A stretch of 64,000 nucleotides of DNA from the NCBI GenBank assembly GCA_943789205.1, contig CALSTG010000001.1, positions 186,001 to 250,000 of the forward strand, read 5' to 3'. The translations under genes were made by a program, and so were the position numbers. This document shows, piece after piece, positions 1-64,000 of this stretch. The DNA is from an uncultured Flavobacteriales bacterium (GTDB taxonomy: Bacteria; Bacteroidota; Bacteroidia; Flavobacteriales_D; Crocinitomicaceae). The notes beneath the pieces were generated by a model. That model saw only the letters and a list, made by a program, of their open reading frames with translations. It searched no databases and was not told where the DNA came from. Numbering within the stretch: the first letter of the stretch is position 1; each line of letters opens with the position of its first letter.

Positions 1-730
1 GATTGTAAGAACATCCTGACGACCAGCTCAAATTGATAACTCTGTGACCGGCGTATGATGCATCAAGTACTTCGTTATAATTCATTTTATATAATGCTAA
101 AGAACTATTATAACCTATTGCACTCTTTCCAATGTCATTACCTGTTGAGCCAGCAGCAGTTATTGCGACTGCAGTACCATGCGTCTGTGAAGAGGTATTC
201 GTTGCATCGTAATGAACATACTTACCAACAAGTTCATCGTGGTCCGCAAAATAGTTCTGGTCTGAAATTGCAAGAACAATATCACTATTACCTGTCGTTA
301 CATCCCATGCCGTTTGCGCATTGATGATGTCTAGAGCGTAATCCTCAGGAAAGACCTTTAGGTAATCGTTAGGCTCATTTAATGTTTCATAAACAGGAGC
401 GTAAGCTACTTTTGAAGACGCGTCTAAAGCATTTGTAAGCTCAGCATACATGTCTACGACATCAGAAGTATATGACGTCAATTCATATACTGATAATAAT
501 GATGCTTGTCTTGAAGATGGAATCGCTCTTTCTACCTCTGTAATATTAAGTGAAGAAATTGCATCTTGAAGAGTAGCATCATTTGAGACTAGTACACCTG
601 ATTCGTTTTCAAATGGAACATCTGAAGGGTTAGAAATTGTAAGCCAAATTTTTGAGGACTCTTGTGAAAATGAAATGAACGTTGCTAAGAGAAAAGCGAC
701 TGTCAGTGGTAAAGATTTAAAAGTATACAT
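1..730 (-). CDS. Subtilase-family secreted protease, partial left copy (N-terminal part; the rest lies off the left edge)
   Basis: Nucleotides 1-730 match 4694-5423, the N-terminal part of the complete subtilase gene, at a constant offset of 4693. The start corresponds to MYTFKSLPLTVAFLLATFISFSQ. Confidence 0.8.
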   Translation of the reverse strand, partial: MYTFKSLPLTVAFLLATFISFSQESSKIWLTISNPSDVPFENESGVLVSNDATLQDAISSLNITEVERAIPSSRQASLLSVYELTSYTSDVVDMYAELTNALDASSKVAYAPVYETLNEPNDYLKVFPEDYALDIINAQTAWDVTTGNSDIVLAISDQNYFADHDELVGKYVHYDATNTSSQTHGTAVAITAAGSTGNDIGKSAIGYNSSLALYKMNYNEVLDASYAGHRVINLSWSSGCSYN

Positions 731-1035
731 ATCCGTGCGTTTTGTTGTTTGTTTGTTTTGTTGACACAAATCTGCGATACTATATGCACCCCTGAAACAA
801 AAACAAGCAAAGCAAATACAAAATACAGATGGACACTATACTCCGACTATGTAATCCCTACGCAGCAATTAGGTGATACTACGTAGACCTATAATTAAAT
901 TAAAAAAAAGAGTAACCTTTTTGATGTATTGGATTTCAGAAGAAAACCCTTGTTTTACTTAGGCTGTAGAAATACACGCTCCGTAGAACCATCAGAATAT
1001 TGATATAAAATAGATAATCATCAAATTATATGAAT

Positions 1036-1066
1036 AAAAAAAAGCGCCTCAAATGAGACGCTCTTA
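1036..1066 (-). terminator. Rho-independent terminator downstream of the small lipoprotein (left copy)
   Basis: The minus strand reads gcgtctcatttgaggcgc followed by a T tract. It lies just 3' of the 1084-1293 CDS and is repeated at about 5729-5759. Confidence 0.7.
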
Positions 1067-1083
1067 ATACAAATAGAAGAATC

Positions 1084-1293
1084 TTAGTGCTCACCGCAGT
1101 GAACAGTATAAACAATACTGTCCATTACATAACCAGTGCTTTCTAGATCTTCAGCTGCGTCTCCACAGTACTCTCCTTCTAGTTCTACTTCAGCTCCATC
1201 AGGACCGTCATAATGACATTCGAAACATTCTTCTTTGTTGCAAGCTGTGCCCGCGATAAGCAGCATTGCTGCAAAAAACATTTTAGTTTTCAT
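1084..1293 (-). CDS. Small Cys-rich lipoprotein (left copy)
   Basis: 69 aa with lipobox-like LLIAGTAC, then CNKEECFECHYDGPDG; identical to 5777-5986. Confidence 0.7.
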   Translation of the reverse strand: MKTKMFFAAMLLIAGTACNKEECFECHYDGPDGAEVELEGEYCGDAAEDLESTGYVMDSIVYTVHCGEH

Positions 1294-1325
1294 AAGTTAA
1301 AATTTAATTGATTATTGATTATTAA

Positions 1326-3191
1326 TTACTTATTTGATTGACTTTTCCCTTCAATACGCCACTTAAGATTAAAATAGAAGCTTCTTCCAGGTTCCATTAA
1401 ACCAAGTGACTTTAGATTAGACATGTGATTAATGTAACTCTCGTTCAATGCATTTCGCACCCCAAAGGAGAACTGAACAGGCCAATTACTATCCCATTTC
1501 ATTTGGCAACCCAACTGCAAAAGATGATAGCCTTCGGTAGCTGTTTCAAGAGGACCTACACGATCTTGATTGAAAAAATAATTGTGTTGAACAATTACCG
1601 ACGCAAAACCAAGCGCTTTATTCTTAGACAATTCAAAACGAACATTGGAACGAAGTCTAGCCTGAGGCATAAAATAAAGATCTTCGCCCTCTTGCACGAT
1701 ACCTAAGTCTCTTCCGAAAGTGTTTGAATATCCAGTTTCAAAATGAAAACGGTGTGCAAAATGTGGATGATAGTGGATACGTGTTTCTATACCATACAGT
1801 AATACGCCATTCTTAGCAGCATACTGATATACATCCATTCCGTCAATAACAGAATCAACCTGAGCGAGTTGTATGTAGCCATTAGCATAAGTGGTGTATG
1901 GATTAAACATAAGCGAAAAATGCTCATTCGAAAGCTCATAGTTGACATCTAGCTGAACAAAACGTTCAGATTTCAAATTACGATCCCCAAGCTCGTATCG
2001 TACAGCCCCATGATGAACACCATCGCTTAACAACTCCGACAAATGAGGCGCTCTAGTTCCTGAGGAAATATGAGCAGAAATATCTTTGATCGATTTCCCT
2101 TTCCACTGTTTTCTTATACCTATCGCAGCATTAAAATTAGTATAGTCTCCGCTAAAATCATCACTCCGAACTTGTCTTAAATCATACCTCACAACAGCGT
2201 TTAATTTTATACCCTTCAAATCATAGGATAAGGAACTATATGCACCAATATCAAATTGATCCGAATCTTGAATTAATTGGGTTTCTGCCCTAGAGCCATT
2301 TTCATTACTCTCGAGGATTGTTTGAACGCCAGACAATATCTGAAGTCTCTTATTTGGATTCCAATGGTGTCTTGCTTGAGCCGAGCTGGAATTCAAATAC
2401 ATATCTATTTCTGGAGTAAAATTCTTCTCGCCATGTTCGGCCAGGTTATTAAAACCGTGATTGACGAAGAATTCTATTTTATTCTTGGCATCGACAAAAT
2501 AGGTCGCTTTAAGATTCCCGAAGTGGTTTTGTATTTTTTGATAGGGTAAAGATTTATCTCTGTCTTGGTAATCAATCATGAAGGACTCAGCTGAGGGACT
2601 TATGTCATGGGTATGGCCCGGAATACCTACTCGAGAATTTGAATACAAATAGTTCAGTTCCCAATTCCACTTTCCAGAATTGTAGCCCAGCTTAAACTTC
2701 CCTCCCATGTCTAGCAGCCGAGAATCACTTAAATATCGAGAGTTAGGTAGCTTGTAGTCTGCATAGCTAGAATAAATACCAGCAGCACTAAAACGTAACT
2801 TTTTACCTGACTGTTTGTAGATGATAGAATTTTGGGTTCCTAAGCTTGCGGTTTCAAATTGCGAATTCACATCTACACTGTAAGAATTCTGCGGTGCAAA
2901 TGAACCGTCTTTCAGATACAACAAACCACCCAGTTGCATCGCCTGTATATATCAAGCGACATTGGGCCCTTGATTACCTCAGCACTTTCCATACCCGCTT
3001 GAGAGATACCCAATCCATGATCTCCTCCCCATTGCTGGTTATTGATACGCATGCCATTCAAAAAGGTCACAACACGCATCCCCTGCATTCCACGAATTAC
3101 CGGCTTTGCATTTAAAGGTCCATAAGACGCCATTTGAACACCATCAATCTGTGAAAGGGCCTCTGTGATGGTGAGTGGTGAAACTATACTC
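1326..3191 (-). pseudogene. TonB-dependent receptor, truncated and frameshifted left copy
   Basis: Matches 6019-7882 but lacks the signal peptide and CarboxypepD_reg-like domain. Two 1-nt insertions near 2935-2960 split it into ORFs 1326-2939 and 2912-3211. Confidence 0.8.
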
Positions 3192-3242
3192 TTTAGTCTT
3201 GAAATAGACAAGATTGAGCTGCATTAAATATTTTGAATAGAC

Positions 3243-3266
3243 AAAGCCTCCTTTTCAGGAGGCTTT
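3243..3266. terminator. Hairpin terminator downstream of the subtilase
   Basis: Perfect stem aaagcctcc-ttttca-ggaggcttt, 25 nt 3' of the subtilase stop on the minus strand. The T tract is weak. Confidence 0.55.
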
Positions 3267-3290
3267 CAATATTCCAATTAAAGATTGGGT

Positions 3291-5423
3291 TTATCTAACT
3301 ATTAACTTCTGTGTATTTAAGTGCTTGTAATCATCTGCTAAGTTGATGAAGTACATTCCCGGATTCAAGTCTTCAACTTTGTATGTGTTTTGCATTGCCA
3401 CAGCTGCATTTTGTACCACTTGTCCATTTGCGTTTACGATTGTGATGTTCGTTACTGATGCACTATTCCATGTTACTGTTGCTGCATCTGTTGTTGGGTT
3501 TGGATAAACACTTGTTTGGATTCCATCCATGTCTTCAATTCCAGCTATACTCATTTCCTCAACGAGTGTATTTGTGATAACATCACATCCATTTGCATCG
3601 ATTACAGTTACTTCATAGAAGCCTGCTGTTACATCAAAAAGATCTTCTGAAGTTTCTCCGTTATTCCATGTGTATGAATACGGTGCAACACCACCAGATA
3701 CTGTTAAATCAATTTCACCATCTTCATCTGATGTTGGTTGTATCACTTCCAAATCTGCTACCAAAGCTGTTGGGCCTTCAACAGTATAGCTTCCCCATAC
3801 ACTACATCCATTTCCGTTTGTAATTTTAAGTCTGTACGTTCCTGGAACAAGACCAGAAATATCTTCAGTCATCATTCCATTATCCCATTCAAAAATGAAA
3901 TCAGGTGTGCCTTCAAGTATCGTAACATCAATCGATCCATTCGCTGCACCATTACAAGTTACATTCTGAACAGTTCCTTCAAATTGTGTAGGAATTACCT
4001 CGTCGATAACTATTGAAGTATCTAATTGACATCCCATAGCATCGATAACAGTCAAGTCATAATGACCTACAGAAAGGTTGTTAAGGCTCAAATCAGTAGC
4101 ACCATTAGACCATTGTGTAGTAAAAGGAGCAGTACCACCAACGATTTCAACTTCAATCTGACCACTATTAGCTAAACAAGTCACACCAGATCTTACGTCC
4201 AAAGAGAACTTATTTATTTCAATGGCTAAATCAACAGCTGCTTTTGCATTTAAACGACCTGCGCCTATTGTTCCTACATAAGAAGGATTCAATGCATCAA
4301 CATTGGTTGAAGAGTTTTTAAGTACCCAAGAGATTTCCGCATTTGTTATACATGGATTCGCATCTAACATCAATCCAATTGTTCCGGTTACTAGAGGTGA
4401 AGCATATGAGCTACCTGAACCATATAAATACCAACCCTGAGCAGCAGAAATTGCGATATCATATCCTGGTGCACTTAAATCAACACTCGCATTATGTTGG
4501 TGTGTTGTTGATGCATCTCCAATTACACGCTCATGGTTGTCACTTGGACCTGTACTCGTTACCGCAAAAACATTATCAAAAGAAGCAGGGTAAACAAGAC
4601 TTTCAGGACCACCGCACGTAGATCCATTTCCTGCAGCTGCTACAATAAAAGTTCCATTTTCATATACTTCATTGATGATATCTTGCACATACTGATTGTA
4701 AGAACATCCTGACGACCAGCTCAAATTGATAACTCTGTGACCGGCGTATGATGCATCAAGTACTTCGTTATAATTCATTTTATATAATGCTAAAGAACTA
4801 TTATAACCTATTGCACTCTTTCCAATGTCATTACCTGTTGAGCCAGCAGCAGTTATTGCGACTGCAGTACCATGCGTCTGTGAAGAGGTATTCGTTGCAT
4901 CGTAATGAACATACTTACCAACAAGTTCATCGTGGTCCGCAAAATAGTTCTGGTCTGAAATTGCAAGAACAATATCACTATTACCTGTCGTTACATCCCA
5001 TGCCGTTTGCGCATTGATGATGTCTAGAGCGTAATCCTCAGGAAAGACCTTTAGGTAATCGTTAGGCTCATTTAATGTTTCATAAACAGGAGCGTAAGCT
5101 ACTTTTGAAGACGCGTCTAAAGCATTTGTAAGCTCAGCATACATGTCTACGACATCAGAAGTATATGACGTCAATTCATATACTGATAATAATGATGCTT
5201 GTCTTGAAGATGGAATCGCTCTTTCTACCTCTGTAATATTAAGTGAAGAAATTGCATCTTGAAGAGTAGCATCATTTGAGACTAGTACACCTGATTCGTT
5301 TTCAAATGGAACATCTGAAGGGTTAGAAATTGTAAGCCAAATTTTTGAGGACTCTTGTGAAAATGAAATGAACGTTGCTAAGAGAAAAGCGACTGTCAGT
5401 GGTAAAGATTTAAAAGTATACAT
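3291..5423 (-). CDS. Secreted subtilisin-like serine protease with SprB-like repeats and a T9SS type A sorting domain
   Basis: THGTAVAI and GSSYASPLVTG subtilase motifs; C-terminal VYPNPTTDAATV...GMYFINL...LIVR type A sorting domain. ORF 3291-5462, with a more likely start at internal MYTFKSL (signal peptide). Confidence 0.9.
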   Translation of the reverse strand: MYTFKSLPLTVAFLLATFISFSQESSKIWLTISNPSDVPFENESGVLVSNDATLQDAISSLNITEVERAIPSSRQASLLSVYELTSYTSDVVDMYAELTNALDASSKVAYAPVYETLNEPNDYLKVFPEDYALDIINAQTAWDVTTGNSDIVLAISDQNYFADHDELVGKYVHYDATNTSSQTHGTAVAITAAGSTGNDIGKSAIGYNSSLALYKMNYNEVLDASYAGHRVINLSWSSGCSYNQYVQDIINEVYENGTFIVAAAGNGSTCGGPESLVYPASFDNVFAVTSTGPSDNHERVIGDASTTHQHNASVDLSAPGYDIAISAAQGWYLYGSGSSYASPLVTGTIGLMLDANPCITNAEISWVLKNSSTNVDALNPSYVGTIGAGRLNAKAAVDLAIEINKFSLDVRSGVTCLANSGQIEVEIVGGTAPFTTQWSNGATDLSLNNLSVGHYDLTVIDAMGCQLDTSIVIDEVIPTQFEGTVQNVTCNGAANGSIDVTILEGTPDFIFEWDNGMMTEDISGLVPGTYRLKITNGNGCSVWGSYTVEGPTALVADLEVIQPTSDEDGEIDLTVSGGVAPYSYTWNNGETSEDLFDVTAGFYEVTVIDANGCDVITNTLVEEMSIAGIEDMDGIQTSVYPNPTTDAATVTWNSASVTNITIVNANGQVVQNAAVAMQNTYKVEDLNPGMYFINLADDYKHLNTQKLIVR

Positions 5424-7882
5424 ATCCGTGCGTTTTGTTGTTTGTTTGTTTTGTTGACACAAATCTGCGATACTATATGCACCCCTGAAACAAAAACAAG
5501 CAAAGCAAATACAAAATACAGATGGACACTATACTCCGACTATGTAATCCCTACGCAGCAATTAGGTGATACTACGTAGACCTATAATTAAATTAAAAAA
5601 AAGAGTAACCTTTTTGATGTATTGGATTTCAGAAGAAAACCCTTGTTTTACTTAGGCTGTAGAAATACACGCTCCGTAGAACCATCAGAATATTGATATA
5701 AAATAGATAATCATCAAATTATATGAATAAAAAAAAGCGCCTCAAATGAGACGCTCTTAATACAAATAGAAGAATCTTAGTGCTCACCGCAGTGAACAGT
5801 ATAAACAATACTGTCCATTACATAACCAGTGCTTTCTAGATCTTCAGCTGCGTCTCCACAGTACTCTCCTTCTAGTTCTACTTCAGCTCCATCAGGACCG
5901 TCATAATGACATTCGAAACATTCTTCTTTGTTGCAAGCTGTGCCCGCGATAAGCAGCATTGCTGCAAAAAACATTTTAGTTTTCATAAGTTAAAATTTAA
6001 TTGATTATTGATTATTAATTACTTATTTGATTGACTTTTCCCTTCAATACGCCACTTAAGATTAAAATAGAAGCTTCTTCCAGGTTCCATTAAACCAAGT
6101 GACTTTAGATTAGACATGTGATTAATGTAACTCTCGTTCAATGCATTTCGCACCCCAAAGGAGAACTGAACAGGCCAATTACTATCCCATTTCATTTGGC
6201 AACCCAACTGCAAAAGATGATAGCCTTCGGTAGCTGTTTCAAGAGGACCTACACGATCTTGATTGAAAAAATAATTGTGTTGAACAATTACCGACGCAAA
6301 ACCAAGCGCTTTATTCTTAGACAATTCAAAACGAACATTGGAACGAAGTCTAGCCTGAGGCATAAAATAAAGATCTTCGCCCTCTTGCACGATACCTAAG
6401 TCTCTTCCGAAAGTGTTTGAATATCCAGTTTCAAAATGAAAACGGTGTGCAAAATGTGGATGATAGTGGATACGTGTTTCTATACCATACAGTAATACGC
6501 CATTCTTAGCAGCATACTGATATACATCCATTCCGTCAATAACAGAATCAACCTGAGCGAGTTGTATGTAGCCATTAGCATAAGTGGTGTATGGATTAAA
6601 CATAAGCGAAAAATGCTCATTCGAAAGCTCATAGTTGACATCTAGCTGAACAAAACGTTCAGATTTCAAATTACGATCCCCAAGCTCGTATCGTACAGCC
6701 CCATGATGAACACCATCGCTTAACAACTCCGACAAATGAGGCGCTCTAGTTCCTGAGGAAATATGAGCAGAAATATCTTTGATCGATTTCCCTTTCCACT
6801 GTTTTCTTATACCTATCGCAGCATTAAAATTAGTATAGTCTCCGCTAAAATCATCACTCCGAACTTGTCTTAAATCATACCTCACAACAGCGTTTAATTT
6901 TATACCCTTCAAATCATAGGATAAGGAACTATATGCACCAATATCAAATTGATCCGAATCTTGAATTAATTGGGTTTCTGCCCTAGAGCCATTTTCATTA
7001 CTCTCGAGGATTGTTTGAACGCCAGACAATATCTGAAGTCTCTTATTTGGATTCCAATGGTGTCTTGCTTGAGCCGAGCTGGAATTCAAATACATATCTA
7101 TTTCTGGAGTAAAATTCTTCTCGCCATGTTCGGCCAGGTTATTAAAACCGTGATTGACGAAGAATTCTATTTTATTCTTGGCATCGACAAAATAGGTCGC
7201 TTTAAGATTCCCGAAGTGGTTTTGTATTTTTTGATAGGGTAAAGATTTATCTCTGTCTTGGTAATCAATCATGAAGGACTCAGCTGAGGGACTTATGTCA
7301 TGGGTATGGCCCGGAATACCTACTCGAGAATTTGAATACAAATAGTTCAGTTCCCAATTCCACTTTCCAGAATTGTAGCCCAGCTTAAACTTCCCTCCCA
7401 TGTCTAGCAGCCGAGAATCACTTAAATATCGAGAGTTAGGTAGCTTGTAGTCTGCATAGCTAGAATAAATACCAGCAGCACTAAAACGTAACTTTTTACC
7501 TGACTGTTTGTAGATGATAGAATTTTGGGTTCCTAAGCTTGCGGTTTCAAATTGCGAATTCACATCTACACTGTAAGAATTCTGCGGTGCAAAAGAACCA
7601 TCTTTTAGATACAACAAACCACCCGTAGCATCTCCTGTATAAATCAAAGACATAGGGCCTTTGATTACCTCAGCACTTTCCATACCCGCTTGAGAGATAC
7701 CCAATCCATGATCTCCTCCCCATTGCTGGTTATTGATACGCATGCCATTCAAAAAGGTCACAACACGCATCCCCTGCATTCCACGAATTACCGGCTTTGC
7801 ATTTAAAGGTCCATAAGACGCCATTTGAACACCATCAATCTGTGAAAGGGCCTCTGTGATGGTGAGTGGTGAAACTATACTC
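4694..7882. repeat. Right copy of the ~4.69 kb direct duplication
   Basis: Same comparison. The right copy carries the intact TonB receptor and subtilase. Confidence 0.95.
5777..5986 (-). CDS. Small Cys-rich lipoprotein (right copy)
   Basis: Same as 1084-1293; directly downstream of the TonB receptor on the same strand. Confidence 0.75.
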   Translation of the reverse strand: MKTKMFFAAMLLIAGTACNKEECFECHYDGPDGAEVELEGEYCGDAAEDLESTGYVMDSIVYTVHCGEH

Positions 7883-8262
7883 AACTGATCCAACTCTATA
7901 AAATCAGTCTTTTGCGTCATACTCCCTTGCAATTCGCGACGTTCCACGCGCACCATAATCTCTTGCATGTTGTGAGGATCAGGATCGATTGAAAGTGTTA
8001 TGAAATCACAACATGTAATTGAAACAGTTTTAGTTTCATAGGTTGCGAGACTGACTTCAATGACAAGCTGCTCTGGCCAATCACCTTCAAAGGAAAAGGC
8101 CCCCTGTACATCAGAATAGGTTGCTACCTGCAATTCTTTCAGCTCTATTTTTGCACCTGGTATAGGTTCATTGGTTAAACCATCAGTTACTACTCCAGAT
8201 AGTTGTTGTGCGAAACTCACAAATCCTGAGAAAAACAGGACAAAACAAGAAATTTTATGCAT
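6019..8262 (-). CDS. TonB-dependent outer-membrane receptor with N-terminal carboxypeptidase-regulatory-like domain
   Basis: 747 aa: signal peptide, GVVTDGLTNEPIPGAKIEL (CarboxypepD_reg-like), plug motif EVIKGPMSLIYTGDATGGLLYL, and a beta-barrel ending NLKWRIE. Confidence 0.92.
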   Translation of the reverse strand: MHKISCFVLFFSGFVSFAQQLSGVVTDGLTNEPIPGAKIELKELQVATYSDVQGAFSFEGDWPEQLVIEVSLATYETKTVSITCCDFITLSIDPDPHNMQEIMVRVERRELQGSMTQKTDFIELDQLSIVSPLTITEALSQIDGVQMASYGPLNAKPVIRGMQGMRVVTFLNGMRINNQQWGGDHGLGISQAGMESAEVIKGPMSLIYTGDATGGLLYLKDGSFAPQNSYSVDVNSQFETASLGTQNSIIYKQSGKKLRFSAAGIYSSYADYKLPNSRYLSDSRLLDMGGKFKLGYNSGKWNWELNYLYSNSRVGIPGHTHDISPSAESFMIDYQDRDKSLPYQKIQNHFGNLKATYFVDAKNKIEFFVNHGFNNLAEHGEKNFTPEIDMYLNSSSAQARHHWNPNKRLQILSGVQTILESNENGSRAETQLIQDSDQFDIGAYSSLSYDLKGIKLNAVVRYDLRQVRSDDFSGDYTNFNAAIGIRKQWKGKSIKDISAHISSGTRAPHLSELLSDGVHHGAVRYELGDRNLKSERFVQLDVNYELSNEHFSLMFNPYTTYANGYIQLAQVDSVIDGMDVYQYAAKNGVLLYGIETRIHYHPHFAHRFHFETGYSNTFGRDLGIVQEGEDLYFMPQARLRSNVRFELSKNKALGFASVIVQHNYFFNQDRVGPLETATEGYHLLQLGCQMKWDSNWPVQFSFGVRNALNESYINHMSNLKSLGLMEPGRSFYFNLKWRIEGKSQSNK

Positions 8263-8294
8263 TAATTTAAATTTACGTTACGATTTACTTTGAA

Positions 8295-8636
8295 TCAGGC
8301 TTGGTATTTTCGTAACGATTGAGGAGGACCTCTTTGTGTTCTATTGAATATTCTCCCTAGGGTAACAGCGTGGAATCCAACGTTTGGAAGAGCTTCACAA
8401 AAGTTAACAGGGACTCGAATTATAGAGAATTCAGGAAGATCCAACGCGTGAAAAGCATAATGACACTTTTCGCAGTCTGACACTTCACAGGATAGGCCAT
8501 TATCGGAGTTTGTTTGTGAATCCAATTCATGTGGATGATCCGAATGTAAGTGACCCTGGCAATCATGCATTACCGACTTGGGAACAAGCATAATCGCCAT
8601 CCCAAATATTACGGTATATAAAAACGCTTTTCGCAT
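8295..8636 (-). CDS. Small His/Cys-rich, probably membrane-anchored or secreted protein, upstream of the TonB receptor
   Basis: ATG start at MRKAFLYTVIFGMAIML (hydrophobic N-terminus), then HDCQGHLHSDHPHE and CEVSDCEKCHYAFH; same strand as the receptor with a ~30 bp gap. Confidence 0.65.
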   Translation of the reverse strand: MRKAFLYTVIFGMAIMLVPKSVMHDCQGHLHSDHPHELDSQTNSDNGLSCEVSDCEKCHYAFHALDLPEFSIIRVPVNFCEALPNVGFHAVTLGRIFNRTQRGPPQSLRKYQA

Positions 8637-8666
8637 CAAGTGCAAAATTACTACCTATAAATCAAT

Positions 8667-8685
8667 ATTGCAAGTCAGTTGCAAT
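8667..8685. promoter_or_regulatory. Perfect 7-5-7 inverted repeat ATTGCAA-gtcag-TTGCAAT, candidate operator
   Basis: Exact palindromic arms in the intergenic region upstream of the 8636 start. A TAATTTTG-like -7 box lies on the minus strand at 8643-8650. Confidence 0.45.
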
Positions 8686-8777
8686 AATTAATTTATTTAA
8701 ATAAACGAAGTATAAACTTTGCAGAACTGTCTTGTAAAATCCTAAAAAAACTTTTACATTGACATAAATTAATCTGC

Positions 8778-9260
8778 ATGAAACATCTGGTGTTAGGACT
8801 TTCTTTTTTGACAAGTCTTTCTTTATGTGCTCAAATTGAGCTTTCTAGAGATGTTATGAGTTGTGCTGGACAATCTGTGAGCAGCTCAAATATGCAAATG
8901 AGCTACACCATTGGCGAGACCTTTTACATTGCCACGATTGAAAATTCGGCATACATACATTAGGTTTTCAGCAACCCGATAGCAAACCAGGCACTGAGCT
9001 TCCCTTTTGCCATTCCTGGTGGACTTTCACCAAATGGAGACGGAAACAATGACTCTTGGGACATTCAGGATTGGTAGATTATCCCCGATGCATCGGTGAA
9101 TGTATTTGATCGTTGGGGGCAGAAAGTATATTCAGGCACTGCACAAGATCCAGCATGGGACGGAACGACTAATGCGTGAATGCCCCAACTGCAGATTATT
9201 ATTATATCCTCGATTTGGGAGATGGACAGACCTACAACGGTGTCGTTACACTCAAAAAGT
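8778..9260 (+). pseudogene. Short T9SS type B cargo protein remnant (signal peptide plus CHU_C/gliding-motility C-terminal domain), disrupted
   Basis: ORF 8778-8963 starts MKHLVLGLSFLTSLSLCAQ. The following frames encode HTLGFQQPDSKPGTEL, AIPGGLSPNGDGNNDSWDIQ, PDASVNVFDRWGQKVYSG and ADYYYILDLGDGQTYNGVVTLKK, interrupted by several frameshifts and stops. Confidence 0.75.
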
Positions 9261-9268
9261 AGAAGCTT

Positions 9269-9712
9269 ATGAAAAATATTGAACGTCTTCTATTTCTGTT
9301 ATTTGTTTTTGGTTTAAGCACCTTGAATGCCCAGCAATTACCGATGTACAGCCAATTCTTTTGGAACGACTTCGTGATCAACCCTGCCTATACGGGTGTC
9401 ACAAATTCGCCTCGAGTTCAGCTTGGATACCGCAACCAATGGGGAGGATTTGAAGGCGCACCTTCCACATACACTCTTGGTGGGCACACCCTACTCAAAA
9501 ATAAGAAAATGGGCTTAGGCGGCATGCTCTTCATGGACGATGCAGGCGGTGCTGTTTCGCAAATGGGGCTCCTACTCAACTACAATTACATTCTTAAGCT
9601 TAATGAGAAATCGAATTTATCTATGGCGGTATCTGGAGTGATTAACCAGTACAGCTATGATGGCTCAGGGATTGAAAATATTGATCCAGACCCAAGTTTG
9701 GTGCTACATTAA
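9269..9712 (+). pseudogene. PorP/SprF family T9SS membrane protein, 5' fragment only
   Basis: 147 aa with signal peptide MKNIERLLFLLFVFGLSTLNAQQ. High identity to the N-terminal part of the gene at 13981-15620 up to PDPSL (about 9701), then it runs out of frame into LamG-coding sequence. Confidence 0.85.
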
Positions 9713-12700
9713 CCACAGACCGTTTTGGAACAGCTAATTCCGCTTATGATTTTGATGGGGTTGATGACCTCATTGACTACGGCAATATAGCCTCATTGAA
9801 TGGTCAGTCCGCACTGACAATTTCGGTTTGGTTCAAATCGTTAGGAAATGTGTTTTATTCGAGAATATTGGGCAAGGAGTTGGATGGGGACGGTCAAAAC
9901 GGTTTTACGCTGTCCTACTCAACTAATAACGGTAGTAATTTACGCGTAAATATGCGTAATAATGCCAATGGACAAGGTGATAATTCAACCCTCACCATTT
10001 TAAACAATCAATGGTACCATGCTGTATTTGTATTTGATGGCAACGGGAATACAAACTCAGATAAGTTGAAGCTTTTCATTGATGGTATAAACGTTTCTTT
10101 GACTTACAATGGTGCATTGACAAGTGCCACCTCGACCAACTCTTACCCTTTTTATGTTGGTAACATGAACGGTAATATTTCGGAGTCCCCTTTCCATGGA
10201 GATATCGACGACATCGGGATCTGGAACCGAGCATTGACCGAATGTGAGATTCAAGACTTGTCTAATGCGGAACTCAATGCCCCGACGGTAGATTTAGGAG
10301 ATGACCAAACTTTGTGTGCAGGAAACAACTTAGTTTTAGACGCAGGAGCGGGATACAACTACTACAACTGGAGCACAGGTGAAACCACACAAACCATTAC
10401 CGTTAGTGCGGCGGGAACTTACACCGCTACGGTGGGAGATTCAACTCCAGTGTTGAACAATCATTCCATGAGTTTTGATGGGGATGACTATATCCAAGGT
10501 AATGCATCAGGTAGTTCACTTGACGTTTCTAGCAATAACACAATTACAATGAATGCTTGGATAAAACCAAATGCAAATTCTGATGGAGGAACCATATTTT
10601 CCTATTGGCCTAATGGCTTGAATGGTTCGGTTATTACCAATTGCTCGTATCCGAATGTTCCTGTTCATCAGTATATGTTGAAGCTAGGCTCGGATAATAC
10701 CATATACTTCTTGGCCAGCGCCTGTAATGTAAATGTGAATCAATTTGAACAAGGGGAAGCAAATGTAACTGTCGAAACTTTAAGTCCATCGGAGTGGCAT
10801 TATGTATCCATGACATACGACACCCAGACCATCAAGCTATACATTGACGGAAATTTAAGTTACACCCACATAGTAACTGGTACCTTTGACCAATACAACC
10901 AGGGTGAATACTACATCGGTTCCGATAACGGATCTGACCGAGTTGAAGGACATTTGGACGATATTAACATCTGGAATACGGCACTCACTCAAGTTGAAAT
11001 CCAGCAATACATGAATTGTCCTCCTACTGGAAATGAAGCAGGATTAGTGGGATATTGGAACTTTGAGGAAGGTAGTGGAAATACGGCCATAGACCAAACA
11101 TCAAATGGAAACGACGGAACTATAAATGGCGCAACGTGGAGTACGGATACACCTGAACAGGTTTGTATGGGATGCACGGCCACAGATACCGTTGCGATCT
11201 CAGTGATCGACCCCACCATCACGGCATCTGCCGAGACGATTTGTATTGGGGATAGTGTGGAATTGAGTGTTGCAAGCCCGAGTGGATACTCTTTAGATTT
11301 CGACGGGGATGATGATTACAATGACTTTGGATCAGGAATGAATAATATGACTTTTCCTATTTCGATACAAGCAGATTTATTATTTCCAAATTTAACTAAT
11401 GGTGATGACGGGTTTATGGTATTTTCATCCGATGAAAATCCAAATAATTATAGTGGTTTCTGGTTTTTTATTGGTCCAAATACAATTGAATTATCATACG
11501 GAGATGGTTCGGCAACAACAGTAAATTCTAGAAGATCAAAAATCGCAAACCATACAATAACGGAAGACAATTGGGTAAATATATCCGGAACTATAAACGG
11601 CCCAACCGATATAACAATACGAGTCAATGGAATAGATATTGGTGGAGATTATAGCGGTAACGGCGGAAATATGATTGACCAAGGGTTTAATGCCTCATGC
11701 GGTATGTACAATGATAATCCAGGCACCACAAACTACTATTATAATGCCCTTATTGATAATTTAACAGTTTGGAACACAGCGCTTACTGAATCCGAAATTC
11801 AACAATACATGACCTGCCCGCCAAACGGCACTGAAGCAGGACTAGTAGGCTATTGGAACTTCGAAGAAGGAAGCGGAACAACTGCAAATGACCTAACCTC
11901 TAATGGGAACAATGGAACCATCAACGGAGCGGTTTACAGCACAGATGTTCCAACGACATGCAATTCTGCCGACATCACGTGGTCTACAGGAGAAACTTCA
12001 TCCTCCATCACGGTCACTCCATCTCAAACCACTACCTACTCCGTAACTGTCGATGACGGAATCGCATCGTGTACAGATGATATTGAAATTACAGTGAGTG
12101 ATCCTCAAATAGATTTTGGAGGTGACCAAACCATTTGTTCTGGAGATGATTTGGAGCTTGATGCAGGAGCGGGATACAATTACTACAACTGGAGCACAGG
12201 TGAAACCACACAAACCATTACCGTTAGTGCGGCAGGAACTTACACCGCCACGGTGGGAGATTCAACTCCAGTGGTCAATGACTATTCCATGAGCTTTGAT
12301 GGTCAGGATGATTATGTTGATCTTAATGTTAATTATGCGCCAACCAACAACGCAGATGCTACAATTTCATTTTGGACTATTTATAATGGTAATAATGGTG
12401 GTAACATTATCAGTAAGTATGAAAATTTGCAACCAACAAATAGCAATTATTTCATAAGCGTAAATGGACCTACAAATACTTACAGAGTCACAGGTGATGG
12501 CACTGACGTTCTAGATTTTGGCACTGTACAACAAAATATTTGGACTCATATTACGGTCGTTTTTCAGAGCGACGGCACTGTGAACTGTTATGTTGATGGA
12601 GTAATTCAGGGGAATGGTACAATTAATTTAAATACTAATCTTGCATCAGTATCAACTAGCATTGGAAAAGTGAATGGTTCCTTTCCCGGATTCTATGATG

Positions 12701-13974
12701 GCAGTATCGACAATTTACAAATCTGGAGCACTGCCCTGTCCCAATCCGAAATCCAGAACTACATGAACTGCCCTCCTACTGGAAACGAAGCGGGATTAGT
12801 TGGATACTGGAACTTTGAGGAAGGTAGTGGAAATACGGCCATAGACCAAACATCAAATGGTAATGATGGCAGCATCAATGGAGCAACTTACGACACTGAT
12901 ACACCCGAGCAAGTTTGCGTATCCTGCACGGCTACATCTGATGTTGTAGTGACAGAAGCTGTACCAACGAGCAGCACAGATACTCAAGAAGCCTGCGAAT
13001 CGTTTACCTGGATTGATGGAAACACCTATACAGATGACAATACAACAGCAACTTTTGTCACTACAAACGCCGCTGGATGCGACAGTACCATCACGCTCGA
13101 CCTTACAATCCTTGAATCGTCAAGTAGTACAGATATCCATGAAGTATGTGATGAGTTCACTTGGATTGACGGAAACACTTACACAGAGAACAACAATAAC
13201 GCCACCTTTACAACTACAAATACTGCAGGATGTGACAGTGTCATCACATTAAATCTGACCATCAACAACCTAACTACTTTAGATGCAGGTATTGACCAAA
13301 CGGTTTGTGAAGGCACCGATATAACACTGACTGCAACTGGAGCTGCAGTTTATGATTGGGATGATGATATTCAGAATGGAGTTCCATTCAACGCACAATT
13401 GGGTTCAAATACCTACACGGTTGAAGGAACGGATGCAAATGGTTGTGAGGATGAACAATCAGTCACCATCACAGGTACACCTTATCCTGAATTGATTTTT
13501 GAGGTTACGGACCCTGCCTGTCAGGGAGAATCCTCAGGTAACATTGTGGCTGTTGCTAGCAATGGCACAGCACCATACAGCTTTGTCTGGAACAATGGAA
13601 CGCTGCAATCGGAGAATAATGGGGTTGGCGCAGGAACCTACGAAGTCACTGTTACTGATGATAATGAATGTGAGACCCAAGGATCTGTTGCGGTGATTGA
13701 TCCAACAGAGCCATGCTTCTTCATTCCAGGAGGTCTAACGCCAAATGGTGATGGAGCAAATGAGACCTGGGAGATTGGAGGGTTGTCGCAATATCCAGAT
13801 GCCAAAGTAATGGTCTATGACCGTTGGGGACAGCAAGTATATACAGGAGAATACAGTTCTGCTGCATGGGATGGCACATCAAATGGAAAGGAATGTCCTA
13901 CTGCAGATTATTATTATATCCTCGATTTGGGAGATGGACAAAAATTTAACGGTGTGGTTACGCTCAAAAAGTAG
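9704..13974 (+). CDS. LamG/concanavalin-like multi-domain surface protein with T9SS type B (CHU_C) C-terminal domain; N-terminus missing
   Basis: ORF called at 9796, but the frame is open upstream to about 9703 and encodes GATLTTDRFGTANSAYDFDGVDDLIDYGNI. LamG-like domains, Ig-like DLGDDQTLCAGNNLVLDAGAGYNYYNWSTGET repeats, two TWIDGNTYT repeats, and C-terminal PNGDGANETWEI...YDRWGQQVYTG...VVTLKK. Confidence 0.88.
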
Positions 13975-13980
13975 AAGCTT

Positions 13981-15620
13981 ATGAAAAATTTGAACGTCTT
14001 CTATTTCTGTTATTCGTTTTTGGTTTAAGCACCTTGAATGCACAACAATTACCGATGTACAGCCAATTCTTTTGGAACGACTTCGTCATCAACCCTGCCT
14101 ATACGGGTGTCACAAATTCGCCTCGAGTTCAGCTTGGATACCGCAACCAATGGGGAGGATTTGAAGGCGCACCTTCCACATACACACTTGGTGGGCATAC
14201 CCTACTCAAAAACAAGAAAATGGGCTTAGGCGGCATGCTCTTCATGGACGATGCAGGCGGTGCTGTTTCGCAAATGGGGCTCCTACTCAACTACAATTAC
14301 ATTCTTAAACTTAATGAGAAATCGAATTTATCTATGGCGGTGTCTGGGGTGATTAATCAGTACAGCTATGATGGTTCAGGGATTGAAAACATAGACCCAG
14401 ATCCGAGCCTAAGCGGCAGTATCAAGCAAATGTCCCCAGACATGAGCTTTGGGCTTTTGTATTCCTTAAGTGATAAATTGCGCGTTGGATTAGGTGTCAA
14501 CCAATTGATTCAAAGCCGACTTTCTAAATTGGATGATTTAAATGCGCTATCATTGGGTGAGAATCGATTGATCAGGCACTATAATTTTTCAACATCCTAT
14601 TCCTTTAAACTATCAGAATCCTTTGATTTAGATCCTTATTTTTTGTTGCGCAGTACTATGATTGCGCCTCCTCTAATCGAATTGGGCACCAAGGGAACCT
14701 TTAATGATTTACTTTTCTTTGGTTTGAGCTATAGACATCTCGAATCTGCTATTGCGATGTTGGGGGTTAATTTTAAAAATACGGTCTTAGCGTACAGCTA
14801 CGATTACAATACTTCTGATATTAGTGGTTATTCCAATGGCTCTCATGAGGTGCTACTCGCCTATCAATTTAAGAATCCTGAACCTCCTACAGAACCCAAA
14901 AAAGAGGAAAACCCAGACAGAGATGGAGACGGCATTCTTGACAAGGATGATTTATGTCCTGACACTCCAGGATTAAAAGAATTTAAAGGATGCCCTGATA
15001 CAGACAGTGATGGCTTATTTGATGCGATTGACGATTGTCCGAAAACCTTTGGACCAAAAGAAAACAATGGCTGTCCCTACCCAGACACAGATGGAGATGG
15101 ATTACTTGACAATGCAGACGATTGCCCAAACATTGCCGGTCCTGTCGAAAACAAAGGATGCCCATATAAGGATACTGATGGTGATGGCCTTTTAGATAAA
15201 GACGATGAGTGCCCAATGACTCCTGGCCCAAAAGAAAACAAAGGATGCCCAATCATAGAAAAAGAAGAGCAAGAAGTATTGAATACTGCCTTTAGTAATT
15301 TAGAGTTTGAAACCAGCCTTGATGTCATTAAATCGGGGTCCAAACCTGCCCTTATTGAGCTTGCCAATACACTGAAAAAGAAACCTGATTGGAAGCTAAA
15401 ACTTTCAGGTCATACCGACAATGTGGGTGATGATGATGCCAATATGGTTCTATCTAAAAAACGTGCTGAATCAGTTAAGAAATTTCTTACTACTCAGGGA
15501 ATTGATGAAAATCGAATAAAGACGGAATTCTTTGGTGAATCCAAACCTATCGCCGCTAACGACACATCAGCAGGTCGTCAGAAAAATAGACGGGTTGAAT
15601 TCAAGATTAGATTTGACTGA
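13981..15620 (+). CDS. PorP/SprF family protein fused to TSP3-like calcium-binding repeats and an OmpA peptidoglycan-binding domain
   Basis: QQLPMYSQFFWNDFVINPAYTG (PorP/SprF); DRDGDGILDKDD/DTDGDGLLD repeats; LSGHTDNVGDD...NRRVEFKI (OmpA). The signal-peptide start at 13981 is out of frame by 1 nt, so the ORF is called from 14034. Confidence 0.9.
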
Positions 15621-15702
15621 TTTTTTTTATTAACAATAACTGATTTAATATTCATTCAAGCAGACTTTTTATTATATTGTATTCTAACTAAACTATAATA
15701 AA

Positions 15703-16321
15703 ATGAAAAAATTTGCTTTACTATTAACAGCGGCATTTTCAATGACGCTTATCTTGGACTCGTGTTCAGTCCAAAAACGCTATCACAGAAAAGGATTCAC
15801 AGTAAACTGGAATAATGCTTCTGTAAACATGAAGAAAAACCGTAAGGTTGTTCATACGGAATCGATTCAAGAGGATGCTATTGTTTCGAACACTATTGAA
15901 AAAAAGAAGTTAACAAAGAACTATGAGACACCGGTTTCAATGGACATTGCTTCTACAAGTGTCGCGGCTCCGACTTTAACAAATACTGCACCATCAATTG
16001 CAGCGCACTCTTCCGTTAAAAATCAAGCTGTGACTTTTGCAAATACTGCAAAAGCGATGAGCAAAGAAGATGTTAAATCAACCAAGAAGGCCGCCAAAGA
16101 AAATTATTAAGGCCATCAAAAAGAACCAACAGCAAGATTCGAAAACAGATACAATCATCTATCTGTTATTAATTCTTCTTGTGCCTTTTGGAACTACTAT
16201 TTCGATGTATCTTTATGAAGGGTCATGGACAGGACGTGTTACAGCGAACTTGTTACTCACTCTACTTTGTGGACTTCCAGGATTGATTCATGCTTTAGTT
16301 GTAATATTTGGAAACAAATAA
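15703..16321 (+). CDS. Lipoprotein-type N-terminus joined to YqaE/Pmp3-like membrane domain; one apparent frameshift near 16095
   Basis: ORF 15703-16110 (MKKFALLL...LDSCSVQKRYH) continues in ORF 16070-16321 (KKIIKAIKKN...TIIYLLLILLVPFGTTISMYLYEG...LLTLLCGLPGLIHALVVI) after a 1-nt shift in gccaaagaaaatt. Confidence 0.7.
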
Positions 16322-16343
16322 AGTATTGAATACACTTTTTAAA

Positions 16344-16635
16344 ATGCTTCTAGCCTCAGTGCTAGGAGCATTTCTTTTTTTATTTTTCTTACCTGCGGAC
16401 TATTTTGATTCCGGGCAAAGTATGTGTGTATCCATTTGGTTATTTGATCTAGAATGTTTTGGGTGTGGTCTAACTAGGGGAATAATGCATTTGATGCATT
16501 TGGAATTTCAAGAGGCTTGGGAGTTTCAATAAATTATCGTTTCTAATAATGCCTATTGGTTTGTTACTCTGGATACATCTTTTCGGTATTCTTATCGGGA
16601 GAAGTTATTTCTCTTTCTTTAAAAGGTTCTACTAA
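16344..16635 (+). CDS. DUF2752-like small membrane protein; one apparent frameshift near 16525
   Basis: LECFGCGLTRGIMHLMHLEFQEAWEF; after removing one T from gagtttcaat the frame continues NKLSFLIMPIGLLLWIHLFGILIGRSYFSFFKRFY-stop. Confidence 0.65.
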
Positions 16636-16777
16636 AACACTTATTATCAGCAGCTTAAGATAAAGATTGATTACGCAGCATTTTACGTAAAAAAATTGTA
16701 TCATTTCTTTCAATATTAAGGCATCCTTTTAAAAACCTAAACGTCTTAACAACACTCACCTTGCTACAAATTAAACA

Positions 16778-19700
16778 ATGCGCTACTCTCTTTTTACCTG
16801 TGCGTTGCTTTTTGGATTTTTTATTACAACCGCAAAAGCACAGAAACAAACTTTAAGTGTTGACCATGACCTTAACCATGTCAACGCGAAAAGCCCAGAA
16901 AACATTATCCGCTGTTACACCATGGAAATGGATGAACAGAGAAGGAATAAGCACCCAGAACTTCCTAGTCTACAAGAAGAAGAACATCTTTTCAAAGAAG
17001 AAATAGAAAATTACAAGAAAGGAAAAGGACAAAATATGAACAAGGCCACCTTGCTCACAATTCCTTGTATATTTCACATAATAACGGATGGAGCTGGAGC
17101 CGAAAATATATCTGCTGCCCAAGTTCAAGCTCAAGTTGATCAATTAAATATTGATTTTAGAAATTTAGCCGGCTCTACAGATCCCGCAGCTGCCGATGTT
17201 GAGATCGAGTTTTGCTTAGCAATTCTCGATGAAAGCGACAATCTTTTACCAGAACAAGGAATCAATCGTGTAACTGACTACGGTGAAGGCCCTTTCAATA
17301 CTGGATTTATAGATGGTACAATTAAACCGGGAACGATATGGAATCCAGATGAATACATGAACGTATGGGTTGCTGACATAACGGGTGGCATTCTTGGCTA
17401 TGCGCAATTTCCGAGCAATTCAGGTTTAGGTGGTTTAAATGCAAATGGAGGAGCCGCAGCTACAGATGGCGTTGTTCATTTATATTCAACAATAGGTTCT
17501 GTTGCCAATCCATTTCCAGGAGGCGCACCATATAACTTAGGAAGAACCATGACCCATGAAGTTGGACATTGGCTCGGTTTACGTCACATATGGGGAGATG
17601 CAAATTGTGGAAATGATTTCTGTGCAGATACACCACAATCACAAACTTCAAACTTCGGATGTCCAAACCTTACGACCTGTGATGGAAATCAAGACATGGT
17701 AGAAAACTACATGGATTACACGAATGATGCATGTATGGATATTTTTACAGCAGACCAAAAAGACAGAATACGAACCGTAATGGATAACTGCCCTCGCCGA
17801 GCATTACTTCCGTTATCCGAAAAATGTGGCTTACCACAACCAACAATAAGTTTTGTGAATACAAATGGAGGTACAATAAATGAAGGAGAAAACTGCGACT
17901 ATGTGGACATTCCAGTAGATCTGCAAATTTCATTACCTCCAACAGATGACGCAACCGTTACATTTACACTTGGGGGAAATACCACGGCTACCCAAGGAGT
18001 AGACTTTGACATTATACCCGCATCAACAATTTTTCTGGCCAACGTAACAAACAATCAAAGCTTCATCCTTCGTATTTACAATGATGCAATTCTTGAGAAT
18101 TCCGAAATAATTGAATTACAAATCGTTGTAACTACGGCTGGAGACGCAGTTGCATCATTAGTTTCAGGAACATATACACTAACTATTTTAGACGCCAACT
18201 TTGTGGCATCGAATATTCTCTATGAGGATTTTGAATCAGGTGGCTTAGGTACTTTTACAACTCAAGGAGCCGCCACTTCCGATTTATTTCAAAATGGAAA
18301 TACGGCTAATGCTTCGAGTCAGTTCTGGATTATAGAGCCATCTAACGCTACACAGTTCGCCTATACCAATGATGATGCCTGTGATTGTGATAAATCGAAC
18401 GATCTTTTAACCTCTCCTGTTTTTAGCCTTGCTGGTTTAACCGGTGATGTTTTTCTTGAATTTGACCATGCTTTTTCTGCTGAAACCTATGAAACTGCCG
18501 AAGTCGAAATTAACACAGGTGCTGGATGGAATAATTTAATAACCCTAGCAAATGCAAGCGCAAATAACAACAACACCTTAACAACGCCATGGGTAGTTGG
18601 AAATCAGACGCTGTTAACACCATTTATTGGATCAAACAATGTTCAAATTCGTTTTATATATAACGATGGAGGCAATTGGGCATATGGTTTAGCTATCGAT
18701 AATATTCGGGTGTATTCAGATGCACCCATCGCTTCAAATAACCTTGCTGGTATGGATACTCAAGCTTCCTGTGGACCATTCACTTGGATTGATGGAAATA
18801 CATATACTGCATCAAACAATACGGCTACTTACACTATTGTCGGTGGTGGTGCAAATGGTTGTGATTCCCTAGTGACTTTAGACCTTACAATTAGCAATAC
18901 CGTAAATGGAACAGATACACAAGCTGCTTGTGGAACATTTACTTGGATTGATGGAAATACATATACTACATCAAACAATACGGCTACCTACAATATTCTC
19001 GGTGGTCGAAATGGTTGTGATTCCTTGTGACTTTAGACCTTACAATTAGCAATACCGTAAATGGAACTGATACTCAAGCTGCCTGCGAAAGCTATACTTG
19101 GATTGATGGAAATACATATACTACTTCTAACAATACGGCTACTTACACTATTTCGCTGGTCACAAATGGTTGTGATTCCTTAGTGACTTTAGATCTTACA
19201 ATTAGCAATACCGTAAATGGAACTGATACACAAGCTGCTTGTGGAACATTTACTTGGATTGATGGAAATACATATACTACATCAAACAATACGGCTACCT
19301 ACACTATTGTCGGTGGTGCAGCAAATGGTTGTGATTCCCTAGTGACTTTAGACCTTACAATTAGCAATACCGTAAATGGAACAGATACACAAGCTGCTTG
19401 TGGAACATTTACTTGGATTGATGGAAATACATATACTACATCAAACAATACGGCTACCTACACTATTGTCGGTGGTGCAGCAAATGGTTGTGATTCCTTA
19501 GTGACTTTAGACCTTACAATTAGCAATACCGTAAATGGAACAGATACACAAGCTGCCTGCGAAAGCTATACTTGGATTGATGGAAATACATATACTACTT
19601 CTAACAATACGGCTACTTACACTATTGTCGCTGGTTCAGCAAATGGTTGTGATTCCTTAGTGACTTTAGATCTTACAATTAGCAATACCGTAAATGGAAC

Positions 19701-22700
19701 TGATACACAAGCTGCTTGTGGAACATTTACTTGGATTGATGGAAATACATATACTACATCAAACAATACGGCTACCTACACTATTGTCGGTGGTGCAGCG
19801 AATGGTTGTGATTCCTTAGTGACTTTAGACCTTACAATTAGCAATACCGTAAATGGAACTGATACACAAGCTGCTTGTGGAACATTTACTTGGATTGATG
19901 GAAATATATATACTACATCAAACAATACGGCTACCTACACTTTTGTCGGTGGTGCAGCAAATGGTTGTGATTCACTAGTGACTTTAGATCTTACCATTAG
20001 CAATACCGTAAATGGAACGGATACACAAGCTGCCTGTGGAACATTCACTTGGATTGATGGAAATACATATACTACATCAAACAATACGGCTACCTATACT
20101 ATTGTCGGTGGTGCAGCAAATGGTTGTGATTCCTTAGTGACTTTAGACCTTACAATTAGCAATACCGTAAATGGAACAGATCCACAAGCTGCTTGTGGAA
20201 CATTTACTTGGATTGATGGAAATACATATTCTACATCAAACAATACGGCTACCTATACTATTGTCGGTGGTGCAGCAAATGGTTGTGATTCCTTAGTGAC
20301 TTTAGACCTTACCATTAGCAATACCGTAAATGGAACAGATCAACAAGCTGCCTGCGAAAGCTATACTTGGATTGATGGAAATACATATACTACATCAAAC
20401 AATACGGCTACCTATACTATTGTCGGTGGCGCAGCAAATGGTTGCGATTCCTTAGTGACTTTAGATCTTACCATTAGCAATACCGTTAATGGAACAGACC
20501 AACAAGCTGCCTGCGAAAGCTATACTTGGATTGATGGAAATACATATACTACATCAAACAATACGGCTACCTATACTATTGTCGGTGGTGCAGCAAATGG
20601 TTGTGATTCCTTAGTGACTTTAGACCTTACCATTAGCAATACCGTAAATGGAACAGATCAACAAGCTGCCTGCGAAAGCTATACTTGGATTGATGGAAAT
20701 ACATATACTACATCAAACAATACGGCTACCTATACTATTGTCGGTGGCGCAGCAAATGGTTGCGATTCCTTAGTGACTTTAGATCTTACAATTAGCAATA
20801 CCGTTAATGGAACAGACCAACAAGCTGCCTGCGAAAGCTATACTTGGATTGATGGAAATACATATACTACATCAAACAATACGGCTACCTATACAATTAT
20901 CGGCGGCTCGGTAAATGGATGTGATTCAATAGTCACACTCGACCTTACCATATACTCAAACAACAGTACCATTTTTACTGAGACTTTTGATAGTGGAACA
21001 ATTGCAGGTGCAAATGCTCCTGTATTATACGGTAATGGAGGTTCAGACTTTAACCCAAATTATGCACTCAGTGGAACATTTTTTGGTTGGTTCAATGTTC
21101 AAAATGGTATTGGAGATGTCGATATTTATGAGCAAAATTTTACAGGATTACAGATTGGATGTGACGTTTCAGTTGCTGTCTGGATGAGAAGCACCATACC
21201 AGTATCCGATGTGACAATGACTTTATCAGACGACAATGGAACTATTTTAAGTGTTTTAGACCCCATATTATCTGGGGCATGGCAACTTATAACTATTAGC
21301 ACTACTGTTACTACAAGTGGCCTAAACTTTCTTGTTCACTTCAATAGCACTGGAGGGAATGGTCTTGATGTGATTATGGAAGACTTAACTGTAACCCAAT
21401 CATGCGGAATAGATGCTGTTATCGCTCCAGTAAGTAATCAATGTCTAAATGGAAACAGTTTTACATTCGATGGAATGAATTCCTTGTCTTCTGCAGGTAT
21501 TACATCATATATTTGGGATTTTGGTGATAACAGTCCATTTATAAATACGCCTAGTGCGATTTATTCTTATGCTAACTCTGGGACCTATGATGTGAATTTA
21601 AATGTTTCAGATGGCGTATGTTTTGATGATACAACCATACAGGTAAATGTATACACAGATCCACTTATCGACAATCCTTCGGATGTCACTTCATGTGACA
21701 CATACGTTTTACCATCACTATCCTTTGGAAACTACTACAGCGGTTCCGATGGCTCTGGAACACTATTAAATGAAGGAGATATTATAGATATAACGCAGAG
21801 TGTTTTTGTATTTGAAGCAACGAATACGGTTCCTTCGTGCTCAAATGAAAATGAATTTGTAGTAACAATAAACAATACAATAACAACTACTGATTTTGAA
21901 ACGAGCTGTGGTCCTTATACATGGATTGATGGTATCACTTACAACGAAAGCAATACAACAGCAGTCTACACTTACCCGAATGTCTCTGCTTCAGGATGCG
22001 ATTCAGTGGTCTTTTTAAATTTAACTGTATATAGCCCGACGGTAGGGACAGATGTTATTACTTCTTGTACTCCTGTTATTTGGATTGATGGCAATACATA
22101 TACCTCATCAAATAATACTGCGACATTTACATTAATAGGTGGTGCATCAAACGGATGTGATTCTACGGTAAATCTAGATTTAACCATTAGTAGTGCTGTT
22201 TATGGTACGGATATTCAAGTCGCCTGTGAAACATTTACCTGGATTGATGGAATAAATTACACCTCAAATAACAATACAGCGACCTTTACATATCCTAATG
22301 GTGCAGTTGCAGGCTGCGACTCCATAGTAACGTTAGACCTGACTGTAAACAATTCGATTAGCTATGTAGATGTGCATGAAAGTTGTGATAATTTCACCTG
22401 GATTGATGGCAATACCTACTCTGAAAATAATACATCAGCCTCTTTTATTTATCCAGGAGGTGCAGCAAATGGCTGTGATTCTATAGTTTATTTGAGTCTC
22501 ATCATAAACAACACGAGCTATGGAACAGATTTTCAAACGTCATGCAATGACTTTACATGGATTGATGGAAACACATATACATCGAGCAATAATACAGCAA
22601 GTTATACATTTACAGGAGGGTCTTCTACAGGTTGCGACTCTATTGTGTCATTAAATTTAACGATATACAACAACGTCAACTTTACAGACATTCAAACCGC

Positions 22701-23574
22701 CTGTGATAGTTATACTTGGATTGATGGCAATACGTATACTGAAAATAACACCACCGCAACATATACATACATAGGAGGAACAAGTAATGGATGTGATTCA
22801 ATTGTGAATTTAAACCTAACAATAAATAAACTCACAAGCTTAAGCCCCGGTGTTGATTTATCCCTTTGTGAAGGCGATGTATTCACGCCGAATGCCACGG
22901 GCGCCTTATATTACTCTTGGAATGGTGGCCTAGTGAACGGAACTGCATTTACACCTCAAGTTGGCGTTAACGAATATACGGTTATAGGCACAGACATTAA
23001 CAATTGCAATGCTTCCGCAAGTATTTTCATAAACACCACAAGTTTACCTTCACTTGTTTTGACAAGCTCTGATCCTATTTGTGCAGGTGATCCTTCAGGG
23101 TCTATTTCTATTGATGTTAGCGAAGGTACACCACCCTATTCCATTGAATGGAGTAATAATGAAAATACATTCAATCTTGAGAATATCATTGCAGGCCTTT
23201 ATGATGCAATTGTTACAGATGATGCTGGTTGCCAAATAACAATAGCTGAAACAATTTCAAATCCGCTTGAGCCATGTTATGAGCTTCCTGAGACGTTCTT
23301 TTATGTCCCTAATACTTTTACTCCTGATGCAGATGAACACAATCAAAACTGGTTTATTATTCTTTCTGGAGTTGATCCACTTTCTTATTCATTGAGAATA
23401 TACAATCGATGGGGTGAGGTCATTTGGGAATCCTTTGACATTGATGCAAAGTGGGACGGCACCTATAGAAATCTTGACGTGCCCGAAGGAACATACACTT
23501 GGCAACTTGAATATCGTCGTTTATCGGAAGCTAATAAAAATACCGAAACGGGTCACATCAATTTACTTCGTTAG
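16778..23574 (+). CDS. Secreted M43 (pappalysin-like) metalloprotease with long repeat array and T9SS type B C-terminal domain; split by an apparent frameshift at about 19026
   Basis: HEVGHWLGLRHIWGD zinc motif, VENYMDYTNDACMDIFT Met-turn region, Calx-beta-like domain, ~20 TWIDGNTYT repeats, PKD-like domain, C-terminal VPNTFTPDADEHNQNW...NRWGEVIWES...HINLLR. ORFs 16778-19030 and 19027-23574 join if ccttgtgac is restored to ccttagtgac as in the sister repeats. Confidence 0.88.
18749..20965 (+). repeat. Tandem array of 14 near-identical ~159-bp (53-aa) in-frame repeats
   Basis: Unit GTDTQAACGTFTWIDGNTYTTSNNTATYTIVGGAANGCDSLVTLDLTISNTVN, with very low nucleotide divergence between units. Confidence 0.95.
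21886..22835 (+). repeat. Six diverged copies of the same 53-aa repeat
   Basis: For example GTDIQVACETFTWIDGINYTSNNNTATFTYPNGAVAGCDSIVTLDLTVNNSIS and FTDIQTACDSYTWIDGNTYTENNTTATYTYIGGTSNGCDSIVNLNLTI. Confidence 0.85.
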
Positions 23575-23652
23575 TGAAACCCTATCAATACGATCTAAGT
23601 ATACATATACTCAATTATGAAGTAAATAAATAACCTACCGTAAATATTTATC

Positions 23653-23678
23653 AAAAAGTGAGATTCGTCTCACTTTTT
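23653..23678. terminator. Bidirectional terminator with TTCG tetraloop between convergent genes
   Basis: aaaaagtgaga-ttcg-tctcacttttt, a perfect 11-bp stem with T/A tracts on both sides. Confidence 0.85.
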
Positions 23679-24125
23679 TTATTTCACTTTATAGACTTCA
23701 ATATCCTGTCCATTCACTGATAGAACAGCACCTGCTTTTGAACCAGTTAGTTGACGGGCAATTGGAGAATTTCCAGAAACACAAAGAATATCATAATTGT
23801 TAAAAGAAATTCTACCTAGCGGAAGCCCAATAAAAACCCAGCCAATGCTGGAAGAGATGAGGCTCCCAAACGTGACTTGAATTGAAGTCTCAACATCTTT
23901 TAGCTTTACAAAAAGTGCATCTAGATTCATTTGGTTTTGTAAATTCTGAGCCGCTTTATTTCGTTCTTGCTGCATTAATTCCCGAGAAGTATCATGCTTA
24001 TCCCCTGCCGTGCTGTTTGATTCGGCATCAATAGACTGCTGAATGTCGTCGAGAATTTTTGACGAGGCTAATATTCGATTTTGTATCACCTTATGTATTG
24101 TATCGAGTAATTCCTTCTTAACCAA
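23679..24125 (-). CDS. GreA/GreB-like elongation-factor family protein
   Basis: 148 aa: N-terminal coiled coil, C-terminal FNNYDILCVSGNSPIARQLTGSKAGAVLSVNGQDIEVYKV resembling GreA_GreB C-domains. Confidence 0.6.
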   Translation of the reverse strand: MVKKELLDTIHKVIQNRILASSKILDDIQQSIDAESNSTAGDKHDTSRELMQQERNKAAQNLQNQMNLDALFVKLKDVETSIQVTFGSLISSSIGWVFIGLPLGRISFNNYDILCVSGNSPIARQLTGSKAGAVLSVNGQDIEVYKVK

Positions 24126-24212
24126 GAGTTTGTTTTTATTGACAACTAAAAAAAGAAATAATTGTCTTTGTGTATGACGCTAAAGTAGTATTTTCAAACC
24201 ATAATATATTCT

Positions 24213-25295
24213 ATGAAATTTCTTTCTTTTTTATTGGTACTCATTTGCTTTAATTCAACTGCACAAGAACAAATGTCTCTAATTTTTGCAGGTGACATCA
24301 TGGGGCATGGAGGTCAGATTGAGGCAGCACATAATTCAGCTACCAACACTTATAATTACGACAATGTATTTGCTGAAATTAAAACGACCTTATCGCGTCC
24401 AGATTTTGCCATTGCCAATTTAGAGGTTACATTGGCTGGTCCGCCATACAGCGGGTATCCCCAATTCTCATCACCAGACAAATTGGCCGAGGCATGTAAG
24501 AAAAGTGGTATTGATATATTGGTGACGGCCAACAACCATTCTTGTGACCGAGGAGGTAAAGGTATTAAAAGAACGATAGAAGTTCTTGATAAACTAGCTA
24601 TTCCGCATAACGGAACCTATAAGAATACCCAGGATAGGCAGTTTAGAAATTTACTAATCCTTAGAAAAAAAAATATGCGTATTGGTCTTTTAAATTACAC
24701 CTACGGGACTAACGGATTAAAAGCTCCGAGACCTACAAGTGTAAATTATATTGACACCAATCAAATATTTCTTGATATTGAACAAAGTAAAAAAGAAGCG
24801 CTTGATGGATTAATCGCTGTCGTTCATTGGGGTAAAGAATATCAAACTCAACCAAACAAATATCAAAAGCGCATTGCTGAATTTTTATTCAGGCATGGTG
24901 TAAATATTATTATAGGTGGGCATCCTCATGTCATTCAAAGGTCAGAATTCAACAAAGATAAAAACCAGCTCGTAGCCTACTCTCTAGGGAATTTTGTATC
25001 AAATCAAGCGAGTACAAACACAGATGGCGGGATGATGCTTGAAATTACACTTGAAAAAGTAAATGGAGTATTGAAAATCAAGGATGCCTTTTACCATTTA
25101 ATATGGGTCCATAAACCAACAAGGAAGGGTCAGAAATTATTTGAGGTGCTGCCATGTTCTAAATTCCCTTTAGCAAAAATAATAACCAATAAAAGCTATC
25201 TTTTGAAAATGAAATCTTTCATTGAAAATGCTAGAGAAATAATGAAAGACAACATTAATGTCCCGGAAATCAACCATGTATTTATTGACCAATAG
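24213..25295 (+). CDS. CapA family (poly-gamma-glutamate synthesis-like) metallophosphoesterase
   Basis: LIFAGDIMGHGGQ, ANLEVTLAG, VTANNHSCDRG, VVHWGKEYQTQP, IIGGHPHVIQ, YSLGNFVSNQ. Confidence 0.92.
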   Translation: MKFLSFLLVLICFNSTAQEQMSLIFAGDIMGHGGQIEAAHNSATNTYNYDNVFAEIKTTLSRPDFAIANLEVTLAGPPYSGYPQFSSPDKLAEACKKSGIDILVTANNHSCDRGGKGIKRTIEVLDKLAIPHNGTYKNTQDRQFRNLLILRKKNMRIGLLNYTYGTNGLKAPRPTSVNYIDTNQIFLDIEQSKKEALDGLIAVVHWGKEYQTQPNKYQKRIAEFLFRHGVNIIIGGHPHVIQRSEFNKDKNQLVAYSLGNFVSNQASTNTDGGMMLEITLEKVNGVLKIKDAFYHLIWVHKPTRKGQKLFEVLPCSKFPLAKIITNKSYLLKMKSFIENAREIMKDNINVPEINHVFIDQ

Positions 25296-26757
25296 AAAAG
25301 TCTTTCCTAACACAGCGCTCAACAATTGCGGCGCTATTTAATGCAAGAGGAATACCACCTCCAGGATGAACTGTAACACCAGCAAAATATAAACCATAAA
25401 GATGCCTCGAGAAATTTGGATGTCTATAAAATGACGCTAAGGTTGAATTCGAAGCATTACCGTAAATCGAGCCATTCTTTCCAGAATACATGCGCTCCAT
25501 CATAGCTGGATCTAGCTGTTCTTCGATTTCAATAAGGGGAGCAATATCCTCTTTGAGAATCCCACTAAGCTTTTTAATAACATTGGTTCTAAGGTTATCT
25601 TTTTGTGCTGTCCAGTCTTGGCCGCTATCTATGGGTGCATTAACCATAACAAACCAATTTTCACAGCCATCCGGAGCATCCGATTTCTCAATCTTGGAGG
25701 AAATATGTATATATACGGTGGGGTCCTCAATTAATGATTTTTTCACAAACAGGTGGTTAAACTCCTCTTCATAAGCCTCAGAAAAAAATATATTGTGCAC
25801 ATCAAGGCTATCAAATGATTTACGTATTCCCCAATAAAAAACAATTGCAGAGCTTGACTTTTCTTGGCTTAATATTTTTAACGGACTTTTTAAATTTGGT
25901 AAAAGCTTTTCATATGTAAAATGAACATCCATATTACTCGTAACCAATTCACATTCTACAACTCCACCACTATGTTTTATTCCCGATACCTTTCCGTCGT
26001 TATAACAGATTTCTTCAATTCGCGTATCGAAATGAAAACGCACACCCATATCTACGGCTTTTTTATATACTGAATCACTTATAGCTACCATGCCTCCTTT
26101 TGGCATAAAAGGCCCAATATTTAGCTCAAGATGGGCGATGATATTAAACATCCCGGGACTCTTGAAAGGGTCACTTCCGTTGTAAGTTGCAAATCGATTA
26201 AAAATTTGTACCGTTTTATTGTTCTTAAAGGTTTTGGAATTCACTCGATTCATCGTGTGAAATAATCCATAGAAAGGAATTCGTTTAATCGCTCTTAAAA
26301 TATTTCTATTGAGCCAATGTCCAATGCGATGTAAGGATACTTTAATGAATACGGGATAAACTGCATTGTAATTACGTTCTAAAGCCTTTAGACAACTATA
26401 TATGTTCTTTTTATCCTCTCCGAGTTCTTCACTTAACACATCGGCAACAGCTTTACTTCCCGTAGGAAGTGCAACTCTTGTTCCATCTTCAAAGAAATAA
26501 CAGCACGATATGGGCAATTTTACGTAACTAAACTCATCATCATTATTGCTATCCAACCCAAGTAGCTCATCTATTAAATGTGGTTCCGTAAATACAGATG
26601 GTCCACGATCAAATCGATATGCTCCAATTTGTTTCGAATTGATTTTACCACCGTAGAAGGAATTTTGCTCAAAAACTTCCGTTTCAAAACCGAGAGAAGC
26701 TAGTCTTATTGCGGTTGCCATACCGCCAATACCTGAGCCAATGATTACTGCTTTCAT
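25282..26757 (-). CDS. Phytoene desaturase-like (CrtI family) FAD-dependent oxidoreductase
   Basis: MKAVIIGSGIGGMATAIRLASLGFETEVFEQNSFYGGKI FAD motif; C-terminal YFAGVTVHPGGGIPLALNSAAIV. Overlaps the end of the convergent capA-like gene by 14 bp. Confidence 0.9.
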   Translation of the reverse strand: MKAVIIGSGIGGMATAIRLASLGFETEVFEQNSFYGGKINSKQIGAYRFDRGPSVFTEPHLIDELLGLDSNNDDEFSYVKLPISCCYFFEDGTRVALPTGSKAVADVLSEELGEDKKNIYSCLKALERNYNAVYPVFIKVSLHRIGHWLNRNILRAIKRIPFYGLFHTMNRVNSKTFKNNKTVQIFNRFATYNGSDPFKSPGMFNIIAHLELNIGPFMPKGGMVAISDSVYKKAVDMGVRFHFDTRIEEICYNDGKVSGIKHSGGVVECELVTSNMDVHFTYEKLLPNLKSPLKILSQEKSSSAIVFYWGIRKSFDSLDVHNIFFSEAYEEEFNHLFVKKSLIEDPTVYIHISSKIEKSDAPDGCENWFVMVNAPIDSGQDWTAQKDNLRTNVIKKLSGILKEDIAPLIEIEEQLDPAMMERMYSGKNGSIYGNASNSTLASFYRHPNFSRHLYGLYFAGVTVHPGGGIPLALNSAAIVERCVRKDFSIGQ

Positions 26758-26948
26758 ATCTAACCAAATTAACAATTGCTACCTGATTTTAGTTCTTTAT
26801 TGTCCGAAATAGATCTAAAAAGCAAAAAAAGTAGACCTTAGAAGACGTAAAAATGACATTAACCCTATATTTTACAAGGAATTCAGGTAGGTTTATCAAC
26901 ATTTAGCCCCACTTATCAACATTTTTAGCATATTTTACCCCCCAAACC

Positions 26949-26978
26949 TTGACTGACATTGATATTCGGATATATTTG
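26949..26978 (+). promoter_or_regulatory. Bacteroidota-type promoter for the HU gene (TTG-N19-TATATTTG)
   Basis: TTG at 26949-26951, 19-bp spacer, TATATTTG at 26971-26978; matches the known TTG-N19-TAnnTTTG consensus. Confidence 0.7.
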
Positions 26979-27017
26979 TTGTGATAAATATTTATTAACA
27001 ATATAAAACAACTCATT

Positions 27018-27290
27018 ATGAACAAAGCAGAATTAATCGATGCAATGGCAAATGACGCTGGATTATCTAAAGCTGACGCTAAGAAAGCATTAGATGCATT
27101 CGTAGGTGCTACAACTGGAGCATTGAAAAAAGGAGACCGTATTTCTTTAGTAGGATTCGGTTCATTTTCTATTACTAGAAGAGCAGCTCGTGCTGGACGT
27201 AACCCTAAAACAGGTGCAGTAATCCAAATCGCAGCTAAAAACACTGTGAAATTCAAAGCAGGTGCTGACCTATCGTCTAGCGTAAACTAA
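27018..27290 (+). CDS. HU family DNA-binding protein
   Basis: MNKAELIDAMANDAGLSKADAKKALDAFVGATTGALKKGDRISLVGFGSFSITRRAARAGRNPKTG. Confidence 0.97.
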   Translation: MNKAELIDAMANDAGLSKADAKKALDAFVGATTGALKKGDRISLVGFGSFSITRRAARAGRNPKTGAVIQIAAKNTVKFKAGADLSSSVN

Positions 27291-27311
27291 GAATTTACAA
27301 GATTTGTAAAG

Positions 27312-27337
27312 GCCATCACATTGTGATGGCTTTTTTT
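27312..27337 (+). terminator. Rho-independent terminator after the HU gene
   Basis: gccatcac-att-gtgatggc followed by TTTTTTT. Confidence 0.9.
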
Positions 27338-27360
27338 ATGCCCTAAAATTAATACTGGTT

Positions 27361-28161
27361 CTATGTAGGGGATTGCTTTCGGATAACACGCCAAAATAAA
27401 CGAGGCAACAACCGTTTTAGGGTCACAGCTTTAATTTCTTTATTACCAATAAGTACCTCTCGTTTTTGTTTTGCTACTGCTTTCAAGAGCTGACTCACAC
27501 ACATTGAAACGGGCATACCTGTTTCTTGATTGTGATCCATAGTTCCATGCTTGTTTCCATCTGCCGATAAGGCATTGGTAGAAATTGGAGTATTAATTTT
27601 TCCAGGACAGACCATAGTAACGGAAACCCCATTTGATTCTTCCTCCAAGGCAAGGGATTCATAATAGCCATGAAGTGCATGCTTAGAGGCACTGTATGAA
27701 GATCTTAAAAAGAACCCGAATTTACCAGCAATACTACTAATAACAACAATATGCCCTTTACTTTTCCTAAGGGCCGGCAATACTGTTTTGGTCAACAATA
27801 CGTTTCCAAAAAAATTAACCTCCATAATTTTACGAACAACCTCTTCAGATGATTCTGAAGCTGAACCACGCTGACTAATACCACCATTTTGAAGAAGAAA
27901 ATCAATTTGACCATACTTTTCTATAACATGCTTGAATTTTTCTGGAAAACTCTTAGCATCTGCCAGGTCTAATGGAAGTACCGTATGCTCCTCGCTATAT
28001 TCAAGAGTCGATTTAAGCTCATTAAGAAGCTTTTCATTTCGAGAAGAAAGAATGAGTTTCGCGCCAAGGCTAGAAAGCTGAATACTGAGCTCTTTACCGA
28101 TACCCGAGCTTGCACCAGTCAGCCATACAACTTTTCCTTCAAAATTATTTTCTAGCTCCAT
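27361..28161 (-). CDS. Short-chain dehydrogenase/reductase
   Basis: GKVVWLTGASSGIGKELS, NGGISQRG, YSASKHALHGY. Internal start MELENN at 28161 preferred over the ORF-track start. Confidence 0.92.
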   Translation of the reverse strand: MELENNFEGKVVWLTGASSGIGKELSIQLSSLGAKLILSSRNEKLLNELKSTLEYSEEHTVLPLDLADAKSFPEKFKHVIEKYGQIDFLLQNGGISQRGSASESSEEVVRKIMEVNFFGNVLLTKTVLPALRKSKGHIVVISSIAGKFGFFLRSSYSASKHALHGYYESLALEEESNGVSVTMVCPGKINTPISTNALSADGNKHGTMDHNQETGMPVSMCVSQLLKAVAKQKREVLIGNKEIKAVTLKRLLPRLFWRVIRKQSPT

Positions 28162-28226
28162 GAGACAAAGATACAAAACAAATAAACGAAGATTCGTAAC
28201 AGATTCCTTACTTTTACAAGTTAAGT

Positions 28227-28805
28227 ATGAGCAAAGAAACAATTCGAAAACATTTTGATGAAGCGGCTGAGGCTTTAAAATCATTTAATAATGATGCAAA
28301 CCATACGAAAATTGCAAATGCCATAATCCTTATGTCAGAGGCTTTAAGCAATGGAAACAAAATAATCAGCTGTGGAAATGGTGGGTCTATGTGTGATGCG
28401 ATGCATTTTGCCGAAGAGTTAAGTGGGAAATTCAGAAATGATAGGAAGGGTTTAGCTGCTCTTTCCATATCAGACCCAAGTCATATAACGTGTGTTGCCA
28501 ATGATTATGGATTTGATGAAGTTTTCTCGAGATATGTTGAGGCCGTAGGGAACAAAGGTGACATCTTGCTTGGCATTTCGACATCGGGAAATTCAGGTAA
28601 CGTTATAAATGCTGTTAAGGTAGCGCGTAAACAAGGTATCAAAACTATTGTCCTAACAGGAAAAACAGGCGGAACATTGGCTGAATTAGCAGATCTTGAA
28701 ATAAGAGCACCACAAAGTGAATATGCCGATCGTGCTCAAGAAATACATATAAAAGTCATTCATACCTTAATTTATGGTATAGAAAGGGCGCTTAAACTTT
28801 CCTAG
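28227..28805 (+). CDS. gmhA: SIS-domain D-sedoheptulose 7-phosphate isomerase
   Basis: ISCGNGGSMCDAMHFAEELSGKFRNDRKGLAALSISDPSHITCVANDYGFDEVFSRYVEAVG...GISTSGNSGNV. Confidence 0.92.
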   Translation: MSKETIRKHFDEAAEALKSFNNDANHTKIANAIILMSEALSNGNKIISCGNGGSMCDAMHFAEELSGKFRNDRKGLAALSISDPSHITCVANDYGFDEVFSRYVEAVGNKGDILLGISTSGNSGNVINAVKVARKQGIKTIVLTGKTGGTLAELADLEIRAPQSEYADRAQEIHIKVIHTLIYGIERALKLS

Positions 28806-30273
28806 TCTGTTCAGCCTTAATCGCCTCCATTTCTTCCTTCGAATATCTTCTGATTCTAATATTCATTAAACCATACAATACGGTCATTAAAGGACTGATT
28901 AAGTTAAAAAAGCAGAACATCCAATAAGTTCCAGTTGCAACACCAAGCACCCCTGCATGATATGCACCACAAGTATTCCAAGGTATAAGTGGAGATGTTA
29001 CTGTTCCAGAGTCTTCTAAAGTTCTACTTAAATTTTCAGGCTTTAAACCTCTGTCCTTAAACTCTTTAGAGAACATTCTTCCAGGAACAACAATTGCTAA
29101 ATATTGATCTGATGTTGTCGCATTAAAAAAGATACAAGTACCTGCTGTTTTGGCTATCAAAGAACCTGCAGATTCTTGAGTATTTATAAAACTCGATGTT
29201 ATTTTTTTAAGCATACCGGTAACCTCCATTACACCACCAAAACACATTGAACAAATAACCAGCCAAATAGTGTTAAGCATACCACTCATGCCTCCTGTAG
29301 ACAATAAATCATTTACACCTGTATTTCCAGTTTCAATGGCAGAATCTGATGCTATAGCCGTAAAGAATGTGGTGTAGGATGACATGAAATAATTATCCGT
29401 AATCCCAGATAGCTGATTTACAATAGCAGGTTGCGCTATAATAGCGGCAATACCACCGGCAATTGTCCCAAAAAACAATGCAGGCAATGCATCCCATTTC
29501 ATAATGATTAAACCAATAACAACAGCTGGAACAAGAAACAACCAAGGCGAAATCATGAAAGTTTGACCTAAGGTCTGCTGCATTGCTTCAATACCTGCAA
29601 CATCTGTTTTAGAATCGAGCGATAATCCCAAAAACAAAAAGATAATCAAAGTAATAATTAAGGTTGGTATTGTCGTATACGTCATATAGCGAATGTGGGT
29701 GAACAAATCAGTTCCAGCCATAGCAGGTGCAAGATTCGTAGTATCTGATAAAGGCGACATTTTATCACCGAAATAAGCGCCTGATATAATTGCTCCTGCA
29801 ATCATTCCTTCACCAATACCCATAACACTTCCGATGCCTAGAAGAGCTATTCCAACAGTTGCTATTGTACTCCAAGAGCTTCCTGTCGCCAATGCAACAA
29901 TAGCACAAATAATACAGGTTGCAACCAAGAAAAAACTGGGGTTTAGTATATCTAAACCATAATAAATCATTGTAGGAACAACACCTGAAATCATCCAAGT
30001 TCCGCTCAACGCACCGATTATTAATAAAATTAAAACGGCACCCAAAGCGGACTTAATACTCTCAATCATTCCACTTTGTAAAACACTCCATGAAAAACCT
30101 TGACGAATACCAATAGACGCCGCAATAACAGCAGCAAAAAGTAACGCAATTTGATTAGGTCCTCCAGTAGCATTATCCTTAAATACAAAGACATTAAAAG
30201 CCAATAATGCGATAAGGGCAACAATAGGAATCAATGATTCTATAAACTTTGGCGGCCTAGTGTTTTCGGTCAT
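28792..30273 (-). CDS. nhaC: NhaC family Na+/H+ antiporter
   Basis: 493 aa polytopic protein: LATGSSWSTIATVGIALLGIG, GAYFGDKMSPLSDTTNLAPAMAGTDLFTHIRYM, IPWNTCGAYHAGVLGV. Confidence 0.9.
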   Translation of the reverse strand: MTENTRPPKFIESLIPIVALIALLAFNVFVFKDNATGGPNQIALLFAAVIAASIGIRQGFSWSVLQSGMIESIKSALGAVLILLIIGALSGTWMISGVVPTMIYYGLDILNPSFFLVATCIICAIVALATGSSWSTIATVGIALLGIGSVMGIGEGMIAGAIISGAYFGDKMSPLSDTTNLAPAMAGTDLFTHIRYMTYTTIPTLIITLIIFLFLGLSLDSKTDVAGIEAMQQTLGQTFMISPWLFLVPAVVIGLIIMKWDALPALFFGTIAGGIAAIIAQPAIVNQLSGITDNYFMSSYTTFFTAIASDSAIETGNTGVNDLLSTGGMSGMLNTIWLVICSMCFGGVMEVTGMLKKITSSFINTQESAGSLIAKTAGTCIFFNATTSDQYLAIVVPGRMFSKEFKDRGLKPENLSRTLEDSGTVTSPLIPWNTCGAYHAGVLGVATGTYWMFCFFNLISPLMTVLYGLMNIRIRRYSKEEMEAIKAEQTRKV

Positions 30274-30355
30274 ATTTGATAGTTTTAACCAAAAATACGT
30301 ATAATAATTTTGCGACTAATGAACCCCTTTGCTCTCCATCTGTTATTTTTGTAGT

Positions 30356-33118
30356 ATGAGGGATTCTATTGTTATAAAGGGCGCTCGTGTCCATAATCTA
30401 AAGAATATAGACGTGGAAATTCCGCATGGGTCATTCACCGTCATTACGGGTGTCTCTGGTTCGGGTAAAACCTCTTTAGCTTTTGATACCCTTTTTGCTG
30501 AAGGACAAAGAAGATTCATAGAAAGTATGTCCTCCTATGCCAGACAATTTTTAGGAAAGCTGGACAAGCCAGATATGGATTCGATGAAGGGAATTGCACC
30601 ATCAATCGCAATTCAACAAAAGGTGACCTCAAACAATCCGAGGTCTACTATCGGCACAACTACTGAAATCTATGATTATCTCAAATTGTTGTATGCGAGA
30701 ACAGGGGTCACATTTGATCCTGCCACAAATAAACCTGTGATAAAACAAAATACTGGCGATGTCATTAATCATCTAAAAACCTTGGCGTCTAATCAAAAAA
30801 TAGCGATACTTTCACCGCTAGAAAATATTGATTCATACAAAATAGAAACACTTAATAAACAAGGATTTAAAAGATTATACTTAAATAATAAGTTTATAAA
30901 TATAAATACCTATAAGTTCAAGAAAAATGATGTGCCCTATTTAGTTATTGACAGAATCGTTTGTGACTTTAGCGAGGAAAGTAACCTGGGTCGTTTTGCA
31001 GATTCAATAGACATGGCATTTGATGAAGGAGATGGATTCTGTGTGCTCCTTGATCCTATATCAAATGTAATAACCTCCTTTTCTAAAAGATTTGAATCTA
31101 ATGGTGTTGCCTTCCAAGAACCAAGCCTGCATTTTTTTGCATTCAACAATCCATTTGGAGCCTGCAAAACCTGTGAAGGTTTTGGACAAGTTTTGGGTAT
31201 TGATGAAAAACTCGTCATACCCGACACTTCACTTAGTGTGTATGACGGTGCCATAGCGCCCTGGCGAGGAGAGGTTATGGGAAAACACCTAAACAAGTTG
31301 ATTTACGCTGCAGAAACATTTGATTTCCCAATTCACCGGCCAATTCATGATTTATCTCAGGCAGAATATAACCTACTTTGGGACGGGAACAAGCATTTTA
31401 AGGGACTTCATAAGTTTTTTAAAGAAGTAGAAAAGAAAACTTATAAGATACAATACCGCGTATTACTATCGAGATATCGTGGTAGAACGAACTGCACCGA
31501 ATGCAATGGAACAAGACTTCGAGGGGATGCCGGTTTCGTAAAAATAAATAACAAATCAATCCAGGATCTGGTGCTAATGCCTGTTAATCGATGTCTAGAG
31601 TTTTTTGAAAAAATAGATGACAACTTTAACGATTCTAGCATCACGAAACGCATTTTACCTGAAATCATTAATCGATTGACTTATTTGTGTGAAGTTGGTC
31701 TAGGATATTTAACTTTAAATAGACAATCCAATACCTTGTCTGGTGGAGAATCACAAAGAATACACCTTGCCACATCACTTGGAAGCGCATTGGTTGGCTC
31801 TATTTATATTTTAGACGAACCTTCTATAGGATTGCACCCAAAAGATACTGAAAACCTCATACACGTTCTTAAAAGCCTTCAAGATGTGGGCAATACTGTC
31901 GTCGTCGTTGAACACGAGGAAGAAATAATGCGGGCTGCAGATAGAATAATAGATATCGGTCCAAAGGCTGGTATTTTTGGTGGAGAAATCATCTTTAATG
32001 GGTCTTTTAAGCAACTCTATAAATCAAAAAACAGTTTAACAGGAGCATATCTGTCAGGAAAGGAAAGTATTGGCATTCCTATAAAACGAAGAAAATCAAA
32101 AAATAAAATCACAATTCAAGGCGCCCAACAATTCAATCTAAAAAACTTAAATGTTGACATTCCTTTAGATTGCTTAACCTGCGTAACTGGAGTTTCGGGA
32201 TCAGGAAAATCCAGCTTGATAGGTGATATACTCTACCCTGCACTTCGGAAAATAAAAGGTATTAGTAATGACATACAAGGTGCCTTTACAAAAATCAGTG
32301 GAGCAATGGATGCTATTCATCATGTAGAATTCATAGATCAAAATCCTATTGGGAAGTCATCTAGAAGCAACCCAGTAACTTACGTAAAAGCATTCGATGA
32401 AATCCGAGAACTTTTTTCTCGACAAAAGCTATCAAAAACAAGAGGCTACAAGCCAGGATTCTTTTCATTCAATGTGCAAGGCGGTAGATGTGAGGAATGT
32501 GAAGGCGAAGGAACAATTACAGTTGGTATGCAGTTTATGGCCGATGTCCATTTAGAATGTGAGACTTGTAAGGGCAAAAGATACAAAACTGAAACTTTAG
32601 ATATTCTATACAAAAACAAGACAATTCACGACATCTTGGAAATGAGTCTTGATGATGCATTGTTATTATTCAATGAAAATCCAGAACGGCTTGAATTAAA
32701 AATTTCACAAAAAATAACACCACTTGTTGATGTGGGGCTTGGATATTTAAAACTTGGTCAAGCTTCAAGCACAATGAGTGGTGGAGAAGCACAAAGAATA
32801 AAATTGGCTTCTTTTTTAGCAAAAGGAAATAAACTTGGTGCAACACTTTTTATTTTTGATGAACCTACTACGGGCCTTCATTTCCATGACATAGAAAAGT
32901 TAATTATCGCATTCAACGCACTCATTCTTCAAGGTCATAGTATTCTTGTTATTGAACATAACACAGAAGTACTCAAATGTGCGGATCACATCATAGACCT
33001 AGGGCCTGAAGGTGGAGAAAATGGTGGTTATATTTTATTTGAAGGTACTCCCGAAGAACTCATAAAAGAGAAAGACAATGAAACCGGGCGGTTTTTGAGA
33101 AAAGTGTTTTCTTCTTGA
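30356..33118 (+). CDS. uvrA: Excinuclease ABC subunit A
   Basis: [67 protein letters not shown]; two ABC signatures and zinc-finger CxxC motifs. Confidence 0.98.
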
Positions 33119-33148
33119 TTTATCGTTAGCAATGCGTAATTTTAATTT

Positions 33149-33835
33149 ATGAAGCAAAGAATCACCATAGCTATTGACGGTTTTTCAGCATGTGGCAAAA
33201 GTACTCTAGCCAAAGCCGTAGCGGCTCAACTTGGCTATTCTTTTATTGATTCAGGCGCGATGTATAGAGGGGCAGCCCTCTTCTTTTACAGAAAGGGTTT
33301 TGTTTCTAAAGAACACATGGACCTAGAAGGTATTTATAGCGTAATTGATCAGCTTAGACTTAGTTTCAGTTTAATTCATGATAAAAACTGTTTATTTCTG
33401 AACGATGAAAATATAGATGAAGAAATACGACAAGCACATGTGGCTGCAATTGTATCTAAGGTAGCTACGATCAAAGCTGTTCGCGTTCAACTGGTAAAGC
33501 AGCAGCAAGAAATGGGCCGTCTAGGAGGCATAGTAATGGATGGTCGAGACATAGGATCCGTAGTATTTCCAAATGCTGAACTTAAGCTTTTTGTTACTGC
33601 CAATGTGGACATTAGAGTAAAAAGACGTTTTGATGAACTCAAAGAGAAGGGTATTCCTCAAACGATGGCTGAGGTAAAAGAAAATCTAATCCAAAGAGAC
33701 CATGTTGATTCAACAAGAGCCGAAAGTCCTCTTGTAAAAGTTGATGATGCATTGGTTTTAGACAATAGCTTTTTATCAAAAGATCAGCAGCTAAACAAGG
33801 TACTAAACCTGGTCTCAGAACGCATCAAACCTTAA
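33149..33835 (+). CDS. cmk: Cytidylate kinase
   Basis: ITIAIDGFSACGKSTLAKAVAAQLGYSFIDSGAMYRGAAL; VMDGRDIGSVVFPNAELKLFVTA. Confidence 0.97.
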   Translation: MKQRITIAIDGFSACGKSTLAKAVAAQLGYSFIDSGAMYRGAALFFYRKGFVSKEHMDLEGIYSVIDQLRLSFSLIHDKNCLFLNDENIDEEIRQAHVAAIVSKVATIKAVRVQLVKQQQEMGRLGGIVMDGRDIGSVVFPNAELKLFVTANVDIRVKRRFDELKEKGIPQTMAEVKENLIQRDHVDSTRAESPLVKVDDALVLDNSFLSKDQQLNKVLNLVSERIKP

Positions 33836-34757
33836 GCTGACCACTATGTGTGAAATAAGACTCTAGTACCTTTAAGCAAAGCAAATCCTCCATATCCTTG
33901 TCTTTAAATCGACTTACATGCTCATGTGCATTTTTAATGATAACCTCCGCCTTAGAAATATGCGTGGAATAGTAGTCAATCTTTTCTTCCAAATCACTAT
34001 AATCTGAGGCAATCTCGACGAAATGAACGCCTGGTTCCAAAACACCTTCCATAAACCAAGTCTCACATGTCGGTTTTGGCATAAAACAAAGTGAATTTGA
34101 TGACATGACCCATTTTAAGTTCGTTGCCACGTCATTTCCTTCGGGGCAAAAAATGAATTTATATTCGAGCTGTTCGCTTATGGACATATATGACTTTTGC
34201 CATGGTACTTCTTCACTTGGACTATTTGTTTGACCTACATTACATTTTGGATGATTGTAAAAAAGCTTTACAAATCCCTTTCTCAATGGTAGATAGGCAC
34301 CACCGCGCCAAACGAGTTTGTTCTCTTTTTCGGAGTACTTTTTACCATCGTTTACCCACTGAAAATGACGGTTTTTATTGAGCTTAAATAGAATCGAATT
34401 TGCATTATTAACATTGAGTTTTCTAGCCTTAATGAGCGTTGGCACATGTTTAACTTCTGTATTGTCACCAAAATGATGAACAAATGAAAAATCTTTAGGG
34501 AAGTGATTTAAAAAATCTTTCAAATCAAGATAGTAATCGGTTCCTTTAGTTCTTTTGAAAGCTCCATTTTTTTGTGCTGAATCAGGCAATACAAATGACG
34601 CTTTTTGTTTTATATAATAATCTAATCTCAACCCTAATTCCTTCTTATCGCACTCTGATTCAAAAGCTTTTAAACGCTTATAGTTTCTTTCAAAATATAT
34701 TGCAGGTAGTGCATTATAACTAAATCTTTTGATGTAATAAAATAGCTTAAATGACAT
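33825..34757 (-). CDS. Glycosyltransferase family 90 (CAP10-like / LPS-modifying)
   Basis: KENKLVWRGGAYLPLRKGFV, FIFCPEGNDVATNLKWVMSSNSLCFMPKPTCETWFMEGVLEPGVHFVEI. Confidence 0.85.
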   Translation of the reverse strand: MSFKLFYYIKRFSYNALPAIYFERNYKRLKAFESECDKKELGLRLDYYIKQKASFVLPDSAQKNGAFKRTKGTDYYLDLKDFLNHFPKDFSFVHHFGDNTEVKHVPTLIKARKLNVNNANSILFKLNKNRHFQWVNDGKKYSEKENKLVWRGGAYLPLRKGFVKLFYNHPKCNVGQTNSPSEEVPWQKSYMSISEQLEYKFIFCPEGNDVATNLKWVMSSNSLCFMPKPTCETWFMEGVLEPGVHFVEIASDYSDLEEKIDYYSTHISKAEVIIKNAHEHVSRFKDKDMEDLLCLKVLESYFTHSGQLKV

Positions 34758-34766
34758 GCCGAATGA

Positions 34767-36609
34767 TTAATCTAAGTCATTTACAAAATCAGAGAATACT
34801 TTTTTATGCGATTCTAAATCCATACTGGGAGACAATGCAACGCGGGCAATATAATCCTTGTCACCTTCCTTCGTTGTACCTTGCGTGGAAGTTGCTGGTA
34901 TCGTCCAATAACATCCTTTCAACTGCCCGTAACTGACACAATATTTACTTTCATTTGGAATCTTTTGAATCATATCTTGGATAAGTTTATGATTTAATAC
35001 ACGCTTATAGGCTTCTCTTTCGACATCGCTCTCCCCTTTCGTTGGAAGGTCTAAGGAAAAAACAGATGGCGTGAATCCTTCTTTTGCCAACGCATCCGAG
35101 ACAAAATTTATTTTAGCCTCAGGCAATATTTTCTCAATGAAGCGTACGAATTCGTGGGTGTTTTTGTAAGCGTCTTGGATTCTTTGATTCATTGAAGGCA
35201 ATTGCTTGGCAAGAATTGCGTATTGACCGGACGTCGCCTCGTTGTCACAAAGCGATAAATGCAATTGAATCTTTGACATAAGCGCACTCGCCTCAGTGTT
35301 TGAAACACAATAGCCTGCAGTGCATTTACCACCACTGGGAAACTTGGAGCCGCTTGCATATGAGATTGCTCTAACTGAGGACAACAGCGCTCCGTTCTCC
35401 TAAGAAGTGAATATTTGGACAAAACGTTTGGTCTAAAATAAATACCGGGTCGATAGCCGGTGAACCATTTTTTGTTTTTCGGGGTTTCGACAGGACCTCT
35501 TTTAGCTTTATTAGGTCAGGAACCTCAACCCTCGGGTTGGTAGGTATTTCAGCAATAATAAAAGGGACTGCATCAATATCGGCAATTTCGTTCAGCACGC
35601 TATCAATACTTTGTACCATATCGCTCCCACTATCCACAGGAAGATCAACAACTTCAACATTGTCCAAAATTTCAGCAACGCGTCTCGCTTGATCGTTGGT
35701 TCCGCCATAACAATTAGGTGGTACGATTATTTTAATGGGCTTATCCATATATTGTTCAATAGCATCATCGATAAGACCCATCATAATGGCATATTGAATA
35801 GACAATCCGCTAGACGCTACAATAGGTAAAACCTCAGTATGTGTAATTTCTTTAATTTCCGTCAAGACCTTAAATTTATCAGCATCATTTTGTACTGGCT
35901 TAGAGCTTCTCTTATCGAGCATATCCTCAAGAACAATTAATGTGTTTGCAGGTGTCATCGCTATTGTCTCTCTCCTACGAACATGTTGTATCTCTGAAAT
36001 ATAACTTTCATTTTCTGCTCCAACAACCAAAAGAATACTACCTAATCCAGCTTGATAATTGATAGAAAAATCAACGTTAGACCTTCTGTCAAAGTCATCT
36101 AGCTCGTTTTTATTGGAGAATACAATTGTGGTTCCATCAAATTCAGGAATTTTTGCTTCAAAATCTAATTTTTTGAAAGCACATTGATAGGTGTATACAG
36201 AAGCTATAATAGCTTGGTTAAAATGAGCTGGCATTTCACTATCATAAATGATTTGCGTGGCTTTTCCTTCCAAAGCATTCTTTCTCAAAATTGCCATAAT
36301 AGGAATGGTTTGTGAGGAGAATGCAATCACTCGATCAGCAGCGACATTGTATTTTGTAGCAATTGCCCACTCTAAAATACATGACAATGGATGACCCAAT
36401 CGGATATAATCAAAGGCTGTTGGTAGTTTTTGCAATGACTCATTATGTATGGATTTCGAATTATACAATTCGGAAAATTGATCTATAAATTGCGTTTTAG
36501 CCTTTGATTCGTCATATACATCGAGACGATGAGTGGTTAGATTCAACCAATCTAAAGGCATTGAAACCAAAACATCTTTTAAAAATTTTCTTAACCTTTC
36601 ATCTTTCAT
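34767..36609 (-). CDS. Cys/Met-metabolism-type PLP-dependent enzyme; two ORFs joined across an apparent frameshift at about 35385
   Basis: ORF 35371-36609 ends DPVFILDQTFCPNIHFLGE; ORF 34767-35384 continues SSVRAISYASGSKFPSGGKCTAGYCVSN (PLP lysine region). Confidence 0.75.
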
Positions 36610-36755
36610 ACCGAGCTGTTTTTAAGAGGTTCACAAGATACATCAAATGAAAAAATTAGAAAAGACAAGCTTTAAGAATCCCAATTATTTTTTTTTGTTT
36701 AAACCGTTTTCCCATTCTGAAGACCTGAGAACTTTAGATATGCGCAGAGTGCTAC

Positions 36756-39700
36756 CTACTTAATGAGTGTAATATGACCTGTGAGCTCAAAGGCTCTTTG
36801 ATCGTACCACCTGAAGTTAATTTTCCAGGTGTAGGTGCCGTCTTGTACTGGGCTTCCTTGATAGGTTCCATCCCATCCTTGATTGAGGTCTGTAGTTTCA
36901 AACACACGCTCCCCCCAACGGTTGTAGATGTCCAAATTATAGCGCTTCACATATTCTGGACTAGAGAAAACAGGAAACCAGCTGTCATTTACGATATTCC
37001 CATCGGGCGTGAATGAATTCGGGGCATATAGGAAAGGATCATTAAAAAAGGCAACAAATCCTTGTGTAGAATCCACGCATCCTTCATCGGTAATAGCCAA
37101 TAAGCTGATGTAAAAGGTATCAGCCACATTCGGACTGTATGTATAAACACCAGGTTCAAAGTCCATAAAGTCAAGTGGGGTATCTCCCATGTTCCAAACA
37201 AAGGTATCTCCACCTATAGATTCATTCGAGATATAGGTTGTAGGTAAATCTGGATACAAGACCGTTGGATCAATATTCATGTGCAGCCGTTGGTGTTTGA
37301 TACACCGTTATAAAATCATTGTAGGTCACATCGTTAAAACAACCATTATCGTCATATGCGGTTAATGCCACCGAATAGATCCCCCCCTCTTCGTACACAT
37401 TGAATACATTCTCACACCCTGTGTACGTATTTCCATTTCCAAAATCCCATTCACAGTTCGCCGTAGCATTAGAGGTATTGGTAAACTGCACCACAAATGG
37501 ACTACATCCCGAAAGGGTATCTACATCCAAAGAAATCTGTAGCTCTGGTGGCTCCGCTAAGAAGATATCAATCGAGGTAAAACATCCGAGGGTATCCACG
37601 ATTTGTGCGCTAAAGTCTCCTGTAGCCAATGAGTCAATACTGATTGTGGTATCTCCAGTATTCCACAAGTAGCTGTATGGCGCTGTTCCTCCTGCAGGAA
37701 TTAAGGTCAGGACCCCATCACTGTATTCAAAGCATGAAGGCAGTACTTCATCATAAGTCACCGTAAGTGGCGCATCTGGCTGTGTTACTGTGGCCGTTTG
37801 TTGGTATTCACAGTTGTTGGAATCAATAACGTTCAGCACATAAGCTCCGATGGGTAAAGAATCTATAAAGAGTGTGGTATCCACAATTGGGAAGTCCCAG
37901 CTCCATTGATAAGGCACCGTTCCACCACTAATGTCGGCCAACACATCTCCTGTTGAATCACCAAAACAAGAAACATTCAAGATTGTAAAATCTATAGCAA
38001 TCGGTGCATCAGGCTGTGTGAGTGTTACAGAAAGCGTATCGGAGCATAGCAAAGAGTCTGTCACCAATACCGCATAAGTTCCAAAAGGAATATCCGCTAA
38101 ATCCTCTGTGGCAAAAGCACCACTATTCCAATCAAACACATACCCCGTAGAAGCAGGCGTGCCTCCACTTACTGTTAAGTCCACTTCACCTGTAGCATCT
38201 CCAAAACAAAGGATATCTACCTGTGTGGCACTCAATGCAATTGGAGCCAAGGGCTGGTCAATAAATATACTCAAGGAATCCACACATTGATTGGTATCTG
38301 TGACGATGACCTGATAGGTTCCTGTAATTAGAGAGTCTATATCCTGAAGCGTATCTCCTATATTCCATAGGTAGCTATAACCTGGCGTACCACCTGTAAC
38401 ACTTAAATCAATAGATCCTGTGGTATCTCCAAAACAGAACACATTAATAGAGTCCATACTCAAGGTCAATGGTGCTAGTGGTTCTGTGACTGTTACGGGG
38501 TAAATGGTCACACAGCTATTGCTGTCAGTAATGACAACCTCATAGGTTCCTGCCGTTAAACTATCAATATCCTGAAGCGTATCTGCATTATTCCATAAGT
38601 ATTGATAAGGCGCTGTGGCTTCGCTCACCGTAAGGTCAATCCACCCATCGCTACCAGCAAAGCAATTCACATTTGAAACCGTGTCTTGAACTACGAGAAG
38701 TGTTGGTGATACAATAATCGTATCTATAATAAAGACACAAGCATTAGAATCTGTCACTGTCAAGGTATATGATCCTACTGCAAGACTGTCAATATATGCT
38801 GTTGTTGAGTCGTTAGACCATAGGTAGTCATAAGGAACCGTTCCGCCACTAATTATGGCATCGATACTTCCGAGTGCTTCTCCAAAGCAAATATTATCTG
38901 TCACATCCAAGATACCTGATAAGGGTGCAAGGGGTTGATTGATTGTGGTACTCGTTATAAAGACACAGCTATTGGTATCTGTAACGCTTACAGTATAGGT
39001 CCCCGCAGGCAAAGAATCTACAACGGTAGTTGTGTCTGCAGTTCCTGTATCCCATAAGTAAGTATAGTCTCCAACACCTCCTTGTGCAACGACAGATACC
39101 GTTCCTGTACTGTCGCCAAAACAAAGTACATCTATAGAATCTGCAACTGCAGTAAGTACTGGCGGCTCAGTTACCGTTATTGTAATAGAATCTGTACACA
39201 ACAATGAGTCCGTCACTACAACAGAATAGTCTCCTGCGATAAGACTATCAATAAATAAGGAATCCTCAGTATTCGACCATAGGTAGCTATAAGGTGCTGT
39301 ACCTCCTTGCGCTGTTACTGTTGCCGTACCATTGTTCTCAGAAAAACAAATCACTGGGGTCATCTCCACACTCAATCCCAATGGTGCATTGGGTTGTGTA
39401 AGTGTCATTGTTAAGCTTGTGGTACATCCCTTGAAATCTTGAACAGCTACCGTATAAGTGCCAATAAATAAATCGGTGAGGTCTTCTGTAAGTGCAGCAT
39501 TGCTCCACTCATAGCTATAGCTGCCGTTGCCACCAGTAACGGTGATGTCAATAAAGCCATCATTACCACCAAAACAAGAGATGTTTGAAGAGTCTGCCGT
39601 GACTGAAATCGGAGCTAAAGGTTCATTGATGGTTAAAGTCACTTCTGCTGTGCATAAGTTATCGTCGGTAAGTACTAAAGTATAATCACCTGCAATTAAA

Positions 39701-42700
39701 GAATCTAAATCCTGTGTCGTAGAATCATTTGACCACTGATAGTTATAAGGTGCAACGCCTCCTGCAGGGGTCAAATCAATAACGCCATCATTATCACCAA
39801 AGCAGGTCGCATCTGTAAGGTCAGAACCTAAAACCAAAGCAAGGGGCTCATTGACGATATAGGTATTCGTATCTGTACATAAATTATCATCCGTAATCAC
39901 CAAAGTATAGGTGCCTGCGGGTAGTGAATCAATATCTTCATCAATACTACCATTGTCCCAATCAAAGCTATAAGGAAGCGTTCCGCCCGAAGTGGTGATG
40001 TCAATCACTCCTGTGGAATCACTATTACAGATCACACTTGTAACAACATCTGAGGCTGACAATGCAGCATCTGGTTGATCGACAAAACCTGAGATGAAAC
40101 TTTCACATGTATTGGCATCGGTTACGATTACAAAGTAATTTCCTGTGAGCAAACCTGAAAGGTCTTCACTCGCCTCCGTATTTGACCAATCAAAGCTATA
40201 GGGTGCAGCACCACCTACGACTGTTAAGTCTAGTGCGCCATCTTCACCCTCAAAGCAAGAGACATCTGTCTCTACGATGGAAAGTTCCATGGTATTACTT
40301 GGGTCTAAAATCTCTATACTGATACTGTCTATACATCCATTACCATCTGTTACTTGACCAGTATAAACCCCTGGCACAAGATCAATAATATCTTCTGCAA
40401 TTTCATTATTGTTCCATAAGTAAGTGTAATCAGGAGTTCCTCCGGCAACAGTTAAATCAATGGTGCCTTGGTCTCCTCCAATACACAAGGCATCCGTGTG
40501 CGTCTCGGTAAGAGCTAAAGCACTTAAAGGCTCTGAAAGACTCATTATTCGAGTACTCGTACAACCGTTACTATCTGTTACAATAACATCATAGCTTCCG
40601 GCAGGAATCTCATTCAAATCTTCAGTCACATCACCGTTCGACCATAGATAAGTAAAAGGAGCAACACCTCCATTTACCGTTAAGTCAATAGAACCCGTAG
40701 ACTCACCAAAACACAATACATCCACTTGGGTATGGGTTAACATAATTTCTTCAGGCTCAAAAACAGAATCAGATAAAAAGATAGAACAACCAAGTGTATC
40801 AGAAATCAAAACATTAAACCCTCCGATAATTATATTATCAATCCCTGCTGTCGTGTCTCCAGTATTCCATTGGTAAAAATAAGGCGACGTACCTCCACTA
40901 ACTGTGCTCTGAATTGCACCTGTTGCAGCTCCAAAACAATCTACATCTGTAACTTGTAATGCCGCGAATAAGGAATCCGAAGGCTGGTTAACCGTTTCTG
41001 ATATATCAAAAGTACATGCGTTTGTATCTGTAACTGTTATCGTGTAAGTTCCTATCGCTAATCCCGAAAGGTCTTCTGTTGTATCCGCAGTATTCCATAA
41101 ATAGGTATAAGGTGCCGTTCCTCCGGTCACTGTAGCATCAATTACTCCAGTAGAATCTCCAAAACAAGAAACATCTACAACAGCTAAGGTCACATCCAAA
41201 GGCGCTGCAGGCTCCGTGAGCTCAACCACGATTACTTCTGTACAATTTAAACTATCTGTGACGGTTAGTGTGTATGTTCCTACAGCTAGATTTGTAAGAT
41301 CTTCAGTAGTGACATTGGTATTCCATAAATAGCTATAAGGAGATGTACCTCCTTGAACAGTCACATCTATACTGCCTGTGGTATTTCCAAAGCAATCTAT
41401 ATTGACATGTGTCTCCGTTATACTCACAGGAGCCTCAGGTTCAGTAATTGTACTCGATAGGGTATCAGAACAACCATTAAGGTCTGTAACTGTAACAGTA
41501 TATGAGCCTGCCATTAAGGAATCGGTATCTTCCTCTGTTTCCAGGTTTGACCAATCAAATGAATATGTTGGGACACCACCTACAACCGTTAAATCGATAA
41601 AGCCATCAGCTCCACCGAAACAAGAAACTGCACTTGAATCTGCACTCAGCTCTATTAACGGAGGCTCATTCAAGGTCACAGAGGCGTTAATTTCACAACC
41701 ATTCGTGTCCGTAACCAAAACATTATAGGTGCCCAACAGCCAATGAATCAGCGATATCCGTTGTGTCTCCATTCGACCACAACACCTCATAGGGACTCGT
41801 ACCTCCCGAATAAACAACTTCTGCTAAACCATTACTGTCTGCAAAACAGCTGATATTAAAACCGTTGAAGTCTGTGATGATAATAGCCGATGAGATCAAT
41901 AAGTCAGGTTCCGAAATATTGAATGTATCAGCATTTAAACAAGTAAAAGCGTCTTCTACGTTTAATATATATTCACCAGGTTCTAATCCTCCAATACTAT
42001 CAATAGAAGAAAAGTTCGACCACGAATAGGAAATTGGCTCCGCCCCTATTACATCTGTCGAAATATATCCATTATCGTCCTCAAAACACAGACTGTTTTG
42101 AAGCGCTATTAAATTTATAATAGGCGTTGGATGAATAATAACAGTTTCAAAAGTATCAATCAGACAATCCAAACCATCAAAGGTAATTTGGACATTATAT
42201 ACTCCAGAGTCAGTCAATTCAACATCAGGAATCATAAAAGAAGCATTTGAATCTGTAAATCCATTCGGTCCTGACCAAGAATAATTCGCTAATGCCGAAA
42301 AAGTAGCATCAACATTTAAAGTTTCGGATTCACAGACTGGATCATTATAATCCACACTAGGCGGAGGACAACCTGAAATATTAATTAATAAGGTATTACT
42401 TGCTGTTAGTGGACAACCATTTGCATCTAATAAGTCAGAAGCACCGTCATTACCGTATTCATTCTGTGAAATCTCACCTGTTCCAAAAATATAAGTGACA
42501 TGCTCTAAAGTTGAATCACATTGAAACATCAAACAATCATCCACCACAGTGACTCTAAATTTGACAACCGTACTGTCAGCCCCTTCTGATGATGCAATAA
42601 CCTCACCACCTGTTAACGCATCTGCTCCTGTGCCTATTCTTATCTTAATAGAATTCGTAGCAGCGTCATACTCCGCTTGATCGTCACCAGCAATATCAGT

Positions 42701-43918
42701 TTTGGGTCCTGAATTTGGTCCAAAATCAATAGAAACTGAATTTGCAACATATTGTGTTCGAGGGTCAAGCGTATCAACAATAAAGGTATTTAATGATAAA
42801 TCAGAACCGATATTCTTTCCCACCAGAGTATACTCTAGAATATCTCCGGGTTCAACAATTCCTCCATTCAAGTCGTCTATGTAGACCGATGCCCTTAAAT
42901 CAGGCTCATATATATCTATTGCAGAAGTCAGGACACGACACAAAATATTTTCACCTGAGGTTGAAACACGAACGGTTGCAGAATTCGTGTTATTGCCAAT
43001 GTAATTGAAACTCGAATTATCGGGAATATAAATGGCCGCATCATAGCCCAAATTGTTATTGTATCCTGGATTTCTGTATGGCGTAACCACAGCATCATAG
43101 GATATCGTACTATTAAAGCAATTGTTAACAGGATGTAAGGCATCGGAAATAGCAACAAATGAACCCGAGCCATTAAATGAAAGGCCATCACCGGATGCAC
43201 TTCGGTCTCCTTCGTGAGCTATAATTCCTAATTCAAATGAAACAGGACCCGCAAGTGGTGTATTGAAACCGGAAATAGGAATATCTAGCGTCGTGCCGAC
43301 TCCGATAGCTCCATATCCATCAAATACGGTAAGGTTTCTCATAGATTCATAGATGTTTTTGTAAACTACTACGATAGACCAACCACCAAATACATTAAAA
43401 GCATTTGAACGCGCAACAACATTTGCAATGGTAAATCTTGCTTTAATTCCAGCATTTTGAACAATTCCCGTTATATCTTTAAAGCAATTATAGCTTGGAT
43501 GACTGATACCAGTGATATCAATAGTTTCTTCAGCTGTTATATCTTGGTATGGATCCGAATTAACACTTAGTTTAACTTGATCTCTTTGCGCGTAACCTTG
43601 AGTTCCGGTACTTATTTCACCACTCCAATATAGGCCTGCCCAAAGAATCTCACTGCAATTTTCTAAATCTAAACTATCACTTGTTGACATAAAGGTTGAA
43701 AAATCACTATCTATATCCACATATTGCATGTTTTGGTTATCGTTAGCTCCGTTACCACTCGGTGGCATCTGTGACTGAAGACTCGAACAATTACCACTAC
43801 TACATGAAATGGCCACATTTGACAGAAAACGAATACCACCTTTTTGAGCATTCTGGTAACGTACATCAAAAGGTTCAAATAATTGACTATGCACTGAATT
43901 TGAGTACCCTACGCACAA
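36756..43918 (-). CDS. Giant SprB-like T9SS type B adhesin (N-terminal domain, DUF11-like region, ~20 SprB repeats, PKD-like, CHU_C); split by at least two frameshifts
   Basis: ORFs 41723-43918, 37270-41817 and 36756-37280 are consecutive. Repeats fit CFGDSTGxIDLTVxGGTxPYxYLWxNxDTTEDLxxLxxGTYTVTVTDxxxC. The C-terminus is YAPNSFTPDGNIVNDSWFPV...YNRWGERVFET...GHITLIK. Confidence 0.88.
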
Positions 43919-44137
43919 AGAAGCACAATGAAAAGTAAGGTACTTTTAGACCTGAAGAGAAAATTAAAAATAGTAGTTCAGCAACACAGTTTATATTGTA
44001 AGAATGACACTTACCATCTTAACGACCTTTTCGCAAAGAAGTTGCTAAAATAGTAAAAACGTTTACCAATAAAGAAAGGGAGGTGATTTCACCTATGCAT
44101 TCGCTTATTTAAAGGGGTGTTTTATTTAAGCGTTTAC

Positions 44138-45263
44138 TTATTTTTTTGAAAATCCACCTTTGAAAATGGCTACAGATTCTTTACCAATTCCAACGATAGA
44201 CATCATGTTCAATGGGAATTCGAGTAGCACATGGGTGAAGCTTAAAAAGAATAAAAAAGTCAAGCCCAAACCGTAATCAATTAAATACACAACACATGCT
44301 GAAAGCCAAATTAAAAGAACTGCAATAAAGCGAACTTTTCGGAACCTTATGCCAACGAATTACTTCAGTTTTACTAAACCAATTCAAATAATGATAGAGA
44401 TAAGCAAATGCAATAAATCGCATTAATAATATCCCGGGAGTGCTGTAAAATATCACTGGAAGTGCTTTCTTAGGGTCAACATAAGGCCTGTCATATATAT
44501 CTGTGTAACCAGCTTCTACTGGCATTTCAGCTAGATTAAACTCTTTAAGAATTTGAAAATTCAAATTATAAAACCCTTTACCATCGGCGAAATATGAATC
44601 CTTACCATAAGACGTTATTTCAAAAAATGTAGTATTCGGAACTACATAAATTAATAAAAATGGAACCGCTACAAAACAAGCAACAGATAACAATCCTGTC
44701 TTAGAACGAGATTTCAATGCACCAAACAGCATAAATAAACCAGTAAACAAATAAACGTGAAATAAGGTGGGCAGTAAAGATGTCATAGCGAATGTCGCGT
44801 AATTAGGCTTGAAGACTTCATTACCAAAGGCATTCGTATAATTTGGTGCAAACCAACCATCTATAAAACCAAATAAGACTATAATAAGTACAACCTTTAT
44901 AATAGCGTTTTTAACCAAAATAAAAAGTAAGGAACTAACAAAAGCTAGGAGCATTAGCTTGTCACCCAGATTCAGCTCAAAAAACATTTGCGTAAAACTA
45001 GAATGAAAGTTGTAAGTGCTCGCGATATCACTATAACCAAGTAGACAGCCTACCCCGAGCAATATTAAAAAGTCATATTTACCTGTCGAAAAGTACTTTC
45101 GATCATGTAACCAGCTTATTTCAGTTAAGTAATGTAAGGGACCAAGAAAAGCATATGCAAATAAAAAAACCTCGAAAGGCATTACAAATGCAGCAATCAT
45201 GCTTAATAACATGAGCCCAATGTTAAGAAAGTTAATTTGGTCTTGGCGTTGCGTGCTTAGCAT
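44138..45263 (-). CDS. Polytopic His-rich membrane protein of unknown function; apparent frameshift near 44330
   Basis: ORF 44277-45263 has GPLHYLTEISWLHD, LFHVYLFTGL and YHYLNWFSKTEVIRWHKVPK. Skipping 1 nt continues FIAVLLIWLSACVVYLIDYGLGLTFLFFLSFTHVLLEFPLNMMSIVGIGKESVAIFKGGFSKK-stop at 44138. Confidence 0.7.
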
Positions 45264-45306
45264 ACAATAAAGTTAGATAAAAACATTAATGACAGCACAA
45301 GACTGA

Positions 45307-48184
45307 TTAAAACAAGGTCATTTGATCATTCTCATCGTCTTTATCATCACTCAAGTCCCATTCAATAGTTTTAGGAGATTCATCCTTATTATCACTCTCA
45401 GTTGTTTGAGTCTTATTCTCAAGGGACGGTTTTATTTTTTTGGTTTCTTTTGGTTTTTCCTTCTTTTTTTCCTTAACGGGGCTGGTCTTGACTTTTATTT
45501 TTTTTTGTTTAATCTCAGCTGATTTTTCGAAAACATCACTTTCCGCATCCGCACTCTTATCAAGAGCAACTATCTTCTCCTCTGCTGCTTCTTTAACTGA
45601 TGCTGACTTTGCATCTTCTACATCAGGCCAAGGTAAAGCCCCTTTACCAATCGGATGATTTAACATGACCTCCTTAACCTTGAGCTTTGTCAGCTGATTA
45701 CCTTGAGCTTTCATACCCTTAACATCAATAAATGTGCTCAAATCTAATATAGTATCAGGGAAGGTTCTTCGTCGCTTTTAAATGTTTATTATAAATTATT
45801 TTAATTTCAGGCTTAAAGGCGGTTGAAACAACATCTAAAGTTGAGCCTTCAGTCTCACTTATGAAAAGTATTCTTTTTTTATTATTGACTTCGCATTCAA
45901 AACGCTTTACATAATGAAGCTCTTTTTGACCGTCATAATAAACGGCAGAAATAGCGCGTCCTGGCACCCATTTTTCCAAATGAATTATGTCTTCATCAAA
46001 TCTAGTTGACAAATCAAAACCACCGAGCTTATAAGATCCATCAGCATATAAAGACAATAGCTTATCTTCCCCTTTAAATTCTCCTAAAAACTGACCACGT
46101 TCTTCATCATTTAACCTACCCACAATTCCATCATACCATATTTTCCGTGCTGCCAAAGTGGAACCTCCTGTTTCTTTAAGAATTACTTTCTGAACCAATT
46201 CTTTGGTCACGCGATTCCCAACTGATTTCCTTCCTTTAATAAGTAAATCACCCAAATCAACATCGAATTTCAATCGTTTTAAATGTGGTCGAGGACGGAG
46301 TGAAACGGTCACAATCTCTCTTTCACCATTTGGATTTGCAGAAAAATAGAGGATTTTAGAGCTCTTATTCCCCTTGGTAAGGTCATATTCAGTGTCTCGT
46401 GTAATACTGTTTACATAAAAACGTTTCATCATAGCTGGACCAGTACTTCCATCCCTATACATAACATGATAAATAGTACGCTTATCACCTCTTTTCCAAA
46501 CATTTGCATAGACCAAATCCTTACCAACAAATTTCTTATCTGTAATCTTGGTAATGAGCATCTTTCCGGATTTAAAGAAGCATATGATATCATCTATTTC
46601 AGAACAATCATTAACTGCTTGAAGTTTTTTCAGGCCAAAACCAATGAAACCTTCATCATAATCCACAAATAATTTTTTATTTGCAATAATCACCTTGGAG
46701 GCACTAATGTTTTCAAAGGTCTTTATCTCGGTTTTACGTTCTTTTCCTTCACCAAAATTTTTCTTAAGATTTTTAAAATAATCTATTGCATAATCAACCA
46801 GATTGGCAAGGTTTTCTTTTACCTCTTTAATTTGTGCCTCTATTTTAAGAAGATTATCGTCAGCCTTTGAGCTGTCAAATCGCGTTATTCTAATCATCGG
46901 GATTTGTGTCAGTCTGTGCAGGTCCTCATCCGTAATCTCACGAATGAATTGCTTTTTATAAGGCTTGAAGGATGCATAGAGGTATTCATACAAACTTTCT
47001 CTATCTGCATATTTTTTAAAGTCAATATACATCTCCTTTTGAATAAAGATTTTTTCTAAAGTTGCAAAATGCCATTGCGACTCTAGTTCCGCTAATTTTA
47101 TTTCAAGCTCTCGTTTTAGCAGGAATACGGTTTGGTCTGTATTCGCTCTTAAGATTTCTGAAACCCCTAAAAAAACAGGCTTTTCCTTATCAATAATTGA
47201 TGAATTTGGCGAAATAGAAACTTCACAATCGGTAAATGCATAAAGTGCATCGATTGTTTTATCAGGAGAAACTCCCGTTGACAGATGAATTATTATTTCG
47301 GCTTCAGCAGAGGTGTTATCCTCAATTTTTTTAATTTTTATCTTTCCTTTGTCGTTCGCCTTTAAAATAGAATCTATCAATGAACTTGTTGAGGTCCCAA
47401 ACGGAATTTCATGGATAATTAAAGTTTTGGCATCTTGCTTTTTGATTTTTCCTCTCACACGAACGCGTCCTCCCCTCTTACCATCATTGTAGTTAGAAAA
47501 ATCTGCCATTCCGCCATTAGGAAAATCAGGGAAAAACTCAACTTTTTTTCCTCTTAAATGATTGATCGAGTTGTCAATAAGCTCAATAAAATTGTGAGGC
47601 AAAAATTTACATGCCATACCCACTGCAATACCTTCAGCACCTTGAGCAAGAAGGAGCGGAAATTTCATGGGTAGATTGTTTGGCTCTTTATTTCGGCCAT
47701 CATAACTGGAAAGCCAATGGGTTGTTTTTGCGTTAAAAGCAACATGAAGGGCGAACTTTGACAAACGAGCCTCAATGTATCTTGGGGCAGCAGCACCATC
47801 ACCTGTTAACGTATTTCCCCAGTTCCCTTGACAATCAATTAATAAATCTTTCTGTCCTAGCTGCACCAATGCATCTCCAATAGATGCGTCTCCATGAGGG
47901 TGATACTTCATCGTATTGCCTATGATGTTAGCCACCTTATTATAGCGACCGTCCTCCATCTCCTTCATTGAATGCAAAATCCTTCGTTGAACAGGTTTTA
48001 ATCCGTCGGCCAAGCCAGGAACGGCTCTTTCTAATATGACATAGCTCGCATAATCCAAGAACCAACTCTCATAAAGTCCACTGACAGGAACAATGTTTTC
48101 ATCTAATTCATTATTCTCAAAGGGATTTTGTTGACTCTCTTCGCTTTCTTGATTCTCTTCGTTTTCTAGATTTTCGTCTGACAT
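45307..48184 (-). CDS. parC: DNA topoisomerase IV subunit A (GyrA/ParC family); C-terminal tail separated by apparent frameshifts near 45740-45780
   Basis: ORF 45755-48184: GLADGLKPVQRRILHSM, IGNTMKYHPHGDASIGDALVQLGQ, APRYIEARLS. ORF 45307-45741 begins STFIDVKGMKAQGNQLTKLKVKEV, typical of the Bacteroidota ParC C-terminus; the intervening frame encodes SDEEPSLILY. Confidence 0.9.
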
Positions 48185-48190
48185 AAAAAA

Positions 48191-50068
48191 TTATGCTATT
48201 TCTTTCTGGGGTTCAACATCATCAGAATCCTCAGATTCATCTTTTTCTACTCTTAAATTCTCTATGATAAACTCTTGCCGTTGAGGGGTGTTTTTACCCA
48301 TAAAATAAGACAAGATAGAATCTATAGAGGCGTTCTGGGAAAGTAACACAGGTTCTAATCTCATTTCATCACCAATGAAGTGAATGAACTCATCAGGGGA
48401 AATCTCCCCTAAGCCTTTAAACCTCGTAATTTCAGCATTCTTCCCAATTTCCTCAATTGCACTTTTACGTTCTTCTTCAGAATAACAATAAAGGGTCTTC
48501 TTTTTATTTCTTACTCGAAACAAGGGGGTCTGCAAAACATGGACATGATTCTTTTTAACAAGATCAGGAAAAAACTGTAAAAAGAAAGTTAAAAGTAACA
48601 TCCGAATGTGCATACCATCAACATCTGCATCCGTCGCTATTACAACCTTATTGTAACGTAAATTTTCTAAATCATCTTCAATATTGAGTGCTGCCTGAAT
48701 GAGATTAAATTCCTCATTTTCATAAACGACTTTTTTTGTCAAACCGTAACAATTTAAAGGCTTCCCTTTTAAAGAAAATACGGCTTGTGTCCCCACATCT
48801 CTAGACTTTGTTATTGATCCGCTTGCCGAATCTCCTTCGGTGATAAACAAAGTAGTCTCCTCTCTTCTATCATTTTTCAAATCACTAAGGTGAATCCTAC
48901 AATCCCTTAGTTTTTTATTGTGAAGATTTGCTTTTTTAGAGCGCTCTCTTGCTATTTTTCGAATTCCAGCTAACTCCTTTCTTTCTTTTTCAGATTGCTT
49001 TATCTTAGTTTCAATCGTTTGAGCAACTTCCGGATTTTTATGTAAAAAATTATCTAGTTTATCTTTTAGAAAATCATTTATGAAAGCACGCATGGACTTT
49101 CCGCCAGGTTCAATCTCTTGTGAACCTAATTTCGTTTTAGTTTGAGATTCGAATACAGGCTCCATAACTTTTACTGAAACGGCTGCAACTATGGACTGCC
49201 TAATATCTGAAGCCTCATAGTTCTTACTGTAAAAATCTTTAATAACCTTAGCTACAGATTCTCGAAAAGCACTTTGATGTGTACCTCCTTGCGTCGTATG
49301 TTGCCCATTTACAAATGAGTAATAATCTTCACCATACGTTTTACCATGTGTAAATGCCACCTCAATATCTTCACCTTCAAGATGGATTATTGGATATAAA
49401 GGGTCGCCGTCCATATTGTTTTCAAGGAGATCTTTTAGTCCATTTTTAGACTGGAATTTATTGCCATTGAAATAAATAGATAAACCACGATTTAGATAAC
49501 AATAATTCCATAACATCTTATCGACATATGGCGTTTTAAATGCATACTTTTTAAAAATCTCATCGTCCGGGGTAAATTCGACGTATGTACCATTAGTCTC
49601 TTCTGTTTTTACCAAAGGAAACTCCTCAAGAAGACTTCCTCGACTAAAAGATGCTTTCTTGAGCTTCCCCTCTCGCACAGCATAAACAGAAAAATGCGAA
49701 GACAAAGCATTCACCGCTTTTGTACCTACACCATTTAACCCTACTGATTTTTTAAATGCTTTTGAGTCATACTTTCCTCCGGTATTCATTTTAGAAACTA
49801 CATCTACAACTTTACCTAATGGAATTCCTCGACCATAATCTCTAACCGTAACCAAACCATCTTTGATTTGAAGATCAATTTTCTTTCCATTACCCATCAC
49901 AAATTCATCAATACAATTATCAACAACTTCTTTTACAAGAAGGTAAATACCGTCATCTGCTGCTGCACCGTTCCCCAACTTCCCTATATACATTCCGGGG
50001 CGTAAGCGAATATGCTCTTTCCAATCTAGTGAGCGAATATTGTCTTCTGTATATTGATTTTCGGCCAT
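48191..50068 (-). CDS. parE: DNA topoisomerase IV subunit B
   Basis: [66 protein letters not shown]; adjacent to parC. Confidence 0.95.
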
Positions 50069-50176
50069 TTTATAACAATTGCATGGTGGTGATTAACAAA
50101 TATAATCGGTAAAGGCCTCTTTTAGACAAGGATATGTTTTGAATTATGAACGATGTAACGTTGAAAATAAGAAAGA

Positions 50177-51037
50177 CTATACTTCTACTATTTTTCTCCA
50201 AGATTCATTCAGGGCAATTATGAGCTTTCTTGCGATAGCATTTGAGAATGTTTTTGTCCGATACCCTCCGATCCAATTGATACCCTTGATGGCATTTGTG
50301 ATAAAGACCTCATCAGCCGCTAATAAATTTTGAGGAAGAATACTACATTCATATACCTTAATACCGTTGGCGAGAGCAAGATTAATTACTTGCATACGCA
50401 TTGTTCCCGCCAAACATCCTTCTTCTAGACCAGGTGTGTAAAGCACACCATTGCTAACCACAAAAACATTGCTAGAGGATGTTTCAAGAATGTTTCCCTT
50501 ATCATTACTTAAAAATAAATCATCCAAACCGCTTTCCTTTGCCGCAATGGCAGCCATTACATAATGAAGACATGATTTTGTTTTATAATTTGACAAGAAG
50601 TTTTTCTGAAGCTTTATATCTGAATAGATATCAACTTCAAGACCTTTTGCATTAAGCTCAAAAAAATTCGAAGAATAAGGTTCTACCTCGATATAAAAAT
50701 TCGATTCATTTGATGTAGGTAAGTATGTCCCACCTGTCGCACGATCGATAGACAATCGGCATTTACCCCCTTTGTCTATTTTTGACTTGGAAATAAGTTC
50801 TTCTATTCTCTCCTGAAAAAAAGCTGCATTGTAATAACTAGGTATTCTAATTCTAAGAACCTTTGCACCTTCAATAAGCCGTGCAATGTGGTTTTCTATA
50901 TTTATGGGTTTTCCATTCACGATTCGGATCGTTTCAAAAACACCATCACCATAAAGATGTGCACGATTTCCGGGATCAATTGTAGGAGCAGTATTTGGTA
51001 AAAGATTACCGTTGTTATTTATGTAAAGCAAAGACAT
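50177..51037 (-). CDS. Aminotransferase class IV (branched-chain/aminodeoxychorismate lyase-like)
   Basis: AHLYGDGVFETIRIVNGKPINIENHIARL, KSCLHYVMAAIAAKESGLDDLFLSNDKGNILETSSSNVF, LEEGCLAGTMR. Confidence 0.9.
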   Translation of the reverse strand: MSLLYINNNGNLLPNTAPTIDPGNRAHLYGDGVFETIRIVNGKPINIENHIARLIEGAKVLRIRIPSYYNAAFFQERIEELISKSKIDKGGKCRLSIDRATGGTYLPTSNESNFYIEVEPYSSNFFELNAKGLEVDIYSDIKLQKNFLSNYKTKSCLHYVMAAIAAKESGLDDLFLSNDKGNILETSSSNVFVVSNGVLYTPGLEEGCLAGTMRMQVINLALANGIKVYECSILPQNLLAADEVFITNAIKGINWIGGYRTKTFSNAIARKLIIALNESWRKIVEV

Positions 51038-51038
51038 G

Positions 51039-51650
51039 TTAAAATATAAGTGCTAAAAATTCAATTCCTTTGTTGCTATCAATCAATAATACAAATAAAA
51101 TCCCAAATAATGCACCACCCAAATGTGCATCGTGAGCAACTCCAGTACCTCCGCGTTTCATTGAATAATATTCAACAGCCAAATAGAGAGGCCCAAGAAT
51201 ATATGCCTTTATAGGAATTGGAATAAACATGAGATATAATTCTAACTGAGGATACCAGAGCATGGTTGCAAAAACGACCGAGGAAACAGCACCTGAAGCA
51301 CCTAAAGACCTGTAAGCTGGATTTTCTGAGTTTCTGTAATAAGGCCAAACTGTAGCAATTAATGCACCTCCGAAATATAAAATGATAAAGTAATAATTCC
51401 CCATTAAACCAAACTCATAACTCCATTGGGTTTCTAAAAAACTACCCAAGAAATAAAGTGAAATCATATTGAAAGACAAATGTGTCCAGTCTGCATGAAT
51501 AAAAATATGTGACAGCATACGATAATAGGCCTTGTTGTACTTAACCTCGTAAGGAACATACATACTATTCTCTTGAAATTTAATATTCGAGAAACCTTGA
51601 TATGAAATCAATACGGTGAGAAGAACAATAAGAAGTGTTAGACTTAACAT
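51039..51650 (-). CDS. Rhomboid family intramembrane serine protease
   Basis: HIFIHADWTHLSFNMISLYFLG, RSLGASGAVSSVVFA (Ser), AHDAHLGGALFG (His). Confidence 0.9.
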   Translation of the reverse strand: MLSLTLLIVLLTVLISYQGFSNIKFQENSMYVPYEVKYNKAYYRMLSHIFIHADWTHLSFNMISLYFLGSFLETQWSYEFGLMGNYYFIILYFGGALIATVWPYYRNSENPAYRSLGASGAVSSVVFATMLWYPQLELYLMFIPIPIKAYILGPLYLAVEYYSMKRGGTGVAHDAHLGGALFGILFVLLIDSNKGIEFLALIF

Positions 51651-51735
51651 TTATTTAAAGATATATATATTATTCATTGAGTGATTCAATGTTCCTAGCT
51701 ACATTGCGAAAAGTAATTACTTTTGTAAATAAAAA

Positions 51736-52380
51736 ATGATAGTTTCCCCTTCCATTTTATCATGTGACTTTGGCAACGTTGAAAGAGACACTAAAATGCT
51801 CCATAACTCAGAAGCGGACTGGCTCCACATTGATGTCATGGATGGTGTTTTTGTTCCTAATATTTCATTTGGATTCCCCATACTTAAAAGCGTCAACAAA
51901 TACACAAACAAGGTCTTAGATGTGCATCTAATGATTGCAAATCCTGACCAATACATTAAGGAGTTTGTAGATGCCGGTGCAGACATCATTACAGTTCACT
52001 ACGAAACGTGCCCACATTTACACCGCAGTATTCAACTTATAAAAAGTTTTGGTATTAAAGCAGGTGTTGCATTAAATCCGCACACCCCCGTCCAAGCACT
52101 TGAAGATGTTATTAATGATTTAGACCTTGTTCTAATCATGTCAGTTAACCCTGGATTTGGTGGTCAAAAATTCATTCCTTCAAGCGTTTCAAAAGTAAAA
52201 AAAATGAAAAGCTTAATTGCTGCACATAAGTCCTCTGCTTTAATTGAAGTTGATGGTGGTGTGAATTTAGAAACTGGTGCTGAATTGAGCGCTGCCGGAG
52301 CAGATGCGTTAGTCGCTGGAAGCTATGTTTTCAAATCAGAAAACCCGACCTCAACTATTTCAAATCTGAAAAAACTATAA
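51736..52380 (+). CDS. rpe: Ribulose-phosphate 3-epimerase
   Basis: MIVSPSILSCDFGNVERDTKMLHNSEADWLHIDVMDGVFVPNISFG; MSVNPGFGGQKFIP; EVDGGVN. Confidence 0.97.
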   Translation: MIVSPSILSCDFGNVERDTKMLHNSEADWLHIDVMDGVFVPNISFGFPILKSVNKYTNKVLDVHLMIANPDQYIKEFVDAGADIITVHYETCPHLHRSIQLIKSFGIKAGVALNPHTPVQALEDVINDLDLVLIMSVNPGFGGQKFIPSSVSKVKKMKSLIAAHKSSALIEVDGGVNLETGAELSAAGADALVAGSYVFKSENPTSTISNLKKL

Positions 52381-52417
52381 GCGTAACTCTTTTAAAGGAG
52401 ATACGTTTTAATTAACA

Positions 52418-53521
52418 ATGCAGCTTGCACAAAAAATAACATTCCTACTTTTTTTAAGCACGACATATGTTCTTGGACAAATCAATCTTGAAGCAAAAGA
52501 AATTGCTTTAAACAAAATTCTAATTGAATTCAGACAAGCCATAAGTGCAGAACAAATGGATGCGCAAAATGAAATTTTTAAAAATAAATTTAGAGATTTC
52601 TTAAGTCTCCCTGGGGTTTTTGACTATAAATTCAAGCATTTAGAATCTGTTGCAATTCTTGAAAGCCCCGATGAAAAAATTAGAATCGTCAATTGGAATA
52701 TCGAATATCCTGATATGTCATATGCCTACGGGGGTTTTATCCTTATAAAATCAAGTAAAAAAATACGATTAGTTGAACTTAATGATGTAATAGATGCCTA
52801 TGAAAGTATTCCGAAAGGAACTATTGATTTTACCAAATGGTACGGCGCGTTATATTACAAAATTGTACCCTTTGAAAATGGAAATAAAACCGAATACCTG
52901 CTCCTTGGATGGGATGGTGGCACAACTGGAAGTAATTTCAAAATAATGGATGTTTTGGTTTTAGGCAAAAGAAGCGTTCGATTTGGCAGTCCTATCTTCA
53001 TCACTAACAACAAACTTGAAAAAAGAATTGTATTTGAATACTCGAATCAAGCTGTGATGAATATGAAATTTGAGGAAAAATACGGACGCGTAGTCATGGA
53101 CCATCTTTCGCCTGAGGCTCCTTCACTTGAAGGCCTTTATAGCTACTATGTTCCAGATCTTTCTTATGACTCTTATGCTTACAATGGCGCATATTGGGTC
53201 TTAACAGAAGATGTTATAGCTGTGAATGATCCTGAATTCAAACCTAAAAGCTTTATTCAAATGAATGCGAGAACCGGAAAACTCGAAAGGAAAAAGCTAA
53301 AAAAAGACTGGATCAATCCGACAACGAGCAAAACAAATGATGATGACTTTAACCATGTTGCAAGAACACCTGAAAGTGAGATGTCTAATAAAGAAGAGCC
53401 ACAAGAATACAACAAAAAAGAGCAACGTAAATTGAGAAGATCGTATAGGAAAGACCCATCAGGATTATCTGTTACAACAGGGAAGTATAAAAGAAAAAAA
53501 TACCGTCAAAAAACACCATAA
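52418..53521 (+). CDS. Conserved secreted protein of unknown function
   Basis: Signal peptide MQLAQKITFLLFLSTTYVLGQ; basic C-terminal tail; no recognised domain. Confidence 0.7.
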   Translation: MQLAQKITFLLFLSTTYVLGQINLEAKEIALNKILIEFRQAISAEQMDAQNEIFKNKFRDFLSLPGVFDYKFKHLESVAILESPDEKIRIVNWNIEYPDMSYAYGGFILIKSSKKIRLVELNDVIDAYESIPKGTIDFTKWYGALYYKIVPFENGNKTEYLLLGWDGGTTGSNFKIMDVLVLGKRSVRFGSPIFITNNKLEKRIVFEYSNQAVMNMKFEEKYGRVVMDHLSPEAPSLEGLYSYYVPDLSYDSYAYNGAYWVLTEDVIAVNDPEFKPKSFIQMNARTGKLERKKLKKDWINPTTSKTNDDDFNHVARTPESEMSNKEEPQEYNKKEQRKLRRSYRKDPSGLSVTTGKYKRKKYRQKTP

Positions 53522-54342
53522 TGCAATTAGGACTGATCAACACATTGACCATTGATAGGTTTACCCCTCCGGGAGCATTTCTTGAGGACGAACAAGGAAA
53601 TGAAGTACTACTGCCACAAAAGTATCTTTTAGACTCCTATGAACTAGGAGATAAAATCGATGTCTTTGTTTTTAAAGATTCCGAGCAAAGAATTGTATGT
53701 ACGACAGAGACTCCGCACCTTCTTTTAGGAGATTTTAAATATTTAAGAATTACACAAGTAAAACCAATTGGAGCATTTGCAGATTGGGGGCTTGACAAAA
53801 ACTTATTAATACCATTTAGCGAACAAATATGCCGATTAGAAGAGGAAGGATATTACCTATTTGTTTTAAGATATGATTACAAAACAGATCGCTTGTTCGG
53901 CAGCATGAGAGTTAGAAAAACACTTGAAGCATGTAAAGAAGATTTACAAGGTCAAGAGGTCGATCTACTCATCTGCGAACCCAATGACCTCGGGATAAGT
54001 GTTATTGTTAACAATCGATATGATGGATTAATTTTTGACTCAAACATCATAGCCAGTATTAATCCTGGTGATGAATGCAAAGGCTATGTTGAAAAAGTCA
54101 GAGAGGATGGAAAAATTGACATCCGACTAGAACCTGTGAATTTTGAAAAGTATGACCTTGCAGAAACTAAAATATTAGAATTAATGCAGGATACCGGTAA
54201 ACTGATGCTTAGCGATAAATCCCCATCAAACTTAATAAATGAAGAGTTGGGAATGAGTAAAAGAACTTTTAAACAAGCCATCGGCAAACTTTATAAACAC
54301 CGGAGAATTAAAATCCACAAAGACCACCTTGAGCTTCTATAA
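53521..54342 (+). CDS. CvfB-like S1-domain RNA-binding protein
   Basis: MQLGLINTLTIDRFTPPGAFLEDEQGNEVLLPQKYL...VKPIGAFADWGLDKNLLIPFSEQ; C-terminal winged-helix-like SKRTFKQAIGKLYKHRRIKI. Confidence 0.88.
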   Translation: MQLGLINTLTIDRFTPPGAFLEDEQGNEVLLPQKYLLDSYELGDKIDVFVFKDSEQRIVCTTETPHLLLGDFKYLRITQVKPIGAFADWGLDKNLLIPFSEQICRLEEEGYYLFVLRYDYKTDRLFGSMRVRKTLEACKEDLQGQEVDLLICEPNDLGISVIVNNRYDGLIFDSNIIASINPGDECKGYVEKVREDGKIDIRLEPVNFEKYDLAETKILELMQDTGKLMLSDKSPSNLINEELGMSKRTFKQAIGKLYKHRRIKIHKDHLELL

Positions 54343-54350
54343 GAAATACA

Positions 54351-56403
54351 CTATTTCGGGTGGTAATGTTTGATCGCATTGGCTATTACCTCAGCTTTAT
54401 CTAATGTCATTTTCTTGCGTTCCTGCTTGGCATATTTTTCCATTTGGTCGGTATAGTTTTTGCCAGCTGCATTTCTAGAATTCCCATAGGGAAGTACCGT
54501 CTCTATTTCAACATTATCATCAGTATACTGAATGATCATTATGTAAGATTCTCCATGCATAGGCTTTGCCGTTCCATTTTCGAAAGGCTTACTTGTCATT
54601 GCCGCAATCATATCCGTTAATCCAGGAACTGCCAAGCGCTTATTACCTCGGTGATGCACCTGATAGTCTCTCAAAGCAATATCATAACGCCCAAAATACT
54701 TTTTAAGATGTTTCTTCGTCGCCAATAAAGCTTTTTCCATACGCATTAAAGGTTCATAACCCTTAGATGAAAGATCAAGAAAGTTTTGATAATAAATTGC
54801 CCATTGGGCAGCACCAATATTAAAAGTGTCTGCACGTTTGTTCCATTCATGAATTGGAGCGATAACTTCAATTAAATCAGGATACGAATCTTTATCCACG
54901 CTAAATACAATATTTGCTCCCGAAGGTGTCCATAATGAATCAGGATATTGGATGTCATATTTGATGTCAAAAAAATCATTCATACTTAAGGATTCTTTTT
55001 TTGCTTTAAGATCCATAAATCTCTGACTCCTATTGTTTTCTGATTCCTTAAATCCAAGTTGAAAATCTTCAAAATCTTGGGCTTTAAGATTGTCATCTTT
55101 GTGCGCACTGTTGTATGGAGAATTGTTAGTGTTAAACAAATAACCATGTGCAGGATTTAACAACTTAGGAAGGCTTTCATAACTCAAATAGCCTTTTTGT
55201 AATATTTCAGAGCGTTCTCCTTTCATAACACCATTTATTCGTTCACTATTTATAGACCTTTCTGGAACACGTCCAATACTCATGTAAAAAATACTATCAT
55301 CACGATCCGCATACATTAAATTAAAGCGAGGAACTGACATCATTTTTAAAGCACTTTCAAACTCCTTCCAACTTGATGCCTTCCCCATTTTATACCACTG
55401 ATCAATCGAACTAATATTTTCAAAAGCATTAGAATAAAACGCATAGGTCCCTTTTTTATTCTTAATTACGGGACCAAAAACACTCCACTGCAATTTACGT
55501 TTAACGCCTAATTTTAAGCCTATTTTGGTTTTCATTTTCAACTTCACAGACGCGTTTTCAAATGACACCCATTTCCCATCGAGCCAATATTGATTTTTAT
55601 TTTTCGGATTAATTTTCAATTCATACAAATCGGTAAGGTCAGGGTAATTATAGGTATGGGTCCAACCCAAATGTTCATTTGTGCCAATCATTGGAAATGG
55701 TGAGCCCGGAAATAATCCCCCCAAAATATTCCATCCTTCATCCGAGTTAAGATGTGCCTCATACCACGAAAATGGACCTTCAAGCGGTTGGTGGGTATTG
55801 ACATTTAAAACAGTTTTATTGTGTTTCATAATTGACCTGCTAAAAGCAAAAGCATTTGAGCCTATTGTCTTTTCTTCTAGCTCCTCATCTACAGATTTGT
55901 TAGAGTTAGAAAGAAGTGCACCTAGCATATCTCCAGTATCAGAGAAAAAGTGAATCACCAAATTATAACCAGTTAAATAATCTAGTACAGTCATTGGAAA
56001 ACTATTTTTAACCAAGACTTTAGAGGGGAACGCTTTAGCAAAAGCGTTAATTCCTGCAACATAACCTTCAATAACCTTAAGCACCTCGGGTGATAACTGA
56101 TTTATATGTTTTTCAGCTGTCTGTCGACATCGCAACAAAGACAACTAGGTAATCCATTATAACTCCTTCTTTACCGCTATGCAAACCCATTAGACCTTTT
56201 GAAGGTAAAAAAGTATATTGAATCGTCTCAAAATCATCTTCAGCATGCGCCCAAGCTAAACCGTAAGCAGCATCCTTATCTGAAATAGCATAAATATGAG
56301 GCACCCCATACACATCTCGGTATATATCTATTTGCTCAACATTTATTTGTCCATGTATGGAATAACACATTAAAAAGCAGACATGTAGAAAGATAGACTT
56401 CAT
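54351..56403 (-). CDS. Penicillin acylase family protein; split by an apparent frameshift at about 56135
   Basis: ORF 56113-56403 (IDIYRDVYGVPHIYAISDKDAAYGLAWAHAEDDFETIQ) continues into ORF 54351-56144 (TIGSNAFAFS catalytic Ser, NTHQPLEGPFSWYEAHLNSDEGWNILGGLFPGSPFPMIGTNEHLGWTHT). Confidence 0.85.
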
Positions 56404-56514
56404 TGTTTTTTATTTGATTAACGCACAGTTGTCTAAAAAGTTGTATCCATTTTATATTCTTCAAAATAACAGTGATATAAGGCCTTATTGATTGTTGCAA
56501 TCAGGTTAAAAGCA

Positions 56515-56522
56515 TATATTTG
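56515..56522 (+). promoter_or_regulatory. -7 promoter box TATATTTG five nt before the efp start codon
   Basis: tatatttgcacctATG; matches the Bacteroidota TAnnTTTG element. Confidence 0.5.
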
Positions 56523-56527
56523 CACCT

Positions 56528-57094
56528 ATGGCAAATACTTCAGATATCAAAAATGGATTGTGTATTAAGCACAATGGAAAGCTATTTCAAATTATTGAAT
56601 TCCAGCATGTAAAACCTGGAAAAGGACCTGCTTTTGTTCGTACTAAAATGCGTCAGATTGAATCGGGAAAGGTGTTAGACCACACCTTCTCTGCTGGACA
56701 TAAAATTGAAACGGTCAGAATAGAAAACAGAGATTATCAATATTTATATCAAGATGGTGATTTCTACGTATTCATGAATTCTAAGAACTATGAACAAGTG
56801 AATATTGCCCTGGCCATGGTTGAAAAAGCAGAATTTCTTCAAGAAGGTATGATGGTAAATATTTTATTCCACGCGGAGGAAGAGCTTCCACTTGTGATAG
56901 ACCTTCCGATGCACATCATATCTGAAATTACTTATACGGAACCTGGTATTAAAGGAGATACTGCAACAAACAGCATGAAACCCGCAACGATAGCCACAGG
57001 AGCCGAAATTCGTGTCCCTTTATTTATCAATACAGGTGAAGTCATAAAGATTGATACTCGCACAGGCGTATATGTTGAACGCGTTAAAAACTAA
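56528..57094 (+). CDS. efp: Elongation factor P
   Basis: MANTSDIKNGLCIKHNGKLFQIIEFQHVKPGKGPAFVRTKMRQIESGKVLDHTFSAG; VPLFINTGEVIKIDTRTGVYVERVKN. Confidence 0.97.
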   Translation: MANTSDIKNGLCIKHNGKLFQIIEFQHVKPGKGPAFVRTKMRQIESGKVLDHTFSAGHKIETVRIENRDYQYLYQDGDFYVFMNSKNYEQVNIALAMVEKAEFLQEGMMVNILFHAEEELPLVIDLPMHIISEITYTEPGIKGDTATNSMKPATIATGAEIRVPLFINTGEVIKIDTRTGVYVERVKN

Positions 57095-57097
57095 TAA

Positions 57098-58180
57098 ATG
57101 AAAAGTACTGCACTGACTGAAAAACATATTGCTCTAGGCGCTAAAATGGTTCCCTTTGCAGGATATTCTATGCCGGTTCAATACGAGGGGGTTACAATTG
57201 AGCACGAAACAGTCAGAAATGGAGTTGGCGTTTTTGATGTTTCACATATGGGAGAATTCATTTTAAAGGGTGAAAATGCACTTAAACTGATACAAAAATT
57301 TTCATCAAATGACGCCTCAAAAATGCATGATGGTAAGGCACAATACAGTTGTATGCCGAATGGAAAAGGCGGGATTGTAGATGATCTAATCATTTACAGA
57401 ATTAATGAAAATGAGTACTTTCTAGTAGTAAATGCGTCAAACATCGAAAAGGATTGGAATTGGATTTCTGCTCAAAACAATCTTGGTGTAGAAATGACCA
57501 ATGTTTCTGACGACTATTGCTTATTGGCAATTCAAGGACCTCAAGCTGCAGAGGCAATGCAAAGCCTGACAAGTGTTGACTTAAGCAATATGACTTATTA
57601 TACGTTTGAGCATAACAAATTTGCGGGAATAAATAATGTAATGATTTCTGCAACTGGCTATACTGGTTCAGGTGGCTTCGAAATCTATGTGCGAAATGAA
57701 AATGCCAACGAATTATGGGAAAAGGTGTTTCTTGCCGGTAAATCTTATGGTATAAAACCTATTGGACTCGCGGCTAGAGATACACTGAGATTAGAAATGG
57801 GCTTTTGTTTATACGGGAACGATATCACAGATGAGACGAGTCCCTTAGAGGCAGGTCTCGGATGGATTACCAAATTCAGCAAAGATTTTGTTGACTGTGA
57901 TTTTCTAAAAAATCAAAAAGAAGCGGGTGTGACTAAAAAACTAATTGCATTTGAAATGATTGATCGAGGCATTCCAAGAAAGGATTATGAAATTCATGAT
58001 AGAGAAGGAAATAAAATAGGAATCGTCACTTCCGGCACAATGTCTCCATCAATGAAAAAAGGGATTGGTTTAGGTTATGTCAATTTACCACACAATCAAA
58101 TAGATTCTGACATTTTTATATCAGTTCGAAACAAGAGTCTAAAAGCAAAAGTGGTTAAAGCTCCCTTTTATAAAAAATAG
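57098..58180 (+). CDS. gcvT: Glycine cleavage system T protein (aminomethyltransferase)
   Basis: [70 protein letters not shown]. Confidence 0.96.
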
Positions 58181-58182
58181 TA

Positions 58183-58266
58183 TTAAAATTTCGGACACTT
58201 TTTACAAGCATAACCTTTCTTTTTATACTTTTTACAACACTTCTTTTTTTTATCACAGCATTGCAT
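58183..58266 (-). CDS. Cys/Lys-rich micro-protein MQCCDKKKKCCKKYKKKGYACKKCPKF (possibly 45 aa from a GTG at 58320)
   Basis: Uninterrupted reading frame with 6 Cys and 13 Lys in 27 residues. Below the ORF-track length cut-off; lies between gcvT and gdhA. Confidence 0.5.
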   Translation of the reverse strand: MQCCDKKKKCCKKYKKKGYACKKCPKF

Positions 58267-58378
58267 TTGCTCCTCGCAAATGACAAACTGTTCGTTGAAA
58301 GATGGTTCTAATTTTCGCACTATTTAGAAAGATTCTAAACAAAGATAATAACTTAAACGAATCAAGTGATAATTGTGT

Positions 58379-58404
58379 AAAAAAAAAGTGCTGAACTCAG
58401 CACT
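58379..58404 (-). terminator. Rho-independent terminator of gdhA
   Basis: Minus strand agtgctga-gt-tcagcact followed by a long T tract, ~30 nt 3' of the gdhA stop. Confidence 0.85.
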
Positions 58405-58433
58405 CTTTTCTTCAATATGTTTTTAAGCTAGGT

Positions 58434-59795
<1,362 letters not shown>

Positions 59796-60006
59796 TTAAT
59801 TTTTAAAGTTCAAATCGAGGCAAAAATAAGCAAGATTTACTAATGTTAAATGTTATTTATAAAAAAGTTAAATAGTATTTACTGAACCTCAATACCCATC
59901 TATATTTCGAATAATTTTTAGTTAGACATAAAATGCATTATTTTTGCTTTTAGATAAGCAACCTTCTTTAGGTATAAACGTTTACTAATTAAGAAGAAAA
60001 TTAGAG

Positions 60007-62709
60007 ATGATTACTAGAAAAACTATTACTGCTTTTTTAAGCTTTTTATTTATTGCACTTAACACCTACTCACAACAACAAATTTGTCTTGGTGATGACA
60101 TTACACTTTGTGCTGGTGAAACTGTAGATATCGAGAACTGTGCGCCAGGTGGGGCAGGTACATTCTTAGGTGGCCTACATTTAGAAAATCCAACCGTTAT
60201 TCCAACCATGACCGATGACTCTTGGAGTGCAGCAGCCAATATTGGCTTTGATTTTACATTCTACGGAAATGTTTTCCAACAATTCACCATTGGCTCGAAT
60301 GGAATTATTTCTTTTAATATGGCAAATGCAGGAGGTTATTGTCCATGGTCACTGGATGGAACAGCATTGCCGAGCGGTGCAATTACAGCCACTCACAACT
60401 CCATAATGCCTGCGTATCAAGATATGAACCCGTCAAATTTTACGAGTCCTGATGGAAATATACAATACGAAACAATTGGTACAGCACCAAATAGAATGTG
60501 TGTCATTCTTTACAAAGAAATTGGTGCATTTCAGTGTGGTATTACAGAGTGCAATTATTTAGGTGTAGTTCTTTTTGAAACATCTAATAATGTTGAAATA
60601 CACATTGGTAAAAAAACCGTCTGTGCCGGATGGAATGGTGGCTTAGCTATTCAGGGTATCCAAAACAACAATGGAACCATTGCCCATATCACTCCAGGAA
60701 GAAACAATACAGTTTGGAATGCAGACAACGATGCCTATCGTTGGAATTATGGTGGAGGTAATGATTACACTATTGAGGCGATACCATATGTCCAGGTTAC
60801 TGGAGCGAACAGTAATTTGGTATGGAATAATGAAAACGGAGAAACATTTCCATACACGCAAATTTTGACAGTAACGAGTCCTCCTCCAGGAACAACCGGT
60901 TACTTCTTAACAGCCTCAGCATGTGGAACTGCTCTAGGAGCTGTTTCAGACACCACGTACATTACGACGGCTGCCCCTGAAGTTATTGCAACTGCTACTG
61001 ACGATGTTTGTAGTCAAGGTGTTGGTTCCGTAACAGCCGTTCCAGGTCCTGGTTCTCCAGAACCGTGTACCTACTCTTGGCCAGCATTGGGCGCGGGAAC
61101 GCAAACAGTAAACAATGTGTTACCAGGAACCTATACTGTTTCAATGATTGACGGGAATGGATGCAATACAAGCGCAAATATTACAGTCGGAGATAGTCCT
61201 GCAACATTCTCAGGTACGATGACTCCTGTCAGTTGTTCCGGAGGAAATGACGGTACGGCTACTGCATCCATGACCCCATCCGATGGCACAGAAACATTTC
61301 TTTGGGATAATAACGAAACCACTGCAACCATAACAAATTTACAAGAAGGAACCTATAATTGCGTTGTGACCTCTCCTTCAGGCTGTATTGGAAATGTTTC
61401 AATTACTGTAGGTGTAATTTCTCCAATGACACTTAATATTGACAATCAAATCGATGCACAATGCAATAGTGCTGCCGACGGAACGATATCAGTTGGTGTA
61501 ACTGATGGCACAGCACCTTACTCCTATTCATGGGATCAAAGTGTAAGTACGAGCAACGAAGCTATTGATTTATTTGCTGGTAGCCATACCATAACCGTAA
61601 CAGATTACAATGGTTGTATCGAGACCATAACAACAACAATAAGCGAACCTGATCCACTAAGTATTACATCTATTTCTGAGGACAGTGTTATTTGTGCAGA
61701 TGCATTTATTGACATCGAAGCAACCGGCGCAGGTGGCTCATCACCTTATTTTTATACCTGGACAGCGAATGGGACAATTATTGATCCTGGACAGTCCATA
61801 ACTGTAAACCCAAATACCAACAATACCCAATATTGTGTTACGTTATCTGAAGAATGTGGATCACCTGAAGTTTCTGAGTGTCTATCAATTACCTTTCCTG
61901 ATAACATAACCCCTGTAATTACGCCAGATTTTGAGAAATTATGCGACCCCGCTGATTTTTTGATTTCAAACAATACCATTAACAATGCAGATGTACAAAC
62001 CACGAACTATGTATTTTCAAATGGTGATGTTTACACTACAAATGGAACCGAAACATTGTCATGTTCGTTCGAAACACCAGGTGTTTATGATTGTTTCGTG
62101 ACCATTACCTCAAATTATGGATGTACGTATGTACAAGAATTTCAAAATCTCATTGAGGTTACAGCTCCACCTGAAGCCAATTTTGCAATTTCAAAAAATC
62201 CTGCTACGTGGTTTGAAACGGAAATCCAAACAACAGAATCGTGTACTGGAGATGTTGTTGACTACGATTGGTTTAGCTTAGGTGCAGATAACGTCATAAA
62301 CAACGGTGGTTCTGCGTTTTTCACGTATCCTGAAGGTGTTGCAGGAACTTACCCAATCACCTTAATTGCAACAACCAACGAAGGCTGTTCGGATACCATT
62401 ACGCTAGAAATTGAAGTCATACCGGATGTCATATTTTATGCGCCCAATGCGTTCACGCCAGACAATGACGAACACAATCAAACTTGGTCAATCGTAGTTG
62501 AGGGTATTGATTATCAAAATTTCAGCCTAGAAATATTTAATAAGTGGGGTGAAACTATATGGGAGACAAAAGATATTAAAGCAGAATGGGACGGTACCTA
62601 CAATAACCAAAAGGTAACTGAAGGAACCTACATTTGGAGAGCTATATACAAAGACCGTGAAAATGATGGTAGAAAAATCCACACCGGATACATCAATTTA
62701 ATTCGATAA
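60007..62709 (+). CDS. Secreted multi-domain protein with SprB/PKD-like repeats and T9SS type B C-terminal domain
   Basis: Signal peptide, IGFDFTFYGNVFQQFTIGSNGIISF, SprB-like repeats, PKD-like region, APNAFTPDNDEHNQTW...FNKWGETIWET...GYINLIR. Confidence 0.88.
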   Translation: MITRKTITAFLSFLFIALNTYSQQQICLGDDITLCAGETVDIENCAPGGAGTFLGGLHLENPTVIPTMTDDSWSAAANIGFDFTFYGNVFQQFTIGSNGIISFNMANAGGYCPWSLDGTALPSGAITATHNSIMPAYQDMNPSNFTSPDGNIQYETIGTAPNRMCVILYKEIGAFQCGITECNYLGVVLFETSNNVEIHIGKKTVCAGWNGGLAIQGIQNNNGTIAHITPGRNNTVWNADNDAYRWNYGGGNDYTIEAIPYVQVTGANSNLVWNNENGETFPYTQILTVTSPPPGTTGYFLTASACGTALGAVSDTTYITTAAPEVIATATDDVCSQGVGSVTAVPGPGSPEPCTYSWPALGAGTQTVNNVLPGTYTVSMIDGNGCNTSANITVGDSPATFSGTMTPVSCSGGNDGTATASMTPSDGTETFLWDNNETTATITNLQEGTYNCVVTSPSGCIGNVSITVGVISPMTLNIDNQIDAQCNSAADGTISVGVTDGTAPYSYSWDQSVSTSNEAIDLFAGSHTITVTDYNGCIETITTTISEPDPLSITSISEDSVICADAFIDIEATGAGGSSPYFYTWTANGTIIDPGQSITVNPNTNNTQYCVTLSEECGSPEVSECLSITFPDNITPVITPDFEKLCDPADFLISNNTINNADVQTTNYVFSNGDVYTTNGTETLSCSFETPGVYDCFVTITSNYGCTYVQEFQNLIEVTAPPEANFAISKNPATWFETEIQTTESCTGDVVDYDWFSLGADNVINNGGSAFFTYPEGVAGTYPITLIATTNEGCSDTITLEIEVIPDVIFYAPNAFTPDNDEHNQTWSIVVEGIDYQNFSLEIFNKWGETIWETKDIKAEWDGTYNNQKVTEGTYIWRAIYKDRENDGRKIHTGYINLIR

Positions 62710-62712
62710 CTT

Positions 62713-63465
62713 ATGAAAAGAAATCTGAAACTGTTTATTTGTTTAACTCTTGTATTTTCAACCTCTTGTGATGTACTTGATAGTGCAGCAAGACAAGCGG
62801 GAAACTACATCAATGACGGTTCGTCGACTCCTGAGGTACCTGCTCTAACAAACGATGAGGTTATTGCAGGGTTGAAAGAAGCTTTAACGGTTGGGATCAG
62901 TAATTCCGTGGATGTAACCTCCGTTACAGATGGTTTTTTGGGAAACGCGCAAATTAAACTTCCTTTTCCACCTGATGCATTAAAAGTTAGACAGAAGGCC
63001 CTTGACCTAGGATTAAATGGTCAAGTAGAACGATTTGAAACTACATTAAATAGAGCAGCTGAAGAAGCATGTAAGGAAGCACTTCCTATTTTCAAAAATG
63101 CGATAACAGGGATGTCGGTTCAAGATGGTTTTGCAATTCTCAATGGCGGTAATGGAGCTGCAACTAAATTTTTAAAAGACCAAACAACTCAAAGCCTTAA
63201 ACAAGCATTTGCTCCAAAAGTAGAGGCGGCAATTTCAAAAGTGAAATTAACCGAATATTGGAGTCCTCTAATTAACAAGTATAATACAGCAATGACCCTT
63301 ACTGGTGGGGATAAAATCAATCCTGACTTGGAATTATTTGTTACAGAGCGTGCTATTGACGGACTTTTTTTAATGGTCGAAAAGGAAGAAAATAAAATAC
63401 GATTAGATCCTATCGCTCGAGTATCGGAGCTTCTAAATAAAGTTTTTGGCAGCTTAACAAATTAA
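62713..63465 (+). CDS. DUF4197 family lipoprotein
   Basis: Lipobox LVFSTSC; GLKEALTVGISNSVDVTSVTDGFLGNAQIKLPFPPDALKV; ERAIDGLFLMVEKEENKIRLDPIAR. Confidence 0.88.
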   Translation: MKRNLKLFICLTLVFSTSCDVLDSAARQAGNYINDGSSTPEVPALTNDEVIAGLKEALTVGISNSVDVTSVTDGFLGNAQIKLPFPPDALKVRQKALDLGLNGQVERFETTLNRAAEEACKEALPIFKNAITGMSVQDGFAILNGGNGAATKFLKDQTTQSLKQAFAPKVEAAISKVKLTEYWSPLINKYNTAMTLTGGDKINPDLELFVTERAIDGLFLMVEKEENKIRLDPIARVSELLNKVFGSLTN

Positions 63466-63471
63466 TTCTAT

Positions 63472-64000
63472 TTGAAAACCTTTGCGTCAACTGAGCTCGT
63501 TTTAAATGCTAAAAACCAGGTTTATCACCTTGGAATTTCAGCAGAAAACCTATCCCATAAGATAATACTTGTAGGCGACCAGGAAAGAGTGCCCCTTGTT
63601 GCAGCATTTTTTGATGAAATTGAATTCTCTTCGAATCACAGAGAGTTTTTCTGTCAGACAGGCACTTATAAAAATAAACGAATTTCAGTTATTTCAACAG
63701 GAATAGGCACAGACAATATAGATATTGTTATAAACGAAATCGACGCTGCTTTTAATATCGATACAGAGACTCGAACTGAAAAAGCGCAAACAACAAAACT
63801 TGAAATATTACGAATAGGAACTTGTGGTTTACTTCAAAGGAATATTCCTATCCATTCTTATATTCTAAGTGAATATGCGATGGGACTTGATAATATTGGG
63901 CATTTCTACAATATCAATTACGATAATGACGAGCAAGATTTACTGTCGTCAATTGTAGATGAAAACATGTTTCCGGCTCATGTTCATCCTTACATCAAAA
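63472..64000 (+). CDS. Nucleoside phosphorylase family protein, partial (runs off the right edge)
   Basis: From a TTG: LKTFASTELVLNAKNQVYHLGISAENLSHKIILVGDQERVPLVAAFF...ISVISTGIGTDNIDIVINEID...LRIGTCGLLQRNI. Absent from the ORF track because it has no stop in the window. Confidence 0.85.
   Translation, partial: MKTFASTELVLNAKNQVYHLGISAENLSHKIILVGDQERVPLVAAFFDEIEFSSNHREFFCQTGTYKNKRISVISTGIGTDNIDIVINEIDAAFNIDTETRTEKAQTTKLEILRIGTCGLLQRNIPIHSYILSEYAMGLDNIGHFYNINYDNDEQDLLSSIVDENMFPAHVHPYIK

What the first reader, a model, noticed from the sequence alone, without database searches (positions are those of the whole stretch)
8960..14412. LamG adhesin body flanked by direct repeats of a CHU_C-PorP cassette: possible cassette-exchange locus or chimera
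The 3' end of a T9SS-B gene plus the first ~430 bp of porP occur at about 8990-9701 and again at about 13720-14412, only a few percent diverged in the porP part. At about 9701/9702 the left porP fragment is joined to the middle of a LamG domain (GATLTTDRFGTANSAYDFDG) with no start or signal peptide. Recombination between the two porP copies would delete the LamG body and rebuild one porP with an intact signal peptide. That architecture would suit surface-cargo switching, but a hybrid assembly of two paralogous loci would look the same.
Basis: partly seen in the sequence, partly recalled or inferred. Interest (0 to 1): 0.65.

Follow-up and report, generated by a model that had tools for sequence, protein, structure and literature searches.

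The report
Misjoined adhesin and shuttle gene copies
The odd repeat around a surface-adhesin gene in this marine bacterium is most likely a false join in the genome assembly that mixes two versions of an ordinary adhesin-plus-anchor gene pair, rather than a device for swapping surface proteins.

Summary
The repeat is real in the sequence. Window 9011-9700 matches 13722-14411 (offset 4711 bp): the end of a type-B T9SS cargo gene plus the first ~430 bp of porP. All 19 porP differences over 378 nt are synonymous (dN 0, dS 0.27). At 9700/9701 the left porP fragment runs into a LamG adhesin gene that lacks about 58 N-terminal codons compared with its G014 counterpart. In relatives the same place holds one complete cargo-shuttle pair: a 160-aa cargo or a 925-2000-aa adhesin, then porP-OmpA. 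None of the mapped loci has a second, truncated porP. The assembly looks faulty here. Two more (1049 and 617 bp, 100%) turned up in 740 kb sampled elsewhere in this genome, against none in 800 kb of two control genomes. Consensus-type frameshifts cluster around the joints. Most likely the joint is an assembly chimera of two haplotypes or overlapping contigs (0.75). A real one-ended illegitimate insertion remains possible (0.18). A dedicated cargo-exchange system is not supported.

The parts
1..3190 (.). Visible part of copy 1 of a 4693-bp head-to-tail duplication (copy 1 starts 1502 bp left of the window): end of the subtilase gene copy plus TonB receptor cut at about codon 128
   Evidence: 99.7% to 3191-7882; 11 of 12 internal differences lie in 2901-2969
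3191..7882 (.). Copy 2 of the duplication: subtilase with Por_Secre_tail (3291-5462 -) and most of the intact TonB receptor
6019..8262 (-). Intact TonB-dependent receptor, syntenic landmark
   Evidence: 82-86% aa in G041, G040, G047; Pfam Plug and TonB barrel
8295..8645 (-). Small conserved gene of unknown function, syntenic landmark
   Evidence: present between TonB and the cargo locus in relatives; no Pfam match
8778..9262 (+). 160-aa type-B cargo gene (signal peptide plus CHU_C), frame broken by several single-base indels in 8933-9186
   Evidence: alignment with the intact G047 gene; CHU_C in the G047 protein
9269..9700 (+). Left porP fragment, first ~144 codons with intact signal peptide
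   Evidence: PorP_SprF positions 2-125 of 273; 19 synonymous differences from the right copy
9700..9701 (.). Joint between porP and LamG gene, most likely false
   Evidence: frame change; homology between left and right copies ends here
9701..13974 (+). LamG adhesin gene (four LamG domains, CHU_C at the C-terminus), N-terminus of about 58 codons missing
   Evidence: Pfam; G014 counterpart with N-terminus
13722..14411 (+). Right copy of the repeated CHU_C end plus porP start
13982..15620 (+). PorP-TSP3-OmpA fusion gene, the presumed shuttle and anchor; signal peptide broken by a 1-nt deletion near 13991
   Evidence: Pfam PorP_SprF, TSP_3, OmpA; frame comparison

Best explanation
In the organism this locus is most likely an ordinary type-B T9SS cargo gene followed directly by its PorP shuttle (here a PorP-TSP3-OmpA fusion). 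Two versions occur in the sampled population: a 160-aa cargo before porP-OmpA, and a LamG adhesin before porP-OmpA. The assembly joined pieces of the two. A segment of about 6.5 kb (3191-9700) seems to have been placed between two others without removing its overlap on the left (4.69 kb left duplicated) and with a chimeric joint on the right, where porP of one version was stuck to about codon 59 of the LamG gene of the other. Shown: the duplication, the joint, purely synonymous divergence, frameshift clusters, other exact tandem joins in the same genome, single complete pairs in relatives. Inferred: that the joins are artefacts and that the left piece comes from a co-occurring haplotype. How the pair works (Sec export, T9SS passage, PorP-dependent secretion and anchorage) is inferred from published systems.
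For: Zero-gap 4693-bp tandem duplication directly to the left; two more exact ones (1049 and 617 bp, 100%) in 740 kb of the same genome against 0 in 800 kb of two others. Left and right porP differ only synonymously, with the stretch next to the joint as diverged as between species, so the fragment was recently part of a working gene. Divergent-allele patch with blended 1-nt insertions in TonB copy 1. Frameshifts in 6 of 10 genes between -4 and +19 kb, 0 of 14 outside. Relatives have either small cargo-porP or large adhesin-porP and no truncated porP. The G014 LamG gene has its own N-terminus and signal peptide.
Against: No reads or depth could be examined. The 390-bp near-identical island (9261-9650) between two more diverged stretches fits real gene conversion as well as consensus blending. 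The LamG N-terminus is not found elsewhere in the assembly, so the other half of the chimera is not at hand. Frameshifts also occur at lower density elsewhere in the window. The control for exact duplications is small.
Confidence: 0.75

Rival explanations
1. A real recent rearrangement: DNA carrying LamG-CHU_C-porP entered a cell with small cargo-porP, recombined by homology downstream of or in porP-OmpA, and was joined illegitimately on the other side (porP codon ~144 to LamG codon ~59), leaving the resident cargo and a truncated porP as orphans. The adjacent 4.69-kb tandem duplication would be a separate real event.
For: The topology fits one-ended (homology-facilitated illegitimate) insertion, as proposed for T6SS effector modules (PMC5361080). 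The region is a recombination mosaic: G047 jumps to 91-100% at 16.1-17.9 kb from ~64-84% before it, G040 to 94% at 20.4-22.5 kb.
Against: Needs two or three independent recent events within 10 kb, leaves a LamG gene without start and a shuttle with a broken signal peptide, and does not explain the blended indels or the other exact duplications in this genome.
Confidence: 0.18
2. A cassette-exchange or phase-switch locus: the two porP copies recombine to delete or exchange the LamG body and so switch the surface cargo served by one shuttle.
For: Direct repeats 4711 bp apart; a crossover would restore one porP with an intact signal peptide. The predicted product exists as the normal locus in relatives.
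Against: No recombinase, inverted repeats or silent cassettes at the locus; LamG body and porP 5' end have no further copies in the genome. The assembled LamG gene cannot be exported without a start and signal peptide. Loss by recombination would be one-way. None of the relatives mapped has the double-porP form.
Confidence: 0.04
3. An old duplicated cassette decaying in place: left cargo and porP are pseudogenes from an ancient tandem duplication.
For: The left cargo gene has several frameshifting indels and porP is truncated.
Against: No nonsynonymous change in 19 porP differences (chance without constraint about 3e-13, or 1e-6 if nine fell on the left copy).
Confidence: 0.03

Closest known systems
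False tandem duplications and haplotype chimeras in (meta)genome assemblies
   Same: Zero-gap head-to-tail copies with arbitrary ends inside genes, near-identical, with interrupted ORFs and mixed-allele patches near the joints
   Different: Not provable without reads; assembler and read type of this genome are unknown to me
Type-B CTD cargo and cognate PorP/SprF shuttle pairs (SprB-SprF and others of Flavobacterium johnsoniae; PG1035-PorP-PorE of P. gingivalis)
   Same: CHU_C cargo gene directly upstream of a PorP_SprF gene, gap 46-71 nt in the genus; published pairs have the shuttle gene directly downstream (PMC12618676, PMC9143113)
   Different: The shuttle here is fused to TSP3 repeats and an OmpA domain, as if PorP and the peptidoglycan-binding end of PorE were one chain; the cargo differs widely between species at the orthologous shuttle
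Module displacement by homology-facilitated illegitimate recombination (T6SS effector-immunity arrays of Vibrio cholerae, PMC5361080)
   Same: One homologous end, one illegitimate joint, an orphaned remnant of the resident module would result
   Different: There immunity genes stay intact downstream; here the remnant would be a cargo gene and a truncated shuttle upstream, and its reality is unproven

Membership tests
Assembly false duplication / haplotype chimera | Adjacent near-identical copies without spacer, ends at arbitrary positions in genes | tested here: met
   4693-bp unit at -1502..7882; the 9701 joint itself is a homology end, not a full copy
Assembly false duplication / haplotype chimera | Recurs elsewhere in the same assembly beyond the level of other genomes | tested here: met
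   3 in 824 kb vs 0 in 800 kb of G026 and G015; small numbers
Assembly false duplication / haplotype chimera | Relatives have a single intact locus | tested here: met
Assembly false duplication / haplotype chimera | Read depth or spanning reads reject the joint | not testable with these tools
   No reads held
Type-B cargo and PorP/SprF shuttle pair | CHU_C C-terminal domain on the cargo | tested here: met
   PF13585 in the LamG protein (9e-21) and in the G047 small cargo (5e-22)
Type-B cargo and PorP/SprF shuttle pair | PorP_SprF gene directly downstream | tested here: met
   PF11751 5e-67; same order in genus loci
Type-B cargo and PorP/SprF shuttle pair | Cargo with signal peptide | tested here: not met
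   Absent in the assembled LamG gene because of the 9701 joint; present in the G014 counterpart. So the assembled gene is not a complete member, the natural allele probably is
Type-B cargo and PorP/SprF shuttle pair | Secretion of the cargo depends on this shuttle | not testable with these tools
   Needs experiment
Cassette-exchange / phase-variable locus | Recombinase gene or site-specific inverted repeats at the locus | tested here: not met
   No inverted repeat of at least 40 bp in the window; no recombinase in the ORFs around the joint by inspection
Cassette-exchange / phase-variable locus | Alternative silent cassettes in the genome | tested here: not met
Cassette-exchange / phase-variable locus | Both forms in one population | not testable with these tools
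   Needs reads or PCR
Homology-facilitated illegitimate insertion | One homologous end, one non-homologous joint | tested here: inconclusive
   Topology fits, but the joint is not shown to be real

The most novel reading that the evidence does not exclude
The joint is real and the population holds both forms: direct porP repeats let a single T9SS shuttle locus gain or lose a LamG adhesin cassette, switching the anchored surface cargo.
Probability: 0.05. Interest if true: 0.6.

Novelty: not a real feature. Interest (0 to 1): 0.17.

Why it matters
If the joint is false, it warns that this assembly carries unmerged overlaps and mixed-haplotype patches, so duplications and pseudogenes in it should not be read as biology. 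What remains is modest but real: one PorP-OmpA shuttle locus in this genus is preceded by very different type-B cargo genes in different species, a natural series for asking how shuttle specificity tolerates cargo change.

Tried and rejected
Searched the own genome for a second LamG body or an orphan LamG N-terminus: only internal LamG units of the same gene and three other LamG genes in their own frames. Considered sequencing error as the source of the left/right porP differences: rejected, all 19 are synonymous. Considered an old degenerate duplicate: rejected for porP, and unlikely for the small cargo gene, whose indels are dense and partly compensating. Considered in-frame repeat expansion for the duplications: rejected, the units cross gene boundaries, and 1049 and 617 bp are not multiples of three. 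A short-read contig break in G047 between the small cargo gene and porP codon 68 hints at a repeat or strain variation there but could not be resolved. The first Pfam call failed on a wrong frame and was repeated. A 1394-bp identical gene pair (L093/L101) was set aside because its copies are not adjacent. Structure prediction was not used; it would not bear on the joint.

Full report
WHAT IS THERE. The window is C1:186001-250000 of a 2.59-Mb, 7-contig genome. The closest matches in named records are marine Crocinitomicaceae/Flavobacteriales MAGs, one named UBA952. It comprises the end of a CHU_C (type-B T9SS) gene and the first ~430 bp of porP. The CHU_C part is about 60-75% identical; of the 378 porP nucleotides compared, the first 300 are 97.7% identical and the last 78, next to the joint, 85%. 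At 9700/9701 the left porP runs into a LamG gene in another frame. That gene has four LamG domains and a C-terminal CHU_C domain and is followed by a full PorP-TSP3-OmpA gene.

Joining the 20 kb to the left shows a zero-gap head-to-tail duplication: window -1502..3190 matches 3191..7882 at 99.7%. Eleven of its 12 internal differences lie in 2901-2969: nine third-position changes in TonB, which mark a different allele, and two single-base insertions that look like a blend of two alleles. So the segment 3191-9700 lies between two suspicious joints.

IS THE LEFT PORP A FOSSIL? No. All 19 differences from the right copy are synonymous (dN 0, dS 0.27). With 22% synonymous opportunity, the chance under no constraint is about 3e-13 for all 19, or 1e-6 if nine arose on the left. 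The end next to the joint is about as diverged from the right copy as porP is between species of the genus, still without amino-acid change. It was part of a working full-length porP until very recently, or still is in another cell.

SYNTENY. In L067 and L069 the order is TonB, a small conserved gene, a 160-aa cargo with CHU_C, then porP-OmpA; G040 is the same with one further gene before the cargo; L070 has small cargo then porP-OmpA. In G041 (L068/L078) a 2000-aa repeat protein lies between the small cargo and porP-OmpA. L065, G014 and G003 have large adhesins directly before porP-OmpA. Of 86 genus genomes, 19 (own included) hold a PorP of this type at E <= 1e-50. Wherever the upstream gene could be read, it ends in a CHU_C-like tail 46-71 nt before the porP frame, with cargo sizes from 160 to 2000 aa (tails judged by eye). 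The loci mapped show one porP each and no truncated copy. The G014 LamG gene starts MKKHFK..GLVGWWPFNGNANDLSGNGNNGTVN before GATLTTDR, so the G000 gene lacks about 58 codons. No orphan piece of that kind was found elsewhere in the assembly.

ASSEMBLY QUALITY. With intact ORFs of relatives as rulers, 6 of 10 genes between -4.0 and +19.1 kb carry frameshifts (M3 peptidase, TonB copy 1, small cargo, porP start, the gene at 15703-16321, the M43 giant) against 0 of 14 outside (Fisher about 0.0016, worked by hand from these counts, genes not chosen blind). In the small cargo and M3 genes the indels are dense and partly compensating. In 740 kb sampled elsewhere two more zero-gap 100% duplications appeared: 1049 bp at C1:2181453 and 617 bp at C2:244146 (bioA and the next gene by my reading of the proteins). 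None was found in 800 kb of a one-contig genome (G026) and a genus member (G015). These are what unmerged contig overlaps look like: arbitrary ends inside genes, no spacer, near-perfect identity.

MECHANISM. The locus itself is an ordinary cargo-shuttle pair. In F. [quoted passage not shown] gingivalis with PorE, whose OmpA-like end binds peptidoglycan (PMC9143113). A PorP-OmpA fusion would do both jobs in one chain (inference). The assembled arrangement is best explained as a chimera of a small-cargo allele and a LamG allele, probably with a misplaced 6.5-kb segment. The main rival is a real one-ended illegitimate insertion as proposed for T6SS modules (PMC5361080); it would account for the joint but not for the neighbouring exact duplications and blended indels. 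A switch is not supported.

LIMITS. No reads, depth or assembly metadata were available; assembler and read type are unknown. The co-occurrence of two haplotypes is inferred. The near-identical island in porP (about 9261-9650) could be real gene conversion as well as consensus blending. The control for exact duplications is small.

Noticed in passing
window 1-7882 (C1:184498-193882): Zero-gap 4693-bp head-to-tail duplication of a subtilase gene and most of a TonB receptor, with a 70-bp patch of a different allele in copy 1; not mentioned in the finding.
   Followed up: yes
L139:1453-3552 (C1:2181453-2183552) and L141:4146-5379 (C2:244146-245379): Two further exact head-to-tail duplications (1049 and 617 bp, 100% identical) with ends inside genes, suggesting unmerged contig overlaps in this assembly.
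   Followed up: partly
window 13982-15620: PorP barrel, TSP3 repeats and an OmpA domain in one chain: looks like PorP and the peptidoglycan-binding end of PorE fused, which would support the published PorP-PorE partnership.
   Followed up: partly
window 9701-15620 and orthologous loci L065-L070, L025, L026, L105-L119: The gene directly upstream of the orthologous PorP-OmpA shuttle varies between species from a 160-aa protein to 2000-aa repeat or LamG adhesins, all with similar C-terminal tails.
   Followed up: partly
window 16100-22500: Mosaic similarity: G047 jumps to 91-100% nucleotide identity at 16.1-17.9 kb and G040 to 94% at 20.4-22.5 kb against about 64-84% around, a sign of recombination between species.
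   Followed up: partly
window 18693-22767: M43-protease-type giant gene with about 17 copies of a 159-bp unit (61-99% alike), frame broken near 19027.
   Followed up: no
window 36756-43918: SprB-repeat-like giant gene on the minus strand that falls into three overlapping ORFs, apparently through two frameshifts.
   Followed up: no
L003:16017-17730 (window -3984..-2271): M3 peptidase gene with several single-base indels against an intact counterpart in G041, just left of the tandem duplication.
   Followed up: partly
L101:2360-7793: Tyrosine recombinase gene followed by two 100% identical copies (1394 bp) of an adenylate-cyclase-like gene flanking an esterase-like gene; possibly gene cassettes.
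   Followed up: no
L124:4833-10473 (C1:114833-120473): Array of about 22 copies of a 258-bp unit over 5.6 kb; array shifted by one unit matches itself at 99%.
   Followed up: no
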